Virus record (IMG/VR): IMGVR_UViG_3300025832_000008 | Coordinates: 1-63,566 of that record | Source of the DNA: a virus | DNA: 63,566 bases | Reading direction: 5' to 3' (one strand) | In this document: positions 1 to 63,566 of the stretch, piece by piece | Layout: each line of letters opens with the position of its first letter | Numbering within the stretch: position 1 is the first letter of the stretch | Position numbers and translations under genes: made by a program | The notes under the pieces: generated by a model | Seen by the model: only the letters and a program-made list of their open reading frames with translations | The model's database searches: none | Told to the model about the DNA's origin: nothing

Positions 1-36
1 TTCCGTAGAAGACTTTGTTGCTTTTTTAGTTGCCAT
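1..36 (-). CDS. 5' end of the 97-aa early paralog (partial, cut by window edge)
   Basis: The leftward frame starting at ATG 36 encodes MATKKATKSSTE and runs off the window edge. The intact gene is at 58418-58711 in the right copy. It belongs to the RFVIRKSLIG family of early proteins and has an extra basic N-terminus. Confidence 0.85.
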   Translation of the reverse strand, partial: MATKKATKSSTE

Positions 37-64
37 TTGACTGTTTATTTAATTGATTTATAAG

Positions 65-99
65 ATATTATATATATTGCTTCGTTTTAAATCTGCAAG
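65..99 (-). promoter_or_regulatory. Early phage promoter motif (a)
   Basis: Read leftward it is TTGCAG, then 20 bases containing AAACGAAG, then TATAATAT. It matches the consensus CAG-N20-TATAWTAA shared by 14 sites. It lies about 30 bp upstream of the ATG at 36, so it should drive the 97-aa gene. Confidence 0.75.
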
Positions 100-150
100 T
101 GCTCACTTTGCGCTTGGTTAAGTTTATTATATTTAATTATTTAAATTATA

Positions 151-186
151 GGTTATTATATATATCACTTCGTTAAGAATCTGCGA
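151..186 (-). promoter_or_regulatory. Early phage promoter motif (b), no gene directly downstream
   Basis: Read leftward: CGCAG, 20 bases with TTAACGAAG, then TATAATAA. It is followed on the upstream side by GTGTATAGCA. Only about 50 bp separate it from promoter (a), and no ORF fits between them. The two therefore look like tandem promoters, or motif (b) starts a very short untranslated RNA. Confidence 0.7.
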
Positions 187-211
187 GTGTATAGCACTTC
201 GTGCTAATAAT

Positions 212-285
212 ACTTTGAAGTGATCAATAAAAAGTGTGACGTAGGGTGGAGTATACTCTTCCAACCCCTATTTCACTGGTCGGCC
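212..285 (-). ncRNA. Structured 3' element, copy 1 (terminator-like, covarying with copy 2)
   Basis: It lies just downstream of the 67-aa leftward gene. Read leftward, GTGA and TAGGG pair with CCCTA and TCAC around an inner GAGTATACTC palindrome, followed by ACTTTTTATT and a small ACTTCAAAGT hairpin. Copy 2 at 1045-1130 keeps the fold with paired changes: the outer T-A pair of the TAGG stem becomes C-G, and the third pair of the small hairpin also changes from T-A to C-G. The U-rich tail fits a terminator, but conservation between copies suggests a specific RNA element. Confidence 0.6.
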
Positions 286-311
286 TACTTAGCGAGTGTA
301 TAGCAGAGTGC

Positions 312-515
312 TTACCTTATCCAGCCATCACCATAACCGGTGATTGCTCTAACCCACTTGTAGCTTTTCTCGCCACTTTCTGGATAATCAACTCTCTCGC
401 AACCGCTTCGAAAGTCGTAGTTAAACACTACAGAATCTCTTTTTAAGAGCATTCTACATATATAGAGACCACTATAATTGAATAGTATCTCTAAGTTGTA
501 CCTTACATTCTTCAT
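312..515 (-). CDS. Early hypothetical protein, 67 aa
   Basis: Function not recognised. It is a small protein rich in aromatic and charged residues, starting MKNVRYN and ending GYGDGWIR. It is preceded by early promoter (c) at 551-583 and followed by the structured element at 212-285, so it is a self-contained unit. The right-hand copy (59010-59213) differs at three residues (L8V, E9A, E46Q), whereas the other duplicated proteins are identical. The rightward ORF on the opposite strand is a shadow. Confidence 0.7.
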   Translation of the reverse strand: MKNVRYNLEILFNYSGLYICRMLLKRDSVVFNYDFRSGCERVDYPESGEKSYKWVRAITGYGDGWIR

Positions 516-550
516 AATAATTGGTATTTAATTGATTAATTTATTTGAAT

Positions 551-583
551 TGTTATATAACTTACTTCGTCAAGTGTCTGTGA
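551..583 (-). promoter_or_regulatory. Early phage promoter motif (c)
   Basis: Divergent member of the set: ACAG, 20 bases with TTGACGAAG, then TATAACAA. The spacing is conserved. It lies 36 bp upstream of the ATG at 515. Confidence 0.65.
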
Positions 584-594
584 GTTAAAACACC

Positions 595-615
595 CGCCAA
601 GCACGTTACTTGGCG
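595..615 (-). terminator. Hairpin downstream of the 106-aa gene
   Basis: CGCCAAG pairs with CTTGGCG across a 7-base loop, and the leftward strand continues GGTGTTTTAA. A short U-run makes it a plausible intrinsic terminator. Confidence 0.55.
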
Positions 616-626
616 AGTGTGTAGCA

Positions 627-947
627 CTATGATACTTTATTGTACCATATTTGCTTCAATTCTGATTCTATGTCTTCTGCACTAGCATTATCAAGTTCAT
701 CATTAAGTAGATCACCTAAGTAATTTCTTCTTGGTTCAACTTGTGAGCTGTATAGTGCTATCACTTTGTACATCTCTTCATAGTCAGGGATGTCTTGATC
801 TGGTGATTTCACCCAATACTTGTCTTCACTGTTGTCTTGATCATGAGTGACACAGAAAATAAATTCTTGTAGTCTCTCAAACTCTTCACCCCAAATAGTC
901 TTCACTAATTTAGAGTATGTTTCATAGTTAAATTCCTTCTTTGTCAT
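627..947 (-). CDS. Early hypothetical protein, 106 aa, acidic
   Basis: Unrecognised acidic protein (MTKKEFNYETYSKL...) with many Asp/Glu residues and a probable helical C-terminus. It is transcribed from early promoter (d) and followed by a hairpin terminator, so it sits alone as one cassette. Small acidic early proteins often bind host proteins, but nothing in the sequence identifies a target. Confidence 0.75.
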   Translation of the reverse strand: MTKKEFNYETYSKLVKTIWGEEFERLQEFIFCVTHDQDNSEDKYWVKSPDQDIPDYEEMYKVIALYSSQVEPRRNYLGDLLNDELDNASAEDIESELKQIWYNKVS

Positions 948-972
948 GAGTATTAAAATTAATTGATTTACA

Positions 973-1009
973 GGTTATTATATAATTTACTTCGTCAAGA
1001 ATCTGCAAG
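973..1009 (-). promoter_or_regulatory. Early phage promoter motif (d)
   Basis: TTGCAG, 20 bases with TTGACGAAG, then TATAATAA, 26 bp upstream of the ATG at 947. The GTGTATAGCA word lies immediately on its upstream side (1015-1024). Confidence 0.78.
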
Positions 1010-1044
1010 AAACGAGTGTATAGCATTACACTTACAATGACAAC

Positions 1045-1130
1045 ACCTTGAGGTGACGATGTGAATTGACATACAAAAGTATGACGCAGGTCGGAGTATA
1101 CTCTTCTGACCCCTGTCTCACTGGTCAGCC
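1045..1130 (-). ncRNA. Structured 3' element, copy 2
   Basis: This is a paralog of 212-285, downstream of the 128-aa gene. The core GAAGAGTATACTCC is identical. The flanking stems differ by compensatory changes (CAGG/CCTG here, TAGG/CCTA in copy 1; the small hairpin is ACC/GGT here, ACT/AGT in copy 1). The tail is ACTTTTGTAT. It may be a terminator or a conserved structured RNA. Confidence 0.6.
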
Positions 1131-1160
1131 TTTAAACTTAGTATGTTAGAGAGTGGTTAT

Positions 1161-1547
1161 TTACTTAGGTAAATCACCATCCAGCCACCATTCAAAAGCA
1201 ATTTGCTTTGCTACCACATACATCAGAGCATCATAAGGTGTATAACCTTCTTCAAACTCCCAGCCATTGTAAGTTTCACACCCGAGTAACTCTAAACAAG
1301 AGATTTTGTCAAGGTGATCAAGCAGCAGTGGATCGTGGTGGTCGGTGACGTGTGTTAGAAGCGTCATACTCTCTTCCATATACTCATGAGCTTCGCTTTT
1401 ATCACTTACTCCTTCAAAGTCATACTCAGGGTGTATATATGCCACTTGCATATCATACCCATTTAACTGAGCGTCTAGTTGATACTCATCTGGTGAACCT
1501 TTCACCGATACGAGTATATCATTTTTAGTGTTACTACAATTTTCCAT
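1161..1547 (-). CDS. Early hypothetical protein, 128 aa, acidic
   Basis: Unrecognised, strongly acidic protein with a His/Asp-rich centre (THVTDHHDPLLLDHLD) and a Trp-containing C-terminus (EWWLDGDLPK). It lacks an early promoter motif of its own. It is probably expressed by read-through from the 61-aa gene upstream, whose hairpin at 1584-1607 has a poor U-tract. The structured element at 1045-1130 follows it. Confidence 0.72.
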   Translation of the reverse strand: MENCSNTKNDILVSVKGSPDEYQLDAQLNGYDMQVAYIHPEYDFEGVSDKSEAHEYMEESMTLLTHVTDHHDPLLLDHLDKISCLELLGCETYNGWEFEEGYTPYDALMYVVAKQIAFEWWLDGDLPK

Positions 1548-1583
1548 AATATATAAAATTAAATTGGTTACTTGTTTAAATTA

Positions 1584-1607
1584 GAGGACGCTCTTGCGAG
1601 CATCCTC
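1584..1607 (-). terminator. Hairpin between the 61-aa and 128-aa genes
   Basis: GAGGATGCTCGCAAGAGCGTCCTC folds into a long stem with a GCAA-type tetraloop. The leftward continuation TAATTT is a weak U-tract. It is likely a partial terminator that allows some expression of the next gene. Confidence 0.6.
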
Positions 1608-1615
1608 ATTAGTTG

Positions 1616-1801
1616 TTATTTAGTAAAATAGGTGAGTCCTTTGTAGTTGATATAACTACTAATTCCTTCGCCACCTGTTGAAGTATTAATACAACCAAAT
1701 TTCTTTGGTATATTATTTAAGTCAAAATGCTCGAATTTTACTCCGTTTAGTCGAATTGCTTTCTTGAAAACAGTTTGACTGTTAAATTTAATAACGCTCA
1801 T
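1616..1801 (-). CDS. Early protein, 61 aa, paralog of 55265-55450
   Basis: Unrecognised. It shares the pattern KFNS-T-FKK-I-LNG-KFEHFDL-IP-KFGC...INYKGLTY with the 61-aa protein at 55265-55450, so the phage carries two diverged copies. It is driven by early promoter (e). The conserved Cys and the aromatic C-terminus suggest a small folded domain. Confidence 0.8.
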   Translation of the reverse strand: MSVIKFNSQTVFKKAIRLNGVKFEHFDLNNIPKKFGCINTSTGGEGISSYINYKGLTYFTK

Positions 1802-1847
1802 AATAATTAATTGGTTTTAATTTATATATAAATAATTTTATATATAA

Positions 1848-1883
1848 ATTAATATATAAATCACTTCGTTAAGAATCTGCAAG
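1848..1883 (-). promoter_or_regulatory. Early phage promoter motif (e)
   Basis: TTGCAG, 20 bases with TTAACGAAG, then TATATTAA, 47 bp upstream of the ATG at 1801. The GTGTATAGCA word is close by on the upstream side. Confidence 0.78.
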
Positions 1884-1952
1884 AAATTCGCTGGTTTCTT
1901 TGCGAGTGTATAGCACTTTTTTACAGGTATTGGTTAAGGTGGTGGACGATGT

Positions 1953-1985
1953 AAAAAAAAAGGACAGCCTTGCGGCCATCCTTTT
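1953..1985 (-). terminator. Intrinsic terminator of the 75-aa cassette 1
   Basis: Read leftward: AAGGATGGCC-GCAA-GGCTGTCCTT followed by a run of T. A strong stem with a tetraloop and U-tract placed right after the stop codon. Confidence 0.9.
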
Positions 1986-1991
1986 GTTGGT

Positions 1992-2219
1992 TTATGACTT
2001 AGTTACTGATTCACATCCTCTAGCAAATGCTGGAACAGCATTAGTGTTGGTGTAATTTTTGTACTTGGCAAAGCATTCCATACCCTCAAATTTAACCTTA
2101 AAGGTGTTATACACTTCATCATGATCATACTTCCAATTTTCACCTTTTTTGTTGGTAAATTCAATAATTTCACCTTTACCAATTAGTGACTTTCTAATAA
2201 CAAATCTGTTGGTTTTCAT
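1992..2219 (-). CDS. RFVIRKSLIG-family early protein, paralog 1 (75 aa)
   Basis: Member of a four-gene phage family (58418-58711, 1992-2219, 2393-2620, 2878-3105). Shared pattern: RFVIRKSLIG, an FTN-KG segment, YDHDEVYN, FE-M-CF-KY-NYTNTNAVPAFAR, ending SVTKS. It looks like a compact alpha/beta domain with one invariant Cys. It has its own promoter (f) and its own strong terminator. Function unknown. The amplification and separate expression signals suggest that a large amount of product is needed early. Confidence 0.88.
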   Translation of the reverse strand: MKTNRFVIRKSLIGKGEIIEFTNKKGENWKYDHDEVYNTFKVKFEGMECFAKYKNYTNTNAVPAFARGCESVTKS

Positions 2220-2270
2220 AATAATAAAAATTAAATAAAATAAATTAAAAATTAAATAAATTAAATATAA

Positions 2271-2306
2271 ATTATTATATATTTAAACTCGTTAAGAATC
2301 TGCAAG
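2271..2306 (-). promoter_or_regulatory. Early phage promoter motif (f)
   Basis: TTGCAG, 20 bases with TTAACGAG, then TATAATAA, about 50 bp upstream of the ATG at 2219. GTGTATAGCA is fused to its upstream edge. Confidence 0.8.
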
Positions 2307-2353
2307 AGTGTATAGCAGCTTGCTGCTAAATAATATATACGATATATGCAGAT

Positions 2354-2385
2354 GAAAAAAAGGGATACCCTTTCGGATATCCCTT
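2354..2385 (-). terminator. Intrinsic terminator of 75-aa cassette 2
   Basis: AAGGGATATCC-GAAA-GGGTATCCCTT followed by seven T on the leftward strand. A textbook intrinsic terminator. Confidence 0.9.
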
Positions 2386-2392
2386 GTGCTAC

Positions 2393-2620
2393 TTACGATT
2401 TTTTCACGCTTGGCAGCTGGCGAGCAAAAGCAGGCACCGCGTTTGTGTTCGTATAATTTTTATACTTAGCGAAGCACGGCATAGCTTCAAATTTGCTCTT
2501 GTGAGCGTTATAAACTTCATCATGATCATACGACCAGGTTTCACCCTTTTTGTTAGTGAACTCGATGGTTTCACTTTGACCAATTAATGACTTTCTGATA
2601 ACAAATCTGTTAGTTTTCAT
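2393..2620 (-). CDS. RFVIRKSLIG-family early protein, paralog 2 (75 aa)
   Basis: Closest to paralogs 1 and 3 (YDHDEVYNAHKSKFEAMPCFAKYKNYTNTNAVPAFAR as a pattern over residues 30-66). The codons are visibly GC-richer (GCG, ACC, CTC) than those of neighbouring genes, as for a highly expressed gene. Its ~60-base 5' leader (2621-2680) is nearly identical to that of paralog 3, so the whole cassette was duplicated. The rightward ORF on the other strand is a shadow. Confidence 0.88.
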   Translation of the reverse strand: MKTNRFVIRKSLIGQSETIEFTNKKGETWSYDHDEVYNAHKSKFEAMPCFAKYKNYTNTNAVPAFARQLPSVKKS

Positions 2621-2758
2621 AACATGTTGGTTTGTGTTAATAATTATAGTTAATTTGAATAATTATTAACTGGTTTATAAATAATATTTAAAAGAACTGA
2701 TATATATATAAAAATAATAAAGGTTTAATTTTTTATATTATTATTTTAAAATATATAA

Positions 2759-2792
2759 ATTAATATATATTTAAACTCGTTAAGAATCTGTA
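2759..2792 (-). promoter_or_regulatory. Early phage promoter motif (g)
   Basis: ATACAG, 20 bases with TTAACGAG, then TATATTAA. It lies about 140 bp upstream of the ATG at 2620, giving a long AT-rich leader. Confidence 0.75.
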
Positions 2793-2840
2793 TAGCATTT
2801 GCAGCTTGCTGCAATAAAATGAGTAGATAAAAAGAAGAGT

Positions 2841-2875
2841 AAAAAAAAGGGACAGCCTCTCGGCTATCCCCTTTT
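2841..2875 (-). terminator. Intrinsic terminator of 75-aa cassette 3
   Basis: GGGGATAGCC-GAGA-GGCTGTCCC followed by eight T on the leftward strand, immediately after the stop codon at 2878. Confidence 0.9.
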
Positions 2876-2877
2876 GA

Positions 2878-3105
2878 TTAGGACTTGGTAACGCTTGGCA
2901 GTTCGCGAGCGAATGCAGGCACCGTGTTCGTGTTAGTATAGTTCTTATACTTGGCGAAGCAAGGCATGCTTTCGAACTTGCTCTTGTGAGCGTTATACAC
3001 TTCGTCGTGATTGTAAGACCAGGTTTGACCCTGTTTGTTGGTGAACTCAATCACTTCATTCTTACCTATTAACGACTTTCTAATAACGAATCTGTTAGTT
3101 TTCAT
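2878..3105 (-). CDS. RFVIRKSLIG-family early protein, paralog 3 (75 aa)
   Basis: Third tandem cassette of the family and the first leftward gene after the divergent control region. It shares the family pattern, here with YNHDEVYN and TNTNTVPAFAR. Codons are GC-enriched relative to the genome (TTCGCGAGCG, GGCACCGTG on the opposite strand). It has its own promoter (h), a long leader and a strong terminator. Function unknown. Confidence 0.88.
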   Translation of the reverse strand: MKTNRFVIRKSLIGKNEVIEFTNKQGQTWSYNHDEVYNAHKSKFESMPCFAKYKNYTNTNTVPAFARELPSVTKS

Positions 3106-3230
3106 AACATGTTGGTTTTATGTTAATAATTATAGATTGTTTTGATAATTATTAACTGGTTTAAAATAAATTTTAATTTTTAATAAAATAATAAAATTAA
3201 ATTTTTATATTATTATTTTATTTTTATATA

Positions 3231-3264
3231 AATTATTATATAAATTTGCTCGTTAAGAATCTGT
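3231..3264 (-). promoter_or_regulatory. Early phage promoter motif (h), first leftward promoter
   Basis: ATACAG, 20 bases with TTAACGAG, then TATAATAA, about 125 bp upstream of the ATG at 3105. TGTATAGCA overlaps its upstream edge. Confidence 0.77.
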
Positions 3265-3442
3265 ATAGCATTTTATTTATATTATTTATACCATACTACC
3301 GGGGAAAAGGTGAAATACTTAGTAGATATTATATAAAACCCAAAAAAATTTACGAAAAACTCTATAAAACAGGGGGACCCCTTTCGTTTCAAAAAACTTT
3401 CTTTTTTATTTTTTTATTTTCAAAATAAGGTATTATACAAAT

Positions 3443-3482
3443 ACTCTCTACATCTAAGTACTCTCTACAAACACTCTCTACA
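3443..3482. repeat. Three direct repeats of ACTCTCTACA
   Basis: Exact 10-mers begin at 3443, 3460 and 3473, just upstream of the operator. The first pair is 17 bp apart and the second 13 bp. They are candidate regulator or initiator binding sites. Confidence 0.75.
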
Positions 3483-3489
3483 AAAAAAA

Positions 3490-3536
3490 GTGTGACAATA
3501 GCCTTATAGATAGTATAGTAGGGGGCTAATGTCATA
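3490..3536. promoter_or_regulatory. Inverted-repeat operator, copy 1
   Basis: TGTGACAATAGCC and GGGGCTAATGTCATA form inverted arms around an AT-rich centre (TAGATAGTATAGTA). Related copies lie at 50972-51018 and 58111-58158. This one abuts the TAGTTTTG box that precedes the late operon. Confidence 0.7.
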
Positions 3537-3543
3537 GTTTTGA
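3536..3543 (+). promoter_or_regulatory. Candidate late promoter -7 box (TAGTTTTG)
   Basis: Matches TAnnTTTG, the Bacteroidota housekeeping -7 element, 48 bp upstream of the first late gene's preferred ATG. I see no clear -33 TTG at the usual distance, so an activator or the phage sigma factor may be involved. Confidence 0.45.
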
Positions 3544-3591
3544 ATATCTTCGTTAATGTGTAAGTATATAAGTATAATAAAAACAGTTACA

Positions 3592-4389
3592 ATGCAAACA
3601 TGGTTAAATAGAAAGATCCAGGGTCCTCGTCAAGTTGGTGGAGGTGATAAGAAAAAAGGTGGTGTAAAACCTTATGTAACATATGACCGTGACGACCCAA
3701 GGATTCAGTCGCACAGTGATAGTTTAGCTTCATATAATAATAGTAATAATGAATATTATGAACAATTTAAGTATGAGGATGATAGGAACAGGGCTGGAGA
3801 GGCAGAGTATCAAAGTAGACTTTCTGATGAGGACAGGGAATGGCAAAGGGCAAGAGGCGTTGAGCGTAAGCCCGAACCTTTACTAAGTAAGCAAGAAATT
3901 ATTTCAAGGGGTAGAAAATGGGCAGAGCCTGTTACCAATGTAAAGTATGCTTCAGATGGAGGAGACCCGTCTAAAAAGCGGCATTATATGAATTATACAC
4001 CCCCTACGGCCACTACTAGGCCAGCGGGTGTAGTAGGCCCTGGAACTCCTGGATATAGTAGTATGAAAAATAAATCAATAAAACCAACTTCTTTTATACA
4101 ATCAGATGGGTATGTGAAGGCGGTTTTTTTTGATAAACCTAAACAGGAAGTAATACTTAAGGGTTTAGAAAAGATGCCTATACTTAAAGGTAGTAGTAAG
4201 TTAGCATCTCCGAAAATTATTGATAGAAAATTAACGTCTAGAAAATTCACTACATCTCTATACAATCCCAATCCTAAAAAAAATAGTGCGGATTATAAAA
4301 AATATGGAGAAGTAAATTTTGGAGATAGAAGAGGTAACAAAGTATTGAATAAAGACCAATTTGTTAGCTTTGAGAAGTTTAAAAAATAA
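3592..4389 (+). CDS. Probable virion-associated protein, QTWLNRK family member 1 (265 aa)
   Basis: First gene of the late operon. I chose the ATG at 3592 over the upstream one at 3556 because the protein then begins MQTWLNRKIQGPRQVG, matching the start of the next gene. The rest is hydrophilic, basic and low in hydrophobic residues, so probably disordered or extended. Function not recognised. The shared N-terminus could be a targeting or assembly tag. Confidence 0.75.
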   Translation: MQTWLNRKIQGPRQVGGGDKKKGGVKPYVTYDRDDPRIQSHSDSLASYNNSNNEYYEQFKYEDDRNRAGEAEYQSRLSDEDREWQRARGVERKPEPLLSKQEIISRGRKWAEPVTNVKYASDGGDPSKKRHYMNYTPPTATTRPAGVVGPGTPGYSSMKNKSIKPTSFIQSDGYVKAVFFDKPKQEVILKGLEKMPILKGSSKLASPKIIDRKLTSRKFTTSLYNPNPKKNSADYKKYGEVNFGDRRGNKVLNKDQFVSFEKFKK

Positions 4390-4394
4390 ATAAC

Positions 4395-5081
4395 ATGATG
4401 AGACAAACATGGTTAAATAGAAAAATAAATGGTCCTCGTCAAGTTGGTGAAGGTGTTAAACCTTATATAGCTAAAGACGATGCTGACTACGCTAAACGAA
4501 CACAAATGTATAATGATAGCTTAGCTGCGCACAATGCAACAGAGAATATTATCAATACTTTGAGAACCCCTAATATGATTGTCGATGATAATCCATATAC
4601 GGATCATAATTATTATACAAATGTAGAAGGTAGTACAGGTGACCTCAATAGTAAGCCATATGAATCTTATAGTGGTGTTAAGGGTGTTGCTCAAGATATT
4701 AAGACATTAAAGAGAACAGATAAGAGCTTAGGTAATACAGAGTCTGTTAAGAGTAAGATATATTATGATGGTGGAGGTGTAGGTCGTAGCCGTCACCGCT
4801 ATTCTACATTTGAATTACCGTATCGTCCAAAACCTAAGCAACCTATAGAAAGTAATAGATCTGATATGGCTAAAATGCCTACAAAAAAAGCTGCATTGTC
4901 ATCATCACAAAATAATAGCACTGTAAAATCTCGTGCACCAAAATACAATAAGCCATATAAGACTACATCTGGAAGCGATAAAAATTACGCTACAATTAAT
5001 AGATCAGATGGTACAGGTAATAAGAATTTAAGTAAGAATGAATACAATGCAGAGATGCGTTTATTTAAAAATAAAAAATAA
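4395..5081 (+). CDS. Probable virion-associated protein, QTWLNRK family member 2 (228 aa)
   Basis: Begins MMRQTWLNRKINGPRQVGEG and shares its first ~22 residues, plus a KPY motif, with the preceding protein; the remainder is unrelated or highly diverged. It is hydrophilic and Ser/Asn/Lys-rich. The stop overlaps the start of the next gene (TAATGG). Function unknown. Confidence 0.75.
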   Translation: MMRQTWLNRKINGPRQVGEGVKPYIAKDDADYAKRTQMYNDSLAAHNATENIINTLRTPNMIVDDNPYTDHNYYTNVEGSTGDLNSKPYESYSGVKGVAQDIKTLKRTDKSLGNTESVKSKIYYDGGGVGRSRHRYSTFELPYRPKPKQPIESNRSDMAKMPTKKAALSSSQNNSTVKSRAPKYNKPYKTTSGSDKNYATINRSDGTGNKNLSKNEYNAEMRLFKNKK

Positions 5082-5365
5082 TGGCACAGAAATTAAGTCA
5101 GAAAGCAAAGGCGGCTAAAGCTAAAAGAGATTTAGCGGCTGCTCTGACGCCTCGTAGAAGAAAGATGAAGGCTGCAAATCAGAATCGTAGAAGAGCGAAG
5201 CTTAAGAGCTTAACTGAAAAGTTTAATTCCGCTTCAGAAGCTAAGGCTTGGTTATCTGATAGAGATTGGGATCATGAAGATAGAAGATGGGAGTTGAAGG
5301 GCAAGAACAGAGGCAATGATGGTAATGGAACTAAGTCCGAAGGAAACAAAAAATATAAAGCGTAA
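5081..5365 (+). CDS. Small highly basic protein, 94 aa
   Basis: Very rich in Lys/Arg/Ala at the N-terminus (AKAAKAKRDL, TPRRRKMK, NRRRAK), then a Trp-containing acidic-basic tail. It is likely to bind nucleic acid or pack into the virion, but matches no family I recognise. It is coupled by overlapping stop/start codons to both neighbours. Confidence 0.7.
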   Translation: MAQKLSQKAKAAKAKRDLAAALTPRRRKMKAANQNRRRAKLKSLTEKFNSASEAKAWLSDRDWDHEDRRWELKGKNRGNDGNGTKSEGNKKYKA

Positions 5366-6690
5366 TGGCAATAAATTATCAATACCCTAGAAAAGGTATT
5401 TTAACAGGAAATGAAGTAGTTAATATAGCTGACACGGATGATACATTAAATCCGTATTCTACTAAGACAACTACACTTCAAGATGTAGCTAATCTAGGTA
5501 GCGGCGGTGGTGGCGGTGGTGTAACAGATTTTACATCGACTGCTGGTACATTTATAAATGTAACCACAAACGCTGCCGCAACTGGTTCAGTTAGCATTGG
5601 GACCGTGGACTTGTCTGCAACAGGAACAGCAGATGCGACAACCTTTCTTCGTGGTGACAATACTTGGTCTACCTCAGGTGATGTAACTGGCCCTGCGTCT
5701 TCAGTTGATAGGTCTATACCAATATTCCAAGGCTCAACAGGAAAGATAATCCAAGACACAACGGGTGTAAGTATCGATGTAGACGGTAACGTAATGCTTG
5801 ATAACTGGCCAAGTGCAGAGGCTAATTTCATGGGTGATGTTGATGGTGCAATTAGATTTGCAGCTATAGCAGATGAAACCCTTTCTTTTGGTGACGTTGT
5901 TTATATTTCTGGCGAATCAGGAGGTAACACGCTAGTTAAAAAAGCGCAGTCTGATAGCTTGTCTACAATGCCAGCGTTTGGATTTGCTTATCAAGACGCC
6001 ACATTAGGTAACCCAGTACAGGTTGTAAGCTTTGGTAACATATATGGCCTTGGTTTAACAAAGTCACTTAATACTACAGTAGATTCAGATGGTAATTCAA
6101 TAACCGTAGGTGACACGCTCTATGTTAGCCCTACAATAGCAGGCGGATGGGAAAATGTAAGACCAACTGGGCCAGCAGAACTCGTGCAAAATATTGGTAA
6201 GGTAACTATAGTCCAGGCTATCAAAGGTGCAATTAAAGTAGTTGGTGCTGGTAGAGTAAACGATACACCAAACACTATAAGCATCACGGGAACGATAACT
6301 GGTTCTCGGGTAATATCTCCTCAGGTACTATCTCAAAAGTTTACTACTAACGAGGTTAGTGTAACTGGTTCTGGTTCTGGTCCAACTATCTTTACACACA
6401 ACGTAGATACTGGCTCTGTTGCTTTAATCACAATAACAGATCCAGTTGGAAGCAAATTGATACTGGATAATTTACCATCAGCAACACCAGTTATAGTAAA
6501 AGTAACACAAGGTGGTTCTACTTCTCCGTGGCCAAATATTGCGCTTTATATTGACGCTGGTGGTGGTACTATTGAGTGGTCTGGTGGTATAACCCCAACT
6601 ATTACACAAACAAGTGGTCAATCAGATATTTTAACATTCGTTAGAATTGGGACTAATGTTTACGCATCAATAAATCAAAACTTTAGCTAA
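5365..6690 (+). CDS. Tail fibre/appendage-type protein, 441 aa
   Basis: The N-terminal ~45 residues (MAINYQYPRKGILTGNEVVN) are followed by a Gly linker (GSGGGGGG, residues ~49-56) and a beta-rich, Thr/Ser/Gly-rich body with TTFLRGDNTWS, a motif common in phage fibre and baseplate-appendage proteins. A C-terminal beta domain (~330-441) ends it. It probably contributes to host attachment. Upstream of an adhesin gene with an overlapping start (TAATG). Confidence 0.7.
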   Translation: MAINYQYPRKGILTGNEVVNIADTDDTLNPYSTKTTTLQDVANLGSGGGGGGVTDFTSTAGTFINVTTNAAATGSVSIGTVDLSATGTADATTFLRGDNTWSTSGDVTGPASSVDRSIPIFQGSTGKIIQDTTGVSIDVDGNVMLDNWPSAEANFMGDVDGAIRFAAIADETLSFGDVVYISGESGGNTLVKKAQSDSLSTMPAFGFAYQDATLGNPVQVVSFGNIYGLGLTKSLNTTVDSDGNSITVGDTLYVSPTIAGGWENVRPTGPAELVQNIGKVTIVQAIKGAIKVVGAGRVNDTPNTISITGTITGSRVISPQVLSQKFTTNEVSVTGSGSGPTIFTHNVDTGSVALITITDPVGSKLILDNLPSATPVIVKVTQGGSTSPWPNIALYIDAGGGTIEWSGGITPTITQTSGQSDILTFVRIGTNVYASINQNFS

Positions 6691-7517
6691 TGTTTCTTGC
6701 AACTCCAGGATTTTTAACACCGCAAGTTTCTGGCACTGACCCAGACGCTGCGGCTTATATATTGGCGGCAGGTATAACAGACCCAACAGAAGAAGCCGCT
6801 GTTAATCAATTGGTACTTGACTTAAAAGGAATAGGAAGTACGCCAAGTGGAACAGACCTATGGACAGATGCAGCAGCATTTTATCCTATCAGTCCAACCA
6901 GCTTATCGGCGGCAACATACAACCTACGAGATACCACTAGCTTTAATATGACTTGGCTAAATAGTCCAACACATGCATCTACTGGTGTTACTCTCAACGG
7001 CACTAATCAGCATGGTGATACAGGTTTTGACCCTGCTGTGGAAACTTTAGCTAATGGTTACGACATCACACTTGGTATGCAGATAGTGAATGCAAACCCA
7101 GTAGCGGTTGGTTTGATGAGTGCTGTCATTGCAACAGGAAAAAGAACTGGAATGTTATTAATCAGCGGTAATCTTTACCAAGACATTCACAACACAGGAG
7201 GTGGTAGATGGGTGACTAGCACAGGCGGAACATACGAAGGGCGCATGATTGTGAGCGCTGATAGAATAGCGAATGGTGGAAGAGCGAATTACTTGAACGG
7301 AACGTCATTAGGGACAAAGCTTTCTGAAGATAATGGAACACCTGTCAATCTATCATTATTTGTAGGCGCACAAAACAACGGTAGTGGGGGTCAGAACTTT
7401 ACAGCAATGGAAATGAGATTTGGTTTGATTATTCCAAAGGGACTAGATGCTACCGCAGTTACTGACCTAGATGACGCAATAGTTAGATATTCAACAGCGC
7501 TTTCAAGAAATATATAA
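6690..7517 (+). CDS. Adhesin-like protein with one lectin-like module, 275 aa
   Basis: From residue ~18 it has the module that also occurs twice in the 516-aa protein at 13177: DP-A-AYI-AAGITDPTE-AAV-QLV-DLKG-GST, then YPISPTSL-AA-YNL, then a beta-rich jelly-roll-like body, ending in DLDDAI-Y-TA. It resembles a LamG/concanavalin-like fold, which I infer from pattern only. A probable surface-exposed receptor-binding or decoration protein. Confidence 0.65.
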   Translation: MFLATPGFLTPQVSGTDPDAAAYILAAGITDPTEEAAVNQLVLDLKGIGSTPSGTDLWTDAAAFYPISPTSLSAATYNLRDTTSFNMTWLNSPTHASTGVTLNGTNQHGDTGFDPAVETLANGYDITLGMQIVNANPVAVGLMSAVIATGKRTGMLLISGNLYQDIHNTGGGRWVTSTGGTYEGRMIVSADRIANGGRANYLNGTSLGTKLSEDNGTPVNLSLFVGAQNNGSGGQNFTAMEMRFGLIIPKGLDATAVTDLDDAIVRYSTALSRNI

Positions 7518-7518
7518 A

Positions 7519-7575
7519 ATGCAAGAAGTAGAAGTATTGCCTGAGAGTTTGTATCCAGCTGTACCATTGTTATAA
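7519..7575 (+). CDS. Possible 18-aa mini-ORF
   Basis: ATG at 7519 gives MQEVEVLPESLYPAVPLL and stops at 7575, right after the adhesin stop and before the groEL promoter. It could be a remnant of a small C-terminal partner like the 68-aa protein that follows the other adhesin gene (14724-14930). Weak evidence. Confidence 0.3.
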   Translation: MQEVEVLPESLYPAVPLL

Positions 7576-7593
7576 TAAAATAAAGTATATTTG
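7566..7593 (+). promoter_or_regulatory. Candidate Bacteroidota-type promoter of groEL
   Basis: TATATTTG (7586-7593) fits TAnnTTTG, with a TTG about 16 bp upstream, slightly short of the usual 19. It lies in the only notable gap (98 bp) in this part of the late operon and 22 bp before the groEL ATG, suggesting independent expression of the chaperonin genes. Confidence 0.5.
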
Positions 7594-7615
7594 TACTTAA
7601 ATTAAATTAAATTTC

Positions 7616-9163
7616 ATGAGAGGAAACAACATTGTAAAGAATCTAAATTTCGGTTTAGAGGCTAGAGAAGGAATCTACCAGGGAGTAGATAAACTGTATA
7701 AAGCAGTTAGTTCAACATTAGGTGCATCTGGAAAGGCTGTAATACTAGAAGATGAAGACGGTAACCCAATAATAACAAAGGATGGTGTAAGTGTTGCAAA
7801 TGCAATCACATTATTAGATCCAGTTGAAAATATGGGCGCAACGCTACTAAAAGATGCCGCTCGTAAAACAGTTGAAGAAGCTGGTGACGGTACAACCACT
7901 GCGACTGTATTAGCACATGCCATTTTAACTGAAGCATATAGCCATGACGCTAAAGATGTTAAGGAAGGTATTAAGACTGCAACTGAAAAAGTAATCAAGT
8001 ACTTAGAATCTGTAGCAAGTCCAGTTAAGGGTGATATGCTTAAACACATTGCAACAATATCGGCTAACAATGATCCTGAAATTGGTAAAATAATTTCTTC
8101 CGCTTTCGCTGAGGTAGGTGATAATGGCGTAGTTACAATGGAGCAATCATCCGATGAAAACACATTGTATAAAGTAATTAACGGTGCTTCATTTGATAAA
8201 GGTCTTGTTAATCTATTTTTCGCTACTAACGAAGACAAGAACAAATGCGTTCTAAATAATCCGTTAGTATTGATATGTGAAAATAAAATAGATAACATAA
8301 GGAAGATTGAATCTGTACTTAAACACGTAATGGTTAATAAGCGAGAGCTATTGATTGTTGCTGAAATGGATTCGCAGGTTTCAGGTGCATTAGCCATGAA
8401 CAAGATGAAAGGTAACATTAAGTGTAATGTTATTGATTCACCAGACTTTGGATTCAATAGAAAGCAGAAGCTTCATGATCTTTCTTTAATTACCGGAGCT
8501 AAAGTAATTAGTGAGGATCTTGGTGATGATATTGATCTTATAGAGATTGAGCATTTAGGTTCATGTTCTAGAGCAACAACAGATCTTCATGAGACCATCA
8601 TAGAGATAGCAGAGGAGTCAGAAGAGCTTACCGCAGCAATAGAGTCAGTTAAACGTCAAATAGAAGAAGAGGACAAGCCTGGTAAGAAAGCACAGCTTGA
8701 TAGAAGATTAGGATTTCTATCATGTAAAGTAGCTGTAATAAAAGTTGGAGCAAATTCTGAGGTAGAACTTAAAGAAAAGACAGATAGAGTTGAAGATGCA
8801 ATTTTTGCAACTAGAGCAGCTATTAAAGAAGGTGTTGTATCAGGTGGCGGTATTGCGCTGTTAAATGCTTCATATAGTTTTGCTCCTGATAATCAAGGTG
8901 AGGAAATATTATTAAATTCTATACGGAAACCACTTGAGGTGATATTAGAGAATGCTGATAGATTTGGTGATGAAATTAATGATATCGGTTCTAAAGATGG
9001 ATTTGGTATGAATGTTAAGACTGGTGAAATGGTCAACATGATTGAAGCTGGAATTATTGATCCGCTATTAGTGACTAAGAGTGCATTAAAGAACGCGGTG
9101 TCAGTTGCTACAACTATATTATCAACAAACTGTGTAATTAATAACTTAAGGACTAAGGAATAA
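7616..9163 (+). CDS. groEL: Chaperonin GroEL (phage-encoded), 515 aa
   Basis: Full-length Hsp60 chaperonin. ATP-site motifs are intact: TKDGVSVA (Asp near residue 52), GDGTTTATVLA (~87), VVSGGGIALL (~405) and EAGIIDP (~480). The apical and intermediate segments are recognisable (CNVIDSPDFG). It lacks the Gly-Gly-Met tail of bacterial GroEL and is ~30 residues shorter, ending NLRTKE. It presumably assembles a ring that folds phage capsid or tail proteins. A GroES-like gene follows with overlapping stop/start, so the pair is co-translated. It is probably acquired from a bacterium and now diverged. Confidence 0.97.
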   Translation: MRGNNIVKNLNFGLEAREGIYQGVDKLYKAVSSTLGASGKAVILEDEDGNPIITKDGVSVANAITLLDPVENMGATLLKDAARKTVEEAGDGTTTATVLAHAILTEAYSHDAKDVKEGIKTATEKVIKYLESVASPVKGDMLKHIATISANNDPEIGKIISSAFAEVGDNGVVTMEQSSDENTLYKVINGASFDKGLVNLFFATNEDKNKCVLNNPLVLICENKIDNIRKIESVLKHVMVNKRELLIVAEMDSQVSGALAMNKMKGNIKCNVIDSPDFGFNRKQKLHDLSLITGAKVISEDLGDDIDLIEIEHLGSCSRATTDLHETIIEIAEESEELTAAIESVKRQIEEEDKPGKKAQLDRRLGFLSCKVAVIKVGANSEVELKEKTDRVEDAIFATRAAIKEGVVSGGGIALLNASYSFAPDNQGEEILLNSIRKPLEVILENADRFGDEINDIGSKDGFGMNVKTGEMVNMIEAGIIDPLLVTKSALKNAVSVATTILSTNCVINNLRTKE

Positions 9164-9423
9164 TGAAAGTAATGGGTAATTATGTGTTGATTCAGCCTAT
9201 AAAAGCTGCTAGCATAAAAACAGAAAGTGGATTAGAACTTGGACAAATACATATATCTGATCTAAGATACAGAGAAGCTAAGGTTAAGGAATTTAGTAAA
9301 GATATTGAGGGATTAAACATCGATGATGTTGTATACTATGATAAGCATGCTGGATTTGATCTAACCATAGATAATGAATTATACAAAGTAATAAAGCAAC
9401 CAGATATTATCTTAGTTGTATAA
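9163..9423 (+). CDS. groES: GroES-like co-chaperonin, 86 aa
   Basis: Begins MKVMGNYVLIQPIK, matching the first strand of GroES, followed by a mobile-loop-like segment (IKTESGLELGQIHIS), a GD-type turn (NIDDVVYY) and a final strand IILVV. At 86 residues it is shorter than bacterial GroES (~97). It should cap the adjacent phage GroEL, as gp31 of T4 does with host GroEL. Overlaps the GroEL stop codon. Confidence 0.8.
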   Translation: MKVMGNYVLIQPIKAASIKTESGLELGQIHISDLRYREAKVKEFSKDIEGLNIDDVVYYDKHAGFDLTIDNELYKVIKQPDIILVV

Positions 9424-9866
9424 TGCGCGTTGAAGCTGAAGATATAAGAAATCTTAATGTATTAAAGCATTATAGGACTATTAGAAAATGGGCTCACAAG
9501 ACGAAGAGTATAAGAGAGGCAGATCTAGAGATTTTAATATATCTAGACTGTCTCGACTACTTTCGTAGAGTAGACTTTCAAGAAGGTACATTTGCTTACA
9601 GTTGGGATAAAGGCAGATGGGATAGATTAAGGAACGATGGTTGGGTTGAAGTGTGGAGAACAAGGAACAACACAACTAGGAAGTTTAATCTTTATAAAGT
9701 AACATTCAAGGGTAAGCAACTAATTAACCAAATATATCGTATAATGCTTGGGCAAGAAGATTTACCAAGTAGTACAAAAAGAAACCCTATAATGAAGGGT
9801 GAAACATATATGGACAAAGTACTTAAGGTATCTATAGATTTAGTAAATAAAGACGAAACAAGATAA
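9423..9866 (+). CDS. Winged-helix-like protein, 147 aa
   Basis: Residues ~15-110 resemble a MarR-type winged helix: an alpha-rich start (READLEILIYLDCLDYF), a recognition segment (DKGRWDRLRNDGWVEVW) and a wing with a YKVTFKGKQL strand. Such proteins occur in Bacteroidota phages without assigned function. It overlaps the GroES-like gene, so it is co-expressed late. It could be a late regulator or a structural DNA-binding protein. Confidence 0.55.
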   Translation: MRVEAEDIRNLNVLKHYRTIRKWAHKTKSIREADLEILIYLDCLDYFRRVDFQEGTFAYSWDKGRWDRLRNDGWVEVWRTRNNTTRKFNLYKVTFKGKQLINQIYRIMLGQEDLPSSTKRNPIMKGETYMDKVLKVSIDLVNKDETR

Positions 9867-9870
9867 AAAT

Positions 9871-10539
9871 ATGAAAAAAGCATTTTACAAAACGGGTTTA
9901 AATCAAGAAAGCGATAAAAAAAAGGGCGCTTATGGTAATAACACCATGCTTGGAACAAGCTCTGTAATAGGTAGAGCTACTAACATGGGTGAGGCCAAAG
10001 AAGATGAATCACCAAGCAAGACATTGTCAGAAAGTAATATGGGTAAATCACCTGAATCAGAAACTGAAGCTAGACACGCGAAAGGTCATTACAAAATGAG
10101 TGATTATTTTGGTGGTGGTCAGAACCTAAATAAAGAAGGTATTATGTCTGTTTTAAAGGCTAAGATTGAAGATAAAGCTACTGCTAGAAAAGCTAAAAAC
10201 CTAGAGAAATACAATTCTATTAAGAAAGGTGAATATGAATCTAGCAATAAAACTCTAAATAATGTAGATCCAACGGCGCCAAGTGATTCTAAAATGGACG
10301 CACGACAAGCAGCACCAGATGATAGAACTGGCCAAACCAGAGTTCAAGGAGATGCTAGCATTAAGTTGTATAACGAAAAAGACTACCCAGATAGCGAGAT
10401 GCCAGCTGGTAAGTTTAAGGCTGCACCTATAGATCTTGATATTGCAAAAGATACATCTGAATTAGATATATCTGCTTTTATGCAAGTGTCTGATGCTTTT
10501 AGTAGAGCAGCTGGAAGATCTAAAAAATACCAAAAATAA
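9871..10539 (+). CDS. Hypothetical late protein, 222 aa
   Basis: Unrecognised hydrophilic protein (MKKAFYKTGLNQESDKKKGAYG) with repeated Lys/Ala/Ser-rich stretches, a central NPTAPSD-like disordered part and a short helical C-terminus (AFMQVSDAFSRAAG). No membrane segment. Its composition resembles minor virion components. Confidence 0.65.
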   Translation: MKKAFYKTGLNQESDKKKGAYGNNTMLGTSSVIGRATNMGEAKEDESPSKTLSESNMGKSPESETEARHAKGHYKMSDYFGGGQNLNKEGIMSVLKAKIEDKATARKAKNLEKYNSIKKGEYESSNKTLNNVDPTAPSDSKMDARQAAPDDRTGQTRVQGDASIKLYNEKDYPDSEMPAGKFKAAPIDLDIAKDTSELDISAFMQVSDAFSRAAGRSKKYQK

Positions 10540-10545
10540 AAAACA

Positions 10546-10770
10546 ATGAATCAATACGACACACAGCAACCAATATCAGCACAACCCCAGGTACAACCTG
10601 AACAAGTGCAAGCGACAGACCCTATTACACAAGCAGCTTTAGCAACGGCTCCTGTGCCAGTAGAAGATATATATTCTCCTTCAAAGGGTGTTGGATACAA
10701 GCAATCAGATACATTAGATAATGCCGCATTAAATATGTTTGGCTCAGAAGCAAATAGAAACCTAAGATAA
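10546..10770 (+). CDS. Hypothetical late protein, 74 aa, Gln/Pro-rich
   Basis: Begins MNQYDTQQPISAQPQVQPEQ. Low-complexity Gln/Pro/Ala N-terminal half, then a segment ending FGSEANRNLR. Unrecognised. The opposite-strand ORF is a shadow. Confidence 0.6.
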   Translation: MNQYDTQQPISAQPQVQPEQVQATDPITQAALATAPVPVEDIYSPSKGVGYKQSDTLDNAALNMFGSEANRNLR

Positions 10771-10772
10771 TT

Positions 10773-10982
10773 ATGAAAAAAAATAACATATACGAAGCTC
10801 CAAATAGTAGAAAGTACGCAGCAGAACAAGGTATTGATGCTACTTGGGAAGGTCCATTAAATATGGATAATATGCCAATCGCGCCTGGACGTAGTTCTGG
10901 AGCTGATGGTATTCAATTACTTGCAAAGAATGAGTATCCTTATCTAGCAGGTCCAATCACTCAAAGAGCAAAGGGTGAATAA
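10773..10982 (+). CDS. Hypothetical late protein, 69 aa
   Basis: Begins MKKNNIYEAPNSRKYAAEQG. No recognised family. It overlaps the GTG start of the endolysin gene by 8 bp, so it is translationally coupled to it. Confidence 0.6.
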   Translation: MKKNNIYEAPNSRKYAAEQGIDATWEGPLNMDNMPIAPGRSSGADGIQLLAKNEYPYLAGPITQRAKGE

Positions 10983-11433
10983 TATAAGCAAGCATATAAC
11001 ATATTCAGAGGCAACACGTAGTCAAACGGCTACCAAGAATGGCATAGAGAACAGCCCTAGTGAACAACAGTTGGTTGCAATGTGCATTCTTGCTGAAAAA
11101 GTATTTGAACCTCTTAGAATCCACGTAGCGGGTCCTGTAGCTATAAATAGTTTCTTCAGATCCGTTGAGTTAAATAAAAAACTTGGTGGATCATCAACTT
11201 CACAACATTGTAAAGGTGAGGCTATGGACATAGATGATACTTACGGACATATGTCAAACGCTGACATGTTTAATTTTATTAAGGATAATCTAGACTTTGA
11301 CCAAATGATATGGGAGTACGGAAATAATGATAATCCAGATTGGGTTCATGTCTCGTATAAGAAGTCTGGTAATCGAAAAGAAATACTACGATGTCAAAGA
11401 ATAAATGGAAAAACGGTTTACTCTCACTATTAA
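10975..11433 (+). CDS. Peptidase M15-type endolysin (D-Ala-D-Ala carboxypeptidase fold), 152 aa
   Basis: Starts at GTG with NNISKHITYSEAT, the usual beginning of this family. Zinc ligands are visible: His78 and Asp85 in SQHCKGEAMDID, and His125 in PDWVHVSY. A substrate-side motif SFFRS-ELN precedes them. It probably cleaves peptidoglycan peptide cross-links at lysis. There is no signal peptide, so it needs a holin to cross the inner membrane. It overlaps the spanin-like gene by 43 bp, giving a compact lysis cluster. Confidence 0.88.
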   Translation: MNNISKHITYSEATRSQTATKNGIENSPSEQQLVAMCILAEKVFEPLRIHVAGPVAINSFFRSVELNKKLGGSSTSQHCKGEAMDIDDTYGHMSNADMFNFIKDNLDFDQMIWEYGNNDNPDWVHVSYKKSGNRKEILRCQRINGKTVYSHY

Positions 11434-11900
11434 TATTAGTGATTTTATCTTCTTGTTCTTTAGAGAAAAGAATAGAGCGTAGATTAAGAAGAGCAGAAAG
11501 AAAGATAGAGAAGTTAACTATAAAATATCCATCTATACTAAAAAAGGATACACTACATGATACTATCGAAGTATATACACCACTTGTACAATATGATACT
11601 TCTTTTATTGATACGAATAGAGATACTATTTTTATTAATAAAGATAGACTTAGCATTAAATATATTAGGGTGGGAGACACCACCTTTATTCAGGGAGAAT
11701 GCAAGAGTGACACTATTATTAAGACGATCAAAGTTCCTTATGAAAAAGTTGTAGTTAGAAAGCAAGGTATAATTGAGCAGCTTGGTAAGAATTTAAAGAG
11801 AATATTATTAATAGGATTCATGCTATTAATTGTTTTAATAGCACTGTATGTAATATTTAAATTATTGATAAAATCAATATTTCCACTACGGCTACCATAG
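11391..11900 (+). CDS. Candidate unimolecular spanin (lipoprotein plus C-terminal TM), 169 aa
   Basis: The N-terminus has positive residues, a hydrophobic stretch LLSLLILVIL and a lipobox LSSC with Cys22, as in an outer-membrane lipoprotein. Residues ~25-130 are a charged, helix/strand-rich periplasmic segment. A strong transmembrane helix (IGFMLLIVLIALYVIF, ~137-152) lies near the C-terminus. A lipoprotein head with an inner-membrane tail is the architecture of u-spanins such as T1 gp11. Its overlap with the endolysin gene supports a role in disrupting the outer membrane. Confidence 0.68.
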   Translation: MSKNKWKNGLLSLLILVILSSCSLEKRIERRLRRAERKIEKLTIKYPSILKKDTLHDTIEVYTPLVQYDTSFIDTNRDTIFINKDRLSIKYIRVGDTTFIQGECKSDTIIKTIKVPYEKVVVRKQGIIEQLGKNLKRILLIGFMLLIVLIALYVIFKLLIKSIFPLRLP

Positions 11901-11940
11901 TTAGATAGAAAAGTTATGATATTGTGTAATATATAAGTAT

Positions 11941-12213
11941 ATGGCAACTAAGATAGATAAATCAAAAATGAAGTGTAACTCGCCGAAAGCTCAAAGAAGC
12001 GGCACTAAGTCACACGTAGTTAAAGCATGTGCAAACGGCAAAGAAAAAATAATAAGATTTGGTGAGTACGGAGCTAGCACTGCTGGCAAACCTAAACCAG
12101 GCGAGTCTGATAGAATGAAGGCTAAAAGAAAGTCTTTTAAAAGTAGACACGGTAAAAATATAGCTAAAGGAAAAATGTCGGCAGCGTATTGGGCGGATAA
12201 AGTAAAGTGGTAA
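11941..12213 (+). CDS. Conserved basic phage protein, 90 aa
   Basis: Has KMKCNSP near the N-terminus, then SHVVKACANGKEKIIRFG, and the ending KSFKSRHGKNIAKGKMSAAYWADKVKW as a pattern over the last third. This small basic family is frequent in marine phage genomes and has no known function. Possibly a virion or DNA-associated protein. Confidence 0.75.
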   Translation: MATKIDKSKMKCNSPKAQRSGTKSHVVKACANGKEKIIRFGEYGASTAGKPKPGESDRMKAKRKSFKSRHGKNIAKGKMSAAYWADKVKW

Positions 12214-12233
12214 AAATTATTAAAAACAAATCA

Positions 12234-12365
12234 ATGAACATAACATCTGAATCAAGCTCGCTTGAGCAACTTTTAAAACAAATGGAACAAAAGGATAAAG
12301 AAGTTAAGATAGTACCACAAGTTTGTGATATAGAAGATTCTGAATGTATTTCATGTGGTAGTTAA
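12234..12365 (+). CDS. Small protein, 43 aa
   Basis: ATG at 12234 after an A-rich leader; encodes MNITSESSSLEQLLKQMEQK followed by an acidic tail with Cys residues (CDIEDSECISCGS). It lies in the late operon between two other small genes. Function unknown; a real gene by spacing and context. Confidence 0.55.
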   Translation: MNITSESSSLEQLLKQMEQKDKEVKIVPQVCDIEDSECISCGS

Positions 12366-12386
12366 TAAAAACAAAAAAAAGTAAAC

Positions 12387-12557
12387 ATGTATAAAAATAC
12401 AAAAAAAGGTGGACCAAAAATGGCGCCGCTAGTTGGAATGGCAGTTAAAGCATTAGCACCTATGGTTATTAGTAAAATTGCTGGAAAGGCTAAAGAGAAA
12501 AGTGGCTTGATGATGAAAAGCAAAGGTGGAACCTTTATGTCAAAGAACTGTAAGTAA
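12387..12557 (+). CDS. Small basic protein, 56 aa
   Basis: ATG at 12387; MYKNTKKGGPKMAPLVGMAV then a hydrophobic/amphipathic helix (KALAPMVISKIAGKA) and a Lys-rich end (KSKGGTFMSKNCK). The stop TAA overlaps the next ATG (TAATG). Possibly membrane-active or a virion component. Confidence 0.6.
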   Translation: MYKNTKKGGPKMAPLVGMAVKALAPMVISKIAGKAKEKSGLMMKSKGGTFMSKNCK

Positions 12558-12901
12558 TGCCTTTTAAATTAGGTAACAAACCAATTGAATTAAATGGTCC
12601 ATCTGTTTATTACGAAGATCTAGGACCTGGTGTCTTAGGTCAAACTAATAAAAATGGTACTATTGCTATTAATTCAAAATTAAGTCCTAAATTTGTAGAT
12701 GAAGTAATTGAACACGAGAAGGTTCATATTAATCAAATATCTAGAGGTGATCTTACTTACGATGACGATAACATATATTGGAAAGGAAAAAAGTTTAATA
12801 AAGAACTTCACATGGTGAGAAATTCAAAAGATACACCATGGGAAAAAGAGGCTTATACTAAGTCAAACACAAAACACGGAGATACAAAATACAATATTTA
12901 A
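12557..12901 (+). CDS. Small HExxH metallopeptidase-like protein, 114 aa
   Basis: VIEHEKVHINQI contains HEKVH, a zincin HExxH motif (residues ~54-58). A downstream Glu in PWEKEAY (~95) could be the third ligand. The fold is small, with no signal peptide. It sits in the late operon among virion and adhesin genes, so it may process a virion protein or act during entry. Family assignment is by motif only. Confidence 0.6.
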   Translation: MPFKLGNKPIELNGPSVYYEDLGPGVLGQTNKNGTIAINSKLSPKFVDEVIEHEKVHINQISRGDLTYDDDNIYWKGKKFNKELHMVRNSKDTPWEKEAYTKSNTKHGDTKYNI

Positions 12902-12903
12902 AA

Positions 12904-13170
12904 ATGGGACAATATTTAAACCAGCCAGATTTTGGCACACAGGCTGTAGATGTAACGCCTAGCGATACCATCGATTCTACTACTAAAGTAAACCAGATGA
13001 TACTTTATGTAGGTGGAACTGGTAGCGTAAAAGTATTAATGGCTGGTAAGACACAACTTGCTGACGCTGTTACTTTTACTAATATTCCAGACGGTACTTT
13101 TCTACCAATCGTAGTAGATTATGTACTAGCTACAGGAACAACTGCAACTGCCATTATTGGCGTAAAATAA
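12904..13170 (+). CDS. Small beta-rich structural protein, 88 aa
   Basis: MGQYLNQPDFGTQAVDVTPS followed by alternating hydrophobic strands (QMILYVGGTGSVKVLMAG, TFLPIVVDYVLATG, AIIGVK). This resembles small capsid-decoration or spike proteins of marine phages. Inferred from composition and context. Confidence 0.6.
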   Translation: MGQYLNQPDFGTQAVDVTPSDTIDSTTKVNQMILYVGGTGSVKVLMAGKTQLADAVTFTNIPDGTFLPIVVDYVLATGTTATAIIGVK

Positions 13171-13176
13171 TAAACT

Positions 13177-14727
13177 ATGTCGATAGGGCTTGGTATAGGT
13201 AATTCTATTGGTGGTAAAGTAAGTGGATTTGGTGGAGGACCATCGGTTGACCCTGCTCAGGCTTACATCACAGCAGCAGGTATAACAGACCCAACAGAAC
13301 AAGCGGCTGTTATTCAACTTGTTTCTGACTTAAAAGGAACAGGAAGTACTACTAATAACACAGACGTATGGAGTGATTCATACACAATCTATCCATTATC
13401 ACCTACTTCATTAACTGCTGCGAAATACAATCTTAAAGACCCAACTCAAAACATTACTTGGAACAATGGTCCAACACACGCAACTACTGGAATAACGGGT
13501 AACGGTACTGATGCCTATGGAGATACAAATTGGAATCCTACAACTGAAGGTATTGATATTAATAATGCTGGTCTAACATATTCTGGTGAGTATTCGGATG
13601 GTGATTATGCATTAGGCGTATATAATTCGGTTAGATGGTTTGTAATAAGAAATTCAGCAAATAGAAAAATAGCGTACATTGGTGCTTCATCATCAGCGGC
13701 TAATCCTGTTGACCTTAATAGAAGCATAAGCACGGCAGTAAGAACCAGTGGAACACTGATAAAAATGTACACTAACGGGGCTGAGTCTTCCTTAAACTTG
13801 GCATCAAGTGGCGGTTCGGTTGTGCCAAACGCTAACTTTTTCTTATTAGGTTATAGTAACTCTGGAGCTTTATCAGCTCCGTTTGCTGGTGAGATGGACT
13901 TTGTGGCAATACACAAAGGATTAACGGCTAACCAAGCAAAAGATTTATCAGACGCAATAACAACTTATAACACAGCAGTAAGAACAGACCCTGATGCTAC
14001 TGCTTACATCACAGCAGCAGGTATAACAGACCCAACAGAGCAAGCGGCTGTTATTCAACTTGTTTCTGACTTAAAAGGAACAGGAAGTACAACTAATAAC
14101 ACAGATATATGGACAGGGCTAGATGCAATTTATCCAACATCCCCAACTTCCCTAGCTGCTGCGGAATACAATCTTAAAGACCCTGCTACTTACCAAATCA
14201 CTTGGTACAATTCTCCTACACATTCAAGTGCAGGAGTAGCTTTTGATGGCTTAGATCAGTATGGAGATACAGGATACGCTCCTACCGATGGACTACAAAA
14301 TGATCATTCTTTCGGAGCTAATTTTAGTGCATATTCTGGAGGTAATGGTACGTTAATAGGAGCAAGAACAATCTCACCTAATTATTATAACGCAATCACA
14401 CAATATAATAGTAGGATATATTACGGCTTGAATAACGCTAGTGGGACTTCGAGATCTGGGGGTATAACACCTGCGCACTATATAGTAAATAGAGATAGTT
14501 CTTTGGTAACTTTATTTAGAGATACGGCAGATATTGGGCGTGTAACAGCAGCCTCCACAGGACAAAGCACATATACTTATTTTCTAGCCGCACAAAATTA
14601 TAATGGCTCAGCAAGTTTCTTAGGATCAGGAACAATGAACTTCAGTCATATAGGAGCTTCGTTAACGGCTAACCAAGTAACCGATTTATATGACGCAATA
14701 ACAACTTATAACACAGCAGTACGATGA
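13177..14727 (+). CDS. Adhesin-like protein with two tandem lectin-like modules, 516 aa
   Basis: After a Gly-rich N-terminus (MSIGLGIGNSIGGKVSG) come two ~240-residue modules, each beginning YITAAGITDPTEQAAV and ending DAITTYNTAVR. Their bodies (~100-240 and ~345-505) are beta-rich and diverged, while the module starts are nearly identical in DNA (13264-13350 and 13990-14080). The same module occurs once in the 275-aa protein at 6690. Probable receptor-binding or virion-surface protein evolving by module duplication. Confidence 0.65.
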   Translation: MSIGLGIGNSIGGKVSGFGGGPSVDPAQAYITAAGITDPTEQAAVIQLVSDLKGTGSTTNNTDVWSDSYTIYPLSPTSLTAAKYNLKDPTQNITWNNGPTHATTGITGNGTDAYGDTNWNPTTEGIDINNAGLTYSGEYSDGDYALGVYNSVRWFVIRNSANRKIAYIGASSSAANPVDLNRSISTAVRTSGTLIKMYTNGAESSLNLASSGGSVVPNANFFLLGYSNSGALSAPFAGEMDFVAIHKGLTANQAKDLSDAITTYNTAVRTDPDATAYITAAGITDPTEQAAVIQLVSDLKGTGSTTNNTDIWTGLDAIYPTSPTSLAAAEYNLKDPATYQITWYNSPTHSSAGVAFDGLDQYGDTGYAPTDGLQNDHSFGANFSAYSGGNGTLIGARTISPNYYNAITQYNSRIYYGLNNASGTSRSGGITPAHYIVNRDSSLVTLFRDTADIGRVTAASTGQSTYTYFLAAQNYNGSASFLGSGTMNFSHIGASLTANQVTDLYDAITTYNTAVR

Positions 14728-14930
14728 CAGCTTTAATAATACCAGACGTTTCTCAATTTCCAATACTAAGTAGCATTGATGATTTCTATTGGAATCCCAC
14801 TAATAACACCGTTGGCGGTGTGTATTGGCTACAATTAGAAGCTCAAACCGATTTAGACAATGCAGCAATTGCATACACTATTGGAGAAATTGAAATTGTA
14901 GAACCAGTAGGTCCAATAATAGAAGATTAA
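14724..14930 (+). CDS. Small protein, 68 aa, follows the adhesin
   Basis: Overlaps the adhesin stop (ATGA). Contains FYWNPTNNTVGGVYWLQL and an acidic end (EPVGPIIED). Unrecognised; possibly an accessory or chaperone of the adjacent adhesin. Confidence 0.55.
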   Translation: MTALIIPDVSQFPILSSIDDFYWNPTNNTVGGVYWLQLEAQTDLDNAAIAYTIGEIEIVEPVGPIIED

Positions 14931-14931
14931 A

Positions 14932-15294
14932 ATGGAGATAATTGAAGGGATAGCTAAACTAATAGGTGAATACGGTTTACCTACAGTATCGTTAATAGCA
15001 CTTGTAGTATTAATATATAAAAAGTGGGATTACATTGTAACAACTCTTCAAGCAGCAGCTATAGTGAAAGAACAACAAAAAACAATAAGTGCGTTGAAAG
15101 AAACAATGGATTCTAATAACGCTAAACATGCTTTTCAAATAGATGAGTTAAACTCAAAGTTAGAGATAAATAATAAATTGATATTAGAGCAGTCTGTAAT
15201 TATTGCAACGCTCACGGCGCGTTTAGAGAGATATGAGGAAGTTATCACAAAGAAGATGGCCTCTAGCCCACGTAGACCTAAAAAGGCGTTGTAA
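14932..15294 (+). CDS. Candidate holin: one TM segment plus coiled coil, 120 aa
   Basis: Residues ~15-28 (LPTVSLIALVVLIY) form a transmembrane segment. Residues ~40-105 form a heptad-rich coiled coil with few prolines, and the end is basic (SPRRPKKAL). A small membrane protein in the late operon near the lysis genes fits a holin, but it could instead be an inner-membrane spanin subunit or scaffold. Confidence 0.5.
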   Translation: MEIIEGIAKLIGEYGLPTVSLIALVVLIYKKWDYIVTTLQAAAIVKEQQKTISALKETMDSNNAKHAFQIDELNSKLEINNKLILEQSVIIATLTARLERYEEVITKKMASSPRRPKKAL

Positions 15295-15331
15295 TACATA
15301 GTAGAATTTACAAAAATTAAAATTAAATATT

Positions 15332-15568
15332 ATGAAAATAGAAGAACAAGAATTAGAGAAAATTAAAAGTGATTTCAATAAAACAGAGCAAATGGCAATG
15401 CAGATTGCTTCTCTTGAATTACAGAAAACAAGATTAATGAAAGATTATGCTGAGGTTATTGAATCAGCAAATAAAACTAGAGCTGAGTTAGAGGAAAAAT
15501 ATGGTCCTATATCTATAGACATGTCTGATGGTTCATACACAAAACCAGTTGAAAATGGGACGGTCTAA
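15332..15568 (+). CDS. Small coiled-coil protein, 78 aa
   Basis: Residues 1-55 are a Glu/Lys/Leu-rich helix (EEQELEKIKSDFNKTEQMAM), then YGPISIDMSDGSY. Unrecognised. Overlaps the next gene by 14 bp. Confidence 0.65.
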   Translation: MKIEEQELEKIKSDFNKTEQMAMQIASLELQKTRLMKDYAEVIESANKTRAELEEKYGPISIDMSDGSYTKPVENGTV

Positions 15569-15791
15569 TACAGTTATAAGGAAAATAAGTATAGGTACTG
15601 AGTACAAGGATAATGCAATGCATTACTACGTAGGTCAGCCAGCTTGGGACAATCACATTGTACATACAATACAATTCATTGATGAAGATCAATCTCACAT
15701 TATATGGTTGGAAAAGTCAGGTGAGATAATGATGTGGAAGAAATTTAATAAAAATATGGCCATAGCGGTCGAATACGATTTAACATACTAA
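15555..15791 (+). CDS. Small protein, 78 aa
   Basis: I chose ATG 15555 (MGRSNTVIRK, after GAAA) over 15528. Beta-rich, with Trp/His residues (QPAWDNHIVHTIQF, IIWLEKSGEIMMWKKF). Unrecognised. The stop overlaps the next start (TAATG). Confidence 0.65.
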   Translation: MGRSNTVIRKISIGTEYKDNAMHYYVGQPAWDNHIVHTIQFIDEDQSHIIWLEKSGEIMMWKKFNKNMAIAVEYDLTY

Positions 15792-16390
15792 TGCATAGTC
15801 TTTACGATTTTATAGTAAAACCAGTAGACGATCATAGATATAATAATAAGAAAGAAATAGCTGGTGTACAGTTTGTTACAAATACAAGTCTTGAGTCATT
15901 TAAGAATGTTAATAGACAAGGTGTTGTAATAGCTGTTCCAAAAGCATTTGATACACCAATAAAACCAGGAGATATAGTCATAATACATCATAATGTATTT
16001 AGAAGATTCTACGACGTTAGGGGTAAAGAAAAGAATAGTAGAAGTTATATGTTTGATGGAATGTATGCGGTATCATTAGATCAAATCTATGCATATCAAC
16101 CATTGTCTACAACTGATTGGCAAACCTTTAATGATTATTGCTTTGTTCAACCTGTTAAATCAACAGATGAATCAAGTACTAGTAAAGAAAAGGAACTACA
16201 CGGTATACTTAGATATACTAATAAGAAATTGAATATCGAAAAAGGAGAAACAGTATGCTTCACCCCTGACTCTGAATTTGAGTTTGTGTTTAACGATATG
16301 CTTTTATATTGTATGAAATTAAATAATATTGTTTTGAGTTATGGAATCAGAGAAGGAGACGAAGAATATAATCCAAGCTGGACGAGATAA
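15791..16390 (+). CDS. Protein with two tandem GroES-like folds, 199 aa
   Basis: The first half starts YDFIVKPV and contains QGVVIAVPKAFDTPIKPGDIV and a closing strand DGMYAVSLDQIYAY. The second half restarts with DYCFVQPVK, has HGILRY...IEKGETVCF and a final LNNIVLSYG strand. Each half follows the order of GroES (first strand, loop, GD turn, last strand), as in the 86-aa protein at 9163. It may be a second co-chaperonin or a fold-sharing virion protein. The gene precedes the terminase genes and overlaps the next gene by 50 bp. Remote similarity only. Confidence 0.5.
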   Translation: MHSLYDFIVKPVDDHRYNNKKEIAGVQFVTNTSLESFKNVNRQGVVIAVPKAFDTPIKPGDIVIIHHNVFRRFYDVRGKEKNSRSYMFDGMYAVSLDQIYAYQPLSTTDWQTFNDYCFVQPVKSTDESSTSKEKELHGILRYTNKKLNIEKGETVCFTPDSEFEFVFNDMLLYCMKLNNIVLSYGIREGDEEYNPSWTR

Positions 16391-16715
16391 GTCTAAGGAA
16401 ACTAGGATAAGAATAATAAGCGCTGGCAGAGCAGCTGTGAACGAGTTAATTAAAGTTGCTGAAGAACCAATACTTGGTGCTAAGGGAACAATGATTGTTG
16501 ACGGTGAAGATATACCAATGAATAGTGAAGAACTCTCTGCTGATAAACTAAAGAATGCTGCTGCAACTAAGAAGCTATCAATATTTGATGCATTCGAAAT
16601 ACTTAAGAGAATAGAGGAAGAAGAAGAACTACTTAGCGACGATCCAAAAACTAAAGAAGAAGAAAAAACATCTTCATTTGGTGGTTTTGCAGAAAAGCAC
16701 GCTAAGAAAAAGTAA
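16341..16715 (+). CDS. Candidate small terminase subunit, 124 aa
   Basis: Helical, charged protein (ETKNIIQAGRDKSKETRIRI...AFEILKRIEEEEELL) ending in a basic KHAKKK tail. It sits directly upstream of terL with overlapping stop/start, the usual place for terS. No DNA-binding motif is clear, so the assignment rests on position and size. Confidence 0.5.
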   Translation: MESEKETKNIIQAGRDKSKETRIRIISAGRAAVNELIKVAEEPILGAKGTMIVDGEDIPMNSEELSADKLKNAAATKKLSIFDAFEILKRIEEEEELLSDDPKTKEEEKTSSFGGFAEKHAKKK

Positions 16716-18940
16716 TGTACGAGCAGACATTATATAAAGTAATCACGCCATTAAAAAAGGCTAAGATTGATAGAAACAACCGTTATAAGAAATGGGAGTA
16801 TGGTTACAATGCTGAATTTGATATTGTCATAATAAGCAAGACCGGTGAGATAGACGAGATACTTGATATACAAGGTTTAAAAATTGCTCTACCAAAAGCT
16901 CCTAAGAAAGTAATAGCTAGGTCTTCAATTAATAAAGAACAGTATTGGGAGAGACTAGAAAAGCCAAAGGAATTAGATAAGATAAAAAGCATATTTGACT
17001 GGAGAAGAACACCAGACACGTTTAAAGCAAAGTATCATGAATACATTGATATAGAGTTTGAAAGAAGAGAAGATGGTTTCTGGTTTAAGAATAATGGATT
17101 AGATACATACGTAACAGGTTCTCACTACATGTACTTACAGTGGGCAAAGATCGATGTTGGTGAAGCTCAATTTAGAGAGTCAAATAGATTGTTCTTTATT
17201 TTCTGGGAGGCATGTAAAGCAGATCATAGATCATATGGAATTTGCTACTTAAAGAATAGACGTTCTGGTTTTTCATTTATGGGATCAAGTGAAACTGTTA
17301 ACTTAGCTACTACTTCAAGTGATAAGAGATTTGGTATCCTTTCTAAAACTGGACCAGATGCTAAAAAGCTTTTCACGGATAAAGTTGTACCAATATCAAT
17401 TAATTATCCATTCTTTTTCTCACCTATCCAAGATGGTATGGATAGACCAAAAACAGAACTAGCTTATAGAGTACCAGCATCTAAGTTAACTAGGAAGAAG
17501 ATTGATTCAGAAGATGAACTAGAGGACTTAGAAGGATTAGATACAAGTATTGACTGGAAGAATACATCAGACAACTCTTATGATGGTGAGAAGTTAATGA
17601 TGCTTCTACATGATGAATCTGGAAAATGGGAAAGACCTGAAAATATTTTAAACAATTGGCGTGTTACTAAAACGTGCCTTAGATTAGGTAGTAGAATTAT
17701 TGGCAAGTGTATGATGGGTTCAACATCAAACTCTTTAGACAAAGGTGGTAGCAACTTTAAAACGCTTTATTACCAGTCAGATGTAAACGATAGAAACAAG
17801 AACGGTCAAACTAAATCTGGTTTATATAGTTTATTTATACCTATGGAATGGAACTATGAAGGTTACATTGATAGGTATGGTATGCCAGTATTTGATACAC
17901 CAGATGAACCAATAGATGGTTTTTATGGTGAAAAAATAAGCATGGGTGTTATAGAGTTCTGGGAGAATGAAGCAGAAGGTTTAAGAGATAATCAAGATTC
18001 ATTAAACGAACACTACAGACAATTCCCAAGAACTGAGGAACATGCATTTAGGGATGAGGCAAAGAGCTCACTATATAATCTACAAAGACTGTATGAGCAA
18101 ATAGATTATAATCAAGATCTAGAAGCTCACGGTACATTAACTAGAGGCAGTTTCAGTTGGGAGAATGGCATAGAAGACACTAGGGTAATATTTGCACCAA
18201 ATAAAAATGGTAGGTTTTTAATATCATGGACACCACCACCTGAGCTTCAAAATAGGATTATAATTAAGAATGGTATTAAGTATCCTGGAAATGAACATGT
18301 AGGTGCTTTTGGATGTGACCCTTATGATATATCTGGAACAGTTGATGGTAGAGGATCTAAAGGTTCACTGCATGGTAAGACTAAGTTCTCGATGGAAGAC
18401 GCACCACCTGAGCATTTCTTTTTAGAGTATATAGCTAGACCACAGACTGCTGAGATGTTCTTTGAAGATGTTTTAATGGCTATAGTGTTTTATGGTATGC
18501 CTATCTTAGCAGAAAATAATAAGCCTAGATTATTATACCATATAAAAAGAAGAGGTTATAGAGGATTTTCTATGAATCGCCCAGATAAGAGTTATAATAA
18601 GTTATCTATAACCGAGAGAGAGATTGGTGGTATACCAAATACAAGTCAAGATATTAAGCAAGCTCATGCTGCTGCTATTGAAACTTATATTGATAACTGC
18701 GTTGGTTTAATAGGTGAAGGAGAGTATGGAGATATGTACTTTAATAAAACTTTAAATGAGTGGGTTAAGTTTGATATGAATAATAGAACTAAATTTGACG
18801 CTGCTATTAGTTCTGGACTAGCTATCATGGCTTGTAATAAGAATCTATATGCGCCGGCAAATAAAATAGTTAGACAGAATATAAGTTTAGGCTTTAAAAA
18901 ATATGATAATACTGGTACTGAATCTAAGATCATACACTAA
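16715..18940 (+). CDS. terL: Terminase large subunit, 741 aa
   Basis: DNA-packaging ATPase/nuclease. A region around residue 180 (KNRRSGFSFMGSSE) fits the Walker A position but has GFS instead of GKS/T. Walker B is MMLLHDESGK at ~295, with adjacent Asp-Glu. The RNase-H-like nuclease domain begins about 525 (GAFGCDPYDISGT). The length is typical of terminases of Bacteroidota podoviruses and crAss-like phages. Located upstream of portal, scaffold and capsid genes as expected. Confidence 0.88.
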   Translation: MYEQTLYKVITPLKKAKIDRNNRYKKWEYGYNAEFDIVIISKTGEIDEILDIQGLKIALPKAPKKVIARSSINKEQYWERLEKPKELDKIKSIFDWRRTPDTFKAKYHEYIDIEFERREDGFWFKNNGLDTYVTGSHYMYLQWAKIDVGEAQFRESNRLFFIFWEACKADHRSYGICYLKNRRSGFSFMGSSETVNLATTSSDKRFGILSKTGPDAKKLFTDKVVPISINYPFFFSPIQDGMDRPKTELAYRVPASKLTRKKIDSEDELEDLEGLDTSIDWKNTSDNSYDGEKLMMLLHDESGKWERPENILNNWRVTKTCLRLGSRIIGKCMMGSTSNSLDKGGSNFKTLYYQSDVNDRNKNGQTKSGLYSLFIPMEWNYEGYIDRYGMPVFDTPDEPIDGFYGEKISMGVIEFWENEAEGLRDNQDSLNEHYRQFPRTEEHAFRDEAKSSLYNLQRLYEQIDYNQDLEAHGTLTRGSFSWENGIEDTRVIFAPNKNGRFLISWTPPPELQNRIIIKNGIKYPGNEHVGAFGCDPYDISGTVDGRGSKGSLHGKTKFSMEDAPPEHFFLEYIARPQTAEMFFEDVLMAIVFYGMPILAENNKPRLLYHIKRRGYRGFSMNRPDKSYNKLSITEREIGGIPNTSQDIKQAHAAAIETYIDNCVGLIGEGEYGDMYFNKTLNEWVKFDMNNRTKFDAAISSGLAIMACNKNLYAPANKIVRQNISLGFKKYDNTGTESKIIH

Positions 18941-18949
18941 AATAGGATA

Positions 18950-21358
18950 ATGAAGAAAATAAATACAAACCCAAATACCGCATTCCCTGACCAAGTAGTT
19001 AGTGACCAGGAGAAAGCGTCTATTGAATATGGCTACCAAGTTGGAAGAGCTATAGAGGGTGAATGGTTTGGAACTGGTAGAACCCAGAATAGATTTATGT
19101 CTAATTGGAATAGTTTCCATAATTTAAGATTATACGCTAGAGGAGAACAACCAATGCAAAAGATTAAAGATGAATTATCTATAAATGGTGATTTATCTTA
19201 TTTAAATTTAAGTTGGAAGCCAGTTCCGGTTATATCTAAATTTGTTGACATTGTTGTAAATGGTATATCAGAAAAGTCATATGAAGTAAAAGCTTTCTCT
19301 CAAGATCCAGAATCAATAAAGAAAAGAACTAAGTACGCAGAGAACTTAATGCGTGATATGGCTGTAAAGGAAGAATTAGAATTTATACGCAATGCAACTG
19401 GTATGAATCTATTTAATTCTCCTTCTAATATAGATATTCCAGAAACAAAAGATGAGGTTGAATTGCATATGCAATTAGAATATAAACCATCTATAGAGAT
19501 AGCTGAAGAGGAGTTAATATCTAATACGTTTGAAAGAAACAGATATGATTTAACAAGAAGAAGAATAAACTACGATTTGGTTGTGTTAGGTATTGGCGCA
19601 GCTAAAACTGGTTGGAATAGATCTAATGGTATAACAACTGAATATTGTGATCCAGCTAAAATGGTTTGGTCATATACAGAAGATCCTAATTTCTTAGATT
19701 TATATTATGTTGGTGAAGTTAAGTTATTATACTTATCTGAAATAAAGAAATTATTTCCACACTTAACCGACAATGACTTAACAGAGATACAACAGTATCA
19801 AGGAAACAACCAGTATTTACAAAATTGGCAAGAGTACAATAGTGATACAATTGCTATTTTATTCTTTGAATACAAGACATATACAAACCAAGTTTTTAAA
19901 TTAAAAGTTGGTGGTAATGGTTTAGAAAAAGCATTAGAAAAAGACGATAGTTTTAATCCGCCAGAAAACGATACGTTTAAGAGAGTTTCTCGATCAATAG
20001 AGACATTGTATACAGGCGCTAAGATTGTTGGTTATGAGAAAATGCTAGAGTGGAAACTAGCAAGTAATATGACTAGACCAAAATCTGATACAACTAAGGT
20101 TAATATGAATTATGCCATATGTGCACCTAGAATGTACAAAGGAAGTATAGATTCAACGGTTAAGAGAGTAACTGGATTTGCTGACATGATTGATATTACA
20201 AATATCAAGATGCAACAAGTTTTATCTAAGTTAGTTCCTGATGGTGTTTTCCTTGATGTAGATGGATTAGCTGAGGTTGATCTAGGTAATGGTACAATAT
20301 ACAACCCAGCAGAAGCATTAAACATGTACTTCCAAACAGGTAGTATATTAGGTAGATCATTAACGCAAGAAGGTGACATGAATAGAGGTAAAGTTCCTAT
20401 TCAAGAGTTAAATTCTTCAAGCGGGCAGGCAAAGATACAGTCATTAATAGGTACATATCAATATTACTTACAAATGATTAGAGATGCTACAGGACTAAAT
20501 GAAGCTCGAGACGGTAGTCAACCAGCTGAAGATATGCTCGTAGGATTACAGAAGTTAGCCGCTAACGCATCTAATGTTGCAACGCGACACATATTACAGG
20601 CTAGTTTATTTGTAACCGTTAAACTGGCTGAGAACATCTCTCTTAGAATATCTGATTCAATAGAGTATCAATTAACTAACATGTCGTTACAAAAGGCTAT
20701 CAGTGCTTACAATGTAGGTACACTTAACGAGGTTAAAAATTTACACCTATACGATTTTGGTATATATTTGCGCTTAGAACCAGAGGAAGAAGATAAGGCA
20801 CAACTTGAAAAAGATATGCAGATAGCTTTGCAAGCTGGTGGTATTGATTTAGAAGACACTATAGATATTAGAGAGATAAAGAATATCAAGTTAGCTAATA
20901 GAGCTTTAAAGCAAAAAAGAAAGAAAAGAATAGAAAGAGAGAGAGAGCAGCAACAGAGTACGATTAAGTTAACGGCTGAAGAAAATGCTAAAGCATCTGA
21001 GAGAGCAGCTATGGCTGAACTTCAAAAGCAACAAGCTATAACAGCGGAAAAGATTGCTATTGAAACAGCAGCGTCGGGGCTTAGAATAAAAGAGATGTAC
21101 GAACAAGCTAATGTTAAGAAAGAATTGATGGGTATAGAGTTTAATTATAACCTTCAATTAAAGAATGGTGAAATTAAATCTAAAACTGAAGCAGATAGAA
21201 TTAAAGAAGATAGAAAAGATGGAAGAACAAAAATCCAAGCTACTCAACAGAGTGAGCTTATTGATCAAAGAAAAAATAACTCTTTACCGAAAAACTTTGA
21301 ATCAAGCGGTAATGATACTTTGGGAGGGTTTGGGTTAGAAGCTTTCGGACCTAAGTAG
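18950..21358 (+). CDS. Portal protein, 802 aa
   Basis: Large portal of the P22/crAss size class. It has Trp/Asn-rich N-terminal residues (FMSNWNSFHNLRLYARGEQP), a central wing/stem with MIRDATGLNEARDGSQPAED (~520) and LQASLFVTVKLAENI, and a long Glu/Lys/Gln coiled coil at 630-760. It lies between terL and the scaffold. It should form the dodecameric vertex ring for DNA entry. The C-terminal coiled coil could form an internal barrel, an inference from the family. Confidence 0.85.
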   Translation: MKKINTNPNTAFPDQVVSDQEKASIEYGYQVGRAIEGEWFGTGRTQNRFMSNWNSFHNLRLYARGEQPMQKIKDELSINGDLSYLNLSWKPVPVISKFVDIVVNGISEKSYEVKAFSQDPESIKKRTKYAENLMRDMAVKEELEFIRNATGMNLFNSPSNIDIPETKDEVELHMQLEYKPSIEIAEEELISNTFERNRYDLTRRRINYDLVVLGIGAAKTGWNRSNGITTEYCDPAKMVWSYTEDPNFLDLYYVGEVKLLYLSEIKKLFPHLTDNDLTEIQQYQGNNQYLQNWQEYNSDTIAILFFEYKTYTNQVFKLKVGGNGLEKALEKDDSFNPPENDTFKRVSRSIETLYTGAKIVGYEKMLEWKLASNMTRPKSDTTKVNMNYAICAPRMYKGSIDSTVKRVTGFADMIDITNIKMQQVLSKLVPDGVFLDVDGLAEVDLGNGTIYNPAEALNMYFQTGSILGRSLTQEGDMNRGKVPIQELNSSSGQAKIQSLIGTYQYYLQMIRDATGLNEARDGSQPAEDMLVGLQKLAANASNVATRHILQASLFVTVKLAENISLRISDSIEYQLTNMSLQKAISAYNVGTLNEVKNLHLYDFGIYLRLEPEEEDKAQLEKDMQIALQAGGIDLEDTIDIREIKNIKLANRALKQKRKKRIEREREQQQSTIKLTAEENAKASERAAMAELQKQQAITAEKIAIETAASGLRIKEMYEQANVKKELMGIEFNYNLQLKNGEIKSKTEADRIKEDRKDGRTKIQATQQSELIDQRKNNSLPKNFESSGNDTLGGFGLEAFGPK

Positions 21359-21390
21359 AATTTTTTTAACTAATTATATATTATATTATT

Positions 21391-22461
21391 ATGAGCGACA
21401 TTAAACTAGACCTTACTAAATTTCAAGAAAAAGAGGTTGATGACGATGGTAAGGTTATTGACAAACCTGTAATACCTGTAGAAGAACTAAGTGAACAACC
21501 AGTTGATGAAACAGTTGACGAAACGGTTGATAAAACAGTTGATGAACCAATCATGGTTGAGGTAACTGACGATTTAGTAGATACGCCAGTCGAAGAAACA
21601 ATTGATGAACCAGTTGATGAACCAATTGACGAGCATATTGAAAAAGAACATCTACCAGAGGGAGTAGACAGCTTAGTAAAATTTATAAAGGATACAGGTG
21701 GAACAGTGGAGGACTACGTTAGATTAAACGCAGACTACACTAACATTGATGAAAATACTCTTTTAAAGGAGTATTATAAAAAGACTAGATCACATCTTGA
21801 TAATGATGAGGTCGATTTCTTAATTGAAGAGAATTTTTCATACGACGAAGATTTAGATGAGTCTCGTGATATTAAGAAAAAGAAATTAGCGAAGAAAGAA
21901 GAGATTGCGAAAGCTCGAAAATTTCTAGATACTTTAAAAACGGAGTATTATAAGGAGATTAAAACGAGGCCAACAGTCACTAACGAGCAGAAAAAAGCCG
22001 TTGAATTCTTTGATCGCTATAGTAAGAACGAAGAGCAGAGGCTTAAAGACAATAAAAGTTTCTCAGAGCGTACCAAGAAAATGTTCACTGAAGATTTCAA
22101 AGGTTTTGATTTCGATTTAGGTGAAAAGAAATTTAGGTACGGTATCAAAGAGCCACAAAAAGTCGCAGAGAACCAATCTGAAATTAACAACGTGTTAAGA
22201 AAGTTTCTTGACAAAGACGGAAAAGTTAATGACATGAAAGGTTATCACAAAGCCTTGTATGCAGCAACAAACGCTGATACTATTGCTAACCACTTTTACG
22301 AACAGGGTAAGGCTGATGCTATTAAGGATGTTGCAAAGAAATCAAAAAACATTCAAGATGGACAAAGGAACTCACCTGAGAGTTTAACGGTTGGTGGTTT
22401 TAAAGTAAAGGTTGTTGATGGTGTAGACAGCTCTAAATTGAAAATTAAAACACGTATTTAA
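21391..22461 (+). CDS. Probable scaffolding protein, 356 aa
   Basis: Directly precedes the capsid gene. The first ~90 residues hold short acidic repeats of the type (P/T)VDE and PIDE. Residues 90-340 are charged and helical, and the end is basic (KVVDGVDSSKLKIKTRI). An acidic, helical, low-complexity protein with a basic C-terminus before the MCP is typical of scaffolds that bind capsid through the C-terminus. Confidence 0.78.
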   Translation: MSDIKLDLTKFQEKEVDDDGKVIDKPVIPVEELSEQPVDETVDETVDKTVDEPIMVEVTDDLVDTPVEETIDEPVDEPIDEHIEKEHLPEGVDSLVKFIKDTGGTVEDYVRLNADYTNIDENTLLKEYYKKTRSHLDNDEVDFLIEENFSYDEDLDESRDIKKKKLAKKEEIAKARKFLDTLKTEYYKEIKTRPTVTNEQKKAVEFFDRYSKNEEQRLKDNKSFSERTKKMFTEDFKGFDFDLGEKKFRYGIKEPQKVAENQSEINNVLRKFLDKDGKVNDMKGYHKALYAATNADTIANHFYEQGKADAIKDVAKKSKNIQDGQRNSPESLTVGGFKVKVVDGVDSSKLKIKTRI

Positions 22462-22480
22462 CGCATAAAAAACAAAAATT

Positions 22481-23893
22481 ATGGCATTAACACCAGCGGA
22501 TTATTCATTAATCCCTACTCAGCGAAAAACGTTGAGCGACGCGAACTGGATTGACTTCACATCAGGTGCAGGCAATGACTTTTCGCAACAATTCTTACCA
22601 GAAATCTATGAAGCAGAAGCTGAGAGATATGGTAATCGTACAGTATCTGGATTCCTTCGTATGGTTGGAGCAGAACTTCCTATGACTTCTGATCAAGTTG
22701 TTTGGTCTGAGCAAAACCGTTTGCATGTAGCTTATAAAGACAGCGCAACGGCTAACCAAGAGGTTGATCTTACTGGAGTAGCCGTGATGGGAGGTTCTAC
22801 TATCACACTTGGTACTGATTTGATTAACGTAGTTCGTGTTGGAGCAACGGTAGTTGTGGCTGACGCAGCAACAGGGCTTGTCACTGCGAAGTGTTACGTC
22901 AACGCTGTATCTGGTCAAACAATCACAGTTCAACCTTACGGAGCTGCTACTATGTCAGCTGCTGGATTTTCTGACGCGCCAGTTAACCTATTCGTATATG
23001 GCTCTGAATTTGCTAAAGGAACTGACACAATGGCTGGATCTGTATATCCTTCATTTACTCAGTTTAGCAATAAGCCAGTAATCATTAAAGATCACTATGA
23101 AGTATCAGGTTCTGATACAGCTCAGATTGGTTGGGTTGAAGTTACTGACGAAGGCGGAACATCAGGTTACCTATGGTACTTGAAAGGTGAAGGTGAAACT
23201 CGTCTACGATTCCAAGATTATCTTGAGATGACAGTTGTAGAAGGTGAGTTGAACTCTAACGCCAACTTGACAACTACAGGTATTGAAGGAACACAAGGTC
23301 TTTTCTCTGCTGTAGAATCAAGAGGTAACGTATTTACTAACTTTGCAGGTTCTACTGGAATAGCTGATTTTGATGCAATCCTTAAGCGATTGGACAAAGA
23401 AGGAGCTATTGAAGAGAATATGTTGTTCAACAATAGAGAGTTAACTCTTGAGTTTGATAATATGTTAGGCATTGTAAACGCTGCTTACTCAGGTGGTAGT
23501 TCTTACGGAGTATTTGAAAACAGCGAGGAAATGGCATTGAACTTAGGTTTTGCAGGTTTCCGTAGAGGTTCTTATGATTTCTACAAGTCTGATTGGAAAT
23601 ACTTAAATGATGCATCTACTCGTGGATCAATTGGTGATATTGAAGGTATCTTGATACCAGCAGGAACAACCACTGTATACGATCAAATGCTTGGAACTAA
23701 TATCCGTAGACCATTCTTACATACTCGTTACCGAGCTTCTGAAGCCGATGACAGAAGAATTAAGACTTGGTTGGTAGGATCTGTTGGAGGTCGACCTACT
23801 AATGGTTTTGACAATATGGAAGTTAACTTCTTGTCAGAGCGTTGTTTGGTTACTCAAGCGGCTAACAACTTTGTGTTGTTTAAGGCAGCTTAA
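22481..23893 (+). CDS. Major capsid protein, 470 aa
   Basis: Position after portal and scaffold, length, and a strong terminator-like hairpin right after it indicate the MCP. It begins MALTPADYSLIPTQRKTL, has an amphipathic N-terminal arm (FLPEIYEAEAERYGNRTVSG) and a beta-rich body with Gly-rich turns, consistent with an HK97 fold. Codon use is relatively GC-rich, as in highly expressed genes. Confidence 0.85.
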   Translation: MALTPADYSLIPTQRKTLSDANWIDFTSGAGNDFSQQFLPEIYEAEAERYGNRTVSGFLRMVGAELPMTSDQVVWSEQNRLHVAYKDSATANQEVDLTGVAVMGGSTITLGTDLINVVRVGATVVVADAATGLVTAKCYVNAVSGQTITVQPYGAATMSAAGFSDAPVNLFVYGSEFAKGTDTMAGSVYPSFTQFSNKPVIIKDHYEVSGSDTAQIGWVEVTDEGGTSGYLWYLKGEGETRLRFQDYLEMTVVEGELNSNANLTTTGIEGTQGLFSAVESRGNVFTNFAGSTGIADFDAILKRLDKEGAIEENMLFNNRELTLEFDNMLGIVNAAYSGGSSYGVFENSEEMALNLGFAGFRRGSYDFYKSDWKYLNDASTRGSIGDIEGILIPAGTTTVYDQMLGTNIRRPFLHTRYRASEADDRRIKTWLVGSVGGRPTNGFDNMEVNFLSERCLVTQAANNFVLFKAA

Positions 23894-23912
23894 TTATTAT
23901 TTTTTAATAAAT

Positions 23913-23948
23913 AACTTGAGGTCGCAATCTTGTGGCCTCAAGTTGTTT
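23913..23948 (+). terminator. Terminator or attenuator after the capsid gene
   Basis: AACTTGAGGTC pairs with GGCCTCAAGTT (11 pairs including one G-T), followed by GTTTTA. It would let capsid mRNA accumulate above downstream messages. Confidence 0.8.
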
Positions 23949-23981
23949 TAACTATTTATTTATTTATTATTATATTTTATC

Positions 23982-24857
23982 ATGGAGAAAAAAAGAACAA
24001 GTGCAACAACAAAGCCAGCGCCTACTAAAGCAGTAGAAAAAGAAACGGTTATAGAACAACCAGAACCTTTTAATGAATCACCAGTTGAAGATACTGTAGT
24101 TCATAGTAAAGACCCAGAGGCTGGATGGGAGGTCAAAGATCGTTCATATTACTTAATTGGCGATAAAAGCCCTATTAGTTATACATTACCTAGTAGACAC
24201 ACCACTAGGAAATCTTTATTGTACTATAATGAGGATACGAACGAACAAAAAGAAATTAGGTATGCTAGTAATCAAAAATCACCTTTTGCTGAAGACCAAG
24301 TAGGTCAAGTGACATTAGAACACATAGTTTTTGAAGGTGGCGCGATGAGTGTACCAAAGTCTAAACAAGCATTACAGAAACTAATGTCTTTATATCATCC
24401 ACTTTTAAACAAGATATATAGAGAACATGATCCAGTTGAAAATGCTGAAGATGATATGGATATTCTTGATATGGAATTTGAAGCGATGTCAGCAGCTAGA
24501 GAAATGGATATTGATTATGCAGAAGCTATAATGAGAGTAGAGATTGGGTCTAAGGTTAATAAGATGAGCTCTAAGGAAATTAAAAGAGACTTATTACTGT
24601 TAGCACGAAGAGATGCAAGATTGTTTTTAGCGTTAGCTAATGACGATAATGTTCAACTTAGAAATGTAGCAATTAGAGCTACTGAAGTCGGTATAATTAA
24701 GCTATCACAAGACCAACGTACATTTACATGGGCTAGTAATGGTAGAAAATTAATTACCGTTCCTTTTGATGAACATCCTTATTCTGCAATGGCAGCATAT
24801 TTTAAGACAGATGAAGGTATGGAAGTATTCTCCTCTATTGAGAAGAAACTTACATAA
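23982..24857 (+). CDS. Head-associated protein of unknown function, 291 aa
   Basis: Pro/Thr/Lys-rich disordered N-terminus (~1-45), then DPEAGWEVKDRSYYLIGDKSP, and a helical C-terminal half (DLLLLARRDARLFLALANDD). It lies between the capsid and connector genes, flanked by hairpins on both sides, so it is its own expression unit. Probably a head or neck component. Confidence 0.65.
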   Translation: MEKKRTSATTKPAPTKAVEKETVIEQPEPFNESPVEDTVVHSKDPEAGWEVKDRSYYLIGDKSPISYTLPSRHTTRKSLLYYNEDTNEQKEIRYASNQKSPFAEDQVGQVTLEHIVFEGGAMSVPKSKQALQKLMSLYHPLLNKIYREHDPVENAEDDMDILDMEFEAMSAAREMDIDYAEAIMRVEIGSKVNKMSSKEIKRDLLLLARRDARLFLALANDDNVQLRNVAIRATEVGIIKLSQDQRTFTWASNGRKLITVPFDEHPYSAMAAYFKTDEGMEVFSSIEKKLT

Positions 24858-24877
24858 TATGTGATTATACTTTATAG

Positions 24878-24904
24878 GGTAGGTTACCGATTTGGTGACC
24901 TACC
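24878..24904 (+). terminator. Hairpin after the 291-aa gene
   Basis: GGTAGGTTACC and GGTGACCTACC pair with one G-T. The following TCTATAATT is a poor U-tract, so it may attenuate or protect mRNA rather than terminate. Confidence 0.55.
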
Positions 24905-24927
24905 TCTATAATTAACAAAATACTAAA

Positions 24928-25944
24928 ATGGCAGTAAGCGTTGATAAGGTTTATAAAACTGTATTACTAATAATGAATAAAGAGCAGAGAGGCTCAGCTA
25001 CGCCAGATGAAATGGCAAAAGTTGGTACTCTTGTTCAGCGTGAAATATTCGAAGGTTATGTAGAAGATCTTAACCAATTAGTACGTGTTCCACAAACAGA
25101 TACTGACTATGCTGACCGTGTAGCTAACATAGATGAAAAGCTAGCCGAATTTAAAAGATTTGATAGCGCTACATACGATAACGCTACAACACCACTAACA
25201 CCTTACTTCACTTTACCAGCAAATCTTTATAGGCTAGGCGTAGCACATTATACTGGTAATAACAGTATGATAAAAGAATTACAAAGACTACAGCGTGGTG
25301 AATTTTACAATATACAAAGATCTAAACTAACAGCTTCTACAAAGCAATTTCCAACGTGTTTATACGAAAACGATAAACTATACGTATCACCTAGCAGTAT
25401 ACAATCATCAGTAGGAGTTGATTACCTTAAAAAACCAGATGATGTTCGTTGGGGATATAGTAAAGGTTCACTTGGTCAATTCATCAACGATCCAACAGTT
25501 TACGGTGCTGACCTAATAAACACAGGAGAAGGTACATTAACATCTAGTTTAACAACTTTAACAGATGGTATACCAGGCACATACACAGCGCCAGTTATTA
25601 CCACAAGTGGTTCTGGTACTGGATTAGTTTTATCAGTTGATGTAACATCTACAACAAACGCCTCCGTTACAGTCACAACAGCTGGAACTGGTTACGCGGT
25701 AGGTGATACAGTAAACTTTGCTGGTGGAGTAATATCAACAAGTCCAGCCGTTATAACGCTACAGTCTAGCGATTTTAATGCAAACAGCACATACGGTACA
25801 ACTAACTTTGAATTACATACTTCAGAGCAAACGGATATTATACTAAGAGTATTAATGTACTTTGGAATAATCATACGTGATCCTCAGATAATTCAAGGCG
25901 CAACGCAGCAAATACAACAAGACGAAATAAACGAAAAAAGATAA
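24928..25944 (+). CDS. Head-tail connector/adaptor-type protein, 338 aa
   Basis: Helical N-terminal half (VYKTVLLIMNKEQRGSATPD...) typical of neck adaptors in Bacteroidota podoviruses. A ~75-residue beta insert lies at about 205-285 (VTVTTAGTGYAVGDTV). The same kind of insert occurs in the tail proteins at 27136 and 30674. C-terminal helix with QQIQQDEINEKR. Role assigned from order after the capsid and before the tail hub. Confidence 0.6.
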   Translation: MAVSVDKVYKTVLLIMNKEQRGSATPDEMAKVGTLVQREIFEGYVEDLNQLVRVPQTDTDYADRVANIDEKLAEFKRFDSATYDNATTPLTPYFTLPANLYRLGVAHYTGNNSMIKELQRLQRGEFYNIQRSKLTASTKQFPTCLYENDKLYVSPSSIQSSVGVDYLKKPDDVRWGYSKGSLGQFINDPTVYGADLINTGEGTLTSSLTTLTDGIPGTYTAPVITTSGSGTGLVLSVDVTSTTNASVTVTTAGTGYAVGDTVNFAGGVISTSPAVITLQSSDFNANSTYGTTNFELHTSEQTDIILRVLMYFGIIIRDPQIIQGATQQIQQDEINEKR

Positions 25945-25947
25945 TAG

Positions 25948-27132
25948 ATGCAAATTCCAGGAACAGGTTTAATAAGCGAGACTAACGAGGAATACTACGT
26001 TGGTCAAAAAGTATTTTCACTAACCGCTAGCCCTGTAAGTGAGTTTACAACTACGTTTAATACTGACCTAACAGACACTGTACCAGGTGAATACCCAAAT
26101 AATTACTATCTACAAACTAGTAGTGACTTAGGTGTTACATGGGTAACCGTTAGCTCTGAGGTTAAAACAGGGTCAACAAAAATAATCGTTAGTGGCACTA
26201 ACGCTGTTCCTGTTCCACTTGATAACACCGGCACAGTAGATTTTGTTAGAGTTGTTTTATTTGAAACAGCGGCACAGAATAATTATGGTGGTTATGAGTA
26301 CATAAAATTAGATGACATTGTAACTAACTTCTTAATTGCTTACGTTGGCGCTGGTAAACTCGTACCAAACGTTAAGAGAACAGATGTATTGTTCTTTGCC
26401 AAAAGAGGTTTACAGGAATTTAGTTATGATACTATAAATAGCATAAAATCTTTAGAATACATTGTATCACCAAGTTTAAGTGTTCCATTACCACAGGACT
26501 TTGTTAGTCACGTTCAAACATCTTATACTGATTCAGCTGGTATCAAGCATATTATATACCAAGCAAATCAACTAACTGTAAATCCTTCATCAACTCCACA
26601 ACAAGATCTCTCAGGTCAGTTTGTACAAGATGATTATGGAAAAAATATAGAAGATTCTTCTAGAACTGAAACAAATTGGAAAGAAAATAATCCAAGTAGC
26701 GTAACGGGTATATTTAACGATATAAGTCCAGACTATAACTACTGGGGTTATAATCAAATTAATAGAGGAGAGAGATACGGTGGTAGCCCTGAGTTCATGC
26801 AACAAAATGGTTGGTTTACAATCAATAAAAGAACTAATTGCTTCAACTTCTCAAATGATTTAGCTCAAGCTAACATCGTTACAGAATACGTTACTGATGG
26901 ATTAGCTTACGACGAAGACACACGTGTGCCTAAGATGGCCGAAGAAGCCATGTATGCGCATATATTATATATGATAATTTCGACGCGATCTGGACAGCCT
27001 GAGTATGTTGTACAAAGATTGAAAAAAGATAGATCAGCTAAACTACGTAATGCTAAAATAAGATTATCGCCAATAGGTATAGCAGAACTTACTAGAATAA
27101 TGAGAGGGAAATCTAAATGGATTAAACACTAA
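25948..27132 (+). CDS. Tail tubular/neck-type structural protein, 394 aa
   Basis: Begins MQIPGTGLISETNEEYYVGQ. A beta-rich N-terminal domain (~1-125) is followed by an alpha-rich domain from DDIVTNFLIAYVGAGKLVPN, ending in basic RGKSKWIKH. Gene order suggests a nozzle or ring protein between portal and tail hub. Starts 3 bp after the previous stop. Confidence 0.55.
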   Translation: MQIPGTGLISETNEEYYVGQKVFSLTASPVSEFTTTFNTDLTDTVPGEYPNNYYLQTSSDLGVTWVTVSSEVKTGSTKIIVSGTNAVPVPLDNTGTVDFVRVVLFETAAQNNYGGYEYIKLDDIVTNFLIAYVGAGKLVPNVKRTDVLFFAKRGLQEFSYDTINSIKSLEYIVSPSLSVPLPQDFVSHVQTSYTDSAGIKHIIYQANQLTVNPSSTPQQDLSGQFVQDDYGKNIEDSSRTETNWKENNPSSVTGIFNDISPDYNYWGYNQINRGERYGGSPEFMQQNGWFTINKRTNCFNFSNDLAQANIVTEYVTDGLAYDEDTRVPKMAEEAMYAHILYMIISTRSGQPEYVVQRLKKDRSAKLRNAKIRLSPIGIAELTRIMRGKSKWIKH

Positions 27133-27135
27133 AAC

Positions 27136-30100
27136 ATGCCAGAAGTTAGAAATGTCTTCCTTAAAGGGAAGATGAATAAAGACGTAAACCCTAGGTTACT
27201 ACAGACTAATGAGTATATAGATGCTAGAAATATATCTATTAACGATTCAATTGGTGGTAATTCAGGTTTAGCTGAGAATGTTAATGGTAATACACTGCTA
27301 ACTAATTTTGGTCTATCTGATGATAGTTTAGAAATAACAGGTATGTGTATTGATTCTGCTAATGATAGAATAATAGCATGCTTAACTAATTGGAACGATA
27401 CATCCTCGGATGGTATATCTAACTTTGCTTCAACTAGCTCGTCGCACTATATATGCATGTATGATAATAACGAAGATGCTAGTTATATATTAGTTACTGG
27501 TAGTTTTTTAAACTTCAGTAAAACCAAGCAGGTTATTAATATGCATGTTTTAGAAGATTTGCTTTTTATATCTGATGATAGAAACCAACCTAGGAAAATA
27601 AATATTAAAACAGCTAAAGCTAATCCAAGTTATTATTTCAAAGAAGAACATATATCTGTAGCTAAGTATTATCCATTTAAACCAGCTAAGGTTGCTAAGC
27701 TTACTGGAGATGGTGATTTATTGATAAACTCAGAACTACTAATAACAACTAACCAGAATAATTTAACAACAGGTACTTATACTAGCATATCACCATCCGC
27801 TACAAGTGGCTCAGGTGTTTCCGCTTCTTTTACAGTTGAAGTTATTGCTAATGCTGTTACTGAGGTTAAGGTAACCGGCGTTGGTTCTAATTATAGTATA
27901 GGTGATACAATAACTATTGCTGGAACAGATCTAGGTGGTTCTATAAATGATGTAGTTGTAACTATATTAATGGAGAACATGAAACACGAACCTACAATGA
28001 AGGATTGTGTTTCTGAAACATTACCAGCATCTGTAACGGCTACCGCTGCTGCTAATTTAACTTTAACGCCTGGTGGTGGTGGTACTGTTTTTATCACTAC
28101 TGGTATAAATTCTAATTGGAAAGGAGCTCAAATAACAGCTAATAATATAGATGTATCTAATAATGTTATAGTTCAGCCTGCATACGCTGGTTCAGCTAAT
28201 TTAGCTCTTAAGAACAATGGATCATCAATTGTTAGTATAAGTATTGGTGACACTATAGTAGTAGGAGCTAATCCAGATTACAATGCCAGCTACGATGGTG
28301 ATTCTGATTTTCTTTCTGATAAGTTTATTAGATTAAGCTATAGGTTTAAGTATGACGATGGAGAGTACTCTGTGATAGCACCATTTACTCAACATGTGTT
28401 TATACCCAAACAAGATGGCTACTTTATAGATGAGACATTTCCAACAGATGTAACCACTGATGGAAGTGATGAGAATAAAGCTATAAAAAGTACTATAATA
28501 GCTTTCTTTGAAAACAAGGTTAATTGCACTCAGTTAGTAATAGATCTACCTGAGGGTGTATTAACTCCAGCTAATTTATATAGTGAGTTAAAAGTAACAG
28601 ACATTGACATTTTATATAAAGAATCAGACGGTATATCTATAAAAGTATTAGACACAATAACAAAAGATGAACTAGCCGGGCAAACAAATGAGTATCAATA
28701 CTTGTATCAATATAACGGAAGCTCACCTGTAAGAGTATTACCTGATAAAGAAGTATCAAGAGCATCTGATAAAGCACCACTAAGAGCAAAGGCGCAAGAA
28801 ATATCTGGCAATAGAGTAATGTATGGAAACTACATTGCTAGAAGTTCAAGACCTAGTAGATTAAACTACAATGTATTATCTGGTAATAAGGAAGACTTTG
28901 GTGTATCAAATTCTATAAACGAATTACAATACCCTAATCATTCCTTAAAGCAAAACCGTTCTTACAAAGTTGGCGTTGTTTTATGTGATAAGTTTGGTAG
29001 ACAGTCAGATGTGATAACTTCTGATAATTCTATTGTATATAACCCATATAGAACATCTACAACTGATTTCATAACATCTACAGATACTTGGTTTGGTGAC
29101 TCTATTAAAATAGTTTGGAATAATATTATACCTAGTGAGATAAGCGAAAGTGGGTATGTTGGATTATATTCAGCGACTAATCCACTTGGTTGGTATAGTT
29201 ATAAAGTAGTTGTACAACAAAAGGAGCAGGATTACTATAACATATTCTTACCTACAATATTAAATAATTTTCCAGCAACAACACCAACAACTAGCGATGA
29301 AGTTGCTCATGTTACATTATTTAGTGATAATATAAACAAAGCACCTAGAGATTTGAGAGAAGTTGGTGCTCAAGATATAACATACTCTAGTTCAGTAGAT
29401 CTTTATGGTAGAGTACATAATACAAACTACTCAACTACACGTAGTAGTAATATTCAATATTTTCCAGATTCGATACCAGACAAGTTAGTTAAAATAGGCG
29501 TTAGGGATGACATAGGATTAGGTACAACAGAAAGCGGTGATCCATATGATGTTTCGCCGTTTTACAGCATACCAACTGGGCCAAGCGGAGCTACTGGTTA
29601 TGGCGCTGAAATAAAAGGTGCTAATCCATTTATAGGTCAAGTATCTACAAGAAAAAGTATAGGTGCAACTGGTGGCTCTGGAACTAATGTTACATATAAT
29701 ACAACTAGACTCAATGTTTATGAAACAGCACCTTTCTACTCTGAAATAGATATTTTTTACGAAACAAGTACATCTGGATTAATATCTGATTTAAATACAT
29801 ATATACTAAATAGTGCTAGTGAATTTCAACCTGCAAGTATATCTGATTGGAGTTTCGAACTAAAAGAAGACGCTATACCATCTAGTGATGTTACACCTGC
29901 TTGGTTTGATGTTGTTAATACAGAAGGAGTTAGTTTAGCAAGTGCTTCTTTAGTTGGTCAACTATTATCAGTTAAAAATGGTGTAAACGCTGATGTGACA
30001 AATAAATTCGTACTAGAGCAAGACTCTGGAACGTTTAAGTTCAAAGTAAAAATAGCTAGTAATTCTTACTTTACATATACATCAGGTAGTAATTATTCGG

Positions 30101-30672
30101 ATAACTATAAGTTTACTTTTAGCTTTACAAATACAAATAGTGGAGTTAATTATACAAGTAGCTTTATAATAGATTATCCAAACCTTTTAGATAATATCGA
30201 ACCTACATTTACCGGTTCATCACCTTTTAATGCTGGTAACAAAAATGAAGTTCCAACACCAGTTGGTCAATGGAACGATATTATATATTTAGATGGTCAA
30301 AATGGTAGTGCAATACCAACTACAACTTATAAGAAACTTGGTTTAATATGGGAGATAACGTCTGTACTATTCTACTGGCCGCATATTGGCACTTATGCTA
30401 ATTATCAAAGTGGTACACCTATAAGCGAATACTTAAGAATAGCAAATACAGCGTTTCAAACATATACTAACATAGCCGAAACACTACAATATGATGATAG
30501 CTTTGTATGTGTAAATACTAACGCTACAAACTCAGCTGATTTGTATAATAATTATTTTGCTAGAACAGATACTGATTTTAGAGTAAACCTAAGACTAAAG
30601 GATGCTAGTGGCGGTACTGGTTCGTTAAACACTACAGCTAGAGTAGATTTTACATTAAAAAGAACAGATTAA
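27136..30672 (+). CDS. Tail hub/stabilization protein, 1178 aa
   Basis: N-terminus KGKMNKDVNPRLLQTNEYIDARNI is the hallmark start of the long stabilization proteins (P22 gp10-like) of Bacteroidota podoviruses and crAss-like phages. Beta-propeller-like repeats follow (DDRNQPRKIN, RVMYGNYIARSSRPSRLNYN). A shared beta insert (~residues 210-275, VTEVKVTGVGSNYSIGDT) interrupts it. It probably forms the tail hub below the portal. Confidence 0.72.
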   Translation: MPEVRNVFLKGKMNKDVNPRLLQTNEYIDARNISINDSIGGNSGLAENVNGNTLLTNFGLSDDSLEITGMCIDSANDRIIACLTNWNDTSSDGISNFASTSSSHYICMYDNNEDASYILVTGSFLNFSKTKQVINMHVLEDLLFISDDRNQPRKINIKTAKANPSYYFKEEHISVAKYYPFKPAKVAKLTGDGDLLINSELLITTNQNNLTTGTYTSISPSATSGSGVSASFTVEVIANAVTEVKVTGVGSNYSIGDTITIAGTDLGGSINDVVVTILMENMKHEPTMKDCVSETLPASVTATAAANLTLTPGGGGTVFITTGINSNWKGAQITANNIDVSNNVIVQPAYAGSANLALKNNGSSIVSISIGDTIVVGANPDYNASYDGDSDFLSDKFIRLSYRFKYDDGEYSVIAPFTQHVFIPKQDGYFIDETFPTDVTTDGSDENKAIKSTIIAFFENKVNCTQLVIDLPEGVLTPANLYSELKVTDIDILYKESDGISIKVLDTITKDELAGQTNEYQYLYQYNGSSPVRVLPDKEVSRASDKAPLRAKAQEISGNRVMYGNYIARSSRPSRLNYNVLSGNKEDFGVSNSINELQYPNHSLKQNRSYKVGVVLCDKFGRQSDVITSDNSIVYNPYRTSTTDFITSTDTWFGDSIKIVWNNIIPSEISESGYVGLYSATNPLGWYSYKVVVQQKEQDYYNIFLPTILNNFPATTPTTSDEVAHVTLFSDNINKAPRDLREVGAQDITYSSSVDLYGRVHNTNYSTTRSSNIQYFPDSIPDKLVKIGVRDDIGLGTTESGDPYDVSPFYSIPTGPSGATGYGAEIKGANPFIGQVSTRKSIGATGGSGTNVTYNTTRLNVYETAPFYSEIDIFYETSTSGLISDLNTYILNSASEFQPASISDWSFELKEDAIPSSDVTPAWFDVVNTEGVSLASASLVGQLLSVKNGVNADVTNKFVLEQDSGTFKFKVKIASNSYFTYTSGSNYSDNYKFTFSFTNTNSGVNYTSSFIIDYPNLLDNIEPTFTGSSPFNAGNKNEVPTPVGQWNDIIYLDGQNGSAIPTTTYKKLGLIWEITSVLFYWPHIGTYANYQSGTPISEYLRIANTAFQTYTNIAETLQYDDSFVCVNTNATNSADLYNNYFARTDTDFRVNLRLKDASGGTGSLNTTARVDFTLKRTD

Positions 30673-30673
30673 T

Positions 30674-32677
30674 ATGGCTATAACTAGAGAAGTAACTTAC
30701 TTTAATTCTTTTGCCGTAAAGAGGGTTGTTGAAGACAATGGCCTTGGTTTTCAAGGCAAAGCTGTATGGCCTGCTTTATCTTGGAATCCATATGGTTATC
30801 CAGCATTCCCATTAACAGCTGACCCTGCGTACGTTAATTTTGGTTGGTATGTTGAAGAGTCTAGAATAAGAGGAGGATATAACAATACGCAAGTTGATCT
30901 AGGAGTTAGAGCATATATAACAGAGACTGATGATACAGAAAAGCAAGTTGGAAGTGGTATAATATATTCTGGTATATATAACTCTCTTACTGGATTTAAC
31001 GAAACAAATGTGTTTTCCACTGGAGACATGATTGAAAAACAATTAGATCCAAGGTATGGAGATATACAAAAAATGTTTACATACGATACTAACCTGATTG
31101 TGTGGCAAAACGACAAGGTACATAGAGCGTTGATAGATAAAGACGCATTGTATACTGCTGCTGGTAATGCTTCTTTAACATCGTCAAATAATGTTATAGG
31201 TCAAATCACTCCTTATTCTGGTGAATGGGGTATTAGTGAAGACCCATTGTCATTTGCGTTTAAAGGATTTAGGATATACTTCACAGATAGATCAAGAGGA
31301 GTTGTTTTAAGATTATCTAGAGATGGTATCACAGAAATAAGTAATTATGGTATGCATGATTTCTTTAGAGATGAGTTATCAAAGATTAATGATAATGATA
31401 CTATATCTTCTATTGGTTTGATAATGAAGACTGGTAATGCTGAAGCTACGAATGTTGGTGTATTTCCAACTGACTCTGTGGTTGTTGCGGACTACATTGT
31501 CGACACTGTCGACGATATAGAACTTGGTATGACATTACTATTCTCTCTATATGGAAACCAAGGAGATGTTATACATAGTATTCAAAATGTAGGATCTTTA
31601 ACTGGTGATTTAACTGCACAGATAACTAGTAATACAACTGGTTTAGCTAATGGCACGTATATTGGTGTTGTTCCAGATTCTAATAGAAGTGTTTATGGTC
31701 AAAAAGCATTATCTGGTGGAGTTGATCCAGAAGTTACAGTAACAGTTGCCGGTGGCATTGTCACTGCTATTGTAGTTACAAGTGGTAGTATATTGTACTC
31801 CGCAGGAGATGTATTAACTCTTAATGGTGGCGATATTGGTGGTACAGGTGCTAACGATGTAGAGATAACACTTGTTGAAGCTAATTTAACAAGCATATCA
31901 ACAACACAAAAAAGAATAGTATTTAATAAAATACTTTACAACCTAAGCGGTGGATTAGCAGTTCCACCTTTATTAACTGTTACTTTTTATAAAAATATAA
32001 AGGATAAGATAGTTGGTGGTTTTGATGACTATGTTGATAAATATGTGTTATCGATACAAGACTCTAGTGAAGGCACTTACAATACGCTAACATTTAATGA
32101 TGACAATAATGCTTGGACTAGTTTCTGGGATTACGAGCCATCATTTATGTCTACTATTAATAACGTTTATTTTACTTGTTATACAAATAAAATATGGAGA
32201 CATTATGCTATTGATAAAGGAAAAAACTATAGTGAGTTTTACGGTATACTTTATCCTTCTTCAATACAGTTTGCTTTTAATCCAACGATTCAATATGCTA
32301 AAGTTTTTAATACTATAGGATATGAAGGTAGTAACGGTTGGAATGTACAGAATATTTTAAGTGATCCTAACGGTGTTCAAGATACGGGTTTATCATATAA
32401 TGATACTTCTATTTTTATTAATAGCTATGAAGAGGGACAATACATTGAAAACGGCATAACTTATAGAGCTGGTTTCAATAGAAAAGAAAATAAATATATG
32501 TGTGATATTATCAATGATACTATCACTAGACCTGGAGAGGTTGTTTTTGGAGAACAAATGTCAGGTATTAAAGGTTACTATGTTACTGTTACTATGCAGA
32601 CTGATAATACTACGGATCTTGGTGGTCTTAAAAGTATATTCGCTGTATCAGGTAATCATGTACTTTCGTTAAATTAA
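30674..32677 (+). CDS. Tail structural protein, beta-rich, 667 aa
   Basis: Begins MAITREVTYFNSFAVKRVVE; propeller-like segments (MFTYDTNLIVWQNDKVHRAL, GFRIYFTDRSRGVVLRLSRD). A shared beta insert lies at ~320-400 (GTYIGVV...VTAIVVTSGSILYSAGD). Together with the 1178-aa protein it likely builds the short tail. C-terminus GLKSIFAVSGNHVLSLN. Confidence 0.65.
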   Translation: MAITREVTYFNSFAVKRVVEDNGLGFQGKAVWPALSWNPYGYPAFPLTADPAYVNFGWYVEESRIRGGYNNTQVDLGVRAYITETDDTEKQVGSGIIYSGIYNSLTGFNETNVFSTGDMIEKQLDPRYGDIQKMFTYDTNLIVWQNDKVHRALIDKDALYTAAGNASLTSSNNVIGQITPYSGEWGISEDPLSFAFKGFRIYFTDRSRGVVLRLSRDGITEISNYGMHDFFRDELSKINDNDTISSIGLIMKTGNAEATNVGVFPTDSVVVADYIVDTVDDIELGMTLLFSLYGNQGDVIHSIQNVGSLTGDLTAQITSNTTGLANGTYIGVVPDSNRSVYGQKALSGGVDPEVTVTVAGGIVTAIVVTSGSILYSAGDVLTLNGGDIGGTGANDVEITLVEANLTSISTTQKRIVFNKILYNLSGGLAVPPLLTVTFYKNIKDKIVGGFDDYVDKYVLSIQDSSEGTYNTLTFNDDNNAWTSFWDYEPSFMSTINNVYFTCYTNKIWRHYAIDKGKNYSEFYGILYPSSIQFAFNPTIQYAKVFNTIGYEGSNGWNVQNILSDPNGVQDTGLSYNDTSIFINSYEEGQYIENGITYRAGFNRKENKYMCDIINDTITRPGEVVFGEQMSGIKGYYVTVTMQTDNTTDLGGLKSIFAVSGNHVLSLN

Positions 32678-32690
32678 AATATAGGTAAAT

Positions 32691-33350
32691 ATGGCAATGA
32701 ATTGGCTAGCACTTGGTGCTGACGCTATAAATAGTGGTGTTCAGATATATCAAGCTAATAAAAGGCAAAAAGAATATGGAGCCGAAAGAACAGCTCACGA
32801 GACAGAGATTCAAACTCTTAAAGATAATAGATTTGATATACCAGATTTATCAGAACCTATTGAAGACCTAAGCGGTAACTTAACTAATCCATTTGCTAAT
32901 CTATCTGTAGCAACTCAAGCGGCAGAAATACAGATGGAACAAACTGATATTGCGTTAGCTAATACGCTTGATACAATAAGAGCAACTGGTGGCGGTGCAG
33001 GTGGTGCAACAGCTTTAGCTCAAGCAGCATTGCAAAGTAAAAAAGGCGTATCTGCTACTATTGAACAGCAAGAGGTTAATAACCAGAAATTATCAGCACA
33101 AGGAGAACAAAGACTACAAGAACAACAAGTAGCTGAAAAACAAAGAGTACAAACAGCAGAGGCTGCGGCTTTAGAGTTTACGTTTGGAGCTGAAGAAGCA
33201 AGAACAAATGCAGATCTTGATTACGAAGCTGGAATGGAAGGTAGATATGCTCAAATGGAGTATGATGCTAAGTTGCAAAAAGAACAAGGGATTAATGAAG
33301 CAACATCTGAAATAACATCCGGCTTTGCTGGTGGCGGTTACTACGCTTAA
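32691..33350 (+). CDS. Ejection protein, T7 gp14-like by size and order, 219 aa
   Basis: N-terminal hydrophobic patch (NWLALGADAINSGVQIYQ), a central Ala/Gly stretch (ATGGGAGGATALAQAALQ, ~100-117) and a Gln/Glu-rich helix. T7 gp14 is 196 aa with similar Ala-rich membrane-active helices. The following genes match gp15 and gp16 in order, so it is likely an internal virion protein ejected into the cell envelope. Confidence 0.62.
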   Translation: MAMNWLALGADAINSGVQIYQANKRQKEYGAERTAHETEIQTLKDNRFDIPDLSEPIEDLSGNLTNPFANLSVATQAAEIQMEQTDIALANTLDTIRATGGGAGGATALAQAALQSKKGVSATIEQQEVNNQKLSAQGEQRLQEQQVAEKQRVQTAEAAALEFTFGAEEARTNADLDYEAGMEGRYAQMEYDAKLQKEQGINEATSEITSGFAGGGYYA

Positions 33351-33364
33351 TAATAAAATAAAAC

Positions 33365-35491
33365 ATGGGCTATAGAAATCCTACACAACTACAGACAACG
33401 CTTAATCCTCTTGATTTTAAAAAACCAGGTGGTACTAGTGATACTGGCAGTGGACTATCATTAACTACTAAACTTGCTCAAGAATCTCTTGCTCGTAAGA
33501 AAGCTAACCACTCTATAAGAGTATCAAATGACGTACTAGCAGCTGCAACGTCTGCTGATCTATCTGGACAAATAGCTAAGACCAGTAAAATTGATCAAGC
33601 TAGTTTAAATAACGCTATATCTGGCATAGTAGACTCACATTATACTTCAAAGACTAATTTAGAACAGTCAGTTGAGCCATATGAGGTATTTGACGATGAC
33701 GGTAATTTATTATATTCATATGAATCTGATGTTCAGAATCTAAAAAATACCTCTTCTTTTATAAAAACATTTCCAGAGCAATTAGTAGCATTAAAGTATA
33801 TTCAAGATGAATTCACTACTATAGGTACTGGTGAAAATCAATATCTACCAGATAATGTTAATCCATACTTTAATCTGTTAACTAAAGTTGATGATCCAAA
33901 TTTCGAAGGTGTCAACGTAAAATACGACGTTACTAATGATGATAATGGAATACCACAAATTGGCGTTGTATTATATGGTTCTGAAGTAGAAAGAATAAAT
34001 AAGGAAATGGGTCAAGGTGAAAAAGATGCTTACACTATACGCCCAGCTGAATTAACTAGCATACTTAATAACGCTAATGGTAATCCAAACGATTTTGGGT
34101 TAACAATGAAAAATCACGCTGCAGTAGGATCTGCTAAGAAAGAATTAGAAACCGGTGGTGTTATTAGTAATGGTACTATATCAAGTGACTATATGACGCC
34201 ATTAGAAACTGAGACTATACAGGATAAGCAATCAATGACTCAACAGGCTTACGCAGTTAGTGCTATAAATCACCAGAAATTAGATCAAGCTGTTAATCCA
34301 AAAGCTAAAGCACAAACTACAATGATGCTTAATTACGGTCAATCATCTGCGGCAACAGCGATTAAGCAGTATGCAAATAAAACCAAAGAAGGTCAATACT
34401 ACTATGATCCAATTGTATGGAACCCAAGGCTAAATAAGTACGTCAGAGATGCTAGTAAAAGAGTTCAAATGGGTGATGGTGTACCTGAATACGATCCACA
34501 AAATACTGAGAATGATGATTACAACGGTTTTCCAGAACAAACATTTAAAAATATAGAGGGTTTAATTAGAACTAAAATACTAGAAGAGTCTGGTGCTTTA
34601 ATGAATCCAGTAAAAACAAAGTCTGGAACTCCTACTAGGATTTATACAGACACAGAAAATAAACTAACAGCTAAAGAGCAAGAAAACCTTGATAAAAAAG
34701 CTAGAGTGGAAACTTGGGCTAATGCTATTAAAAGTGGTAAAGTAGATATTAATGACCAAGGTCAAATGACTGATTGGGCAAAGCAAAATATAGAGTCTAT
34801 TGGTAATTACAACTATGTAGAATATGATTTAGGTCAAAAAGTTCTGCAATTTTATAAAGATAAACCGGAGAAAGGAGATCAACCTGATTACGATATAAGA
34901 ATAGCAAGTATAAAAGATATTGATGCGGCACAAAATACCATACTAGGTCAAATAAGTGTGTCTTTATCAATACCTAACGTAACACCTCCTGCTAAATCAT
35001 CTAAAACATATAACACAGTAGTTGCTCTAATAGACGAGTTTGATTTGTTGAAGGATAAAGATGAAAATGATTTCGAAGATATGAAGCTTTCAGATGGTAC
35101 AGAGGCTTTTCCTGGATTTGGATCTAAAGAAGCTTGGGTTGTTGATAAAATTAAAAACTATCCAGGACTAGAATATTTATTTAAACCAATAAATGAAGGT
35201 GGAAAAGGTGGTAATATAGAAGCTACTGGAACATCAAACACTGAAGAAATAACGTTTACATACCCTAATGGAGACGAAGAAGTAGTTGATATTAATGATC
35301 TAAAAGGTGTTGGTGAAAAATTAAAGGATGCTCTTAAAAGAGCTGTAGGTTTTATAGATCCAAATGCATTTGACGCACGTCCTAGTGGTTTACCGATGAT
35401 ACCCGCTGAGGAATGGGATGAAGTATGGAGCAAAGGTAAACAAGGTGAAAGGTTTTTAGCAGTAGATGGTAAAATATACACTCATCCTTAA
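33365..35491 (+). CDS. Ejection protein, T7 gp15-like by size and order, 708 aa
   Basis: Hydrophilic, mainly helical protein (MGYRNPTQLQTTLNPLDFKK) with no recognised domain. T7 gp15 is 747 aa and lies in the same position between gp14 and gp16. C-terminus RFLAVDGKIYTHP. The assignment is positional. Confidence 0.55.
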   Translation: MGYRNPTQLQTTLNPLDFKKPGGTSDTGSGLSLTTKLAQESLARKKANHSIRVSNDVLAAATSADLSGQIAKTSKIDQASLNNAISGIVDSHYTSKTNLEQSVEPYEVFDDDGNLLYSYESDVQNLKNTSSFIKTFPEQLVALKYIQDEFTTIGTGENQYLPDNVNPYFNLLTKVDDPNFEGVNVKYDVTNDDNGIPQIGVVLYGSEVERINKEMGQGEKDAYTIRPAELTSILNNANGNPNDFGLTMKNHAAVGSAKKELETGGVISNGTISSDYMTPLETETIQDKQSMTQQAYAVSAINHQKLDQAVNPKAKAQTTMMLNYGQSSAATAIKQYANKTKEGQYYYDPIVWNPRLNKYVRDASKRVQMGDGVPEYDPQNTENDDYNGFPEQTFKNIEGLIRTKILEESGALMNPVKTKSGTPTRIYTDTENKLTAKEQENLDKKARVETWANAIKSGKVDINDQGQMTDWAKQNIESIGNYNYVEYDLGQKVLQFYKDKPEKGDQPDYDIRIASIKDIDAAQNTILGQISVSLSIPNVTPPAKSSKTYNTVVALIDEFDLLKDKDENDFEDMKLSDGTEAFPGFGSKEAWVVDKIKNYPGLEYLFKPINEGGKGGNIEATGTSNTEEITFTYPNGDEEVVDINDLKGVGEKLKDALKRAVGFIDPNAFDARPSGLPMIPAEEWDEVWSKGKQGERFLAVDGKIYTHP

Positions 35492-35506
35492 GTAAAGTAT
35501 AATATT

Positions 35507-38500
35507 ATGGCAGAACAAAACAATAATGGGTGGGTACCACCAACTGACGCAATTAAAGTAGAAGACTCAATTGCAGTAGAAGAAACTTGGGTTCCACCAA
35601 CCGATGCAATTAAAGTAGAAGATTCAATTGCAGTAGATCAAGTGGGAAAGTCAGAAGGTGTTGGAACTGTGGAAGCAAGTACAACACCGTCGAACGAACA
35701 AGCTTCATTAGAAACACCTACAATAGAATCAAAAAAACAATTGACGCCGCAGGTAAAGCCTGGCGAGAAAATGGTTGATATAAGCGGAAGCTTATACACA
35801 TTTAAAGAGATTGAGAATTCAGATGCTTATAAAAAAGGTAAGTATAAAACCGTAGAAGATTATGTATCTAAGTTTGGTAAAAACGCTAGCTACATAGAAT
35901 CTATTGATGTAGAAACTGAATTACCTACAATAGAAGAAGCGTCTACTTATAAAGCAAAGGAACTTGCTATTGGTAAAGAGAAGAACAACGAGATCAACAG
36001 TAAGTTAAAAAGTATTAACGAGTCTGATCCTTCTGTAGTAAAGACTTTCATCAATAAAAAGGTAGATGATGCTTTAGTTGATTTCCCGTATGAATATGAA
36101 TATGAAACAATTAGATCTGGAGGTGAACCAAAAACAGTTCCAACTAAAATACCACCAACGGAAGAACAATTAAAAGAGTTTTTAGGTGAATCAGTTTATG
36201 ATCTATATACTCAATATAGAAAAACAGGAACTATAGATAAAGAAAACATGGCTTTAGCTTCTGAAATGTTTCCATATGAAGTGGATGCAGCGGTTAAAGA
36301 AGTTAAAGGTAAAACTTCTGAGTTTTATCAAGCTAATTTAGATAGATCAGAAAGAAAAGCATTAAACTTGTTTCAAAGTGGTGGTATTGACTCTGATCTT
36401 CAACTTCAACATCAAGATGGTTTGAGAGATGAGCAAGAGTACTACAGGTTAACTGGTACAAAGCTTTACGGTGAAAAAGAGTTAATGGGTCAAACTTATA
36501 ATCCATCGCCATTAACACTATACGATCTAGGATTAACAGATAAACTTCCAACAGAAACAAAAGAAAAATACATTAAAGCTACTTCTGTTAAAATTAAAAA
36601 CGATTTTAATGAACTAAATCAAGACGCAATAGATCTTAATAAATCTGTTGAAGATTACAATGTAAAATACGGTTCAGATCTTAGTAGATATAACGAGTTG
36701 GTTTATAATTTAAATAACTTCAATGAAAATACTGGTACAGTAGATTCACCTGATGTATCTAAAAATGATGACATTGATAGATTTGCTTCTCTTAAAAAGA
36801 CGATTAGAGCAATAGAAGGTAACAATAACTATAATGCATACAATGGTAATCCTACTAATGACAAAGTAATATTCACAGATATGACAGTCCAACAAGCTAT
36901 GGATTGGCAAAAAAATAATGGTGGAAAAGCAATTGGTATTTATCAATATAAGAATGAATCTTTGCTAGAGGCATTGAAAGGAACTGGTATATCTAAAGAT
37001 GTTAAGTTTAACGAAGAAGTTCAAGAAAAGCTAGCTGACTGGAGTATAAGGGTTAAACGAAAAGGTAATAAGTATCTTTCTGGAGATATTACATACGATG
37101 AGTTAGCTGAGCTAATAGCTAGTGAATGGGCTGCTCTTCCAATGATTAGTGGTGATAGAAAAGGTAAAAGTCGTTATGGTGGAAGTAATGAATCTCAAAT
37201 CACTGCTGAAGCTTATGAAGATATAATAAAAGCTATTCAGGTATATAAAGACGTAGATCAATCTTATGAATCTATGTATGAAGAATATGTACAATTACAG
37301 AATTCTTTATCTGATTCAAAAGCTTTTGAACTAAGTGATAATTTTAAATCTCAAGCTGATGATATAAAACAAAGGTCTCTACAAATAAGTGAGATGGCTG
37401 GTTCTACAAATGATTTAAGTGCTGTTGTTGATGCTACTAATAAAAACTATAGTTCAATTGATAGAGCATTGTTACAATTGGAAAAATCATTTTTAGGTTC
37501 AGGAGCTATGCTAGGAGCTGGTGCACTTAAAATTTCAGCCGACGTTCTTAATTATGTTAACGATATTGGTGATAATGATAGAGCGCCAACGGGTTTAACT
37601 CCTAAGATAGATAGTTTATACTCTGATGCGATAAACTACAACGAAGCTCTAGCGACAGAGTTATCTGAAGACTTTGTTAGGGATTACACCCTTGACGATG
37701 TTATGTCTCTTGACGTTACAAAAGCAAATTACTTAGGTCAAGTACTCGCAAACAACTCACCATCTATAGCTACCGTTTTGTCAATGCCTTTAATTGGTGG
37801 TATATCAGGTGTTTCTAGTCTTGGTGCAGGTACGTTTGGTAGAATGATGGCTCAAAGAGCATTTAATAATGCTGGTAGAAATCTAGCAACAGCTGCGTTC
37901 TTTAATATGGAAGCTGGTGGAAAGTTAGCAGAGCTTGAAATGTCACAGAGAAATGCTAAAAAATTAATACCAATACTTGAAGGGTCTTTAGCAAATGCTA
38001 CTACACCAGCAGAAAGGCTAGAACTTGAAAAGCAAATAAACGAGCAAACAAATTTATTGAATGCGGGTATGATGAGGAAAGGTTTTTCATCATTAATGTA
38101 TGGTAGTATAGCTTCGTATGCAGAAAGGTTTGGTACACTTTCTTACGTTAACAATTTAAAAAGGTTTACAACTAGAGGTGGTGGTTTACTAAAGAAAACA
38201 TTATATGGAGGAGCTGGTATGTCTTATAACGTTGGTATTGAAGAGCTTGAAGAAATAGGCACTCAAATTGGACATAACTTTGTTGATATAGCTTTATTCG
38301 ATGCTGATAAAAGCATGTTAGATGGAATTGATAAAGATTTCTTAGCTAACGTATTTATATCAAGTGTTGCAATACAAGGACCTGGTAGAGCATCTAATAT
38401 GTATTCGATGCTTAGAGATGAGGTTATGACATTGGATGAAAAGAAAACTGTTAGAGATCTTCGTAATGAATTAATAAAAATAGAAGCTGATATACGTGGT

Positions 38501-41500
38501 GGTAAATTAAGTCAAGAAGAAATAAAAGATCTAAAGAAAAGAAAAGTTCAAATAGTACGCTCTGCTGTTATGAATGATGCTATCACTGTTTCTAAAATAA
38601 ACGCTATAATGGCGGAGGATAAAATAACAGGTAACAATGATCTTAAAGAAATACTTGATTTAGCTAGAAAGAAAAGAGCTAAGATCAGAGAGATCAAAGA
38701 GCAAGCATCTACAGGTGATACATCTAAATCAGGTATAGCATACGCTAACAAACTTCAAGAAGAATGGAATGAATTAAATAAATTACATAATAGGTTTGCT
38801 TCTAAGACTATGCAAAAGAAGATTAAGCAAGCTGAAGCAATGAATACTATAAATCCAGCTGAATCTGCTCGCGCTCATTCTATGTTTGAATATTATTCTA
38901 ATCTTGCTGCGTCAAACGTTTATGTTAATAAGAATAAAAACAATACTAGATATGATGTTTTAAAACTCTACAAGACTACTAAAAATGGAATGATTGAGTT
39001 TTTAAAAGAAGATGAGGCACAAGCAGAAATACTTAGATGGGCCGAGGCTAACGATTTGTCAGTTGGTCAAACTATAGATATAGTAGATCAATATAACGAG
39101 GGTAGTAATGCTATTTTTGATTCAAACTCTAACCGTATTATAGTATTTGAAGACAATATATTAAAAAGTATATACTCTCAAGGCACGAATAGCTTAGCGG
39201 CGAGGTTTGCTGCTGTAAGTCCACTACATGAATTGCTTCATGCATACAATAAAAGTATTAAGATAACAGATGAAGGTTTATTAAAGAATATGGATCTTGC
39301 TGTTCAAGGTCTTAATGATTTAATTGAGCAAAAGAAAAACAATGGCGAGATCAGTGAAGCTGAATATAATTACTTCCAAGCTCGTAAAGCATTGTATGAT
39401 AAGACAGATGTAAAAAACGAAGAACTTATAACATTAGTAAATGACTTGGTTGCCACTAACGTTATTAGTTCAAATGAGTTTACTCAATTATATCAACTTA
39501 AAACAGCTGTTAATGCTCTTAATAGATCTTTTATAGGTGAGGCAAATGATTACAACCATATAGAGACTGGTGATGACTTGTTTAACTATATATCAACTTT
39601 CCAAAAAGTATCAAAGAAACAAGCATTAAGTATTACTGGTACACCTCAAGAAGCTGATGAAGAGAGATTAAGAAGATCTAGAGGTGATGTGCGTGAATTA
39701 CCTGAAGAAGATAAAAAAGAACTTGATGAAACTGTAAAGGTAGCTAAGAAAATATACAAAGAAGAAAAGCGACAAACAAGACCAATTAGAGAAGCTAAAG
39801 CTAAAATAGAAGCTCTTACAGCAAATAATGTATTTGAACATGCTAATGCTTTATATGATTTATTAGGCGTTGATGGTGCTACTGAGATTACATATCTATG
39901 GGAAAACGAAGTATCAAGAAGATTAGCTACTAGTGATGCTTTTTCTGGATACAGGTTAAATGATCAGTTTGAAGAGAAGAAACCAGATATTATACAAATA
40001 GCATTATACGGAACAGAAAGAAGACCTAGTGATTCTGTATTAGGATTGATTAAAGGTTACAGTAAAGAATCTGGTGTTCCATTAGCTGCTTGGATAAATA
40101 AATATATAAATAGAAAGATAAATGGTGTTATTAGAGAGGAGTTTCCTGATTTATCGGGTAAGCAAATACAAATAACTGACAACATAGAAAGATTTAATCC
40201 TGCTTTTAGAACTGATGCAGAAGATACTTCTTTTGAAGAAGAGGACATAAGTCCTGGTGCGGCTCCATCAAAATTAATTAAGAAGGCTAAATCATTAACA
40301 CTTATAGATCCAATAAGGATTCTTGATACTTGGGATGATGACACAAAAGACAAAGTACTTAGTAATATAAGAGAGAGATTAGCTGAATTAGATTTAAAAA
40401 AATTAACATTTGCTGAATTAAGAGATTTAGATGTTAATTCCACTGCTTTAATGTTTGGTGTTAAGGTTAATAAGATTACTGAAAAGAAAGATAATCTTAA
40501 TTCAACTGAAATGCTTAACGCTCAAAAAACATTTAAAGAGATTGGTTTTAAGAAAATACTTGATCTACTACCATTTGCTACAGTTCCAACACCAGAGGGT
40601 GGTTCTAGACGTATTACAAAGGGTATTGATACACAAGCAATATCTGATGAGTTAATTGGAACTTCCACTGGACTACCTTACAATTTGCTTAAAGGTCTTT
40701 ATGATAAAAGTGATAGGGTTAAAACAGCTGCGGGCATACCCGAATATACTAAGAAAAAAGGTTTATCAGCTGAAGATGTTGCTTTATACTTAGGTATGAA
40801 AGAAGACGGTACCGTTGTTGATAACAATCAAAGAGGAGCTGTTGGGCAGAACATTAAGGGTATGATGGAGCTTGTAGGTAGATTAATAACAAATAGAGCT
40901 GTTAGAGTTGAATTACAACAGTCTCCACAATACATGGTTTATGCAGCTAATATTGCTGCTGGTAAATCTCCATTAATGGCATCTAAATCTATTGATGGCA
41001 AAGTTGCAATAGCTAATAAAAAAATAGCTAAAAGTGCTGGTATAAAAGGATTTGAAAAAATGTCAGATTATACTTTGCTTAATGCGATTGAGAGCAAGCA
41101 AGATGAAATGGTTAAAGCAAGTATTAAGACTTACGATAGTAAAAATCTTAGTAAAGATTTTAATTTAATACTACAGCATAAAACCGGTATGCGATTTAAT
41201 AAGATTATATCTGGTGATCAGGCTAGTGTATTAGGTAACGAAAAGGGTAGACTTGATGTTTGGATACCACCATCAGCTGAAGACTTTGTTGGTCTGTTAT
41301 ATAAGACATTACCAAAGGGTAAGCAAGGAGAAGAGGCCATGAGGTATTATAAGAGGAATTTATTTGATCAATTTAATAAAGGTGAAAACGCTATAGATGC
41401 TCTAACTGTTCAGATGTCAAATGATTATAAAGCTATTAAGAAAGATATGCTTATTAGACCAAAGTATTTATCAAAAAAGAATAAAACTGGTTCAACTAAT

Positions 41501-43204
41501 GAGCAATCTATGAGAGCTTGGATGTTTCATAAAGGCGGTCATAAAATACCTGGTTTTAATGATAAAGACTTGGCTGACCATTTACGCGTAGTAAATAATG
41601 ACGATTCTCTTAGAGAATTAGCTAAGGCTATTATGAAGATAACTAAAAGCAGTACATATACAAAACCAAGTAAAGGATGGAAGAATGGTAGTGTACATAA
41701 TGATATGTATAATTACTTAAGAAAAGAAGCTAGAGAAAAGTATCTAAAAGAGTGGCAAGTTAATGCAGACGCTATATTTAGTAAAGATAATATGAATAAA
41801 CTTCAAGCATTGTATGGTAAAGGTTATTCTATAGCTCTTCAAGAAATGCTAAAGACCATGAAAGAGGGTAGAAATAATGAGTTTAAAAATGATGAAGTTA
41901 ATAGATTAATGGATTATATAAATGGCTCAACCGCGGCCATAATGTTCTTAAATACTAGATCTGCTTTATTACAAACTATATCAGCTATTAACTTTATAAA
42001 TTGGTCTTACAATAACCCAGCTATGGCTGCTAAAGCGTTTGCTAATCAAAAGCAATACTGGAAAGATTTTTACTATTTATTTAATTCTGGTTACTTAGTT
42101 GCTAGACGAAAGGGATTAAAAATAAACGTTAGTGAAGCTGAGATTGCCGAAGCTGGTCAACAGCCACAAGACAAGTTTAGATCTGTAATGGCTTTAATGT
42201 TAAAAAGAGGTTACGCTCCTACACAGTTTGCTGATAGTTTTGCAATAGCTAGCGGTGGTGCTACGTTTTATAGAAACTTAGTTGATAAATTAAAAAAAGA
42301 AGTTGATGCTAAAGGAAATAAAGTTTATACTACAGAGCAAGCTGAAGAAATGGCGTTTGAAGAGTTTAGAGTTATATCAGAAGACTCTCAGCAATCAAGT
42401 AGAACAGATAAAGTTAGTATGCAGCAAGCTACTGGAACTGGTAGGTTAATATTAGCATTTGCTAACGCACCAATGCAATATGCTAGACTATCTAAAAAAG
42501 CATTTATTGATCTTAAAAACGGTAGAGGAGATACTAAAACAAATATCTCTAAAATAATTTACTACACAGTAGTTCAAAACGTGATATTCAACTATGTTCA
42601 ATCAGCTATGTTTAAATTCCTTTTTGGAGATTCTGATGATGAAGAAGAAGAGGAAAAACAATATGATATGGCAAACTCTATGCTTAACAGTATATTGAGA
42701 GGTATTGGTATATACGGTGCGTTTGCTGCGATGGCTAAAGACGTTGCGTTTAAATGGTGGAAAGAAAGTCATAAGAAAAGACCTAAATATACTAATGCTG
42801 TGTGGGAGGTAAGTAATATAGCTCCAGCAATTGATTCTAAAGTTAGTAAACTACGTGCATTAGCAAGTGCTGCTGAAAGAGGTGCATTTGATGATCTTGA
42901 TACTGGTAATTGGATACTACCAAGTGCAAAGGTTTTCACAGCAGTAACAAATATTCCTTTAGACAGAGCTGTAAGTAAATTCAATAATATAGAGGCAGCG
43001 ATATCAGCTCAACATGAGTTATGGCAAAGCGTTTTTATGCTTGGTGGTTTTGAAGCTTGGCAGCTTGGTATAAGGAGTGAGGAAAATAGATCGTCAAGTG
43101 ATAGTGGTGGATTTGATTTCGAAGAAAACGAAGGATATAATGAAGAAACTGGTCAGCCAGCAAAAGAAAATATACCAGGAGAGTATTCTTATAGAAAGAT
43201 ATAG
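35507..43204 (+). CDS. Giant ejection protein with transglycosylase and HExxH domains, 2565 aa
   Basis: Last late gene. The N-terminus has two tandem copies of WVPPTDAIKVEDSIAV (residues ~5-42). Residues ~425-575 resemble the lambda R lytic transglycosylase: AIEG with Glu437, IGIYQY, then SGDI...ASEWAALP and SRYGG. Hydrophobic segments lie at ~665-685 and ~755-785. HELLH at 1241-1245 is a zincin motif with a downstream NEELITLVNDLV that could supply the third ligand. The C-terminal ~550 residues have helical, partly hydrophobic segments (LNTRSALLQTISAINFINW) and an acidic DSDDEEEEE patch. It likely acts as a gp16-like protein that opens the cell wall during DNA entry. No RNA-polymerase motif seen. 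Confidence 0.75.
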   Translation: MAEQNNNGWVPPTDAIKVEDSIAVEETWVPPTDAIKVEDSIAVDQVGKSEGVGTVEASTTPSNEQASLETPTIESKKQLTPQVKPGEKMVDISGSLYTFKEIENSDAYKKGKYKTVEDYVSKFGKNASYIESIDVETELPTIEEASTYKAKELAIGKEKNNEINSKLKSINESDPSVVKTFINKKVDDALVDFPYEYEYETIRSGGEPKTVPTKIPPTEEQLKEFLGESVYDLYTQYRKTGTIDKENMALASEMFPYEVDAAVKEVKGKTSEFYQANLDRSERKALNLFQSGGIDSDLQLQHQDGLRDEQEYYRLTGTKLYGEKELMGQTYNPSPLTLYDLGLTDKLPTETKEKYIKATSVKIKNDFNELNQDAIDLNKSVEDYNVKYGSDLSRYNELVYNLNNFNENTGTVDSPDVSKNDDIDRFASLKKTIRAIEGNNNYNAYNGNPTNDKVIFTDMTVQQAMDWQKNNGGKAIGIYQYKNESLLEALKGTGISKDVKFNEEVQEKLADWSIRVKRKGNKYLSGDITYDELAELIASEWAALPMISGDRKGKSRYGGSNESQITAEAYEDIIKAIQVYKDVDQSYESMYEEYVQLQNSLSDSKAFELSDNFKSQADDIKQRSLQISEMAGSTNDLSAVVDATNKNYSSIDRALLQLEKSFLGSGAMLGAGALKISADVLNYVNDIGDNDRAPTGLTPKIDSLYSDAINYNEALATELSEDFVRDYTLDDVMSLDVTKANYLGQVLANNSPSIATVLSMPLIGGISGVSSLGAGTFGRMMAQRAFNNAGRNLATAAFFNMEAGGKLAELEMSQRNAKKLIPILEGSLANATTPAERLELEKQINEQTNLLNAGMMRKGFSSLMYGSIASYAERFGTLSYVNNLKRFTTRGGGLLKKTLYGGAGMSYNVGIEELEEIGTQIGHNFVDIALFDADKSMLDGIDKDFLANVFISSVAIQGPGRASNMYSMLRDEVMTLDEKKTVRDLRNELIKIEADIRGGKLSQEEIKDLKKRKVQIVRSAVMNDAITVSKINAIMAEDKITGNNDLKEILDLARKKRAKIREIKEQASTGDTSKSGIAYANKLQEEWNELNKLHNRFASKTMQKKIKQAEAMNTINPAESARAHSMFEYYSNLAASNVYVNKNKNNTRYDVLKLYKTTKNGMIEFLKEDEAQAEILRWAEANDLSVGQTIDIVDQYNEGSNAIFDSNSNRIIVFEDNILKSIYSQGTNSLAARFAAVSPLHELLHAYNKSIKITDEGLLKNMDLAVQGLNDLIEQKKNNGEISEAEYNYFQARKALYDKTDVKNEELITLVNDLVATNVISSNEFTQLYQLKTAVNALNRSFIGEANDYNHIETGDDLFNYISTFQKVSKKQALSITGTPQEADEERLRRSRGDVRELPEEDKKELDETVKVAKKIYKEEKRQTRPIREAKAKIEALTANNVFEHANALYDLLGVDGATEITYLWENEVSRRLATSDAFSGYRLNDQFEEKKPDIIQIALYGTERRPSDSVLGLIKGYSKESGVPLAAWINKYINRKINGVIREEFPDLSGKQIQITDNIERFNPAFRTDAEDTSFEEEDISPGAAPSKLIKKAKSLTLIDPIRILDTWDDDTKDKVLSNIRERLAELDLKKLTFAELRDLDVNSTALMFGVKVNKITEKKDNLNSTEMLNAQKTFKEIGFKKILDLLPFATVPTPEGGSRRITKGIDTQAISDELIGTSTGLPYNLLKGLYDKSDRVKTAAGIPEYTKKKGLSAEDVALYLGMKEDGTVVDNNQRGAVGQNIKGMMELVGRLITNRAVRVELQQSPQYMVYAANIAAGKSPLMASKSIDGKVAIANKKIAKSAGIKGFEKMSDYTLLNAIESKQDEMVKASIKTYDSKNLSKDFNLILQHKTGMRFNKIISGDQASVLGNEKGRLDVWIPPSAEDFVGLLYKTLPKGKQGEEAMRYYKRNLFDQFNKGENAIDALTVQMSNDYKAIKKDMLIRPKYLSKKNKTGSTNEQSMRAWMFHKGGHKIPGFNDKDLADHLRVVNNDDSLRELAKAIMKITKSSTYTKPSKGWKNGSVHNDMYNYLRKEAREKYLKEWQVNADAIFSKDNMNKLQALYGKGYSIALQEMLKTMKEGRNNEFKNDEVNRLMDYINGSTAAIMFLNTRSALLQTISAINFINWSYNNPAMAAKAFANQKQYWKDFYYLFNSGYLVARRKGLKINVSEAEIAEAGQQPQDKFRSVMALMLKRGYAPTQFADSFAIASGGATFYRNLVDKLKKEVDAKGNKVYTTEQAEEMAFEEFRVISEDSQQSSRTDKVSMQQATGTGRLILAFANAPMQYARLSKKAFIDLKNGRGDTKTNISKIIYYTVVQNVIFNYVQSAMFKFLFGDSDDEEEEEKQYDMANSMLNSILRGIGIYGAFAAMAKDVAFKWWKESHKKRPKYTNAVWEVSNIAPAIDSKVSKLRALASAAERGAFDDLDTGNWILPSAKVFTAVTNIPLDRAVSKFNNIEAAISAQHELWQSVFMLGGFEAWQLGIRSEENRSSSDSGGFDFEENEGYNEETGQPAKENIPGEYSYRKI

Positions 43205-43224
43205 ATATAGTGTATAGCAAAAAG

Positions 43225-43258
43225 AAAAGGCCAATGATTAATTTCACTGGCCTTTTTA
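43225..43258. terminator. Bidirectional terminator between the convergent blocks
   Basis: AAAAGGCCA pairs with TGGCCTTTT around a 14-base loop, with A-run and T-run on opposite sides. It serves both the rightward late block and the leftward block ending at 43287. A GTGTATAGCA word lies just before it (43210). Confidence 0.88.
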
Positions 43259-43286
43259 AGTATAATTCACCGTTATTAAGTGTTTT

Positions 43287-43487
43287 TCACTTAGGTTTAG
43301 CGATAAGTGCTTCATTTTTAACCTTTAACTGCTCTATAGCTTCATCGTAATTTGGCATTAGCTTAAGTAATTGAGATGCGCCAACGGCTAAATCTTTAAC
43401 TGAGTTTAACTCATTAAATAAATACTCAACCATTCTTTTAAGAGAGTTAATCTCTTTCTGCATTTGTATTAAAGTTGACTCTTTCAT
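43287..43487 (-). CDS. Small coiled-coil protein, 66 aa
   Basis: Last leftward gene. Helical with heptads (QMQKEINSLKRMVEYLFNEL). Unrecognised. Its ATG overlaps the stop of the upstream 46-aa gene (TAATG). Confidence 0.7.
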   Translation of the reverse strand: MKESTLIQMQKEINSLKRMVEYLFNELNSVKDLAVGASQLLKLMPNYDEAIEQLKVKNEALIAKPK

Positions 43488-43627
43488 TATTCCTCTTGTT
43501 TGAAAATTGTTAATGCCACATCTACGAACGGTAGATATAAAACATGAGTAATTTTAAGTGTTTCATTATATGATCTAAATCCTAAAAGTATTCCAGGGTA
43601 TAAACCAAAGCTTATTTCGTATTCCAT
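43487..43627 (-). CDS. Small conserved phage protein, 46 aa
   Basis: Leftward ATG at 43627: MEYEISFGLYPGILLGFRSY then VLYLPFVDVALTIFKQEE. This short pattern (MEYEISFGLYPGI...LYLPF-D-ALT) is a recurrent small phage protein without known function. TAATG coupling to the next gene. Confidence 0.75.
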   Translation of the reverse strand: MEYEISFGLYPGILLGFRSYNETLKITHVLYLPFVDVALTIFKQEE

Positions 43628-43632
43628 AATTA

Positions 43633-44100
43633 TTATTTATTTTTTCTTTCTAAAATTAATTTAACTGTTTCCTCAACTTCTTTTATGGTCTGAGGCTTGT
43701 AGATATACCTTGTATCGTTATTATCTATCAACCATTTCTTAAACATTTTCCACCTTAATGGAAATGAATCGTTAGCTCTGCCCTTACACTCTATTATATA
43801 ATCAACTCCAGTGAAATCAGGTTTGTATGTTATACTTTGTAATTTATTATTACCTCTTTCCTTATAATCACCTTTGCCGTTAGCTTGGCGTTCTGTTACA
43901 CTACTAGAGAACTTAAAACCCTCTAGAAGTATAAATGACTCTTGTTCATATTTCTCAAAAAGACCCGCTGTCTTAAGTGCAATATACATTGTCTTTTCCA
44001 GACCAGATAAAAATTGAATACCGTCATATACAACTTTCCTTGCTGTTACTGGACCTTTCTTTCTACTGTACTTCTTAAACGGGTTTCTTTTTGTTGCCAT
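43633..44100 (-). CDS. T7 endonuclease I-like Holliday-junction resolvase, 155 aa
   Basis: PD-(D/E)XK nuclease with the order of T7 gp3: SGLEKTMY (catalytic Glu ~34), a middle strand with YKPDFTGVD (Asp ~95) and IIECKGR (Glu and Lys ~103-105). The N-terminus is basic (KRNPFKKYSRKKGP). It should resolve branched replication or recombination intermediates before packaging. Its place beside nucleotide-metabolism genes and after the recombination genes fits. Confidence 0.85.
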   Translation of the reverse strand: MATKRNPFKKYSRKKGPVTARKVVYDGIQFLSGLEKTMYIALKTAGLFEKYEQESFILLEGFKFSSSVTERQANGKGDYKERGNNKLQSITYKPDFTGVDYIIECKGRANDSFPLRWKMFKKWLIDNNDTRYIYKPQTIKEVEETVKLILERKNK

Positions 44101-44102
44101 GT

Positions 44103-44330
44103 TTAATTAATGTCTTTTAATTCATCTTTTACTGCTTGTAAATATAGTATTGCATCCATGAGCTCTTCTTGGACATCGTTTACATAGTCAAATAAGCCTT
44201 TAACATTACTAGTACGCTCATCGTGAAGTGTTTGACCATACTTTTTAAAACCAACGTCAGAACGCTTTACAAAATTATCAACTACTTTTTCTACTACTGG
44301 GTCTCTAAATTCAATTGTTTTTTTAGTCAT
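44103..44330 (-). CDS. Small MazG-like/phage conserved protein, 75 aa
   Basis: Start chosen at ATG 44330 (MTKKTIEFRD), overlapping the stop of the upstream gene rather than the longer frame from 44387. Pattern RSDVGFKKYGQTL...VQEELMDAILYLQ resembles all-alpha NTP pyrophosphohydrolase-like phage proteins. Possibly a second dNTP-handling protein. Activity uncertain. Confidence 0.6.
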   Translation of the reverse strand: MTKKTIEFRDPVVEKVVDNFVKRSDVGFKKYGQTLHDERTSNVKGLFDYVNDVQEELMDAILYLQAVKDELKDIN

Positions 44331-44331
44331 A

Positions 44332-45120
44332 TTATAATGTATCTTTTTTAAATGTTCCGTTTTCCATTTTACCAGTTCGTTTTGCAATAACCTCGTAAGC
44401 AGATTCTATACAGTCTTCGACAGATAGACCTCGAAGCTCTGCTAGGTTAGTTAACACTACTATCATATCACCAATAGCATCTTTAACCTCTGGTTGATCG
44501 TCTTTAAGTAATGCTTGAGCTAATTCACCAGCCTCTTCAAGAAGTTTAATATATTGCGTCTTTGCATCACCCTTTTCATATATACCTCGATCTTTAGCCC
44601 ACAAACGAATTGAATCAAAAACATTGTCAAATGAGACATCAATAGACGCGTTCATTGCATCAGCTAAGGCTTTATTATATACAAAACAACGATCAGTACT
44701 GAATTGCGATGTTATCGCGTTAGACACGATCCATTCAACTGATGATAGATTAAATACAAAAGAACCAAATTCTGGATGTTGCCACTCTGCACCAATATGC
44801 TGTAATAGTTTAGCCTTAAGCTTATGTATTGGAAATGGAAAAGTAGTTGTCTGATCTGTTATATTTACTTTCATATTAAATTCTTTTACGTTTTTTAATT
44901 GTAATTCTTTATAAGGCGTCTCATCAACCTTATACCCAAACATTTTTTGTAAAGATATTTCTTTTTCTGATATGTAAATAACATCAGTAGACTGATCTAA
45001 TATTTCATACTCTCCTTCTTTATATCCCTGCTGTTTTTCTACCCTTTGTTTTAAATTAGATGTAGCACCTATTTTTTTACCTGGTATGTGATAGATGTAG
45101 TAAACTTTTTCTTGTTCCAT
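44332..45120 (-). CDS. GIY-YIG-like N-terminus fused to MazG NTP pyrophosphohydrolase, 262 aa
   Basis: Residues 1-70 begin YYIYHIPGKKIGATSNLKQR, matching the order of a GIY-YIG nuclease (first strands, then the KIG-T-NLK-R helix), followed by EKEISLQKMFGY with Glu. Residues ~165-262 are MazG: EEAGELAQALL, then EVKDAIGDMIVVLTNLAEL, and GTFKKD at the end. MazG hydrolyses non-canonical or excess dNTPs. The fusion is unusual; the nuclease part may be active or only a binding domain. Neighbour of the hydroxymethylase-like gene. Confidence 0.8.
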   Translation of the reverse strand: MEQEKVYYIYHIPGKKIGATSNLKQRVEKQQGYKEGEYEILDQSTDVIYISEKEISLQKMFGYKVDETPYKELQLKNVKEFNMKVNITDQTTTFPFPIHKLKAKLLQHIGAEWQHPEFGSFVFNLSSVEWIVSNAITSQFSTDRCFVYNKALADAMNASIDVSFDNVFDSIRLWAKDRGIYEKGDAKTQYIKLLEEAGELAQALLKDDQPEVKDAIGDMIVVLTNLAELRGLSVEDCIESAYEVIAKRTGKMENGTFKKDTL

Positions 45121-45121
45121 A

Positions 45122-45778
45122 TTAAAAATTTAGTTTATTATTATACAAATGTAAGTTGTTTGCGAAATGGTAATACCATCCTGGTTGTATAGCAAGCTCT
45201 CTAGCTATTAATTTTTGTAGTTCTGAAAAACAGTATTGATCATTACAGAAACCATACCATAGATCATTAGAACGCATTATAACAGTCATGTTTAATTTAC
45301 CTTCATGTATGTCAAAGGTTATACCCAACGTACATGGTGTATCAAACTCGTATTTTGATGCTTCTTTACCATCATAAATAGATATAACAGCTTGTCTAGT
45401 TGTAGGATCTTTTCTTAATAACTCTATTACATTCTGTAGTTGATTATTTCTATTCCATTGGTATCCATAATTTGAATTAACGTTACCATTAGCATCAGCC
45501 ATTTTTTGCCATATGATTGGTACTTTACCGTATATATCACCAAGTTTAGATATATTTCTATCTCCAGACAAATACCACTGCCATTCAGCTTCGGCGTATT
45601 CTTTTTTCCATTTCCTACTATTATTCGTTATAAGATTCTGCGTTGGATTAAGTATTTGCATACCAATATTTACAACGCGTTTAGTATCTCTATGATTATG
45701 ACCATGTCTATTTATATAATCATAAAAGTAGTTGAATGCTTCGTTAGCATCTTTAAAAACATTATACATATTAATCAT
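45122..45778 (-). CDS. dCMP hydroxymethylase-like thymidylate synthase family protein, 218 aa
   Basis: Start taken at 45778 (MINMYNVFKD), overlapping the upstream stop. Catalytic Cys149 is in TPCTLG, the phosphate-binding RSND at 169-172, and GFCND at 176-180. Thymidylate synthases have Asn at the position of Asp180; T4 dCMP hydroxymethylase has Asp in its GFRND and also shares RSND, IWQ and NSNYG. This suggests action on dCMP to make 5-hydroxymethyl-dCMP. No partner glucosyltransferase or HMC kinase was seen. Plain TS activity is less likely. Confidence 0.75.
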   Translation of the reverse strand: MINMYNVFKDANEAFNYFYDYINRHGHNHRDTKRVVNIGMQILNPTQNLITNNSRKWKKEYAEAEWQWYLSGDRNISKLGDIYGKVPIIWQKMADANGNVNSNYGYQWNRNNQLQNVIELLRKDPTTRQAVISIYDGKEASKYEFDTPCTLGITFDIHEGKLNMTVIMRSNDLWYGFCNDQYCFSELQKLIARELAIQPGWYYHFANNLHLYNNKLNF

Positions 45779-45998
45779 TATATTTATTATAGTAATACAA
45801 GTAGTATTCGTAAAGTTTTTCCCATATAACAACTTTACCAAACGACTCTTTACTTCTGTTTATTTTACCGTTTAATTCTATTTCTAAATACCATTTATTA
45901 TTATTCTTTTTATCACTAATAGGAGAAACAAATATCTTATTACGTATACACCATTCAGACGCATCCATCTCTCTGTTTGAAGCATAATAAGAACCCAT
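45771..45998 (-). CDS. Hypothetical protein, 75 aa
   Basis: Start chosen at ATG 45998 (MGSYYASNRE), which overlaps the upstream stop as TAATG; a longer frame from TTG 46013 also exists. It contains DASEWCIRNKIFVSPI and an aromatic end (YEYYLYYYNK). Unrecognised. Confidence 0.65.
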   Translation of the reverse strand: MGSYYASNREMDASEWCIRNKIFVSPISDKKNNNKWYLEIELNGKINRSKESFGKVVIWEKLYEYYLYYYNKYND

Positions 45999-46135
45999 TA
46001 ATCCCATTGCCAATTTTTTAATTGATCATACTCATCTTTAGATATACATAAACTAAATTCATCATTTAACTTAGAGTCTATAACCTTAATTATAGCGTAT
46101 ATATCTTTCTTATTTACTACTTTAATATTTATCAT
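45998..46135 (-). CDS. Small protein, 45 aa
   Basis: ATG at 46135, just after the primase-helicase stop; MINIKVVNKKDIYAIIKVID then DEYDQLKNWQWD. Stop overlaps the next start. Unrecognised. Confidence 0.6.
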   Translation of the reverse strand: MINIKVVNKKDIYAIIKVIDSKLNDEFSLCISKDEYDQLKNWQWD

Positions 46136-46142
46136 AATTATA

Positions 46143-47858
46143 TTATTTTTCCCATGGCATTTTTTCACCTGATACATCTTGTATTTCGTATGGTACAAAG
46201 CCACCAGATCTTGGATCCCATTTGAAATGACATTCAGCACCATTTTCACCAAGGTTTTGAAATTTAATTTTTAATACTTTAACTTTAACTGTTTGATCTT
46301 CGTAATTCCTATGAACTAATAAACCGTGATAACTAGCATCGTACCATTCGCCTCCACCCTTAATATTATACATCGTAGGTTCATCCATCTTACCATCTTT
46401 GTCTTTGTACATCTTTGTTGGATGTGCTACAACTATAACTAGTACATCATACTTTTTAGCAAATATTTCAATCTTACTTAAATATTCAAGCGTGTAAACA
46501 TTAACATCACCAGATTCACTACCACCAGTATCACGAACTTTATTAAAAGGATCTATAACGAGACATTTAATACCTTTACGTTTAACCAGCTCAGCACCTT
46601 TACGTAATACAGAATCAAGTGTATACTTATCCATATCAATAAAGTAGAAGTTATCATTAACATGCTCTTTTACATAATTCCAACGAGCACTTCCAATGTC
46701 TTCTTTCGTAGGCATTTCACCCCATACCTTACGCATCAACTTATGAGCGTGTAAGTACGTTGGTTGATTTTCAGGAGAAGCAAACGCTGTTTTCCATTGG
46801 TAATTATTGTTGTAACCAACAACCATTTGATCAACAAAATCTGACTTACCAGAACTAGGTATACCAGTTACAGCTATGAACTGCTTAGTATATGTTGAAA
46901 ATATATTATCAAAATTCTCTAATCCAACTTGATAACCTGGTTTAAAACCATTTTCAACAAAATCAATTAATTCGCCTTCTATATCATTAAGTGTTGTTAC
47001 ATTCTCTAATGGAACCGCTCTAGATGAATCTAAGACCTTTTTTAACTCTTCGCTGCCATACTTAATCAAATATTCATTCGCGTCCTTACAGTCTTTAAAA
47101 TCAATCGTGAAGCATATCTCAGCTCCAAGCCTTCGTATAAACTCTTGTTTTAAAGCTTGACCAGCTTCATCTGTATCTACAGCTAGTATAATTTTCTTAT
47201 CATCTAAGTAGTCAATACAATTATCTAAATATTCTAAGTTATTAGATGTAAGAGTTGCACCGTTAGGTACTGATATAACATTTTTAATACCAGCTTCGTG
47301 AAAAGCTAATACATCCATTTCACCTTCAACAATAATTACTGAATCGTAACCTACAATGCTATTTATATTGTAGAATATTTTTTCAGCTCCTTTAAATAAT
47401 TTAAAGTTCTTAGCTCCATCTCTGTATTTAATGTTTATCAACTGATCACCCATCCAGTAATTAAACCTTATAGTGTTTTCTGATCTACCAGTTTGAGGCA
47501 TCCATTCCATGCCTTCACTTACCTGAAGTTCTTTTAGAGTATTTTTTGATATACCTCTGATTTTAAACCAATCCTCAACTTTGGTAGAGCTTATCTCCAT
47601 TATTGTGTCTAAACCAGGTCTTACATAAGTTTTTTCACTAGCACCCTTACGTTGATAAGTATGCATTTGAAATGTTGTATTACAATTATGGCACGTACCA
47701 ATACCTATTTCCCAATTATAACTAGCACATTTTAATTTTTTATGTGCACCTTTCCTATCTTCAGAACAAAGTGGACACGTACCTTGTTTTGATCCTTCTT
47801 CAAGACCATGTTGATTGAACTTATCAATCTTAAAACCTTTTATTTCATCCTTATTCAT
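46143..47858 (-). CDS. Bifunctional DNA primase-helicase (T7 gp4 type), 571 aa
   Basis: Start taken at ATG 47858 because the longer frame runs into the terminator at 47880. Zinc motif C28-C31 (TCPLC) and C56-C59 (CHNC). TOPRIM: IIVEGEMDVLAF (~170) and ILAVDTDEAG (~225). DnaB-type helicase: GIPSSGKS Walker A (~336), CLVIDPFNKV Walker B (~445), VIVVAHPTK (~475). It unwinds DNA and primes lagging-strand synthesis. With no phage polymerase recognised, it probably works with the host polymerase. Confidence 0.94.
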   Translation of the reverse strand: MNKDEIKGFKIDKFNQHGLEEGSKQGTCPLCSEDRKGAHKKLKCASYNWEIGIGTCHNCNTTFQMHTYQRKGASEKTYVRPGLDTIMEISSTKVEDWFKIRGISKNTLKELQVSEGMEWMPQTGRSENTIRFNYWMGDQLINIKYRDGAKNFKLFKGAEKIFYNINSIVGYDSVIIVEGEMDVLAFHEAGIKNVISVPNGATLTSNNLEYLDNCIDYLDDKKIILAVDTDEAGQALKQEFIRRLGAEICFTIDFKDCKDANEYLIKYGSEELKKVLDSSRAVPLENVTTLNDIEGELIDFVENGFKPGYQVGLENFDNIFSTYTKQFIAVTGIPSSGKSDFVDQMVVGYNNNYQWKTAFASPENQPTYLHAHKLMRKVWGEMPTKEDIGSARWNYVKEHVNDNFYFIDMDKYTLDSVLRKGAELVKRKGIKCLVIDPFNKVRDTGGSESGDVNVYTLEYLSKIEIFAKKYDVLVIVVAHPTKMYKDKDGKMDEPTMYNIKGGGEWYDASYHGLLVHRNYEDQTVKVKVLKIKFQNLGENGAECHFKWDPRSGGFVPYEIQDVSGEKMPWEK

Positions 47859-47860
47859 TG

Positions 47861-47892
47861 TCAAAGTTATTCGGTTAAAAAAGCCCCGCAAT
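47861..47892 (-). promoter_or_regulatory. Candidate Bacteroidota promoter of the primase-helicase
   Basis: Leftward TTG, 19 bases, TAACTTTG, then ACAATG. Both boxes and spacing fit TTTG-N19-TAnnTTTG. The -7 box is only 3 bases from the ATG, so transcripts would be nearly leaderless, and the -33 box lies inside the upstream terminator hairpin. Confidence 0.5.
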
Positions 47893-47905
47893 TTGCGAGG
47901 CTTAT
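47880..47905 (-). terminator. Terminator after the SSB-like gene
   Basis: AAGCCTCGCAAATTGCGGGGCTT followed by TTTT on the leftward strand; GC-rich stem, U-tail. Confidence 0.85.
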
Positions 47906-47926
47906 ATTTAAGTTAAAAATTCAAAT

Positions 47927-48250
47927 CTAAAACGGTAGATCGTCTGGATTTGCACTTGCTTGAGGTGCTTTATCCATTTGAAGTGGTTTACCATCTCCTT
48001 CGTAAGGAGCTTTATCAGGGAAATTACCATTTGTCCAAGCTACTTTTACATTACCTAGATATACTTTAGGTTCTTTATCTTCTCTTTCTTCTTTCGATTG
48101 AGCAACTGTAATAGGACCTTGATTACCAAACTTATCAAAGTCATCATTGATTGTAATTGTTATAGGAAGATACTCTCCCTTTTTACCTTTAATGATTTTG
48201 TCTTTTGGTATCTCACTTAGATTGATACTTGCATTTACTATTCCTGCCAT
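47927..48250 (-). CDS. Single-stranded DNA-binding-like protein, 107 aa
   Basis: Beta-rich body (ASINLSEIPKDKIIKGKKG, LPITITINDDFDKFG, VYLGNVKVAW), a Pro/Gly/Ala-rich linker and the tip NPDDLPF, closely like the DDDIPF tail by which bacterial SSBs recruit partners. It lies between the recombination pair and the primase-helicase. Assignment from tail, size and context. Confidence 0.78.
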   Translation of the reverse strand: MAGIVNASINLSEIPKDKIIKGKKGEYLPITITINDDFDKFGNQGPITVAQSKEEREDKEPKVYLGNVKVAWTNGNFPDKAPYEGDGKPLQMDKAPQASANPDDLPF

Positions 48251-48277
48251 AATTTAATATTTATTTGTTTTTCTTTT

Positions 48278-49009
48278 TTATAATGTTTTATTAATAAAGT
48301 ATTGATTTGGATCGAAAGTATCTGTATTATAAAATAAATCATATACTTCACTAGCCTTTTCAACTTTTTCCGCGCCCCTCTCTAAAAATTGAGCAGAGCA
48401 ATCAAACACACCTATTTGATGCGTCTTCTTATCTATAGCTATAAATACAAACTCATAACCAAATATCTTACTATAGATATATGCTTGTGAATCATAGTTG
48501 TATTTATTAGCTGACCACTTAAACCCTTCAAGGTCACCAGTTGTTTTAAGATCAATTATTAACTTTTCATCGTGGTTAATAACATCAGCTTTACCTTTCC
48601 ATTTTTGGCCGTGTAGATCAACTATACCAGGTTGTTCATATGTAACATCCGCATTACGTATTAAATCCATACAGACATTGTTATTCATAACCTTGTCTAT
48701 CATTTTATCTATTACGTCAACTTCATGCTGTAATAAACATAGCTCACCACCAGATAACTCTTTATACTTATTAGTATTACGAGTACTTGATTCAATGATT
48801 TTATACTTTTTAAGCTTACCAGGTTCTAGTATTGCTGTGTGGAAATAACCACCAACTAAAAAAGCTGAAACCATTTCTCTTGGACCACGTAAAGCTAATG
48901 GATTAGTTAATAATGTGCTAATGTCAGAGTTACTTAAAAACTGTTGACCAAACTCACCATAATAGTGTTCGTCTTCACGAAGTTTTTCTATTATTTTTTT
49001 TTCATCCAT
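48278..49009 (-). CDS. PD-(D/E)XK exonuclease (RecE/Exo VIII-like), 243 aa
   Basis: LSNSDISTLL at the N-terminus and GGYFHTAILEP are typical of this exonuclease family. The active site is WKGKADVINHDEKLIIDLKTTGD (Asp, then D-x-K, ~140-155) with a following QAYIYSKIF helix. It probably resects dsDNA ends 5' to 3' for the adjacent ERF annealing protein. Confidence 0.87.
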   Translation of the reverse strand: MDEKKIIEKLREDEHYYGEFGQQFLSNSDISTLLTNPLALRGPREMVSAFLVGGYFHTAILEPGKLKKYKIIESSTRNTNKYKELSGGELCLLQHEVDVIDKMIDKVMNNNVCMDLIRNADVTYEQPGIVDLHGQKWKGKADVINHDEKLIIDLKTTGDLEGFKWSANKYNYDSQAYIYSKIFGYEFVFIAIDKKTHQIGVFDCSAQFLERGAEKVEKASEVYDLFYNTDTFDPNQYFINKTL

Positions 49010-49011
49010 TA

Positions 49012-49578
49012 TTAACGAAGTTGACTAAGTACTACAGGACTAACTTCATACTTAGCTGTAATCGCATCAATATTACCACCACCTTTTATATACTCTTTTG
49101 CTTTCTCTAAAGCTGCGCCATCTAACTTTGGTTTATGTTCTGATGAACCTTTGCCATGAGAATTAGTTGCGTCACTATCTTGAGTGTCATCAATTAAAAG
49201 TAAATTACCTAAAGAGTATTTCTTTCCATAAGAAGAGGCCGAGCCAAATGCTTGAGGAGTTTGCATACCTTTTTGAGCTAAATCAACTCCAACTAAAGCT
49301 GTTGCATGTATAGCATCTGTGCCATTACTAATTGTTGCTGTTGATAGAACAATCGGAACCGTATCAAATGAAACTATCTCTTCATTAATACGAATCGTTA
49401 CATTAAACTTAGTTAGATAAGGTTTGATAGCTTCTAAAATATCCTCTGCGGAGCGATACTTATATTTACCAAAGCTATTAAATCTACCTTTTTCTGTTTT
49501 GAAATTAGATTGAATAAAGCTTAATATCTCATTTAAAGATTTAGGCTCTTCAACAGTTTCTTTTTTTGTTACTGCCAT
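49012..49578 (-). CDS. ERF-family single-strand annealing protein, 188 aa
   Basis: Residues ~10-140 fit the ERF domain: FGKYKYRSAEDILEAIKPYL, then beta strands and AFGSASSYGKKYSLGNLLL-DD. The C-terminus has a Ser/His/Lys linker and a helical end. It should coat ssDNA and anneal complementary strands together with the exonuclease gene that follows. Confidence 0.9.
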   Translation of the reverse strand: MAVTKKETVEEPKSLNEILSFIQSNFKTEKGRFNSFGKYKYRSAEDILEAIKPYLTKFNVTIRINEEIVSFDTVPIVLSTATISNGTDAIHATALVGVDLAQKGMQTPQAFGSASSYGKKYSLGNLLLIDDTQDSDATNSHGKGSSEHKPKLDGAALEKAKEYIKGGGNIDAITAKYEVSPVVLSQLR

Positions 49579-49615
49579 TTGATTTTATTTAATTAATACA
49601 AATATAATATTTAAA

Positions 49616-50362
49616 TCATAGGAAATCAACCACTTGCGATAATTTTATTTTTTTTGATAAAGAGTCTATAGCTTGTTTTTTGATCTGTGAAATTTTCACA
49701 TGGGCACTAGTGCCATTAATACCAATCAACTTAGCTATCTTTTTTGCTTTATGCTTATCACAGTCTAATCCATAACCTAATCTTAGTACCTCATATTCAT
49801 CGTGTGACAATGCTGTTTTCATTATACTTAGTATAAATGAGTTCAACATATCAACTCGATATTCTTTATTTGAATCTGGAATATTATAGTACACGTTATT
49901 ACTAACGTCATCGTCTATACTTTTAAATATAGAATTAAAAAACATTCTTACTTTTTCTTCGTCGCTCTCACCGGCATTTCGTATTTCGTTTATTTTATGT
50001 TCAGGTATTCTCATACCAGCTCTATTTATATCTATAGCTCTTCGTATTGCGCCTTTTATTCTTTTTGAGAAAAAGCTTTTTATACTTTTTTCAGTATCTT
50101 CTTTTGACAATGCAAAATCTATATCCCATTTATCTACTGCCTTTATTAGACCAATAGATCCTTCTTGTATTGCGTCTTCTATATTTATAATACCAGATGT
50201 CTGATCTGCCATTGAAAATCCTCTTGCTATGTTTTCAACTAATGGTAAAAACTTAATTATAAGTTCCTCTCTAGTATATTCATCCCAAAACTTTCCATCA
50301 GGTTGGTTGCACTTAACATCTTTTTTATATATAGTGTAGTTCTTTAAGCTGTAATTTTTCAT
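49616..50362 (-). CDS. RNA polymerase sigma factor (sigma-70 family), 248 aa
   Basis: Region 2-like: LVENIARGFSM, EDAIQEGSIGLIKAVDKWD and FSKRIKGAIRRAID (~30-120). Region 4-like helix-turn-helix: EYEVLRLGYGL...KAKKIAKLIGINGTSAHVKISQIKKQAIDSL (~180-240). It probably redirects host RNA polymerase to middle or late phage promoters. It overlaps the upstream HTH gene by 4 bp (ATGA). Confidence 0.88.
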   Translation of the reverse strand: MKNYSLKNYTIYKKDVKCNQPDGKFWDEYTREELIIKFLPLVENIARGFSMADQTSGIINIEDAIQEGSIGLIKAVDKWDIDFALSKEDTEKSIKSFFSKRIKGAIRRAIDINRAGMRIPEHKINEIRNAGESDEEKVRMFFNSIFKSIDDDVSNNVYYNIPDSNKEYRVDMLNSFILSIMKTALSHDEYEVLRLGYGLDCDKHKAKKIAKLIGINGTSAHVKISQIKKQAIDSLSKKIKLSQVVDFL

Positions 50363-50979
50363 AAACCATTGTTTAAAATTGTTTTCTCTTGTTTTAATTC
50401 ATCACCCATATTTCTATGGATCGTTCGAGAAGTACAACTCAATAGCTTAGCTATTTTACTTATAGTAATTCTTTCAGCATTGTTATTTATTTCTAACATA
50501 CATTGGTATATGTCATCTTTTTCAATACTTTTGGACCTACCTATTAGCTTACCAACAATTTTTAATTTCTCATCAACAGTTAAACCACAACCTATTTTAA
50601 ATATAACCTTACGCAGTCTATTCTTTGGTGCTAACTTAAATTCTTCATTATAAATCTCTGTTGCAAACTTAAGCAATAAACTACTTGGTACGTTTATTGA
50701 TACAAAGTTATTATGCTTATCAATTAAAAAGTAGCATAGTTCAAACCAATTAGCTTCAGGCATATCTTTATTTAAAAACCTAAGAACTAATAAATGCCAT
50801 TTTAAACTCTTGATAGAGTTAATCATAGCTTTTGTTCTGAATAACTCGTAACATTGATAAGTACCATCCTCGTAATACCAACCCCAGTTATAAAAATCAC
50901 TAGGTTTATCTGTCCAAGGATAACCAACATATATAATGCGTCGTCTATTTAACCATTCAGTATTTCGATTTTGTGACAT
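50359..50979 (-). CDS. Helix-turn-helix protein, 206 aa
   Basis: The C-terminal ~45 residues form an HTH (ITISKIAKLLSCTSRTIHRNMGDEL). The N-terminal part is aromatic-rich and unrecognised (IIYVGYPWTDKPSDFYNWGW). Its start codon lies inside an arm of the inverted-repeat operator 50972-51018, so it may regulate itself and the sigma factor gene it is coupled to. Could be a transcription regulator or replication-initiation protein. Confidence 0.7.
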   Translation of the reverse strand: MSQNRNTEWLNRRRIIYVGYPWTDKPSDFYNWGWYYEDGTYQCYELFRTKAMINSIKSLKWHLLVLRFLNKDMPEANWFELCYFLIDKHNNFVSINVPSSLLLKFATEIYNEEFKLAPKNRLRKVIFKIGCGLTVDEKLKIVGKLIGRSKSIEKDDIYQCMLEINNNAERITISKIAKLLSCTSRTIHRNMGDELKQEKTILNNGL

Positions 50980-51018
50980 TAGCCCCTTATTATATATATC
51001 TTAAGGCCTATTGTCACA
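50972..51018. promoter_or_regulatory. Inverted-repeat operator, copy 2
   Basis: TGTGACATTAGCCCC and GGCCTATTGTCACA flank an AT-rich centre. It overlaps the ATG of the HTH gene (50977-50979), so a bound protein or RNA hairpin would block expression. Same element as 3490-3536 and 58111-58158. Confidence 0.72.
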
Positions 51019-51080
51019 GTTTTGATAAAATCATGAATAGCCTATTTTTTTTAATAAAAAAATATTTGTGTGATTAAATG

Positions 51081-51088
51081 CAAAATTA
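51081..51088 (-). promoter_or_regulatory. Possible -7 box (TAATTTTG) upstream of the HTH-sigma operon
   Basis: Leftward TAATTTTG fits TAnnTTTG, about 100 bp before the ATG at 50979. No clear -33 box. Weak. Confidence 0.35.
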
Positions 51089-51108
51089 ATACATTTCATA
51101 AAGGTTAT

Positions 51109-51315
51109 TTACATTGATTCATAATCATCACCTACTACAACGTCAAGTTCATCACCGATTCTTGAAATTGTATTAGATAACTGAATGGCTAGATCTTCAA
51201 TCCATTCTCTTGATTTATTACTTAGTATTATTTTCTTTTCTTTAGTACTTAGTTCTTCAAAAACTATATTATCAGATCCAGATCTAAAAAATATTCCAGA
51301 TAAATTTCGTTTCAT
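51109..51315 (-). CDS. Hypothetical protein, 68 aa
   Basis: MKRNLSGIFFRSGSDNIVFE, then a helical segment (EWIEDLAIQLSNTISRIGDE) and acidic end. Unrecognised. It follows a gap of ~115 bp with no gene. Confidence 0.65.
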   Translation of the reverse strand: MKRNLSGIFFRSGSDNIVFEELSTKEKKIILSNKSREWIEDLAIQLSNTISRIGDELDVVVGDDYESM

Positions 51316-51432
51316 ATATATATAATGTTAAATAAATTGTTATACGATGCGTTTAGATGACATTTAACGACATCTAAATCAATTTATGTATATACAATAA
51401 AATTGAAAAAGAGTGGTCGTTAAAATCAATAT

Positions 51433-51594
51433 TTAGAACTTAAGTAATTTAAGTTTTCTTCTGTATTTTATTAATAATACTATGTTATTATACTCAATAC
51501 TTTGTTGTTTAATAAGTGAGTTTAATATCTCACACTCTAATTGAGCAATATATAATTCTATAAAATAAATATGCTTGTATTTTCTAATATTCAT
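51433..51594 (-). CDS. Small hydrophobic/basic protein, 53 aa
   Basis: ATG at 51594: MNIRKYKHIYFIELYIAQLE then LIKYRRKLKLLKF. Helical and basic at the end. Unrecognised; supported by position in the leftward gene row and A-rich leader. Confidence 0.5.
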   Translation of the reverse strand: MNIRKYKHIYFIELYIAQLECEILNSLIKQQSIEYNNIVLLIKYRRKLKLLKF

Positions 51595-51602
51595 AGTTAT
51601 TA

Positions 51603-51926
51603 TTATTTTCGTTGCTCCGCACAGTATATTAATGATTTTTCAATGACATCTTGTATTTCTTCTAATATTTCACAAACAAAAACAATAGAGTCTATTTCAA
51701 TGGTTATTCTATTATCATAATCAAAATTAAAACTTAATTCCATTAAGTCATTAACATTAAAATCTGAAGCATCTATATTTGATAAAGTATTTTCAACTAT
51801 AGATTTGACTTCTGAAAATGTAAATAATTCTTCTTGCGTGTTTTTGTATTTTTCAACTAAATCTTCTAACTCTTTTGTGTTTTTGTGTTTTTCAACTAAA
51901 TCTTCTAACTCTTTAAGTAAACTCAT
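51603..51926 (-). CDS. Acidic coiled-coil protein with internal repeat, 107 aa
   Basis: Near the N-terminus ELEDLVEKHKNTK is followed directly by ELEDLVEKYKNTQ, a fresh 13-residue tandem duplication also seen in the DNA (51830-51915). The rest is acidic and helical (IVENTLSNIDASDFN). Driven by early promoter (n). Unrecognised. Confidence 0.7.
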   Translation of the reverse strand: MSLLKELEDLVEKHKNTKELEDLVEKYKNTQEELFTFSEVKSIVENTLSNIDASDFNVNDLMELSFNFDYDNRITIEIDSIVFVCEILEEIQDVIEKSLIYCAEQRK

Positions 51927-52068
51927 TTTTATTTGTATTTATTTGATTTTTATATATTTTACTACGTTTTATATCTGTAAGACACTGATAGCATATATGC
52001 TTTGTAGATATACCACTTGGTATCAATGTATTACAAATTCTACATCTTATATTATTTTCTCCATTCAT
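51913..52068 (-). CDS. Small zinc-ribbon-like protein, 51 aa
   Basis: ATG at 52068, overlapping the stop of the upstream gene. CRIC (C9, C12) and CYQC (C26, C29) form two CxxC pairs 13 residues apart, then a basic tail (KRSKIYKNQINTNKNEF). A small zinc-binding protein of unknown target. Confidence 0.65.
   Translation of the reverse strand: MNGENNIRCRICNTLIPSGISTKHICYQCLTDIKRSKIYKNQINTNKNEFT
51945..51981 (-). promoter_or_regulatory. Early phage promoter motif (n)
   Basis: TTACAG, 20 bases with AAACGTAG, then TATAAAAA. It is the most diverged member and lies inside the zinc-ribbon ORF, about 20 bp before the ATG at 51926. Confidence 0.6.
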
Positions 52069-52267
52069 TAAAAAAATCTTCTAATATATTTATTGAACTA
52101 TATCTATTTTCAAAAAATTCAACAACATCTTCTGATGTGTAGTTGTTTTTATACCATGATGGATAAAACTCTGTTACTTCATAGCCATTGATTTTCTCGT
52201 AAAAAGATATAACTTTCATTAATTGATATTTATCAAGATGTTCCCATTTTGCAGCTATTCCATCCAT
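52052..52267 (-). CDS. Hypothetical protein, 71 aa
   Basis: MDGIAAKWEHLDKYQLMKVI then YPSWYKNNYTSEDVVEFFENRY. Helical, aromatic-rich, unrecognised. Overlaps both neighbours by ~13-17 bp. Confidence 0.65.
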   Translation of the reverse strand: MDGIAAKWEHLDKYQLMKVISFYEKINGYEVTEFYPSWYKNNYTSEDVVEFFENRYSSINILEDFFNEWRK

Positions 52268-52410
52268 TGTTGTTCATTAAATTTTAATATTAAACTTCTT
52301 ATTTTTTTACCAAGCTCTGCATCGTTAGGTTCTTCATCTATTAAGGTATACATGTCGTGTAGCATGTATAGCATCTCAATTTCAGTTTTGCCTTTGTAAG
52401 TATTTGTCAT
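52255..52410 (-). CDS. Small acidic protein, 51 aa
   Basis: ATG at 52410: MTNTYKGKTEIEMLYMLHDM then LIDEEPNDAELGKKIRSLIL. Short helical protein, overlaps both neighbours. Unrecognised. Confidence 0.6.
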   Translation of the reverse strand: MTNTYKGKTEIEMLYMLHDMYTLIDEEPNDAELGKKIRSLILKFNEQQWME

Positions 52411-52747
52411 AATTTTTTAATATATAAGTTACTAAGTATTCATATCTAAGATGACGGTAATCTATAAGAACTCTTTGCTTGCATTCACGTCTATGTACTT
52501 TAAGATATTTATCTATCCAACCGAAAAAAGATTTAATACAAGGATTTATTTGGTAAGCATTAACGTTTTTATGGCTTATTAGCACTCTAACGTAGCCAGA
52601 CTTATAAATACCAAACTTTGGTTTATAACCCCACTTATTTTTTAAAGGTAATTCCCATATTTCTGTGCCATTTTTTTTCTGTATATCAGATGTAACTTCA
52701 GTACACCCAAAATGAATAAGCAACTCTTTAGATTCAACTATTGTCAT
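52382..52747 (-). CDS. Hypothetical protein, 121 aa, basic
   Basis: MTIVESKELLIHFGCTEVTS, beta segments (FGIYKSGYVRVLIS) and a basic helical C-terminus (KVHRRECKQRVLIDYRHLRY). It could bind nucleic acid, but no family is recognised. First gene after early promoter (i). Confidence 0.65.
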   Translation of the reverse strand: MTIVESKELLIHFGCTEVTSDIQKKNGTEIWELPLKNKWGYKPKFGIYKSGYVRVLISHKNVNAYQINPCIKSFFGWIDKYLKVHRRECKQRVLIDYRHLRYEYLVTYILKNYDKYLQRQN

Positions 52748-52761
52748 TGTTATTTAATTTT

Positions 52762-52799
52762 AATTATTATATATATTAGTACGTTATAGATCTGCAAGA
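52762..52799 (-). promoter_or_regulatory. Early phage promoter motif (i)
   Basis: TTGCAG, 20 bases with ATAACGTA, then TATAATAA, 15 bp upstream of the ATG at 52747. Confidence 0.78.
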
Positions 52800-52805
52800 G
52801 CAGTA

Positions 52806-53048
52806 TTATAAATTTATTCTTCTTGATCTAGCTAATGCCATTGTTATTTCATATGGCAAGCATTCGCATCCGTCATAATCAATTAGTTCACCGTCTTCAA
52901 ATATTAGTTTACCACAAGCATAATATATTGATCCTTCAGTATCTGAATCGTATAGCTCCCAAAAACCGTGTTCAATACCAAATATCTCACTTGGTACCAT
53001 AATTAGGTAATCTTTATCATGACTTTTGCCCTCGATCCTTTCAAACAT
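52806..53048 (-). CDS. Hypothetical protein, 80 aa, acidic
   Basis: MFERIEGKSHDKDYLIMVPS, EHGFWELYDSDTEGSIYYA and DGCECLPYE. Beta-rich, unrecognised. Overlaps the DnaA-like gene by 8 bp, so it is co-expressed with it. Confidence 0.65.
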   Translation of the reverse strand: MFERIEGKSHDKDYLIMVPSEIFGIEHGFWELYDSDTEGSIYYACGKLIFEDGELIDYDGCECLPYEITMALARSRRINL

Positions 53049-53487
53049 TAGTTATTTTATTTAATCCTACTATTTCTCTTACAATGTTTAATGTTTCAAC
53101 TAATGAACTAGGATCAATATTTCTTTTTTGAAATAAAAATATAGCGTCTTTCATTGTATTAACATGGTATATAACTGTAGCGTGATCTCTGTTTAGTATA
53201 CGCCCAACCTTAGGGAAGGTAATACCGTAATCAACGTAGAATATATAAGATAAGCATCGTCTAAGCATCACTAAATCAGCACCACGTTTTTTAGATATAA
53301 CTTCAGACACCGTGGCAATCTTAGTTGTTTCACAAACGGTCTTCATACTAGACATTGCTTTAGCAAGTCTTTGTGTGTTAATTCCATTTCTATCAGCGTT
53401 TTCTGTTACAACTGTTCTGTTTAGTGTTGAATATAGAGAATCTAATTCTGTTTGTTTTTCTCGTATTTCTTTAAGTAATTCTTCCAA
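53041..53487 (-). CDS. DnaA domain IV-like protein, 148 aa
   Basis: Residues ~65-125 match the DNA-binding domain of DnaA: RGADLVMLRRCLSYIF, FPKVGRILNRDHATVIYHV, with the signature RDHATV at 100-105. The AAA+ ATPase part is absent; the N-terminal 50 residues are a helical coil instead. It could bind DnaA-box-like sites to bring the host replisome to the phage origin, or titrate host origin sites. Located in the early region. Confidence 0.82.
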   Translation of the reverse strand: MEELLKEIREKQTELDSLYSTLNRTVVTENADRNGINTQRLAKAMSSMKTVCETTKIATVSEVISKKRGADLVMLRRCLSYIFYVDYGITFPKVGRILNRDHATVIYHVNTMKDAIFLFQKRNIDPSSLVETLNIVREIVGLNKITNV

Positions 53488-53488
53488 T

Positions 53489-53794
53489 TTAAAATAATTT
53501 TTGTGTTAATGCTATTTTAGCTGTTTTTGTTATCTCTTTATTTTTACCGCCTATATGCCAGTTTATTAATTCTTTTTTCTTAATCCATCCATATTCTTTC
53601 CAACAATATAATGTAAATATATCGCCGTTTTCAAATTGAAATAACCATTCGTACTGAACTTTTTCATCAGGTGGTCCTTCGTAATCTGGTTCACCAAGTT
53701 CTGCATAAAGCTCACTTAATGTTGCTTCTATAGAAACACCATGATACGATGTTCCATTTATCATGCTCTCATGATCTAGTCTTTTAAATTTCAT
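53489..53794 (-). CDS. Hypothetical protein, 101 aa
   Basis: GTSYHGVSIEATLSELYAEL, GEPDYEGPPDEKVQYEWLF and EYGWIKKKELINWHIGGKN. Trp/Tyr-rich acidic phage protein of a type seen in other phages, without known function. Coupled to the upstream membrane peptide by ATGA. Confidence 0.68.
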   Translation of the reverse strand: MKFKRLDHESMINGTSYHGVSIEATLSELYAELGEPDYEGPPDEKVQYEWLFQFENGDIFTLYCWKEYGWIKKKELINWHIGGKNKEITKTAKIALTQKLF

Positions 53795-53916
53795 GTTATT
53801 AAAGATATTAATTGTGATACTACATACATAACGCCATAGAAGAAAGCAAACCCTACTGGTACTATAATTAAATAAGCTATTATATGTAAAGCTGCTCTTA
53901 TAAATTCCTCACTCAT
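53791..53916 (-). CDS. Small membrane protein, 41 aa
   Basis: ATG at 53916: MSEEFIRAALHIIAYLIIVP then VGFAFFYGVMYVVSQLI. One long or two short transmembrane helices with almost no charge. First gene after early promoter (j). It may alter the host membrane early (for example superinfection exclusion), but this is only inferred from topology. Confidence 0.65.
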   Translation of the reverse strand: MSEEFIRAALHIIAYLIIVPVGFAFFYGVMYVVSQLISLIT

Positions 53917-53936
53917 GTTGTTATTTTATTTATTTT

Positions 53937-53973
53937 AGTTAATATATAATTTACTACGTTATAAATCTGCAAG
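53937..53973 (-). promoter_or_regulatory. Early phage promoter motif (j)
   Basis: TTGCAG, 20 bases with ATAACGTAG, then TATATTAA, about 21 bp upstream of the ATG at 53916. Confidence 0.78.
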
Positions 53974-53974
53974 T

Positions 53975-54104
53975 GTTATTAAAACCCCAACAAATAATGA
54001 CCACATCCCTTGTCTGAGTTCAGTGTATTGTCAAAAGTTGCTAGGGTTATGTGTTAAGGTTCTAACCTCCTCCCAAAGATTTATTTAACTTAACACAATT
54101 TCAT
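53975..54104. other. Non-coding gap with GC-richer segment
   Basis: No gene fits. It contains a short inverted repeat (GGTTCTAACC at ~54058-54067) and the segment CCACATCCCTTGTCTGAG. It lies between the end of the 89-aa gene and promoter (j). Possibly a terminator or small RNA; nothing firm. Confidence 0.35.
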
Positions 54105-54374
54105 TTAATCTTTCCAGATCATTACTGTTCCTGGATCATAATACTCGCAGTACCAACCTAATTTATCTAATTCTTTAACGAATTTATTTAGTACACCGAT
54201 TTCATATAGAGAACTTTCTGCATAGTAATCGAAAATATCTAATCCGTCTAATGTTTCACAATTTTCGGCGCTAACCCATATACCACCTGGAGTACCATCA
54301 AATTGTTCTGAAGTTCTAACAAATTTTAATCTTGTTTTCAAGAAGTCCATTACATTTTTTCTATTATTTTTCAT
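54105..54374 (-). CDS. Hypothetical protein, 89 aa
   Basis: ATG 54374 (MKNNRKNVMDFLKTRLKF) chosen; an ATG at 54383 is also possible. Has TPGGIWVSAENCETLDGLDI and GWYCEYYDPGTVMIWKD. Unrecognised acidic protein. Overlaps the upstream gene end. Confidence 0.65.
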   Translation of the reverse strand: MKNNRKNVMDFLKTRLKFVRTSEQFDGTPGGIWVSAENCETLDGLDIFDYYAESSLYEIGVLNKFVKELDKLGWYCEYYDPGTVMIWKD

Positions 54375-54612
54375 GTATAGCATCTATATTTTCTACTATA
54401 AGCTCATCACCATGTGCTGATTGTATAGTTAAACCTAACTCATTGAAAATATTTTCAAACGCTGTTGAGTTATCAATGATGTTGTTGAGGTGGACTGCCG
54501 CCACCGGATCGTCGGATGTTGCCATGTTTATGAATCCTAAATAGTCAGGAGACTTAGGATCAAATTGGTAGTCGGTTGCAATTACTTGCTGAATGAATTC
54601 TGTTGTTGTCAT
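54364..54612 (-). CDS. Hypothetical protein, 82 aa, acidic
   Basis: MTTTEFIQQVIATDYQFDPK, DDPVAAVHLNNIIDNSTAFE, IFNELGLTIQ. Helical, unrecognised. Confidence 0.65.
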   Translation of the reverse strand: MTTTEFIQQVIATDYQFDPKSPDYLGFINMATSDDPVAAVHLNNIIDNSTAFENIFNELGLTIQSAHGDELIVENIDAIHEK

Positions 54613-54650
54613 TTCTTTTAATTTTATTAAGTTATTAGTAATTCGTATAA

Positions 54651-54896
54651 TTAGCTGTCTATTGAAAATCTGATCATTCCATCAGAGATACATTTAGTAC
54701 CTCCGTAAACAGAACCTTCTGTTTCTTCTTCAACGGCACGTATCAAATCATGTGCACTAATGCCTATATTTCTTGGTATAGGATATTTAAAGTATTCAAT
54801 ACCATTTTCTGCTTTTTGTTTAGCTATTGTAATGATATTACCTACTTGAGTTCTTTGATTAATTTGTTGCTGATTTTTATTTACTTTTATTTTCAT
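54651..54896 (-). CDS. Hypothetical protein, 81 aa
   Basis: MKIKVNKNQQQINQRTQVGN then PRNIGISAHDLIRAVEEETE. Unrecognised. Separated by ~40 bp from its downstream neighbour. Confidence 0.62.
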   Translation of the reverse strand: MKIKVNKNQQQINQRTQVGNIITIAKQKAENGIEYFKYPIPRNIGISAHDLIRAVEEETEGSVYGGTKCISDGMIRFSIDS

Positions 54897-54901
54897 AATT
54901 T

Positions 54902-55120
54902 CTATTTGTTACTAAGTTGATTATAAATTTTTGTTAGTATTACTTGCATAAGATCTTCATATAGATCTTGGAATGTCTCATCTTCTTCAGTCATACAGTC
55001 TGCTTCAACAAAATCCATAACTTTGTAAGTTAACTCAGTTGCTGATATTTCCTTGCTTAGATTAAAGAAATAATCTACTGTGTCTTCTGACCACGTGAAT
55101 GCGCTTTTGTAATTTTTCAT
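54902..55120 (-). CDS. Hypothetical protein, 72 aa, acidic
   Basis: MKNYKSAFTWSEDTVDYFFN then DCMTEEDETFQDLYEDLMQV. Strongly acidic helical protein. Unrecognised. Confidence 0.65.
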   Translation of the reverse strand: MKNYKSAFTWSEDTVDYFFNLSKEISATELTYKVMDFVEADCMTEEDETFQDLYEDLMQVILTKIYNQLSNK

Positions 55121-55121
55121 T

Positions 55122-55265
55122 TTATACTTGTTTATGGAATTTCCAGATTTTATTGTACGCTTGTTTACTAAATTTAGCGTAGCTCTTTTTATTGGTGTAT
55201 AGCACTTTGTTGTATTCCTCTGAAGTAAACGGTGTACATTTTAGATTATCAACTGATACTTTCAT
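55122..55265 (-). CDS. Small basic protein, 47 aa
   Basis: ATG at 55265 overlaps the stop of the 61-aa paralog (TAATG). MKVSVDNLKCTPFTSEEYNK then basic aromatic NKKSYAKFSKQAYNKIWKFH. Unrecognised; real by tight coupling. A GTGTATAGCA word lies inside it. Confidence 0.62.
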   Translation of the reverse strand: MKVSVDNLKCTPFTSEEYNKVLYTNKKSYAKFSKQAYNKIWKFHKQV

Positions 55266-55450
55266 TAGTCTTTTTGATAATAAGTTAAACCTTTATAGTT
55301 AATGAACTGATATATACCATCAGCATCTCCATAGGATCTACAACCAAACTTATTAGGTATTTTACATAGATCGAAATGCTCGAACTTTTGACCATTTAGA
55401 GTTATAATTTTCTTAAATGAAGTCGGTGAGTTAAATTTTAGATTTGCCAT
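55265..55450 (-). CDS. Early protein, 61 aa, paralog of 1616-1801
   Basis: Shares KFNS-T-FKK-I-LNG-KFEHFDL--IP-KFGC and INYKGLTY with the 61-aa protein at 1616-1801. Here it begins MANLKFNSPTSFKK. Driven by early promoter (k). Function unknown. Confidence 0.78.
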   Translation of the reverse strand: MANLKFNSPTSFKKIITLNGQKFEHFDLCKIPNKFGCRSYGDADGIYQFINYKGLTYYQKD

Positions 55451-55471
55451 TATGTTTATTTATTTAATTTA

Positions 55472-55508
55472 AGTTATTATATAATCACTTTCGTTATAGA
55501 TCTGCAAG
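55472..55508 (-). promoter_or_regulatory. Early phage promoter motif (k)
   Basis: TTGCAG, 20 bases with ATAACGAAAG, then TATAATAA, about 22 bp upstream of the ATG at 55450. It overlaps the end of the upstream gene. Confidence 0.78.
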
Positions 55509-55856
55509 TAACAACAGTAACATCTTTAGTTCTTCAACTGTTTCAGCTTGAAACTCATTTAAGAGCTCTTCACCGTATATATAAACTAACATGTTAACAG
55601 TGTTTTCACTATTATCGTAAATACCATATGTGTCACCATAATTGTCCCTTTCATATTGTTGGCAAATACTTACCGCTTCAAACGGATCTATGTTATGCTT
55701 TTGAAGCCACATATTACATTCAAAGTACCCTATAATATAGTAATCCTCGTTAAACGCCTGAAAGTGCCACTCTTCAGTATTATCATTTGTTAGTACACCT
55801 TCGTTAACAAGGTCTAAAACGTATCTTGTTAGTTCTATTTTTATTGAGTGTTTCAT
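55494..55856 (-). CDS. Hypothetical protein, 120 aa, acidic
   Basis: MKHSIKIELTRYVLDLVNEG, EEWHFQAFNEDYYIIGYFEC, DPFEAVSICQQYERDNYGDT, ending in LKMLLLLLADL. Conserved-type phage protein, unrecognised. Confidence 0.68.
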   Translation of the reverse strand: MKHSIKIELTRYVLDLVNEGVLTNDNTEEWHFQAFNEDYYIIGYFECNMWLQKHNIDPFEAVSICQQYERDNYGDTYGIYDNSENTVNMLVYIYGEELLNEFQAETVEELKMLLLLLADL

Positions 55857-55862
55857 ATCTTG

Positions 55863-56018
55863 TTAACAACATTTACATTTACTCCATTCTTTTCCGTTCC
55901 TACAGGTCTCACCCATATCTTCGTACTCGTCATCAAATACAGCGTGCTCTAGGCATTCACCGCATAGTTCGTCACTTAGGTAGCTAGCTTCAGCTCCACA
56001 ACAATTACTTGTACTCAT
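55863..56018 (-). CDS. Small Cys-rich zinc-binding-like protein, 51 aa
   Basis: ATG at 56018: MSTSNCCGAEASYLSDELCG. NCCGAE...LCGECLEHA gives two Cys pairs of a zinc ribbon (Cys6/7 and Cys19/22), and KCKCC ends the protein. Small CxxC proteins of this shape are common in phages. Overlaps the upstream gene by 14 bp. Confidence 0.7.
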   Translation of the reverse strand: MSTSNCCGAEASYLSDELCGECLEHAVFDDEYEDMGETCRNGKEWSKCKCC

Positions 56019-56304
56019 GTTTTACTGTTATCAATTTATTATCTATATCTAATGTTATAATACCGTCTTTAAATTCTTTAAGTCTTTTAAGTATGTCGTG
56101 TTTATTACCTTTGATTCCAAAGTATTTTTTTACATCACCTATTTTCCAATGAGCGTTAGGCTTCATACCTGTATGTACATATATACTTAGCTCACATACA
56201 AGACAGCATAGATTGTAGTACCCTCTATTAGATTGCTTACCATTTATCATTAAAGGTTTAGCCCAGTCTTTCTCAAACGGTGTTGGTTCAATTACTTTTT
56301 TCAT
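56005..56304 (-). CDS. Hypothetical phage protein, 99 aa
   Basis: EPTPFEKDWAKPLMINGKQS, YYNLCCLVCELSIYVHTGMK and HWKIGDVKKYFGIKGNKHDI. Possibly a small nucleic-acid-binding fold; no family recognised. Coupled by ATGA to its upstream gene. Confidence 0.65.
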   Translation of the reverse strand: MKKVIEPTPFEKDWAKPLMINGKQSNRGYYNLCCLVCELSIYVHTGMKPNAHWKIGDVKKYFGIKGNKHDILKRLKEFKDGIITLDIDNKLITVKHEYK

Positions 56305-56495
56305 GATTCTTGATTTTTTAAATAGTTAAAGTGTTCCGTGTATAGCAACTCAAGGTCACTAATGGTTAATGGTACACGATTTAGTTCTTTCGATGTAGAG
56401 ACTATTTGTTCTCGTTGATCTATAGTTAGTTGATTCCACCAATGCCACACGCCTGAGCTTCTGCTAACATGGTTATATGTTTTATTATTTCTCAT
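56301..56495 (-). CDS. Hypothetical protein, 64 aa
   Basis: MRNNKTYNHVSRSSGVWHWW then ISDLELLYTEHFNYLKNQES. Unrecognised. Contains a GTGTATAGCA word on the opposite strand. Confidence 0.63.
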   Translation of the reverse strand: MRNNKTYNHVSRSSGVWHWWNQLTIDQREQIVSTSKELNRVPLTISDLELLYTEHFNYLKNQES

Positions 56496-56500
56496 ATTTA

Positions 56501-56767
56501 CTAAGTGTTATCGCTAATATATGACATGAAGTCAAGTGCGGTTACACAAGGATCATCGTGCTCGTTACCACCAGGTGTATGTTGGTATTCAATGCCACAT
56601 GTCTGAGCTTCTGCATCCCACCAGAACATGTATCCAAATGAGCTTACATCTTTGCGATCTATATAATCTTTAATATAGATTTCAGTGCTTGATTTTTCTA
56701 CATACTCGTAGTAACTAGCTATTAGTTTAATTTCTTCTTCAATGTTAATTGCTTTGTCGTTTTTCAT
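56501..56767 (-). CDS. Hypothetical protein, 88 aa, acidic
   Basis: MKNDKAINIEEEIKLIASYY, YMFWWDAEAQTCGIEYQHTP, HDDPCVTALDFMSYI. Unrecognised acidic early protein. First gene after promoter (l). Confidence 0.66.
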   Translation of the reverse strand: MKNDKAINIEEEIKLIASYYEYVEKSSTEIYIKDYIDRKDVSSFGYMFWWDAEAQTCGIEYQHTPGGNEHDDPCVTALDFMSYISDNT

Positions 56768-56790
56768 TATGTGCGTTATTATTAATTTAT

Positions 56791-56826
56791 AGGTTAATAT
56801 ATATTTTAGTTCGTTATAGATCTGTT
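56791..56826 (-). promoter_or_regulatory. Early phage promoter motif (l)
   Basis: ACAG, 20 bases with ATAACGAAC, then TATATTAA, 24 bp upstream of the ATG at 56767. It overlaps the stop of the upstream gene. Confidence 0.72.
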
Positions 56827-57123
56827 GGTTACTATTTCACCGTTAATCATTTTGGTTGTAGTTCCATCTTTCCATTTAATTTCTATATCGTCTTTCTCGT
56901 TTACTAATTGTTCTTTTATCATTAGATTCACTAACCATACTAGATCATCAATTAGATCTTGTTCGTCTTCTCTTGGACAGTCAACCTCGTCTTCTATATA
57001 AAAGGTCACTTCACAACGTAACTCATCGGGATTCCTCATGCCTATCTCTATAAAGTGGTCTAATACTTCCTCTTTCCAGACATCGTCTTCTCTTGGGTTT
57101 CTTATCCTTAGGTACTTCTCCAT
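56806..57123 (-). CDS. Hypothetical protein, 105 aa, acidic
   Basis: MEKYLRIRNPREDDVWKEEV, EVTFYIEDEVDCPREDEQDL, WKDGTTTKMINGEIV. Unrecognised. Confidence 0.67.
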   Translation of the reverse strand: MEKYLRIRNPREDDVWKEEVLDHFIEIGMRNPDELRCEVTFYIEDEVDCPREDEQDLIDDLVWLVNLMIKEQLVNEKDDIEIKWKDGTTTKMINGEIVTNRSITN

Positions 57124-57135
57124 AATTTCTATTTA

Positions 57136-57360
57136 TTACTGATCTTTTTTAAGTGTCATTGAATTTACTTTATCTATAAGTTCATTGCCTACCATTGTGA
57201 AGTAGCCTTCAGCGTAACGATAAACAGTATCAGGAACTAAAATAGGTGTTTTACCACTATTGCCCATATGTATTACTTCTTGTTCAGCTTGTTTAATAGC
57301 TTCTTGTAACGCTGTGGTTATAAACCACTTTTCAAATCCGTTAAATTTAGTTCTACTCAT
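57136..57360 (-). CDS. Hypothetical protein, 74 aa
   Basis: MSRTKFNGFEKWFITTALQE, IHMGNSGKTPILVPDTVYRY. Helix then beta, unrecognised. Confidence 0.66.
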   Translation of the reverse strand: MSRTKFNGFEKWFITTALQEAIKQAEQEVIHMGNSGKTPILVPDTVYRYAEGYFTMVGNELIDKVNSMTLKKDQ

Positions 57361-57370
57361 GTTTACTTAT

Positions 57371-57580
57371 TTAATTTTTAATTGCTTTTAAGTGTACAGC
57401 ATTTGCTTCAGCACCGTACACTAGGTTAATTAATTTATTTCTGTAAATTAACTCTGTTCTGTGATTCTTGAAATTAAACTCAATCTCAATATGAGCATCT
57501 ATTTGCTCAATTACCTCTTCTTTGGTAAGATAAGCGCTAATAAATCTGAAGTGATCAATAGCATTAGTTGTTAGTTCCAT
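57371..57580 (-). CDS. Hypothetical protein, 69 aa
   Basis: MELTTNAIDHFRFISAYLTK then EQIDAHIEIEFNFKNHRTEL. Helical, unrecognised. Overlaps its upstream neighbour by 10 bp. Confidence 0.65.
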   Translation of the reverse strand: MELTTNAIDHFRFISAYLTKEEVIEQIDAHIEIEFNFKNHRTELIYRNKLINLVYGAEANAVHLKAIKN

Positions 57581-57837
57581 GGTTTCTGTAATTTATTTAT
57601 TAGTAAGTAAGTCATACCACAAGAGTCAAAATGAGTTGAAAATTCTATTTTATTACTTATTAGTTCTAAAACTATATCAGTTATATTATGGATATACTCA
57701 TACACTATATAACTATTTTCTTGAGTGTAATAATCATACTTGTCTTTGTATTCTGTATTATCAATTAAGTATTCAGCGAAACCGTTTCCGTCTTTGTACT
57801 CTTTACTTAATATTGGTAACTTGGTTAAGTCAATCAT
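57571..57837 (-). CDS. Hypothetical protein, 88 aa
   Basis: MIDLTKLPILSKEYKDGNGF, YTQENSYIVYEYIHNITDIV, HFDSCGMTYLLINKLQKPWN. Unrecognised. First gene after promoter (m). The rightward ORFs here are shadows. Confidence 0.66.
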   Translation of the reverse strand: MIDLTKLPILSKEYKDGNGFAEYLIDNTEYKDKYDYYTQENSYIVYEYIHNITDIVLELISNKIEFSTHFDSCGMTYLLINKLQKPWN

Positions 57838-57860
57838 AGTTGAAAATTTATTAAATTATA

Positions 57861-57897
57861 GGTTATTATATATTATACTTCGTTATAGATCTGCAAG
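57861..57897 (-). promoter_or_regulatory. Early phage promoter motif (m)
   Basis: TTGCAG, 20 bases with ATAACGAAG, then TATAATAA, 24 bp upstream of the ATG at 57837. Confidence 0.8.
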
Positions 57898-58110
57898 ACA
57901 CTGTAATAGAAGCCATCTAATGACTTTAAATAGCTATAATGGTAAATACTATTAATTGTAGTATTAATATTATTAAGAGTTGATAAGAATGCTTTTTAAA
58001 CATGGTAATGGATATTATTAGTTAAATAGAATTATAGTATGCTAAAACAGTGGTTGTTGGTTATACAACTAATCTCTGCATCAAGCATAGTTTTAGTACA
58101 ATAAAAAAAC

Positions 58111-58158
58111 TGTGACATTAGGCCATTAGATATACTATAGTAAGGGGCTATTGTCACA
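58111..58158. promoter_or_regulatory. Inverted-repeat operator, copy 3
   Basis: TGTGACATTAGGCC and GGGGCTATTGTCACA flank TAGATATACTATAG. The best-conserved copy; the palindrome extends into TCACA(C/G)TTTT on both sides. Confidence 0.72.
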
Positions 58159-58186
58159 CTTTTAATAACGGTGTATAGCAAAGGTT

Positions 58187-58220
58187 AAAAAAGAGAGACC
58201 ACCAATAAAGGTGATCCCTC
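58187..58220 (-). terminator. Intrinsic terminator downstream of the structured RNA candidate
   Basis: Leftward GAGGGATCACC-TTTATT-GGTGGTCTCTC followed by TTTTTT. It ends transcripts from the 97-aa gene and the region 58241-58413. Confidence 0.85.
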
Positions 58221-58240
58221 ATAACCAACCAACTATTAAA

Positions 58241-58413
58241 TTATAAAAAATAATACAGTGGTCTGACTCAAGGCTTCTACCAGACTGTACGCTAAGTAAT
58301 TCTCTATTTAATTAAGCCATCTATATCTCATCTGACTCGCACAGATAGTATCTCGTATATCCTTCTAGGAGATATTTTTACTTAATGAACTAGTAGCACT
58401 GTATTATTTATAA
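58241..58413 (-). ncRNA. Candidate structured non-coding RNA, ~170 nt
   Basis: AAATAATACAGTG (58248-58260) and CACTGTATTATTT (58397-58409) pair perfectly over 13 bp; with a 3-base bulge the stem continues (TTATAAA/TTTATAA). Inside are GTCTG/CAGAC, ATCTG/CAGAT and TATCTC/GAGATA hairpins and a possible AAGTAA/TTACTT helix, a branched fold. It contains no ORF and lies between the 97-aa gene and a terminator. The leftward strand has a U-run just after the closing stem, like a 3' end. No known RNA family recognised. Confidence 0.55.
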
Positions 58414-58417
58414 CCTA

Positions 58418-58711
58418 TTATTCACTTGCATCTGTAATAGTAACACTGTCAAGAGATCTAGCGAACGCCGGTACTGCATTGGAATTGGTATAATTACCAT
58501 ATTTCTCAAAGCAAGGCATTTCATCAAACCTTTGCTTATTACTATTATATACTTCATCATGGTCATAGGTATACTTTGTACCTTTCGAGTTGGTGAAGCT
58601 TACTAGTGTGCCTGTTCCAATAAGAGATTTTCTTATTACAAAGCGTTTAGTAATAATAGAGTTAACTGTTTTTGCTTCCGTAGAAGACTTTGTTGCTTTT
58701 TTAGTTGCCAT
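58418..58711 (-). CDS. RFVIRKSLIG-family early protein, paralog 4 (97 aa)
   Basis: Has the family core (RFVIRKSLIG, YDHDEVYN, MPCFEKYGNYTNSNAVPAFAR) plus an extra ~22-residue N-terminus rich in Lys/Thr/Ser (MATKKATKSSTEAKTVNSII) and a short acidic tail. It is the most diverged member and the only one with the extension. Promoter (a) copy at 58740-58774. The structured RNA candidate follows it directly. Confidence 0.88.
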   Translation of the reverse strand: MATKKATKSSTEAKTVNSIITKRFVIRKSLIGTGTLVSFTNSKGTKYTYDHDEVYNSNKQRFDEMPCFEKYGNYTNSNAVPAFARSLDSVTITDASE

Positions 58712-58739
58712 TTGACTGTTTATTTAATTGATTTATAAG

Positions 58740-58774
58740 ATATTATATATATTGCTTCGTTTTAAATCTGCAAG
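58740..58774 (-). promoter_or_regulatory. Early promoter (a), right copy
   Basis: Same sequence as 65-99; drives the intact 97-aa gene starting at 58711. Confidence 0.77.
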
Positions 58775-58825
58775 TGCTCACTTTGCGCTTGGTTAAGTTC
58801 ATTATATTTAATTATTTAAATTATA

Positions 58826-58861
58826 GGTTATTATATATATCACTTCGTTAAGAATCTGCGA
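58826..58861 (-). promoter_or_regulatory. Early promoter (b), right copy
   Basis: Same as 151-186. The 23-base insertion lies just beyond its GTGTATAGCA word. Confidence 0.7.
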
Positions 58862-58909
58862 GTGTATAGCACTTCGTGCTTGTAATAATTTTACTCAATA
58901 ACAGACAAT

Positions 58910-58983
58910 ACTTTGAAGTGATCAATAAAAAGTGTGACGTAGGGTGGAGTATACTCTTCCAACCCCTATTTCACTGGTCGGCC
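58910..58983 (-). ncRNA. Structured 3' element copy 1, right copy
   Basis: Same sequence as 212-285, unchanged although the flanks carry substitutions. Confidence 0.58.
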
Positions 58984-59009
58984 TACTTAGCGAGTGTATA
59001 TCAGAGTGC

Positions 59010-59213
59010 TTACCTTATCCAGCCATCACCATAACCGGTGATTGCTCTAACCCACTTATAGCTTTTCTCGCCACTTTGTGGATAATCAACTCTCTCGCAA
59101 CCGCTTCGAAAGTCGTAGTTAAACACTACAGAATCTCTTTTTAAGAGCATTCTACATATATAGAGACCACTATAATTGAATAGGATCGCTACATTATACC
59201 TTACATTCTTCAT
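59010..59213 (-). CDS. Early hypothetical protein, 67 aa, right copy (variant)
   Basis: Allele of 312-515 with three amino-acid changes (L8V, E9A, E46Q). The gene stays open, so both alleles look functional. Confidence 0.7.
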   Translation of the reverse strand: MKNVRYNVAILFNYSGLYICRMLLKRDSVVFNYDFRSGCERVDYPQSGEKSYKWVRAITGYGDGWIR

Positions 59214-59248
59214 AATAATTGGTATTTAATTGATTAATTTATTTGAAT

Positions 59249-59281
59249 TGTTATATAACTTACTTCGTCAAGTGTCTGTGA
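59249..59281 (-). promoter_or_regulatory. Early promoter (c), right copy
   Basis: Same as 551-583. Confidence 0.65.
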
Positions 59282-59324
59282 GTTAAAACACCCGCCAAGC
59301 ACGTTACTTGGCGAGTGTGTAGCA

Positions 59325-59645
59325 CTATGATACTTTATTGTACCATATTTGCTTCAATTCTGATTCTATGTCTTCTGCACTAGCATTATCAAGTTCATCA
59401 TTAAGTAGATCACCTAAGTAATTTCTTCTTGGTTCAACTTGTGAGCTGTATAGTGCTATCACTTTGTACATCTCTTCATAGTCAGGGATGTCTTGATCTG
59501 GTGATTTCACCCAATACTTGTCTTCACTGTTGTCTTGATCATGAGTGACACAGAAAATAAATTCTTGTAGTCTCTCAAACTCTTCACCCCAAATAGTCTT
59601 CACTAATTTAGAGTATGTTTCATAGTTAAATTCCTTCTTTGTCAT
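59325..59645 (-). CDS. Early hypothetical protein, 106 aa, right copy
   Basis: Identical to 627-947, with the same hairpin (59293-59313) and promoter. Confidence 0.75.
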   Translation of the reverse strand: MTKKEFNYETYSKLVKTIWGEEFERLQEFIFCVTHDQDNSEDKYWVKSPDQDIPDYEEMYKVIALYSSQVEPRRNYLGDLLNDELDNASAEDIESELKQIWYNKVS

Positions 59646-59670
59646 GAGTATTAAAATTAATTGATTTACA

Positions 59671-59707
59671 GGTTATTATATAATTTACTTCGTCAAGAAT
59701 CTGCAAG
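59671..59707 (-). promoter_or_regulatory. Early promoter (d), right copy
   Basis: Same as 973-1009. Confidence 0.78.
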
Positions 59708-59742
59708 AAACGAGTGTATAGCATTACACTTACAATGACAAC

Positions 59743-59828
59743 ACCTTGAGGTGACGATGTGAATTGACATACAAAAGTATGACGCAGGTCGGAGTATACT
59801 CTTCTGACCCCTGTCTCACTGGTCAGCC
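59743..59828 (-). ncRNA. Structured 3' element copy 2, right copy
   Basis: Same as 1045-1130. Confidence 0.58.
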
Positions 59829-59858
59829 TTTAAACTTAGTATGTTAGAGAGTGGTTAT

Positions 59859-60245
59859 TTACTTAGGTAAATCACCATCCAGCCACCATTCAAAAGCAAT
59901 TTGCTTTGCTACCACATACATCAGAGCATCATAAGGTGTATAACCTTCTTCAAACTCCCAGCCATTGTAAGTTTCACACCCGAGTAACTCTAAACAAGAG
60001 ATTTTGTCAAGGTGATCAAGCAGCAGTGGATCGTGGTGGTCGGTGACGTGTGTTAGAAGCGTCATACTCTCTTCCATATACTCATGAGCTTCGCTTTTAT
60101 CACTTACTCCTTCAAAGTCATACTCAGGGTGTATATATGCCACTTGCATATCATACCCATTTAACTGAGCGTCTAGTTGATACTCATCTGGTGAACCTTT
60201 CACCGATACGAGTATATCATTTTTAGTGTTACTACAATTTTCCAT
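59859..60245 (-). CDS. Early hypothetical protein, 128 aa, right copy
   Basis: Identical to 1161-1547. Confidence 0.72.
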   Translation of the reverse strand: MENCSNTKNDILVSVKGSPDEYQLDAQLNGYDMQVAYIHPEYDFEGVSDKSEAHEYMEESMTLLTHVTDHHDPLLLDHLDKISCLELLGCETYNGWEFEEGYTPYDALMYVVAKQIAFEWWLDGDLPK

Positions 60246-60313
60246 AATATATAAAATTAAATTGGTTACTTGTTTAAATTAGAGGACGCTCTTGCGAGCA
60301 TCCTCATTAGTTG

Positions 60314-60499
60314 TTATTTAGTAAAATAGGTGAGTCCTTTGTAGTTGATATAACTACTAATTCCTTCGCCACCTGTTGAAGTATTAATACAACCAAATTT
60401 CTTTGGTATATTATTTAAGTCAAAATGCTCGAATTTTACTCCGTTTAGTCGAATTGCTTTCTTGAAAACAGTTTGACTGTTAAATTTAATAACGCTCAT
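60314..60499 (-). CDS. Early protein, 61 aa, right copy
   Basis: Identical to 1616-1801; paralog of 55265-55450. Hairpin at 60282-60305 follows it. Confidence 0.8.
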   Translation of the reverse strand: MSVIKFNSQTVFKKAIRLNGVKFEHFDLNNIPKKFGCINTSTGGEGISSYINYKGLTYFTK

Positions 60500-60545
60500 A
60501 ATAATTAATTGGTTTTAATTTATATATAAATAATTTTATATATAA

Positions 60546-60581
60546 ATTAATATATAAATCACTTCGTTAAGAATCTGCAAG
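60546..60581 (-). promoter_or_regulatory. Early promoter (e), right copy
   Basis: Same as 1848-1883. Confidence 0.78.
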
Positions 60582-60650
60582 AAATTCGCTGGTTTCTTTG
60601 CGAGTGTATAGCACTTTTTTACAGGTATTGGTTAAGGTGGTGGACGATGT

Positions 60651-60683
60651 AAAAAAAAAGGACAGCCTTGCGGCCATCCTTTT
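60651..60683 (-). terminator. Terminator of 75-aa cassette 1, right copy
   Basis: Same as 1953-1985. Confidence 0.9.
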
Positions 60684-60689
60684 GTTGGT

Positions 60690-60917
60690 TTATGACTTAG
60701 TTACTGATTCACATCCTCTAGCAAATGCTGGAACAGCATTAGTGTTGGTGTAATTTTTGTACTTGGCAAAGCATTCCATACCCTCAAATTTAACCTTAAA
60801 GGTGTTATACACTTCATCATGATCATACTTCCAATTTTCACCTTTTTTGTTGGTAAATTCAATAATTTCACCTTTACCAATTAGTGACTTTCTAATAACA
60901 AATCTGTTGGTTTTCAT
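60690..60917 (-). CDS. RFVIRKSLIG-family protein, paralog 1, right copy
   Basis: Identical to 1992-2219. Confidence 0.88.
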   Translation of the reverse strand: MKTNRFVIRKSLIGKGEIIEFTNKKGENWKYDHDEVYNTFKVKFEGMECFAKYKNYTNTNAVPAFARGCESVTKS

Positions 60918-60968
60918 AATAATAAAAATTAAATAAAATAAATTAAAAATTAAATAAATTAAATATAA

Positions 60969-61004
60969 ATTATTATATATTTAAACTCGTTAAGAATCTG
61001 CAAG
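60969..61004 (-). promoter_or_regulatory. Early promoter (f), right copy
   Basis: Same as 2271-2306. Confidence 0.8.
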
Positions 61005-61051
61005 AGTGTATAGCAGCTTGCTGCTAAATAATATATACGATATATGCAGAT

Positions 61052-61083
61052 GAAAAAAAGGGATACCCTTTCGGATATCCCTT
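61052..61083 (-). terminator. Terminator of 75-aa cassette 2, right copy
   Basis: Same as 2354-2385. Confidence 0.9.
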
Positions 61084-61090
61084 GTGCTAC

Positions 61091-61318
61091 TTACGATTTT
61101 TTCACGCTTGGCAGCTGGCGAGCAAAAGCAGGCACCGCGTTTGTGTTCGTATAATTTTTATACTTAGCGAAGCACGGCATAGCTTCAAATTTGCTCTTGT
61201 GAGCGTTATAAACTTCATCATGATCATACGACCAGGTTTCACCCTTTTTGTTAGTGAACTCGATGGTTTCACTTTGACCAATTAATGACTTTCTGATAAC
61301 AAATCTGTTAGTTTTCAT
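61091..61318 (-). CDS. RFVIRKSLIG-family protein, paralog 2, right copy
   Basis: Identical to 2393-2620. Confidence 0.88.
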   Translation of the reverse strand: MKTNRFVIRKSLIGQSETIEFTNKKGETWSYDHDEVYNAHKSKFEAMPCFAKYKNYTNTNAVPAFARQLPSVKKS

Positions 61319-61456
61319 AACATGTTGGTTTGTGTTAATAATTATAGTTAATTTGAATAATTATTAACTGGTTTATAAATAATATTTAAAAGAACTGATA
61401 TATATATAAAAATAATAAAGGTTTAATTTTTTATATTATTATTTTAAAATATATAA

Positions 61457-61490
61457 ATTAATATATATTTAAACTCGTTAAGAATCTGTA
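61457..61490 (-). promoter_or_regulatory. Early promoter (g), right copy
   Basis: Same as 2759-2792. Confidence 0.75.
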
Positions 61491-61538
61491 TAGCATTTGC
61501 AGCTTGCTGCAATAAAATGAGTAGATAAAAAGAAGAGT

Positions 61539-61573
61539 AAAAAAAAGGGACAGCCTCTCGGCTATCCCCTTTT
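61539..61573 (-). terminator. Terminator of 75-aa cassette 3, right copy
   Basis: Same as 2841-2875. Confidence 0.9.
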
Positions 61574-61575
61574 GA

Positions 61576-61803
61576 TTAGGACTTGGTAACGCTTGGCAGT
61601 TCGCGAGCGAATGCAGGCACCGTGTTCGTGTTAGTATAGTTCTTATACTTGGCGAAGCAAGGCATGCTTTCGAACTTGCTCTTGTGAGCGTTATACACTT
61701 CGTCGTGATTGTAAGACCAGGTTTGACCCTGTTTGTTGGTGAACTCAATCACTTCATTCTTACCTATTAACGACTTTCTAATAACGAATCTGTTAGTTTT
61801 CAT
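61576..61803 (-). CDS. RFVIRKSLIG-family protein, paralog 3, right copy
   Basis: Identical to 2878-3105. Confidence 0.88.
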   Translation of the reverse strand: MKTNRFVIRKSLIGKNEVIEFTNKQGQTWSYNHDEVYNAHKSKFESMPCFAKYKNYTNTNTVPAFARELPSVTKS

Positions 61804-61928
61804 AACATGTTGGTTTTATGTTAATAATTATAGATTGTTTTGATAATTATTAACTGGTTTAAAATAAATTTTAATTTTTAATAAAATAATAAAATTAAAT
61901 TTTTATATTATTATTTTATTTTTATATA

Positions 61929-61962
61929 AATTATTATATAAATTTGCTCGTTAAGAATCTGT
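61929..61962 (-). promoter_or_regulatory. Early promoter (h), right copy
   Basis: Same as 3231-3264. Confidence 0.77.
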
Positions 61963-62187
61963 ATAGCATTTTATTTATATTATTTATACCATACTACCGG
62001 GGAAAAGGTGAAATACTTAGTAGATATTATATAAAACCCAAAAAAATTTACGAAAAACTCTATAAAACAGGGGGACCCCTTTCGTTTCAAAAAACTTTCT
62101 TTTTTATTTTTTTATTTTCAAAATAAGGTATTATACAAATACTCTCTACATCTAAGTACTCTCTACAAACACTCTCTACAAAAAAAA

Positions 62188-62234
62188 GTGTGACAATAGC
62201 CTTATAGATAGTATAGTAGGGGGCTAATGTCATA
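62188..62234. promoter_or_regulatory. Inverted-repeat operator copy 1, right copy
   Basis: Same as 3490-3536. The three ACTCTCTACA repeats precede it at 62141-62180, and the TAGTTTTG box follows at 62234-62241. Confidence 0.7.
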
Positions 62235-62289
62235 GTTTTGAATATCTTCGTTAATGTGTAAGTATATAAGTATAATAAAAACAGTTACA

Positions 62290-63087
62290 ATGCAAACATG
62301 GTTAAATAGAAAGATCCAGGGTCCTCGTCAAGTTGGTGGAGGTGATAAGAAAAAAGGTGGTGTAAAACCTTATGTAACATATGACCGTGACGACCCAAGG
62401 ATTCAGTCGCACAGTGATAGTTTAGCTTCATATAATAATAGTAATAATGAATATTATGAACAATTTAAGTATGAGGATGATAGGAACAGGGCTGGAGAGG
62501 CAGAGTATCAAAGTAGACTTTCTGATGAGGACAGGGAATGGCAAAGGGCAAGAGGCGTTGAGCGTAAGCCCGAACCTTTACTAAGTAAGCAAGAAATTAT
62601 TTCAAGGGGTAGAAAATGGGCAGAGCCTGTTACCAATGTAAAGTATGCTTCAGATGGAGGAGACCCGTCTAAAAAGCGGCATTATATGAATTATACACCC
62701 CCTACGGCCACTACTAGGCCAGCGGGTGTAGTAGGCCCTGGAACTCCTGGATATAGTAGTATGAAAAATAAATCAATAAAACCAACTTCTTTTATACAAT
62801 CAGATGGGTATGTGAAGGCGGTTTTTTTTGATAAACCTAAACAGGAAGTAATACTTAAGGGTTTAGAAAAGATGCCTATACTTAAAGGTAGTAGTAAGTT
62901 AGCATCTCCGAAAATTATTGATAGAAAATTAACGTCTAGAAAATTCACTACATCTCTATACAATCCCAATCCTAAAAAAAATAGTGCGGATTATAAAAAA
63001 TATGGAGAAGTAAATTTTGGAGATAGAAGAGGTAACAAAGTATTGAATAAAGACCAATTTGTTAGCTTTGAGAAGTTTAAAAAATAA
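62290..63087 (+). CDS. QTWLNRK family member 1, right copy
   Basis: Identical to 3592-4389, with the same preferred start (MQTWLNRK). Confidence 0.75.
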   Translation: MQTWLNRKIQGPRQVGGGDKKKGGVKPYVTYDRDDPRIQSHSDSLASYNNSNNEYYEQFKYEDDRNRAGEAEYQSRLSDEDREWQRARGVERKPEPLLSKQEIISRGRKWAEPVTNVKYASDGGDPSKKRHYMNYTPPTATTRPAGVVGPGTPGYSSMKNKSIKPTSFIQSDGYVKAVFFDKPKQEVILKGLEKMPILKGSSKLASPKIIDRKLTSRKFTTSLYNPNPKKNSADYKKYGEVNFGDRRGNKVLNKDQFVSFEKFKK

Positions 63088-63092
63088 ATAAC

Positions 63093-63566
63093 ATGATGAG
63101 ACAAACATGGTTAAATAGAAAAATAAATGGTCCTCGTCAAGTTGGTGAAGGTGTTAAACCTTATATAGCTAAAGACGATGCTGACTACGCTAAACGAACA
63201 CAAATGTATAATGATAGCTTAGCTGCGCACAATGCAACAGAGAATATTATCAATACTTTGAGAACCCCTAATATGATTGTCGATGATAATCCATATACGG
63301 ATCATAATTATTATACAAATGTAGAAGGTAGTACAGGTGACCTCAATAGTAAGCCATATGAATCTTATAGTGGTGTTAAGGGTGTTGCTCAAGATATTAA
63401 GACATTAAAGAGAACAGATAAGAGCTTAGGTAATACAGAGTCTGTTAAGAGTAAGATATATTATGATGGTGGAGGTGTAGGTCGTAGCCGTCACCGCTAT
63501 TCTACATTTGAATTACCGTATCGTCCAAAACCTAAGCAACCTATAGAAAGTAATAGATCTGATATG
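63093..63566 (+). CDS. QTWLNRK family member 2, right copy (partial, cut by window edge)
   Basis: Same as the first 474 bases of 4395-5081; the frame is open to the end of the window. Confidence 0.75.
   Translation, partial: MMRQTWLNRKINGPRQVGEGVKPYIAKDDADYAKRTQMYNDSLAAHNATENIINTLRTPNMIVDDNPYTDHNYYTNVEGSTGDLNSKPYESYSGVKGVAQDIKTLKRTDKSLGNTESVKSKIYYDGGGVGRSRHRYSTFELPYRPKPKQPIESNRSDM

Follow-up and report, generated by a model that had tools for sequence, protein, structure and literature searches.

Bacterial small RNAs derived from 3' UTRs are located on the coding strand, in the interval from a stop codon to an intrinsic terminator. tRNA-like structures and acceptor/T-arm minihelices are substrates of RNase P and of other factors that bind the tRNA elbow. 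MITEs are short units with inverted-repeat ends, located at differing sites. Theta and hammerhead ribozymes are small structured phage RNAs found near tRNAs or gene ends (PMC10879173; Rfam RF00008). The unit analyzed here appears to be a phage structured RNA, which is a known kind of element, and to be undescribed as a family. With a rough probability of 0.6, it is a laterally exchanged, accessory, minus-strand structured RNA of an undescribed family, located in a 3' UTR and carrying a cap that resembles the acceptor/T-arm half of tRNA.

The analyzed stretch of DNA, herein referred to as the window, is a single contig (63,566 bases) from a phage. About 4.87 kb is shared by its two ends at 99.3% identity, which gives a genome size of about 58.7 kb; the mismatched overlap suggests a circular map assembled from mixed strains, not a true terminal repeat. 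The terminase of this phage is 62% identical to the one in an unclassified Manatee Spring podovirus and 45% identical to those of Flavobacterium elemo phages. The phage is of the Flavobacterium type, and the carriers of the unit are related phages of Bacteroidota. The phage also encodes its own sigma factor (49616-50362). The coding strand at the locus is the minus strand, on which the RFVIRKSLIG gene (58711-58418) is followed by the unit and then by the terminator (58220-58193). The features of the window are as follows.

58719-58776, minus strand: promoter-like repeat of family D1 upstream of the fourth RFVIRKSLIG gene, one of at least 12 copies
58418-58711, minus strand: fourth RFVIRKSLIG gene, 97 aa, with the unit in its 3' UTR
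58244-58413, minus strand: predicted structured RNA unit with a closing stem, three-way junction, short hairpin and long arm (model R1, 205 bits; homologues L002, L099, L105 and L106)
58397-58409, minus strand: closing stem, 5' arm, perfectly complementary to 58248-58260 and covarying in L105 and L106
58323-58375, minus strand: apical module, near-invariant across lineages while the helix beneath it changes, with a tRNA acceptor/T-arm layout
58369-58375 with 58323-58329, minus strand: 7-bp helix of the apical module
58347-58368, minus strand: 22-nt linker of the apical module
58330-58346, minus strand: 5-bp stem and 7-nt T-loop-like loop of the apical module
58261-58285, minus strand: second hairpin, 5 bp with a 15-nt loop, invariant in five sequences
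58248-58260, minus strand: closing stem, 3' arm, perfectly complementary to 58397-58409 and covarying in L105 and L106
58193-58220, minus strand: intrinsic terminator 3' of the unit, with an 11-bp stem, 6-nt loop and U run
1-4868 and 58676-63566: contig-end overlap, with 9 mismatches and a 23-nt indel

The initial annotation, made from the window alone, had proposed a structured RNA here from two perfectly complementary 13-base arms, the absence of an ORF, a leftward terminator with a U run and the adjoining fourth RFVIRKSLIG gene, and all four observations were confirmed. The stem extension to 58241/58413, also proposed there, is present in the window and not conserved, as L002 has one A fewer and L099 has lost the outer pairing. 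The arms form the sole inverted repeat of at least 13 bp with at least three G/C in the window (span 220 nt). In dinucleotide shuffles, 0.42 such repeats are expected per genome, or 0.22 with at least three G/C; a 13-bp repeat of such span is not rare by chance. The longest stop-free runs are 22 codons on the minus strand and 29 codons on the plus strand. Protein coding in the unit was rejected, the frames being short and shifted between homologues by indels. No match to the product of the fourth RFVIRKSLIG gene was found in Pfam or PHROG.

Folding energy of 58241-58413 gave z -2.4 on the plus strand and -1.2 on the minus strand, and that of 58227-58417 gave -3.0 and -0.9, respectively. For 58180-58420, the corresponding values were -3.9 and -3.4, with the terminator included. 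About 14% of sampled 190-nt windows of the genome reach z of -2 or lower. The minus-strand folding energy of the unit is ordinary, and the plus strand scores better. The repeat, the missing ORF and the terminator, taken alone, are weak evidence, and energy alone is no proof of an RNA; the case is made by the homologues.

When viral contigs were searched for the paired arms, only the near-identical L002 was recovered. The same paired-arm pattern, searched against bacterial and archaeal genomes, returned L099, with 94% identity over the unit. Although binned as Saprospiraceae, this contig comes from a closely related phage, whose terminase and that of the window are 100% identical. A search with an internal 23-mer returned L105 (54.5 kb) and L106 (6.2 kb), in which the unit has about 88% and 95% identity to the window, respectively, and flanks unlike those of the window. 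In total, the unit of about 167 nt occupies three non-syntenic genomic positions in three lineages: the window with L002 and L099, L106, and L105. L105 also contains a second copy, herein copy b, in which the inner module alone is kept and the terminal repeats are missing.

Among 84 related phage records, many of which are fragments, model R1 detected the unit in three (L105, L106 and L002), and helix pairs change together among the homologues. No unit was found with stricter filters in about 690 Bacteroidota genomes except in the L099 phage contig, and no real match was found in phage and plasmid collections, where the Borrelia plasmid matches consist of 27 AT-rich bases. A weak model match in L125 (13.5 bits, E 0.2) was attributed to chance. 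The last permissive viral pattern returned only L112 and L113, which are unrelated false positives.

The predicted fold was evaluated on five aligned sequences. It comprises 45 pairs, with 97.8% of cells paired, a percentage that leans towards the structure since the consensus was picked from the arms of the window and the RNAalifold result. The slid controls and pair changes are less biased towards it: both-side changes were found in 3 pairs, against 0 in all six slid controls. The covariation score was reached by 10 of 500 shuffles, a control that ignores relatedness, with three independent lineages and few independent changes behind the score. The clearest pair of the closing stem is U-A in the window group, U.G in L106 and C-G in L105. 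All closing-stem changes pair as minus-strand RNA, and four cells are mismatched as plus-strand RNA. Several nested hairpins had been proposed inside the stem; several do fit, but they are partly mutual alternatives, and the comparison of homologues favors one arrangement. The two short hairpins are invariant, and therefore covariation speaks neither for nor against them.

The helix beneath the apical module keeps its pairing between the window and L105, although 9 of 41 columns have changed in one strand and 13 of 22 in the other, against 1 of 42 columns in the apical module and 1 of 56 in the 3' block. In L105 copy b, the helix under the module is paired with yet another sequence. Such changing helices beneath an invariant cap are, on this alignment, the trace of selection on a predicted RNA fold in three lineages. 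The earlier proposal of a structured RNA is thus supported for the minus strand by covariation and strand-specific wobbles in these lineages, and a regulatory role of such an RNA, also suggested there, is possible.

The same data bear on a DNA-level structure, that is, a replication origin or a packaging or recombination site. The inverted repeat is long, the stretch is noncoding and it lies about 260 bases from the start of the end repeat of the contig. As RNA of the minus strand, however, 220 of 225 cells of the whole structure pair, against 208 as plus-strand RNA; the unit is accessory and non-syntenic, and the mismatched overlap of the contig ends leaves no defined genome end. The origin structure considered in the initial annotation does not agree with a unit that is missing from the closest relative and most others, varies in position and changes in ways that pair as RNA of one strand only. 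A DNA site is therefore extremely improbable.

The closest relative with the equivalent gene is L013 (gene 76% and terminase 79% identical), which is without the unit. In L013, the stop codon runs directly into GTTGGTTG, which in the window follows the unit, and then into a terminator immediately 3' of the stop codon, with a hairpin and U run comparable to those of the window. Since the stop codon of L013 joins the terminator directly, the 3' UTR of the gene in the window carries the unit as an accessory cassette. In L115-L117, which are relatives of L105, a different gene occupies the site; absence of the unit is shown there, with no clean empty site. In further relatives, different extra sequence occupies the space past the last RFVIRKSLIG gene (L003:8228-8490, with a small ORF, and L006:8234-8520), and this interval therefore looks like an accessory hot spot.

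Although L105 is part of the same broad phage group (terminase 74% identical to that of the window), the gene preceding its unit is a different one, with a match to PHROG 16091. The unit of L106 lies about 226 nt past the upstream stop codon, and therefore the 3'-UTR position is loose in L106. L105 and L106 share about 110 nt more on the 3' side of the unit (L105:2034-2144 and L106:3929-4039, both minus strand), at 98% identity, and then diverge. The complements AACGTG/CACGTT and GGATAG/CTATCC are interleaved in this segment and could form a pseudoknot. A short peptide in the segment was rejected as conserved coding, a stop in L106 being Trp in L105, and its translation had no meaningful protein match.

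A unit with inverted-repeat ends, sharp boundaries, different sites and a clean site without it in L013 might be a MITE-like selfish DNA element, the repeats being transposon ends and the RNA fold incidental. The likeness to MITEs extends to the short length. The terminal inverted repeats are present in four homologues but absent from L105 copy b, which keeps the inner module. Furthermore, the apparent TAATAG target-site duplication of the window is not reproduced in L099, no parent element was seen, each genome except L105 has a single copy, and the changes preserve pairing on one strand only, a covariation at the RNA level that is unlike MITEs. Such an element is improbable here.

The structured-RNA reading also has to be weighed against a purely cis-acting 3'-end element, a stabilizer of the mRNA end or a termination aid with no partner and no tRNA mimicry. 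This alternative is consistent with the window, where the unit separates the stop codon from the terminator, and with copies a and b of L105, which start 23 and 8 nt past a stop codon. A plain stabilizer, however, needs no 42 near-invariant apical positions on a freely changing helix, and the other paralogous RFVIRKSLIG genes of the window lack the unit. We regard a purely cis-acting element as possible, though rather unlikely. The unit shares with 3'-UTR-derived bacterial small RNAs its place between stop codon and intrinsic terminator on the coding strand; unlike them, it is accessory and laterally exchanged.

The minus strand of the apical module reads AUAUCUC, the 22-nt linker CUAGAAGGAUAUACGAGAUACU, AUCUG, UGCGAGU, CAGAU and GAGAUAU, and the 7-bp helix runs without a gap into the 5-bp stem with its 7-nt loop. 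The acceptor/T-arm half of tRNA has the same continuous arrangement. Additionally, the module shares with the tRNA T-loop U54, C56, purine 57, A58, pyrimidine 60 and the G-C closing pair, and with tRNA a GG in the linker. It differs from tRNA-like structures and minihelices in the G at position 55 of the loop, the lack of a CCA end and of an anticodon arm, and its embedding within a larger closed fold; in L105 copy b, moreover, its helix is much longer than 7 bp. The T-arm layout was found at one place in the window, with 0-0.05 expected, under a loosened T-loop rule chosen after the module was seen; under the strict TTCRANY rule, nothing was found in the window. Neither ARAGORN nor the Rfam tRNA model detected a tRNA gene in the window.

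In the loci fetched from related phages, 37 canonical T-arms were found, against at most 1 in shuffles, and 16 of them have an acceptor-like helix joined by 9-30 nt, against 0 in shuffles. Several of these minihelices directly follow RFVIRKSLIG-family genes, and ARAGORN called a single ordinary tRNA in 20 loci. Members of this phage group thus habitually place tRNA-like pieces near gene ends, and this makes a tRNA-elbow reading more probable a priori. Examples of tRNA-like minihelices are found at L034:3334, L041:839, L061:3315, L062:4281, L079:4950, L044:4570 and L047:4372. Some are preceded by an apparent H-type pseudoknot, such as CCAGT..ACTTGTT..ACTGG..AACAAGT in L062.

No match to the unit was found among 4227 Rfam families at the gathering score or at E up to 10, the 6S models included. 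The best weak matches, sau-41 and the L20 leader, were far below the cut-offs and were rejected; the L20 leader match is essentially the terminator. The unit shares with 6S RNA a length of about 170-190 nt and closed ends. Unlike 6S RNA, it has a three-way junction with a side arm (closing stem, long arm and short hairpin) instead of a rod with one central bubble, and a gene-linked accessory position, and the earlier suggestion of a 6S-like decoy is not upheld.

An invariant internal loop on a variable helix might also belong to a self-cleaving ribozyme of an undescribed type. Phage ribozymes adjoining tRNAs are known (PMC10879173), and L105 carries a type III hammerhead soon after another gene. 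The unit shares with theta and hammerhead ribozymes the nature of a small structured phage RNA near a gene end; unlike them, it has no known catalytic core and no match to their models or to any other Rfam ribozyme. Such a ribozyme is very improbable.

In a narrower form of the structured-RNA reading, the invariant cap would mimic the tRNA elbow and acceptor arm and capture a host or phage tRNA-binding factor, the unit being one of several post-gene minihelices of these phages; we consider this form tentative and on the whole unlikely. We infer the biochemical role of the unit as follows. Transcription from the promoter-like repeat (58719-58776), to which a promoter role is assigned by its position, would run through both the RFVIRKSLIG gene and the unit. 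The closed fold might remain on the transcript as a 3' domain and shield its 3' end, or it might come free together with the terminator, giving a discrete RNA of about 170-230 nt. The cap could then bind a recognizer of the tRNA elbow, such as RNase P, a tRNA-modifying enzyme or a phage protein, and this binding would serve processing in cis or act as a decoy in trans.

Other elements were found in these phages. The promoter-like repeat is present in at least 12 copies upstream of early genes in the window (51926-61967), with a minus-strand sequence of approximately CTTGCAGATTCTTAACGAAGTNNNTTATATAATAA. A conserved inverted motif, approximately TGTGACAATAGCC-TGTTACT-loop-TTAAT-AGGCTAATGTCACA, is located in the window at 58111-58158, with related copies near 50972-51028 and 62184-62244. 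It occurs in 51 of the searched loci; related phages contain at least 60 distinct copies, whereas mononucleotide shuffles give 0.4, and the motif often lies immediately 3' of RFVIRKSLIG genes. Because its inner pairs are often mismatched, the motif is as likely to be a protein-binding DNA site or a bidirectional terminator as an RNA. It probably corresponds to the element earlier annotated as an operator. The type III hammerhead ribozyme is located at L105:5936-5990 (minus strand), 33 nt past the stop codon of a 325-aa gene, and scores 52.6 bits, above the Rfam cut-off. With regard to a retron msr-msd, which would adjoin a reverse transcriptase gene, the ORFs near the unit are small, and no reverse transcriptase was found in those of them that were scanned.

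The unit represents a phage RNA family that is missing from Rfam and apparently passes from one genome to another as a noncoding accessory cassette. Its invariant cap is directly testable against tRNA enzymes. If the tRNA-elbow reading is true, there would be a class of small viral RNAs that follow genes and exploit the tRNA machinery of the host.
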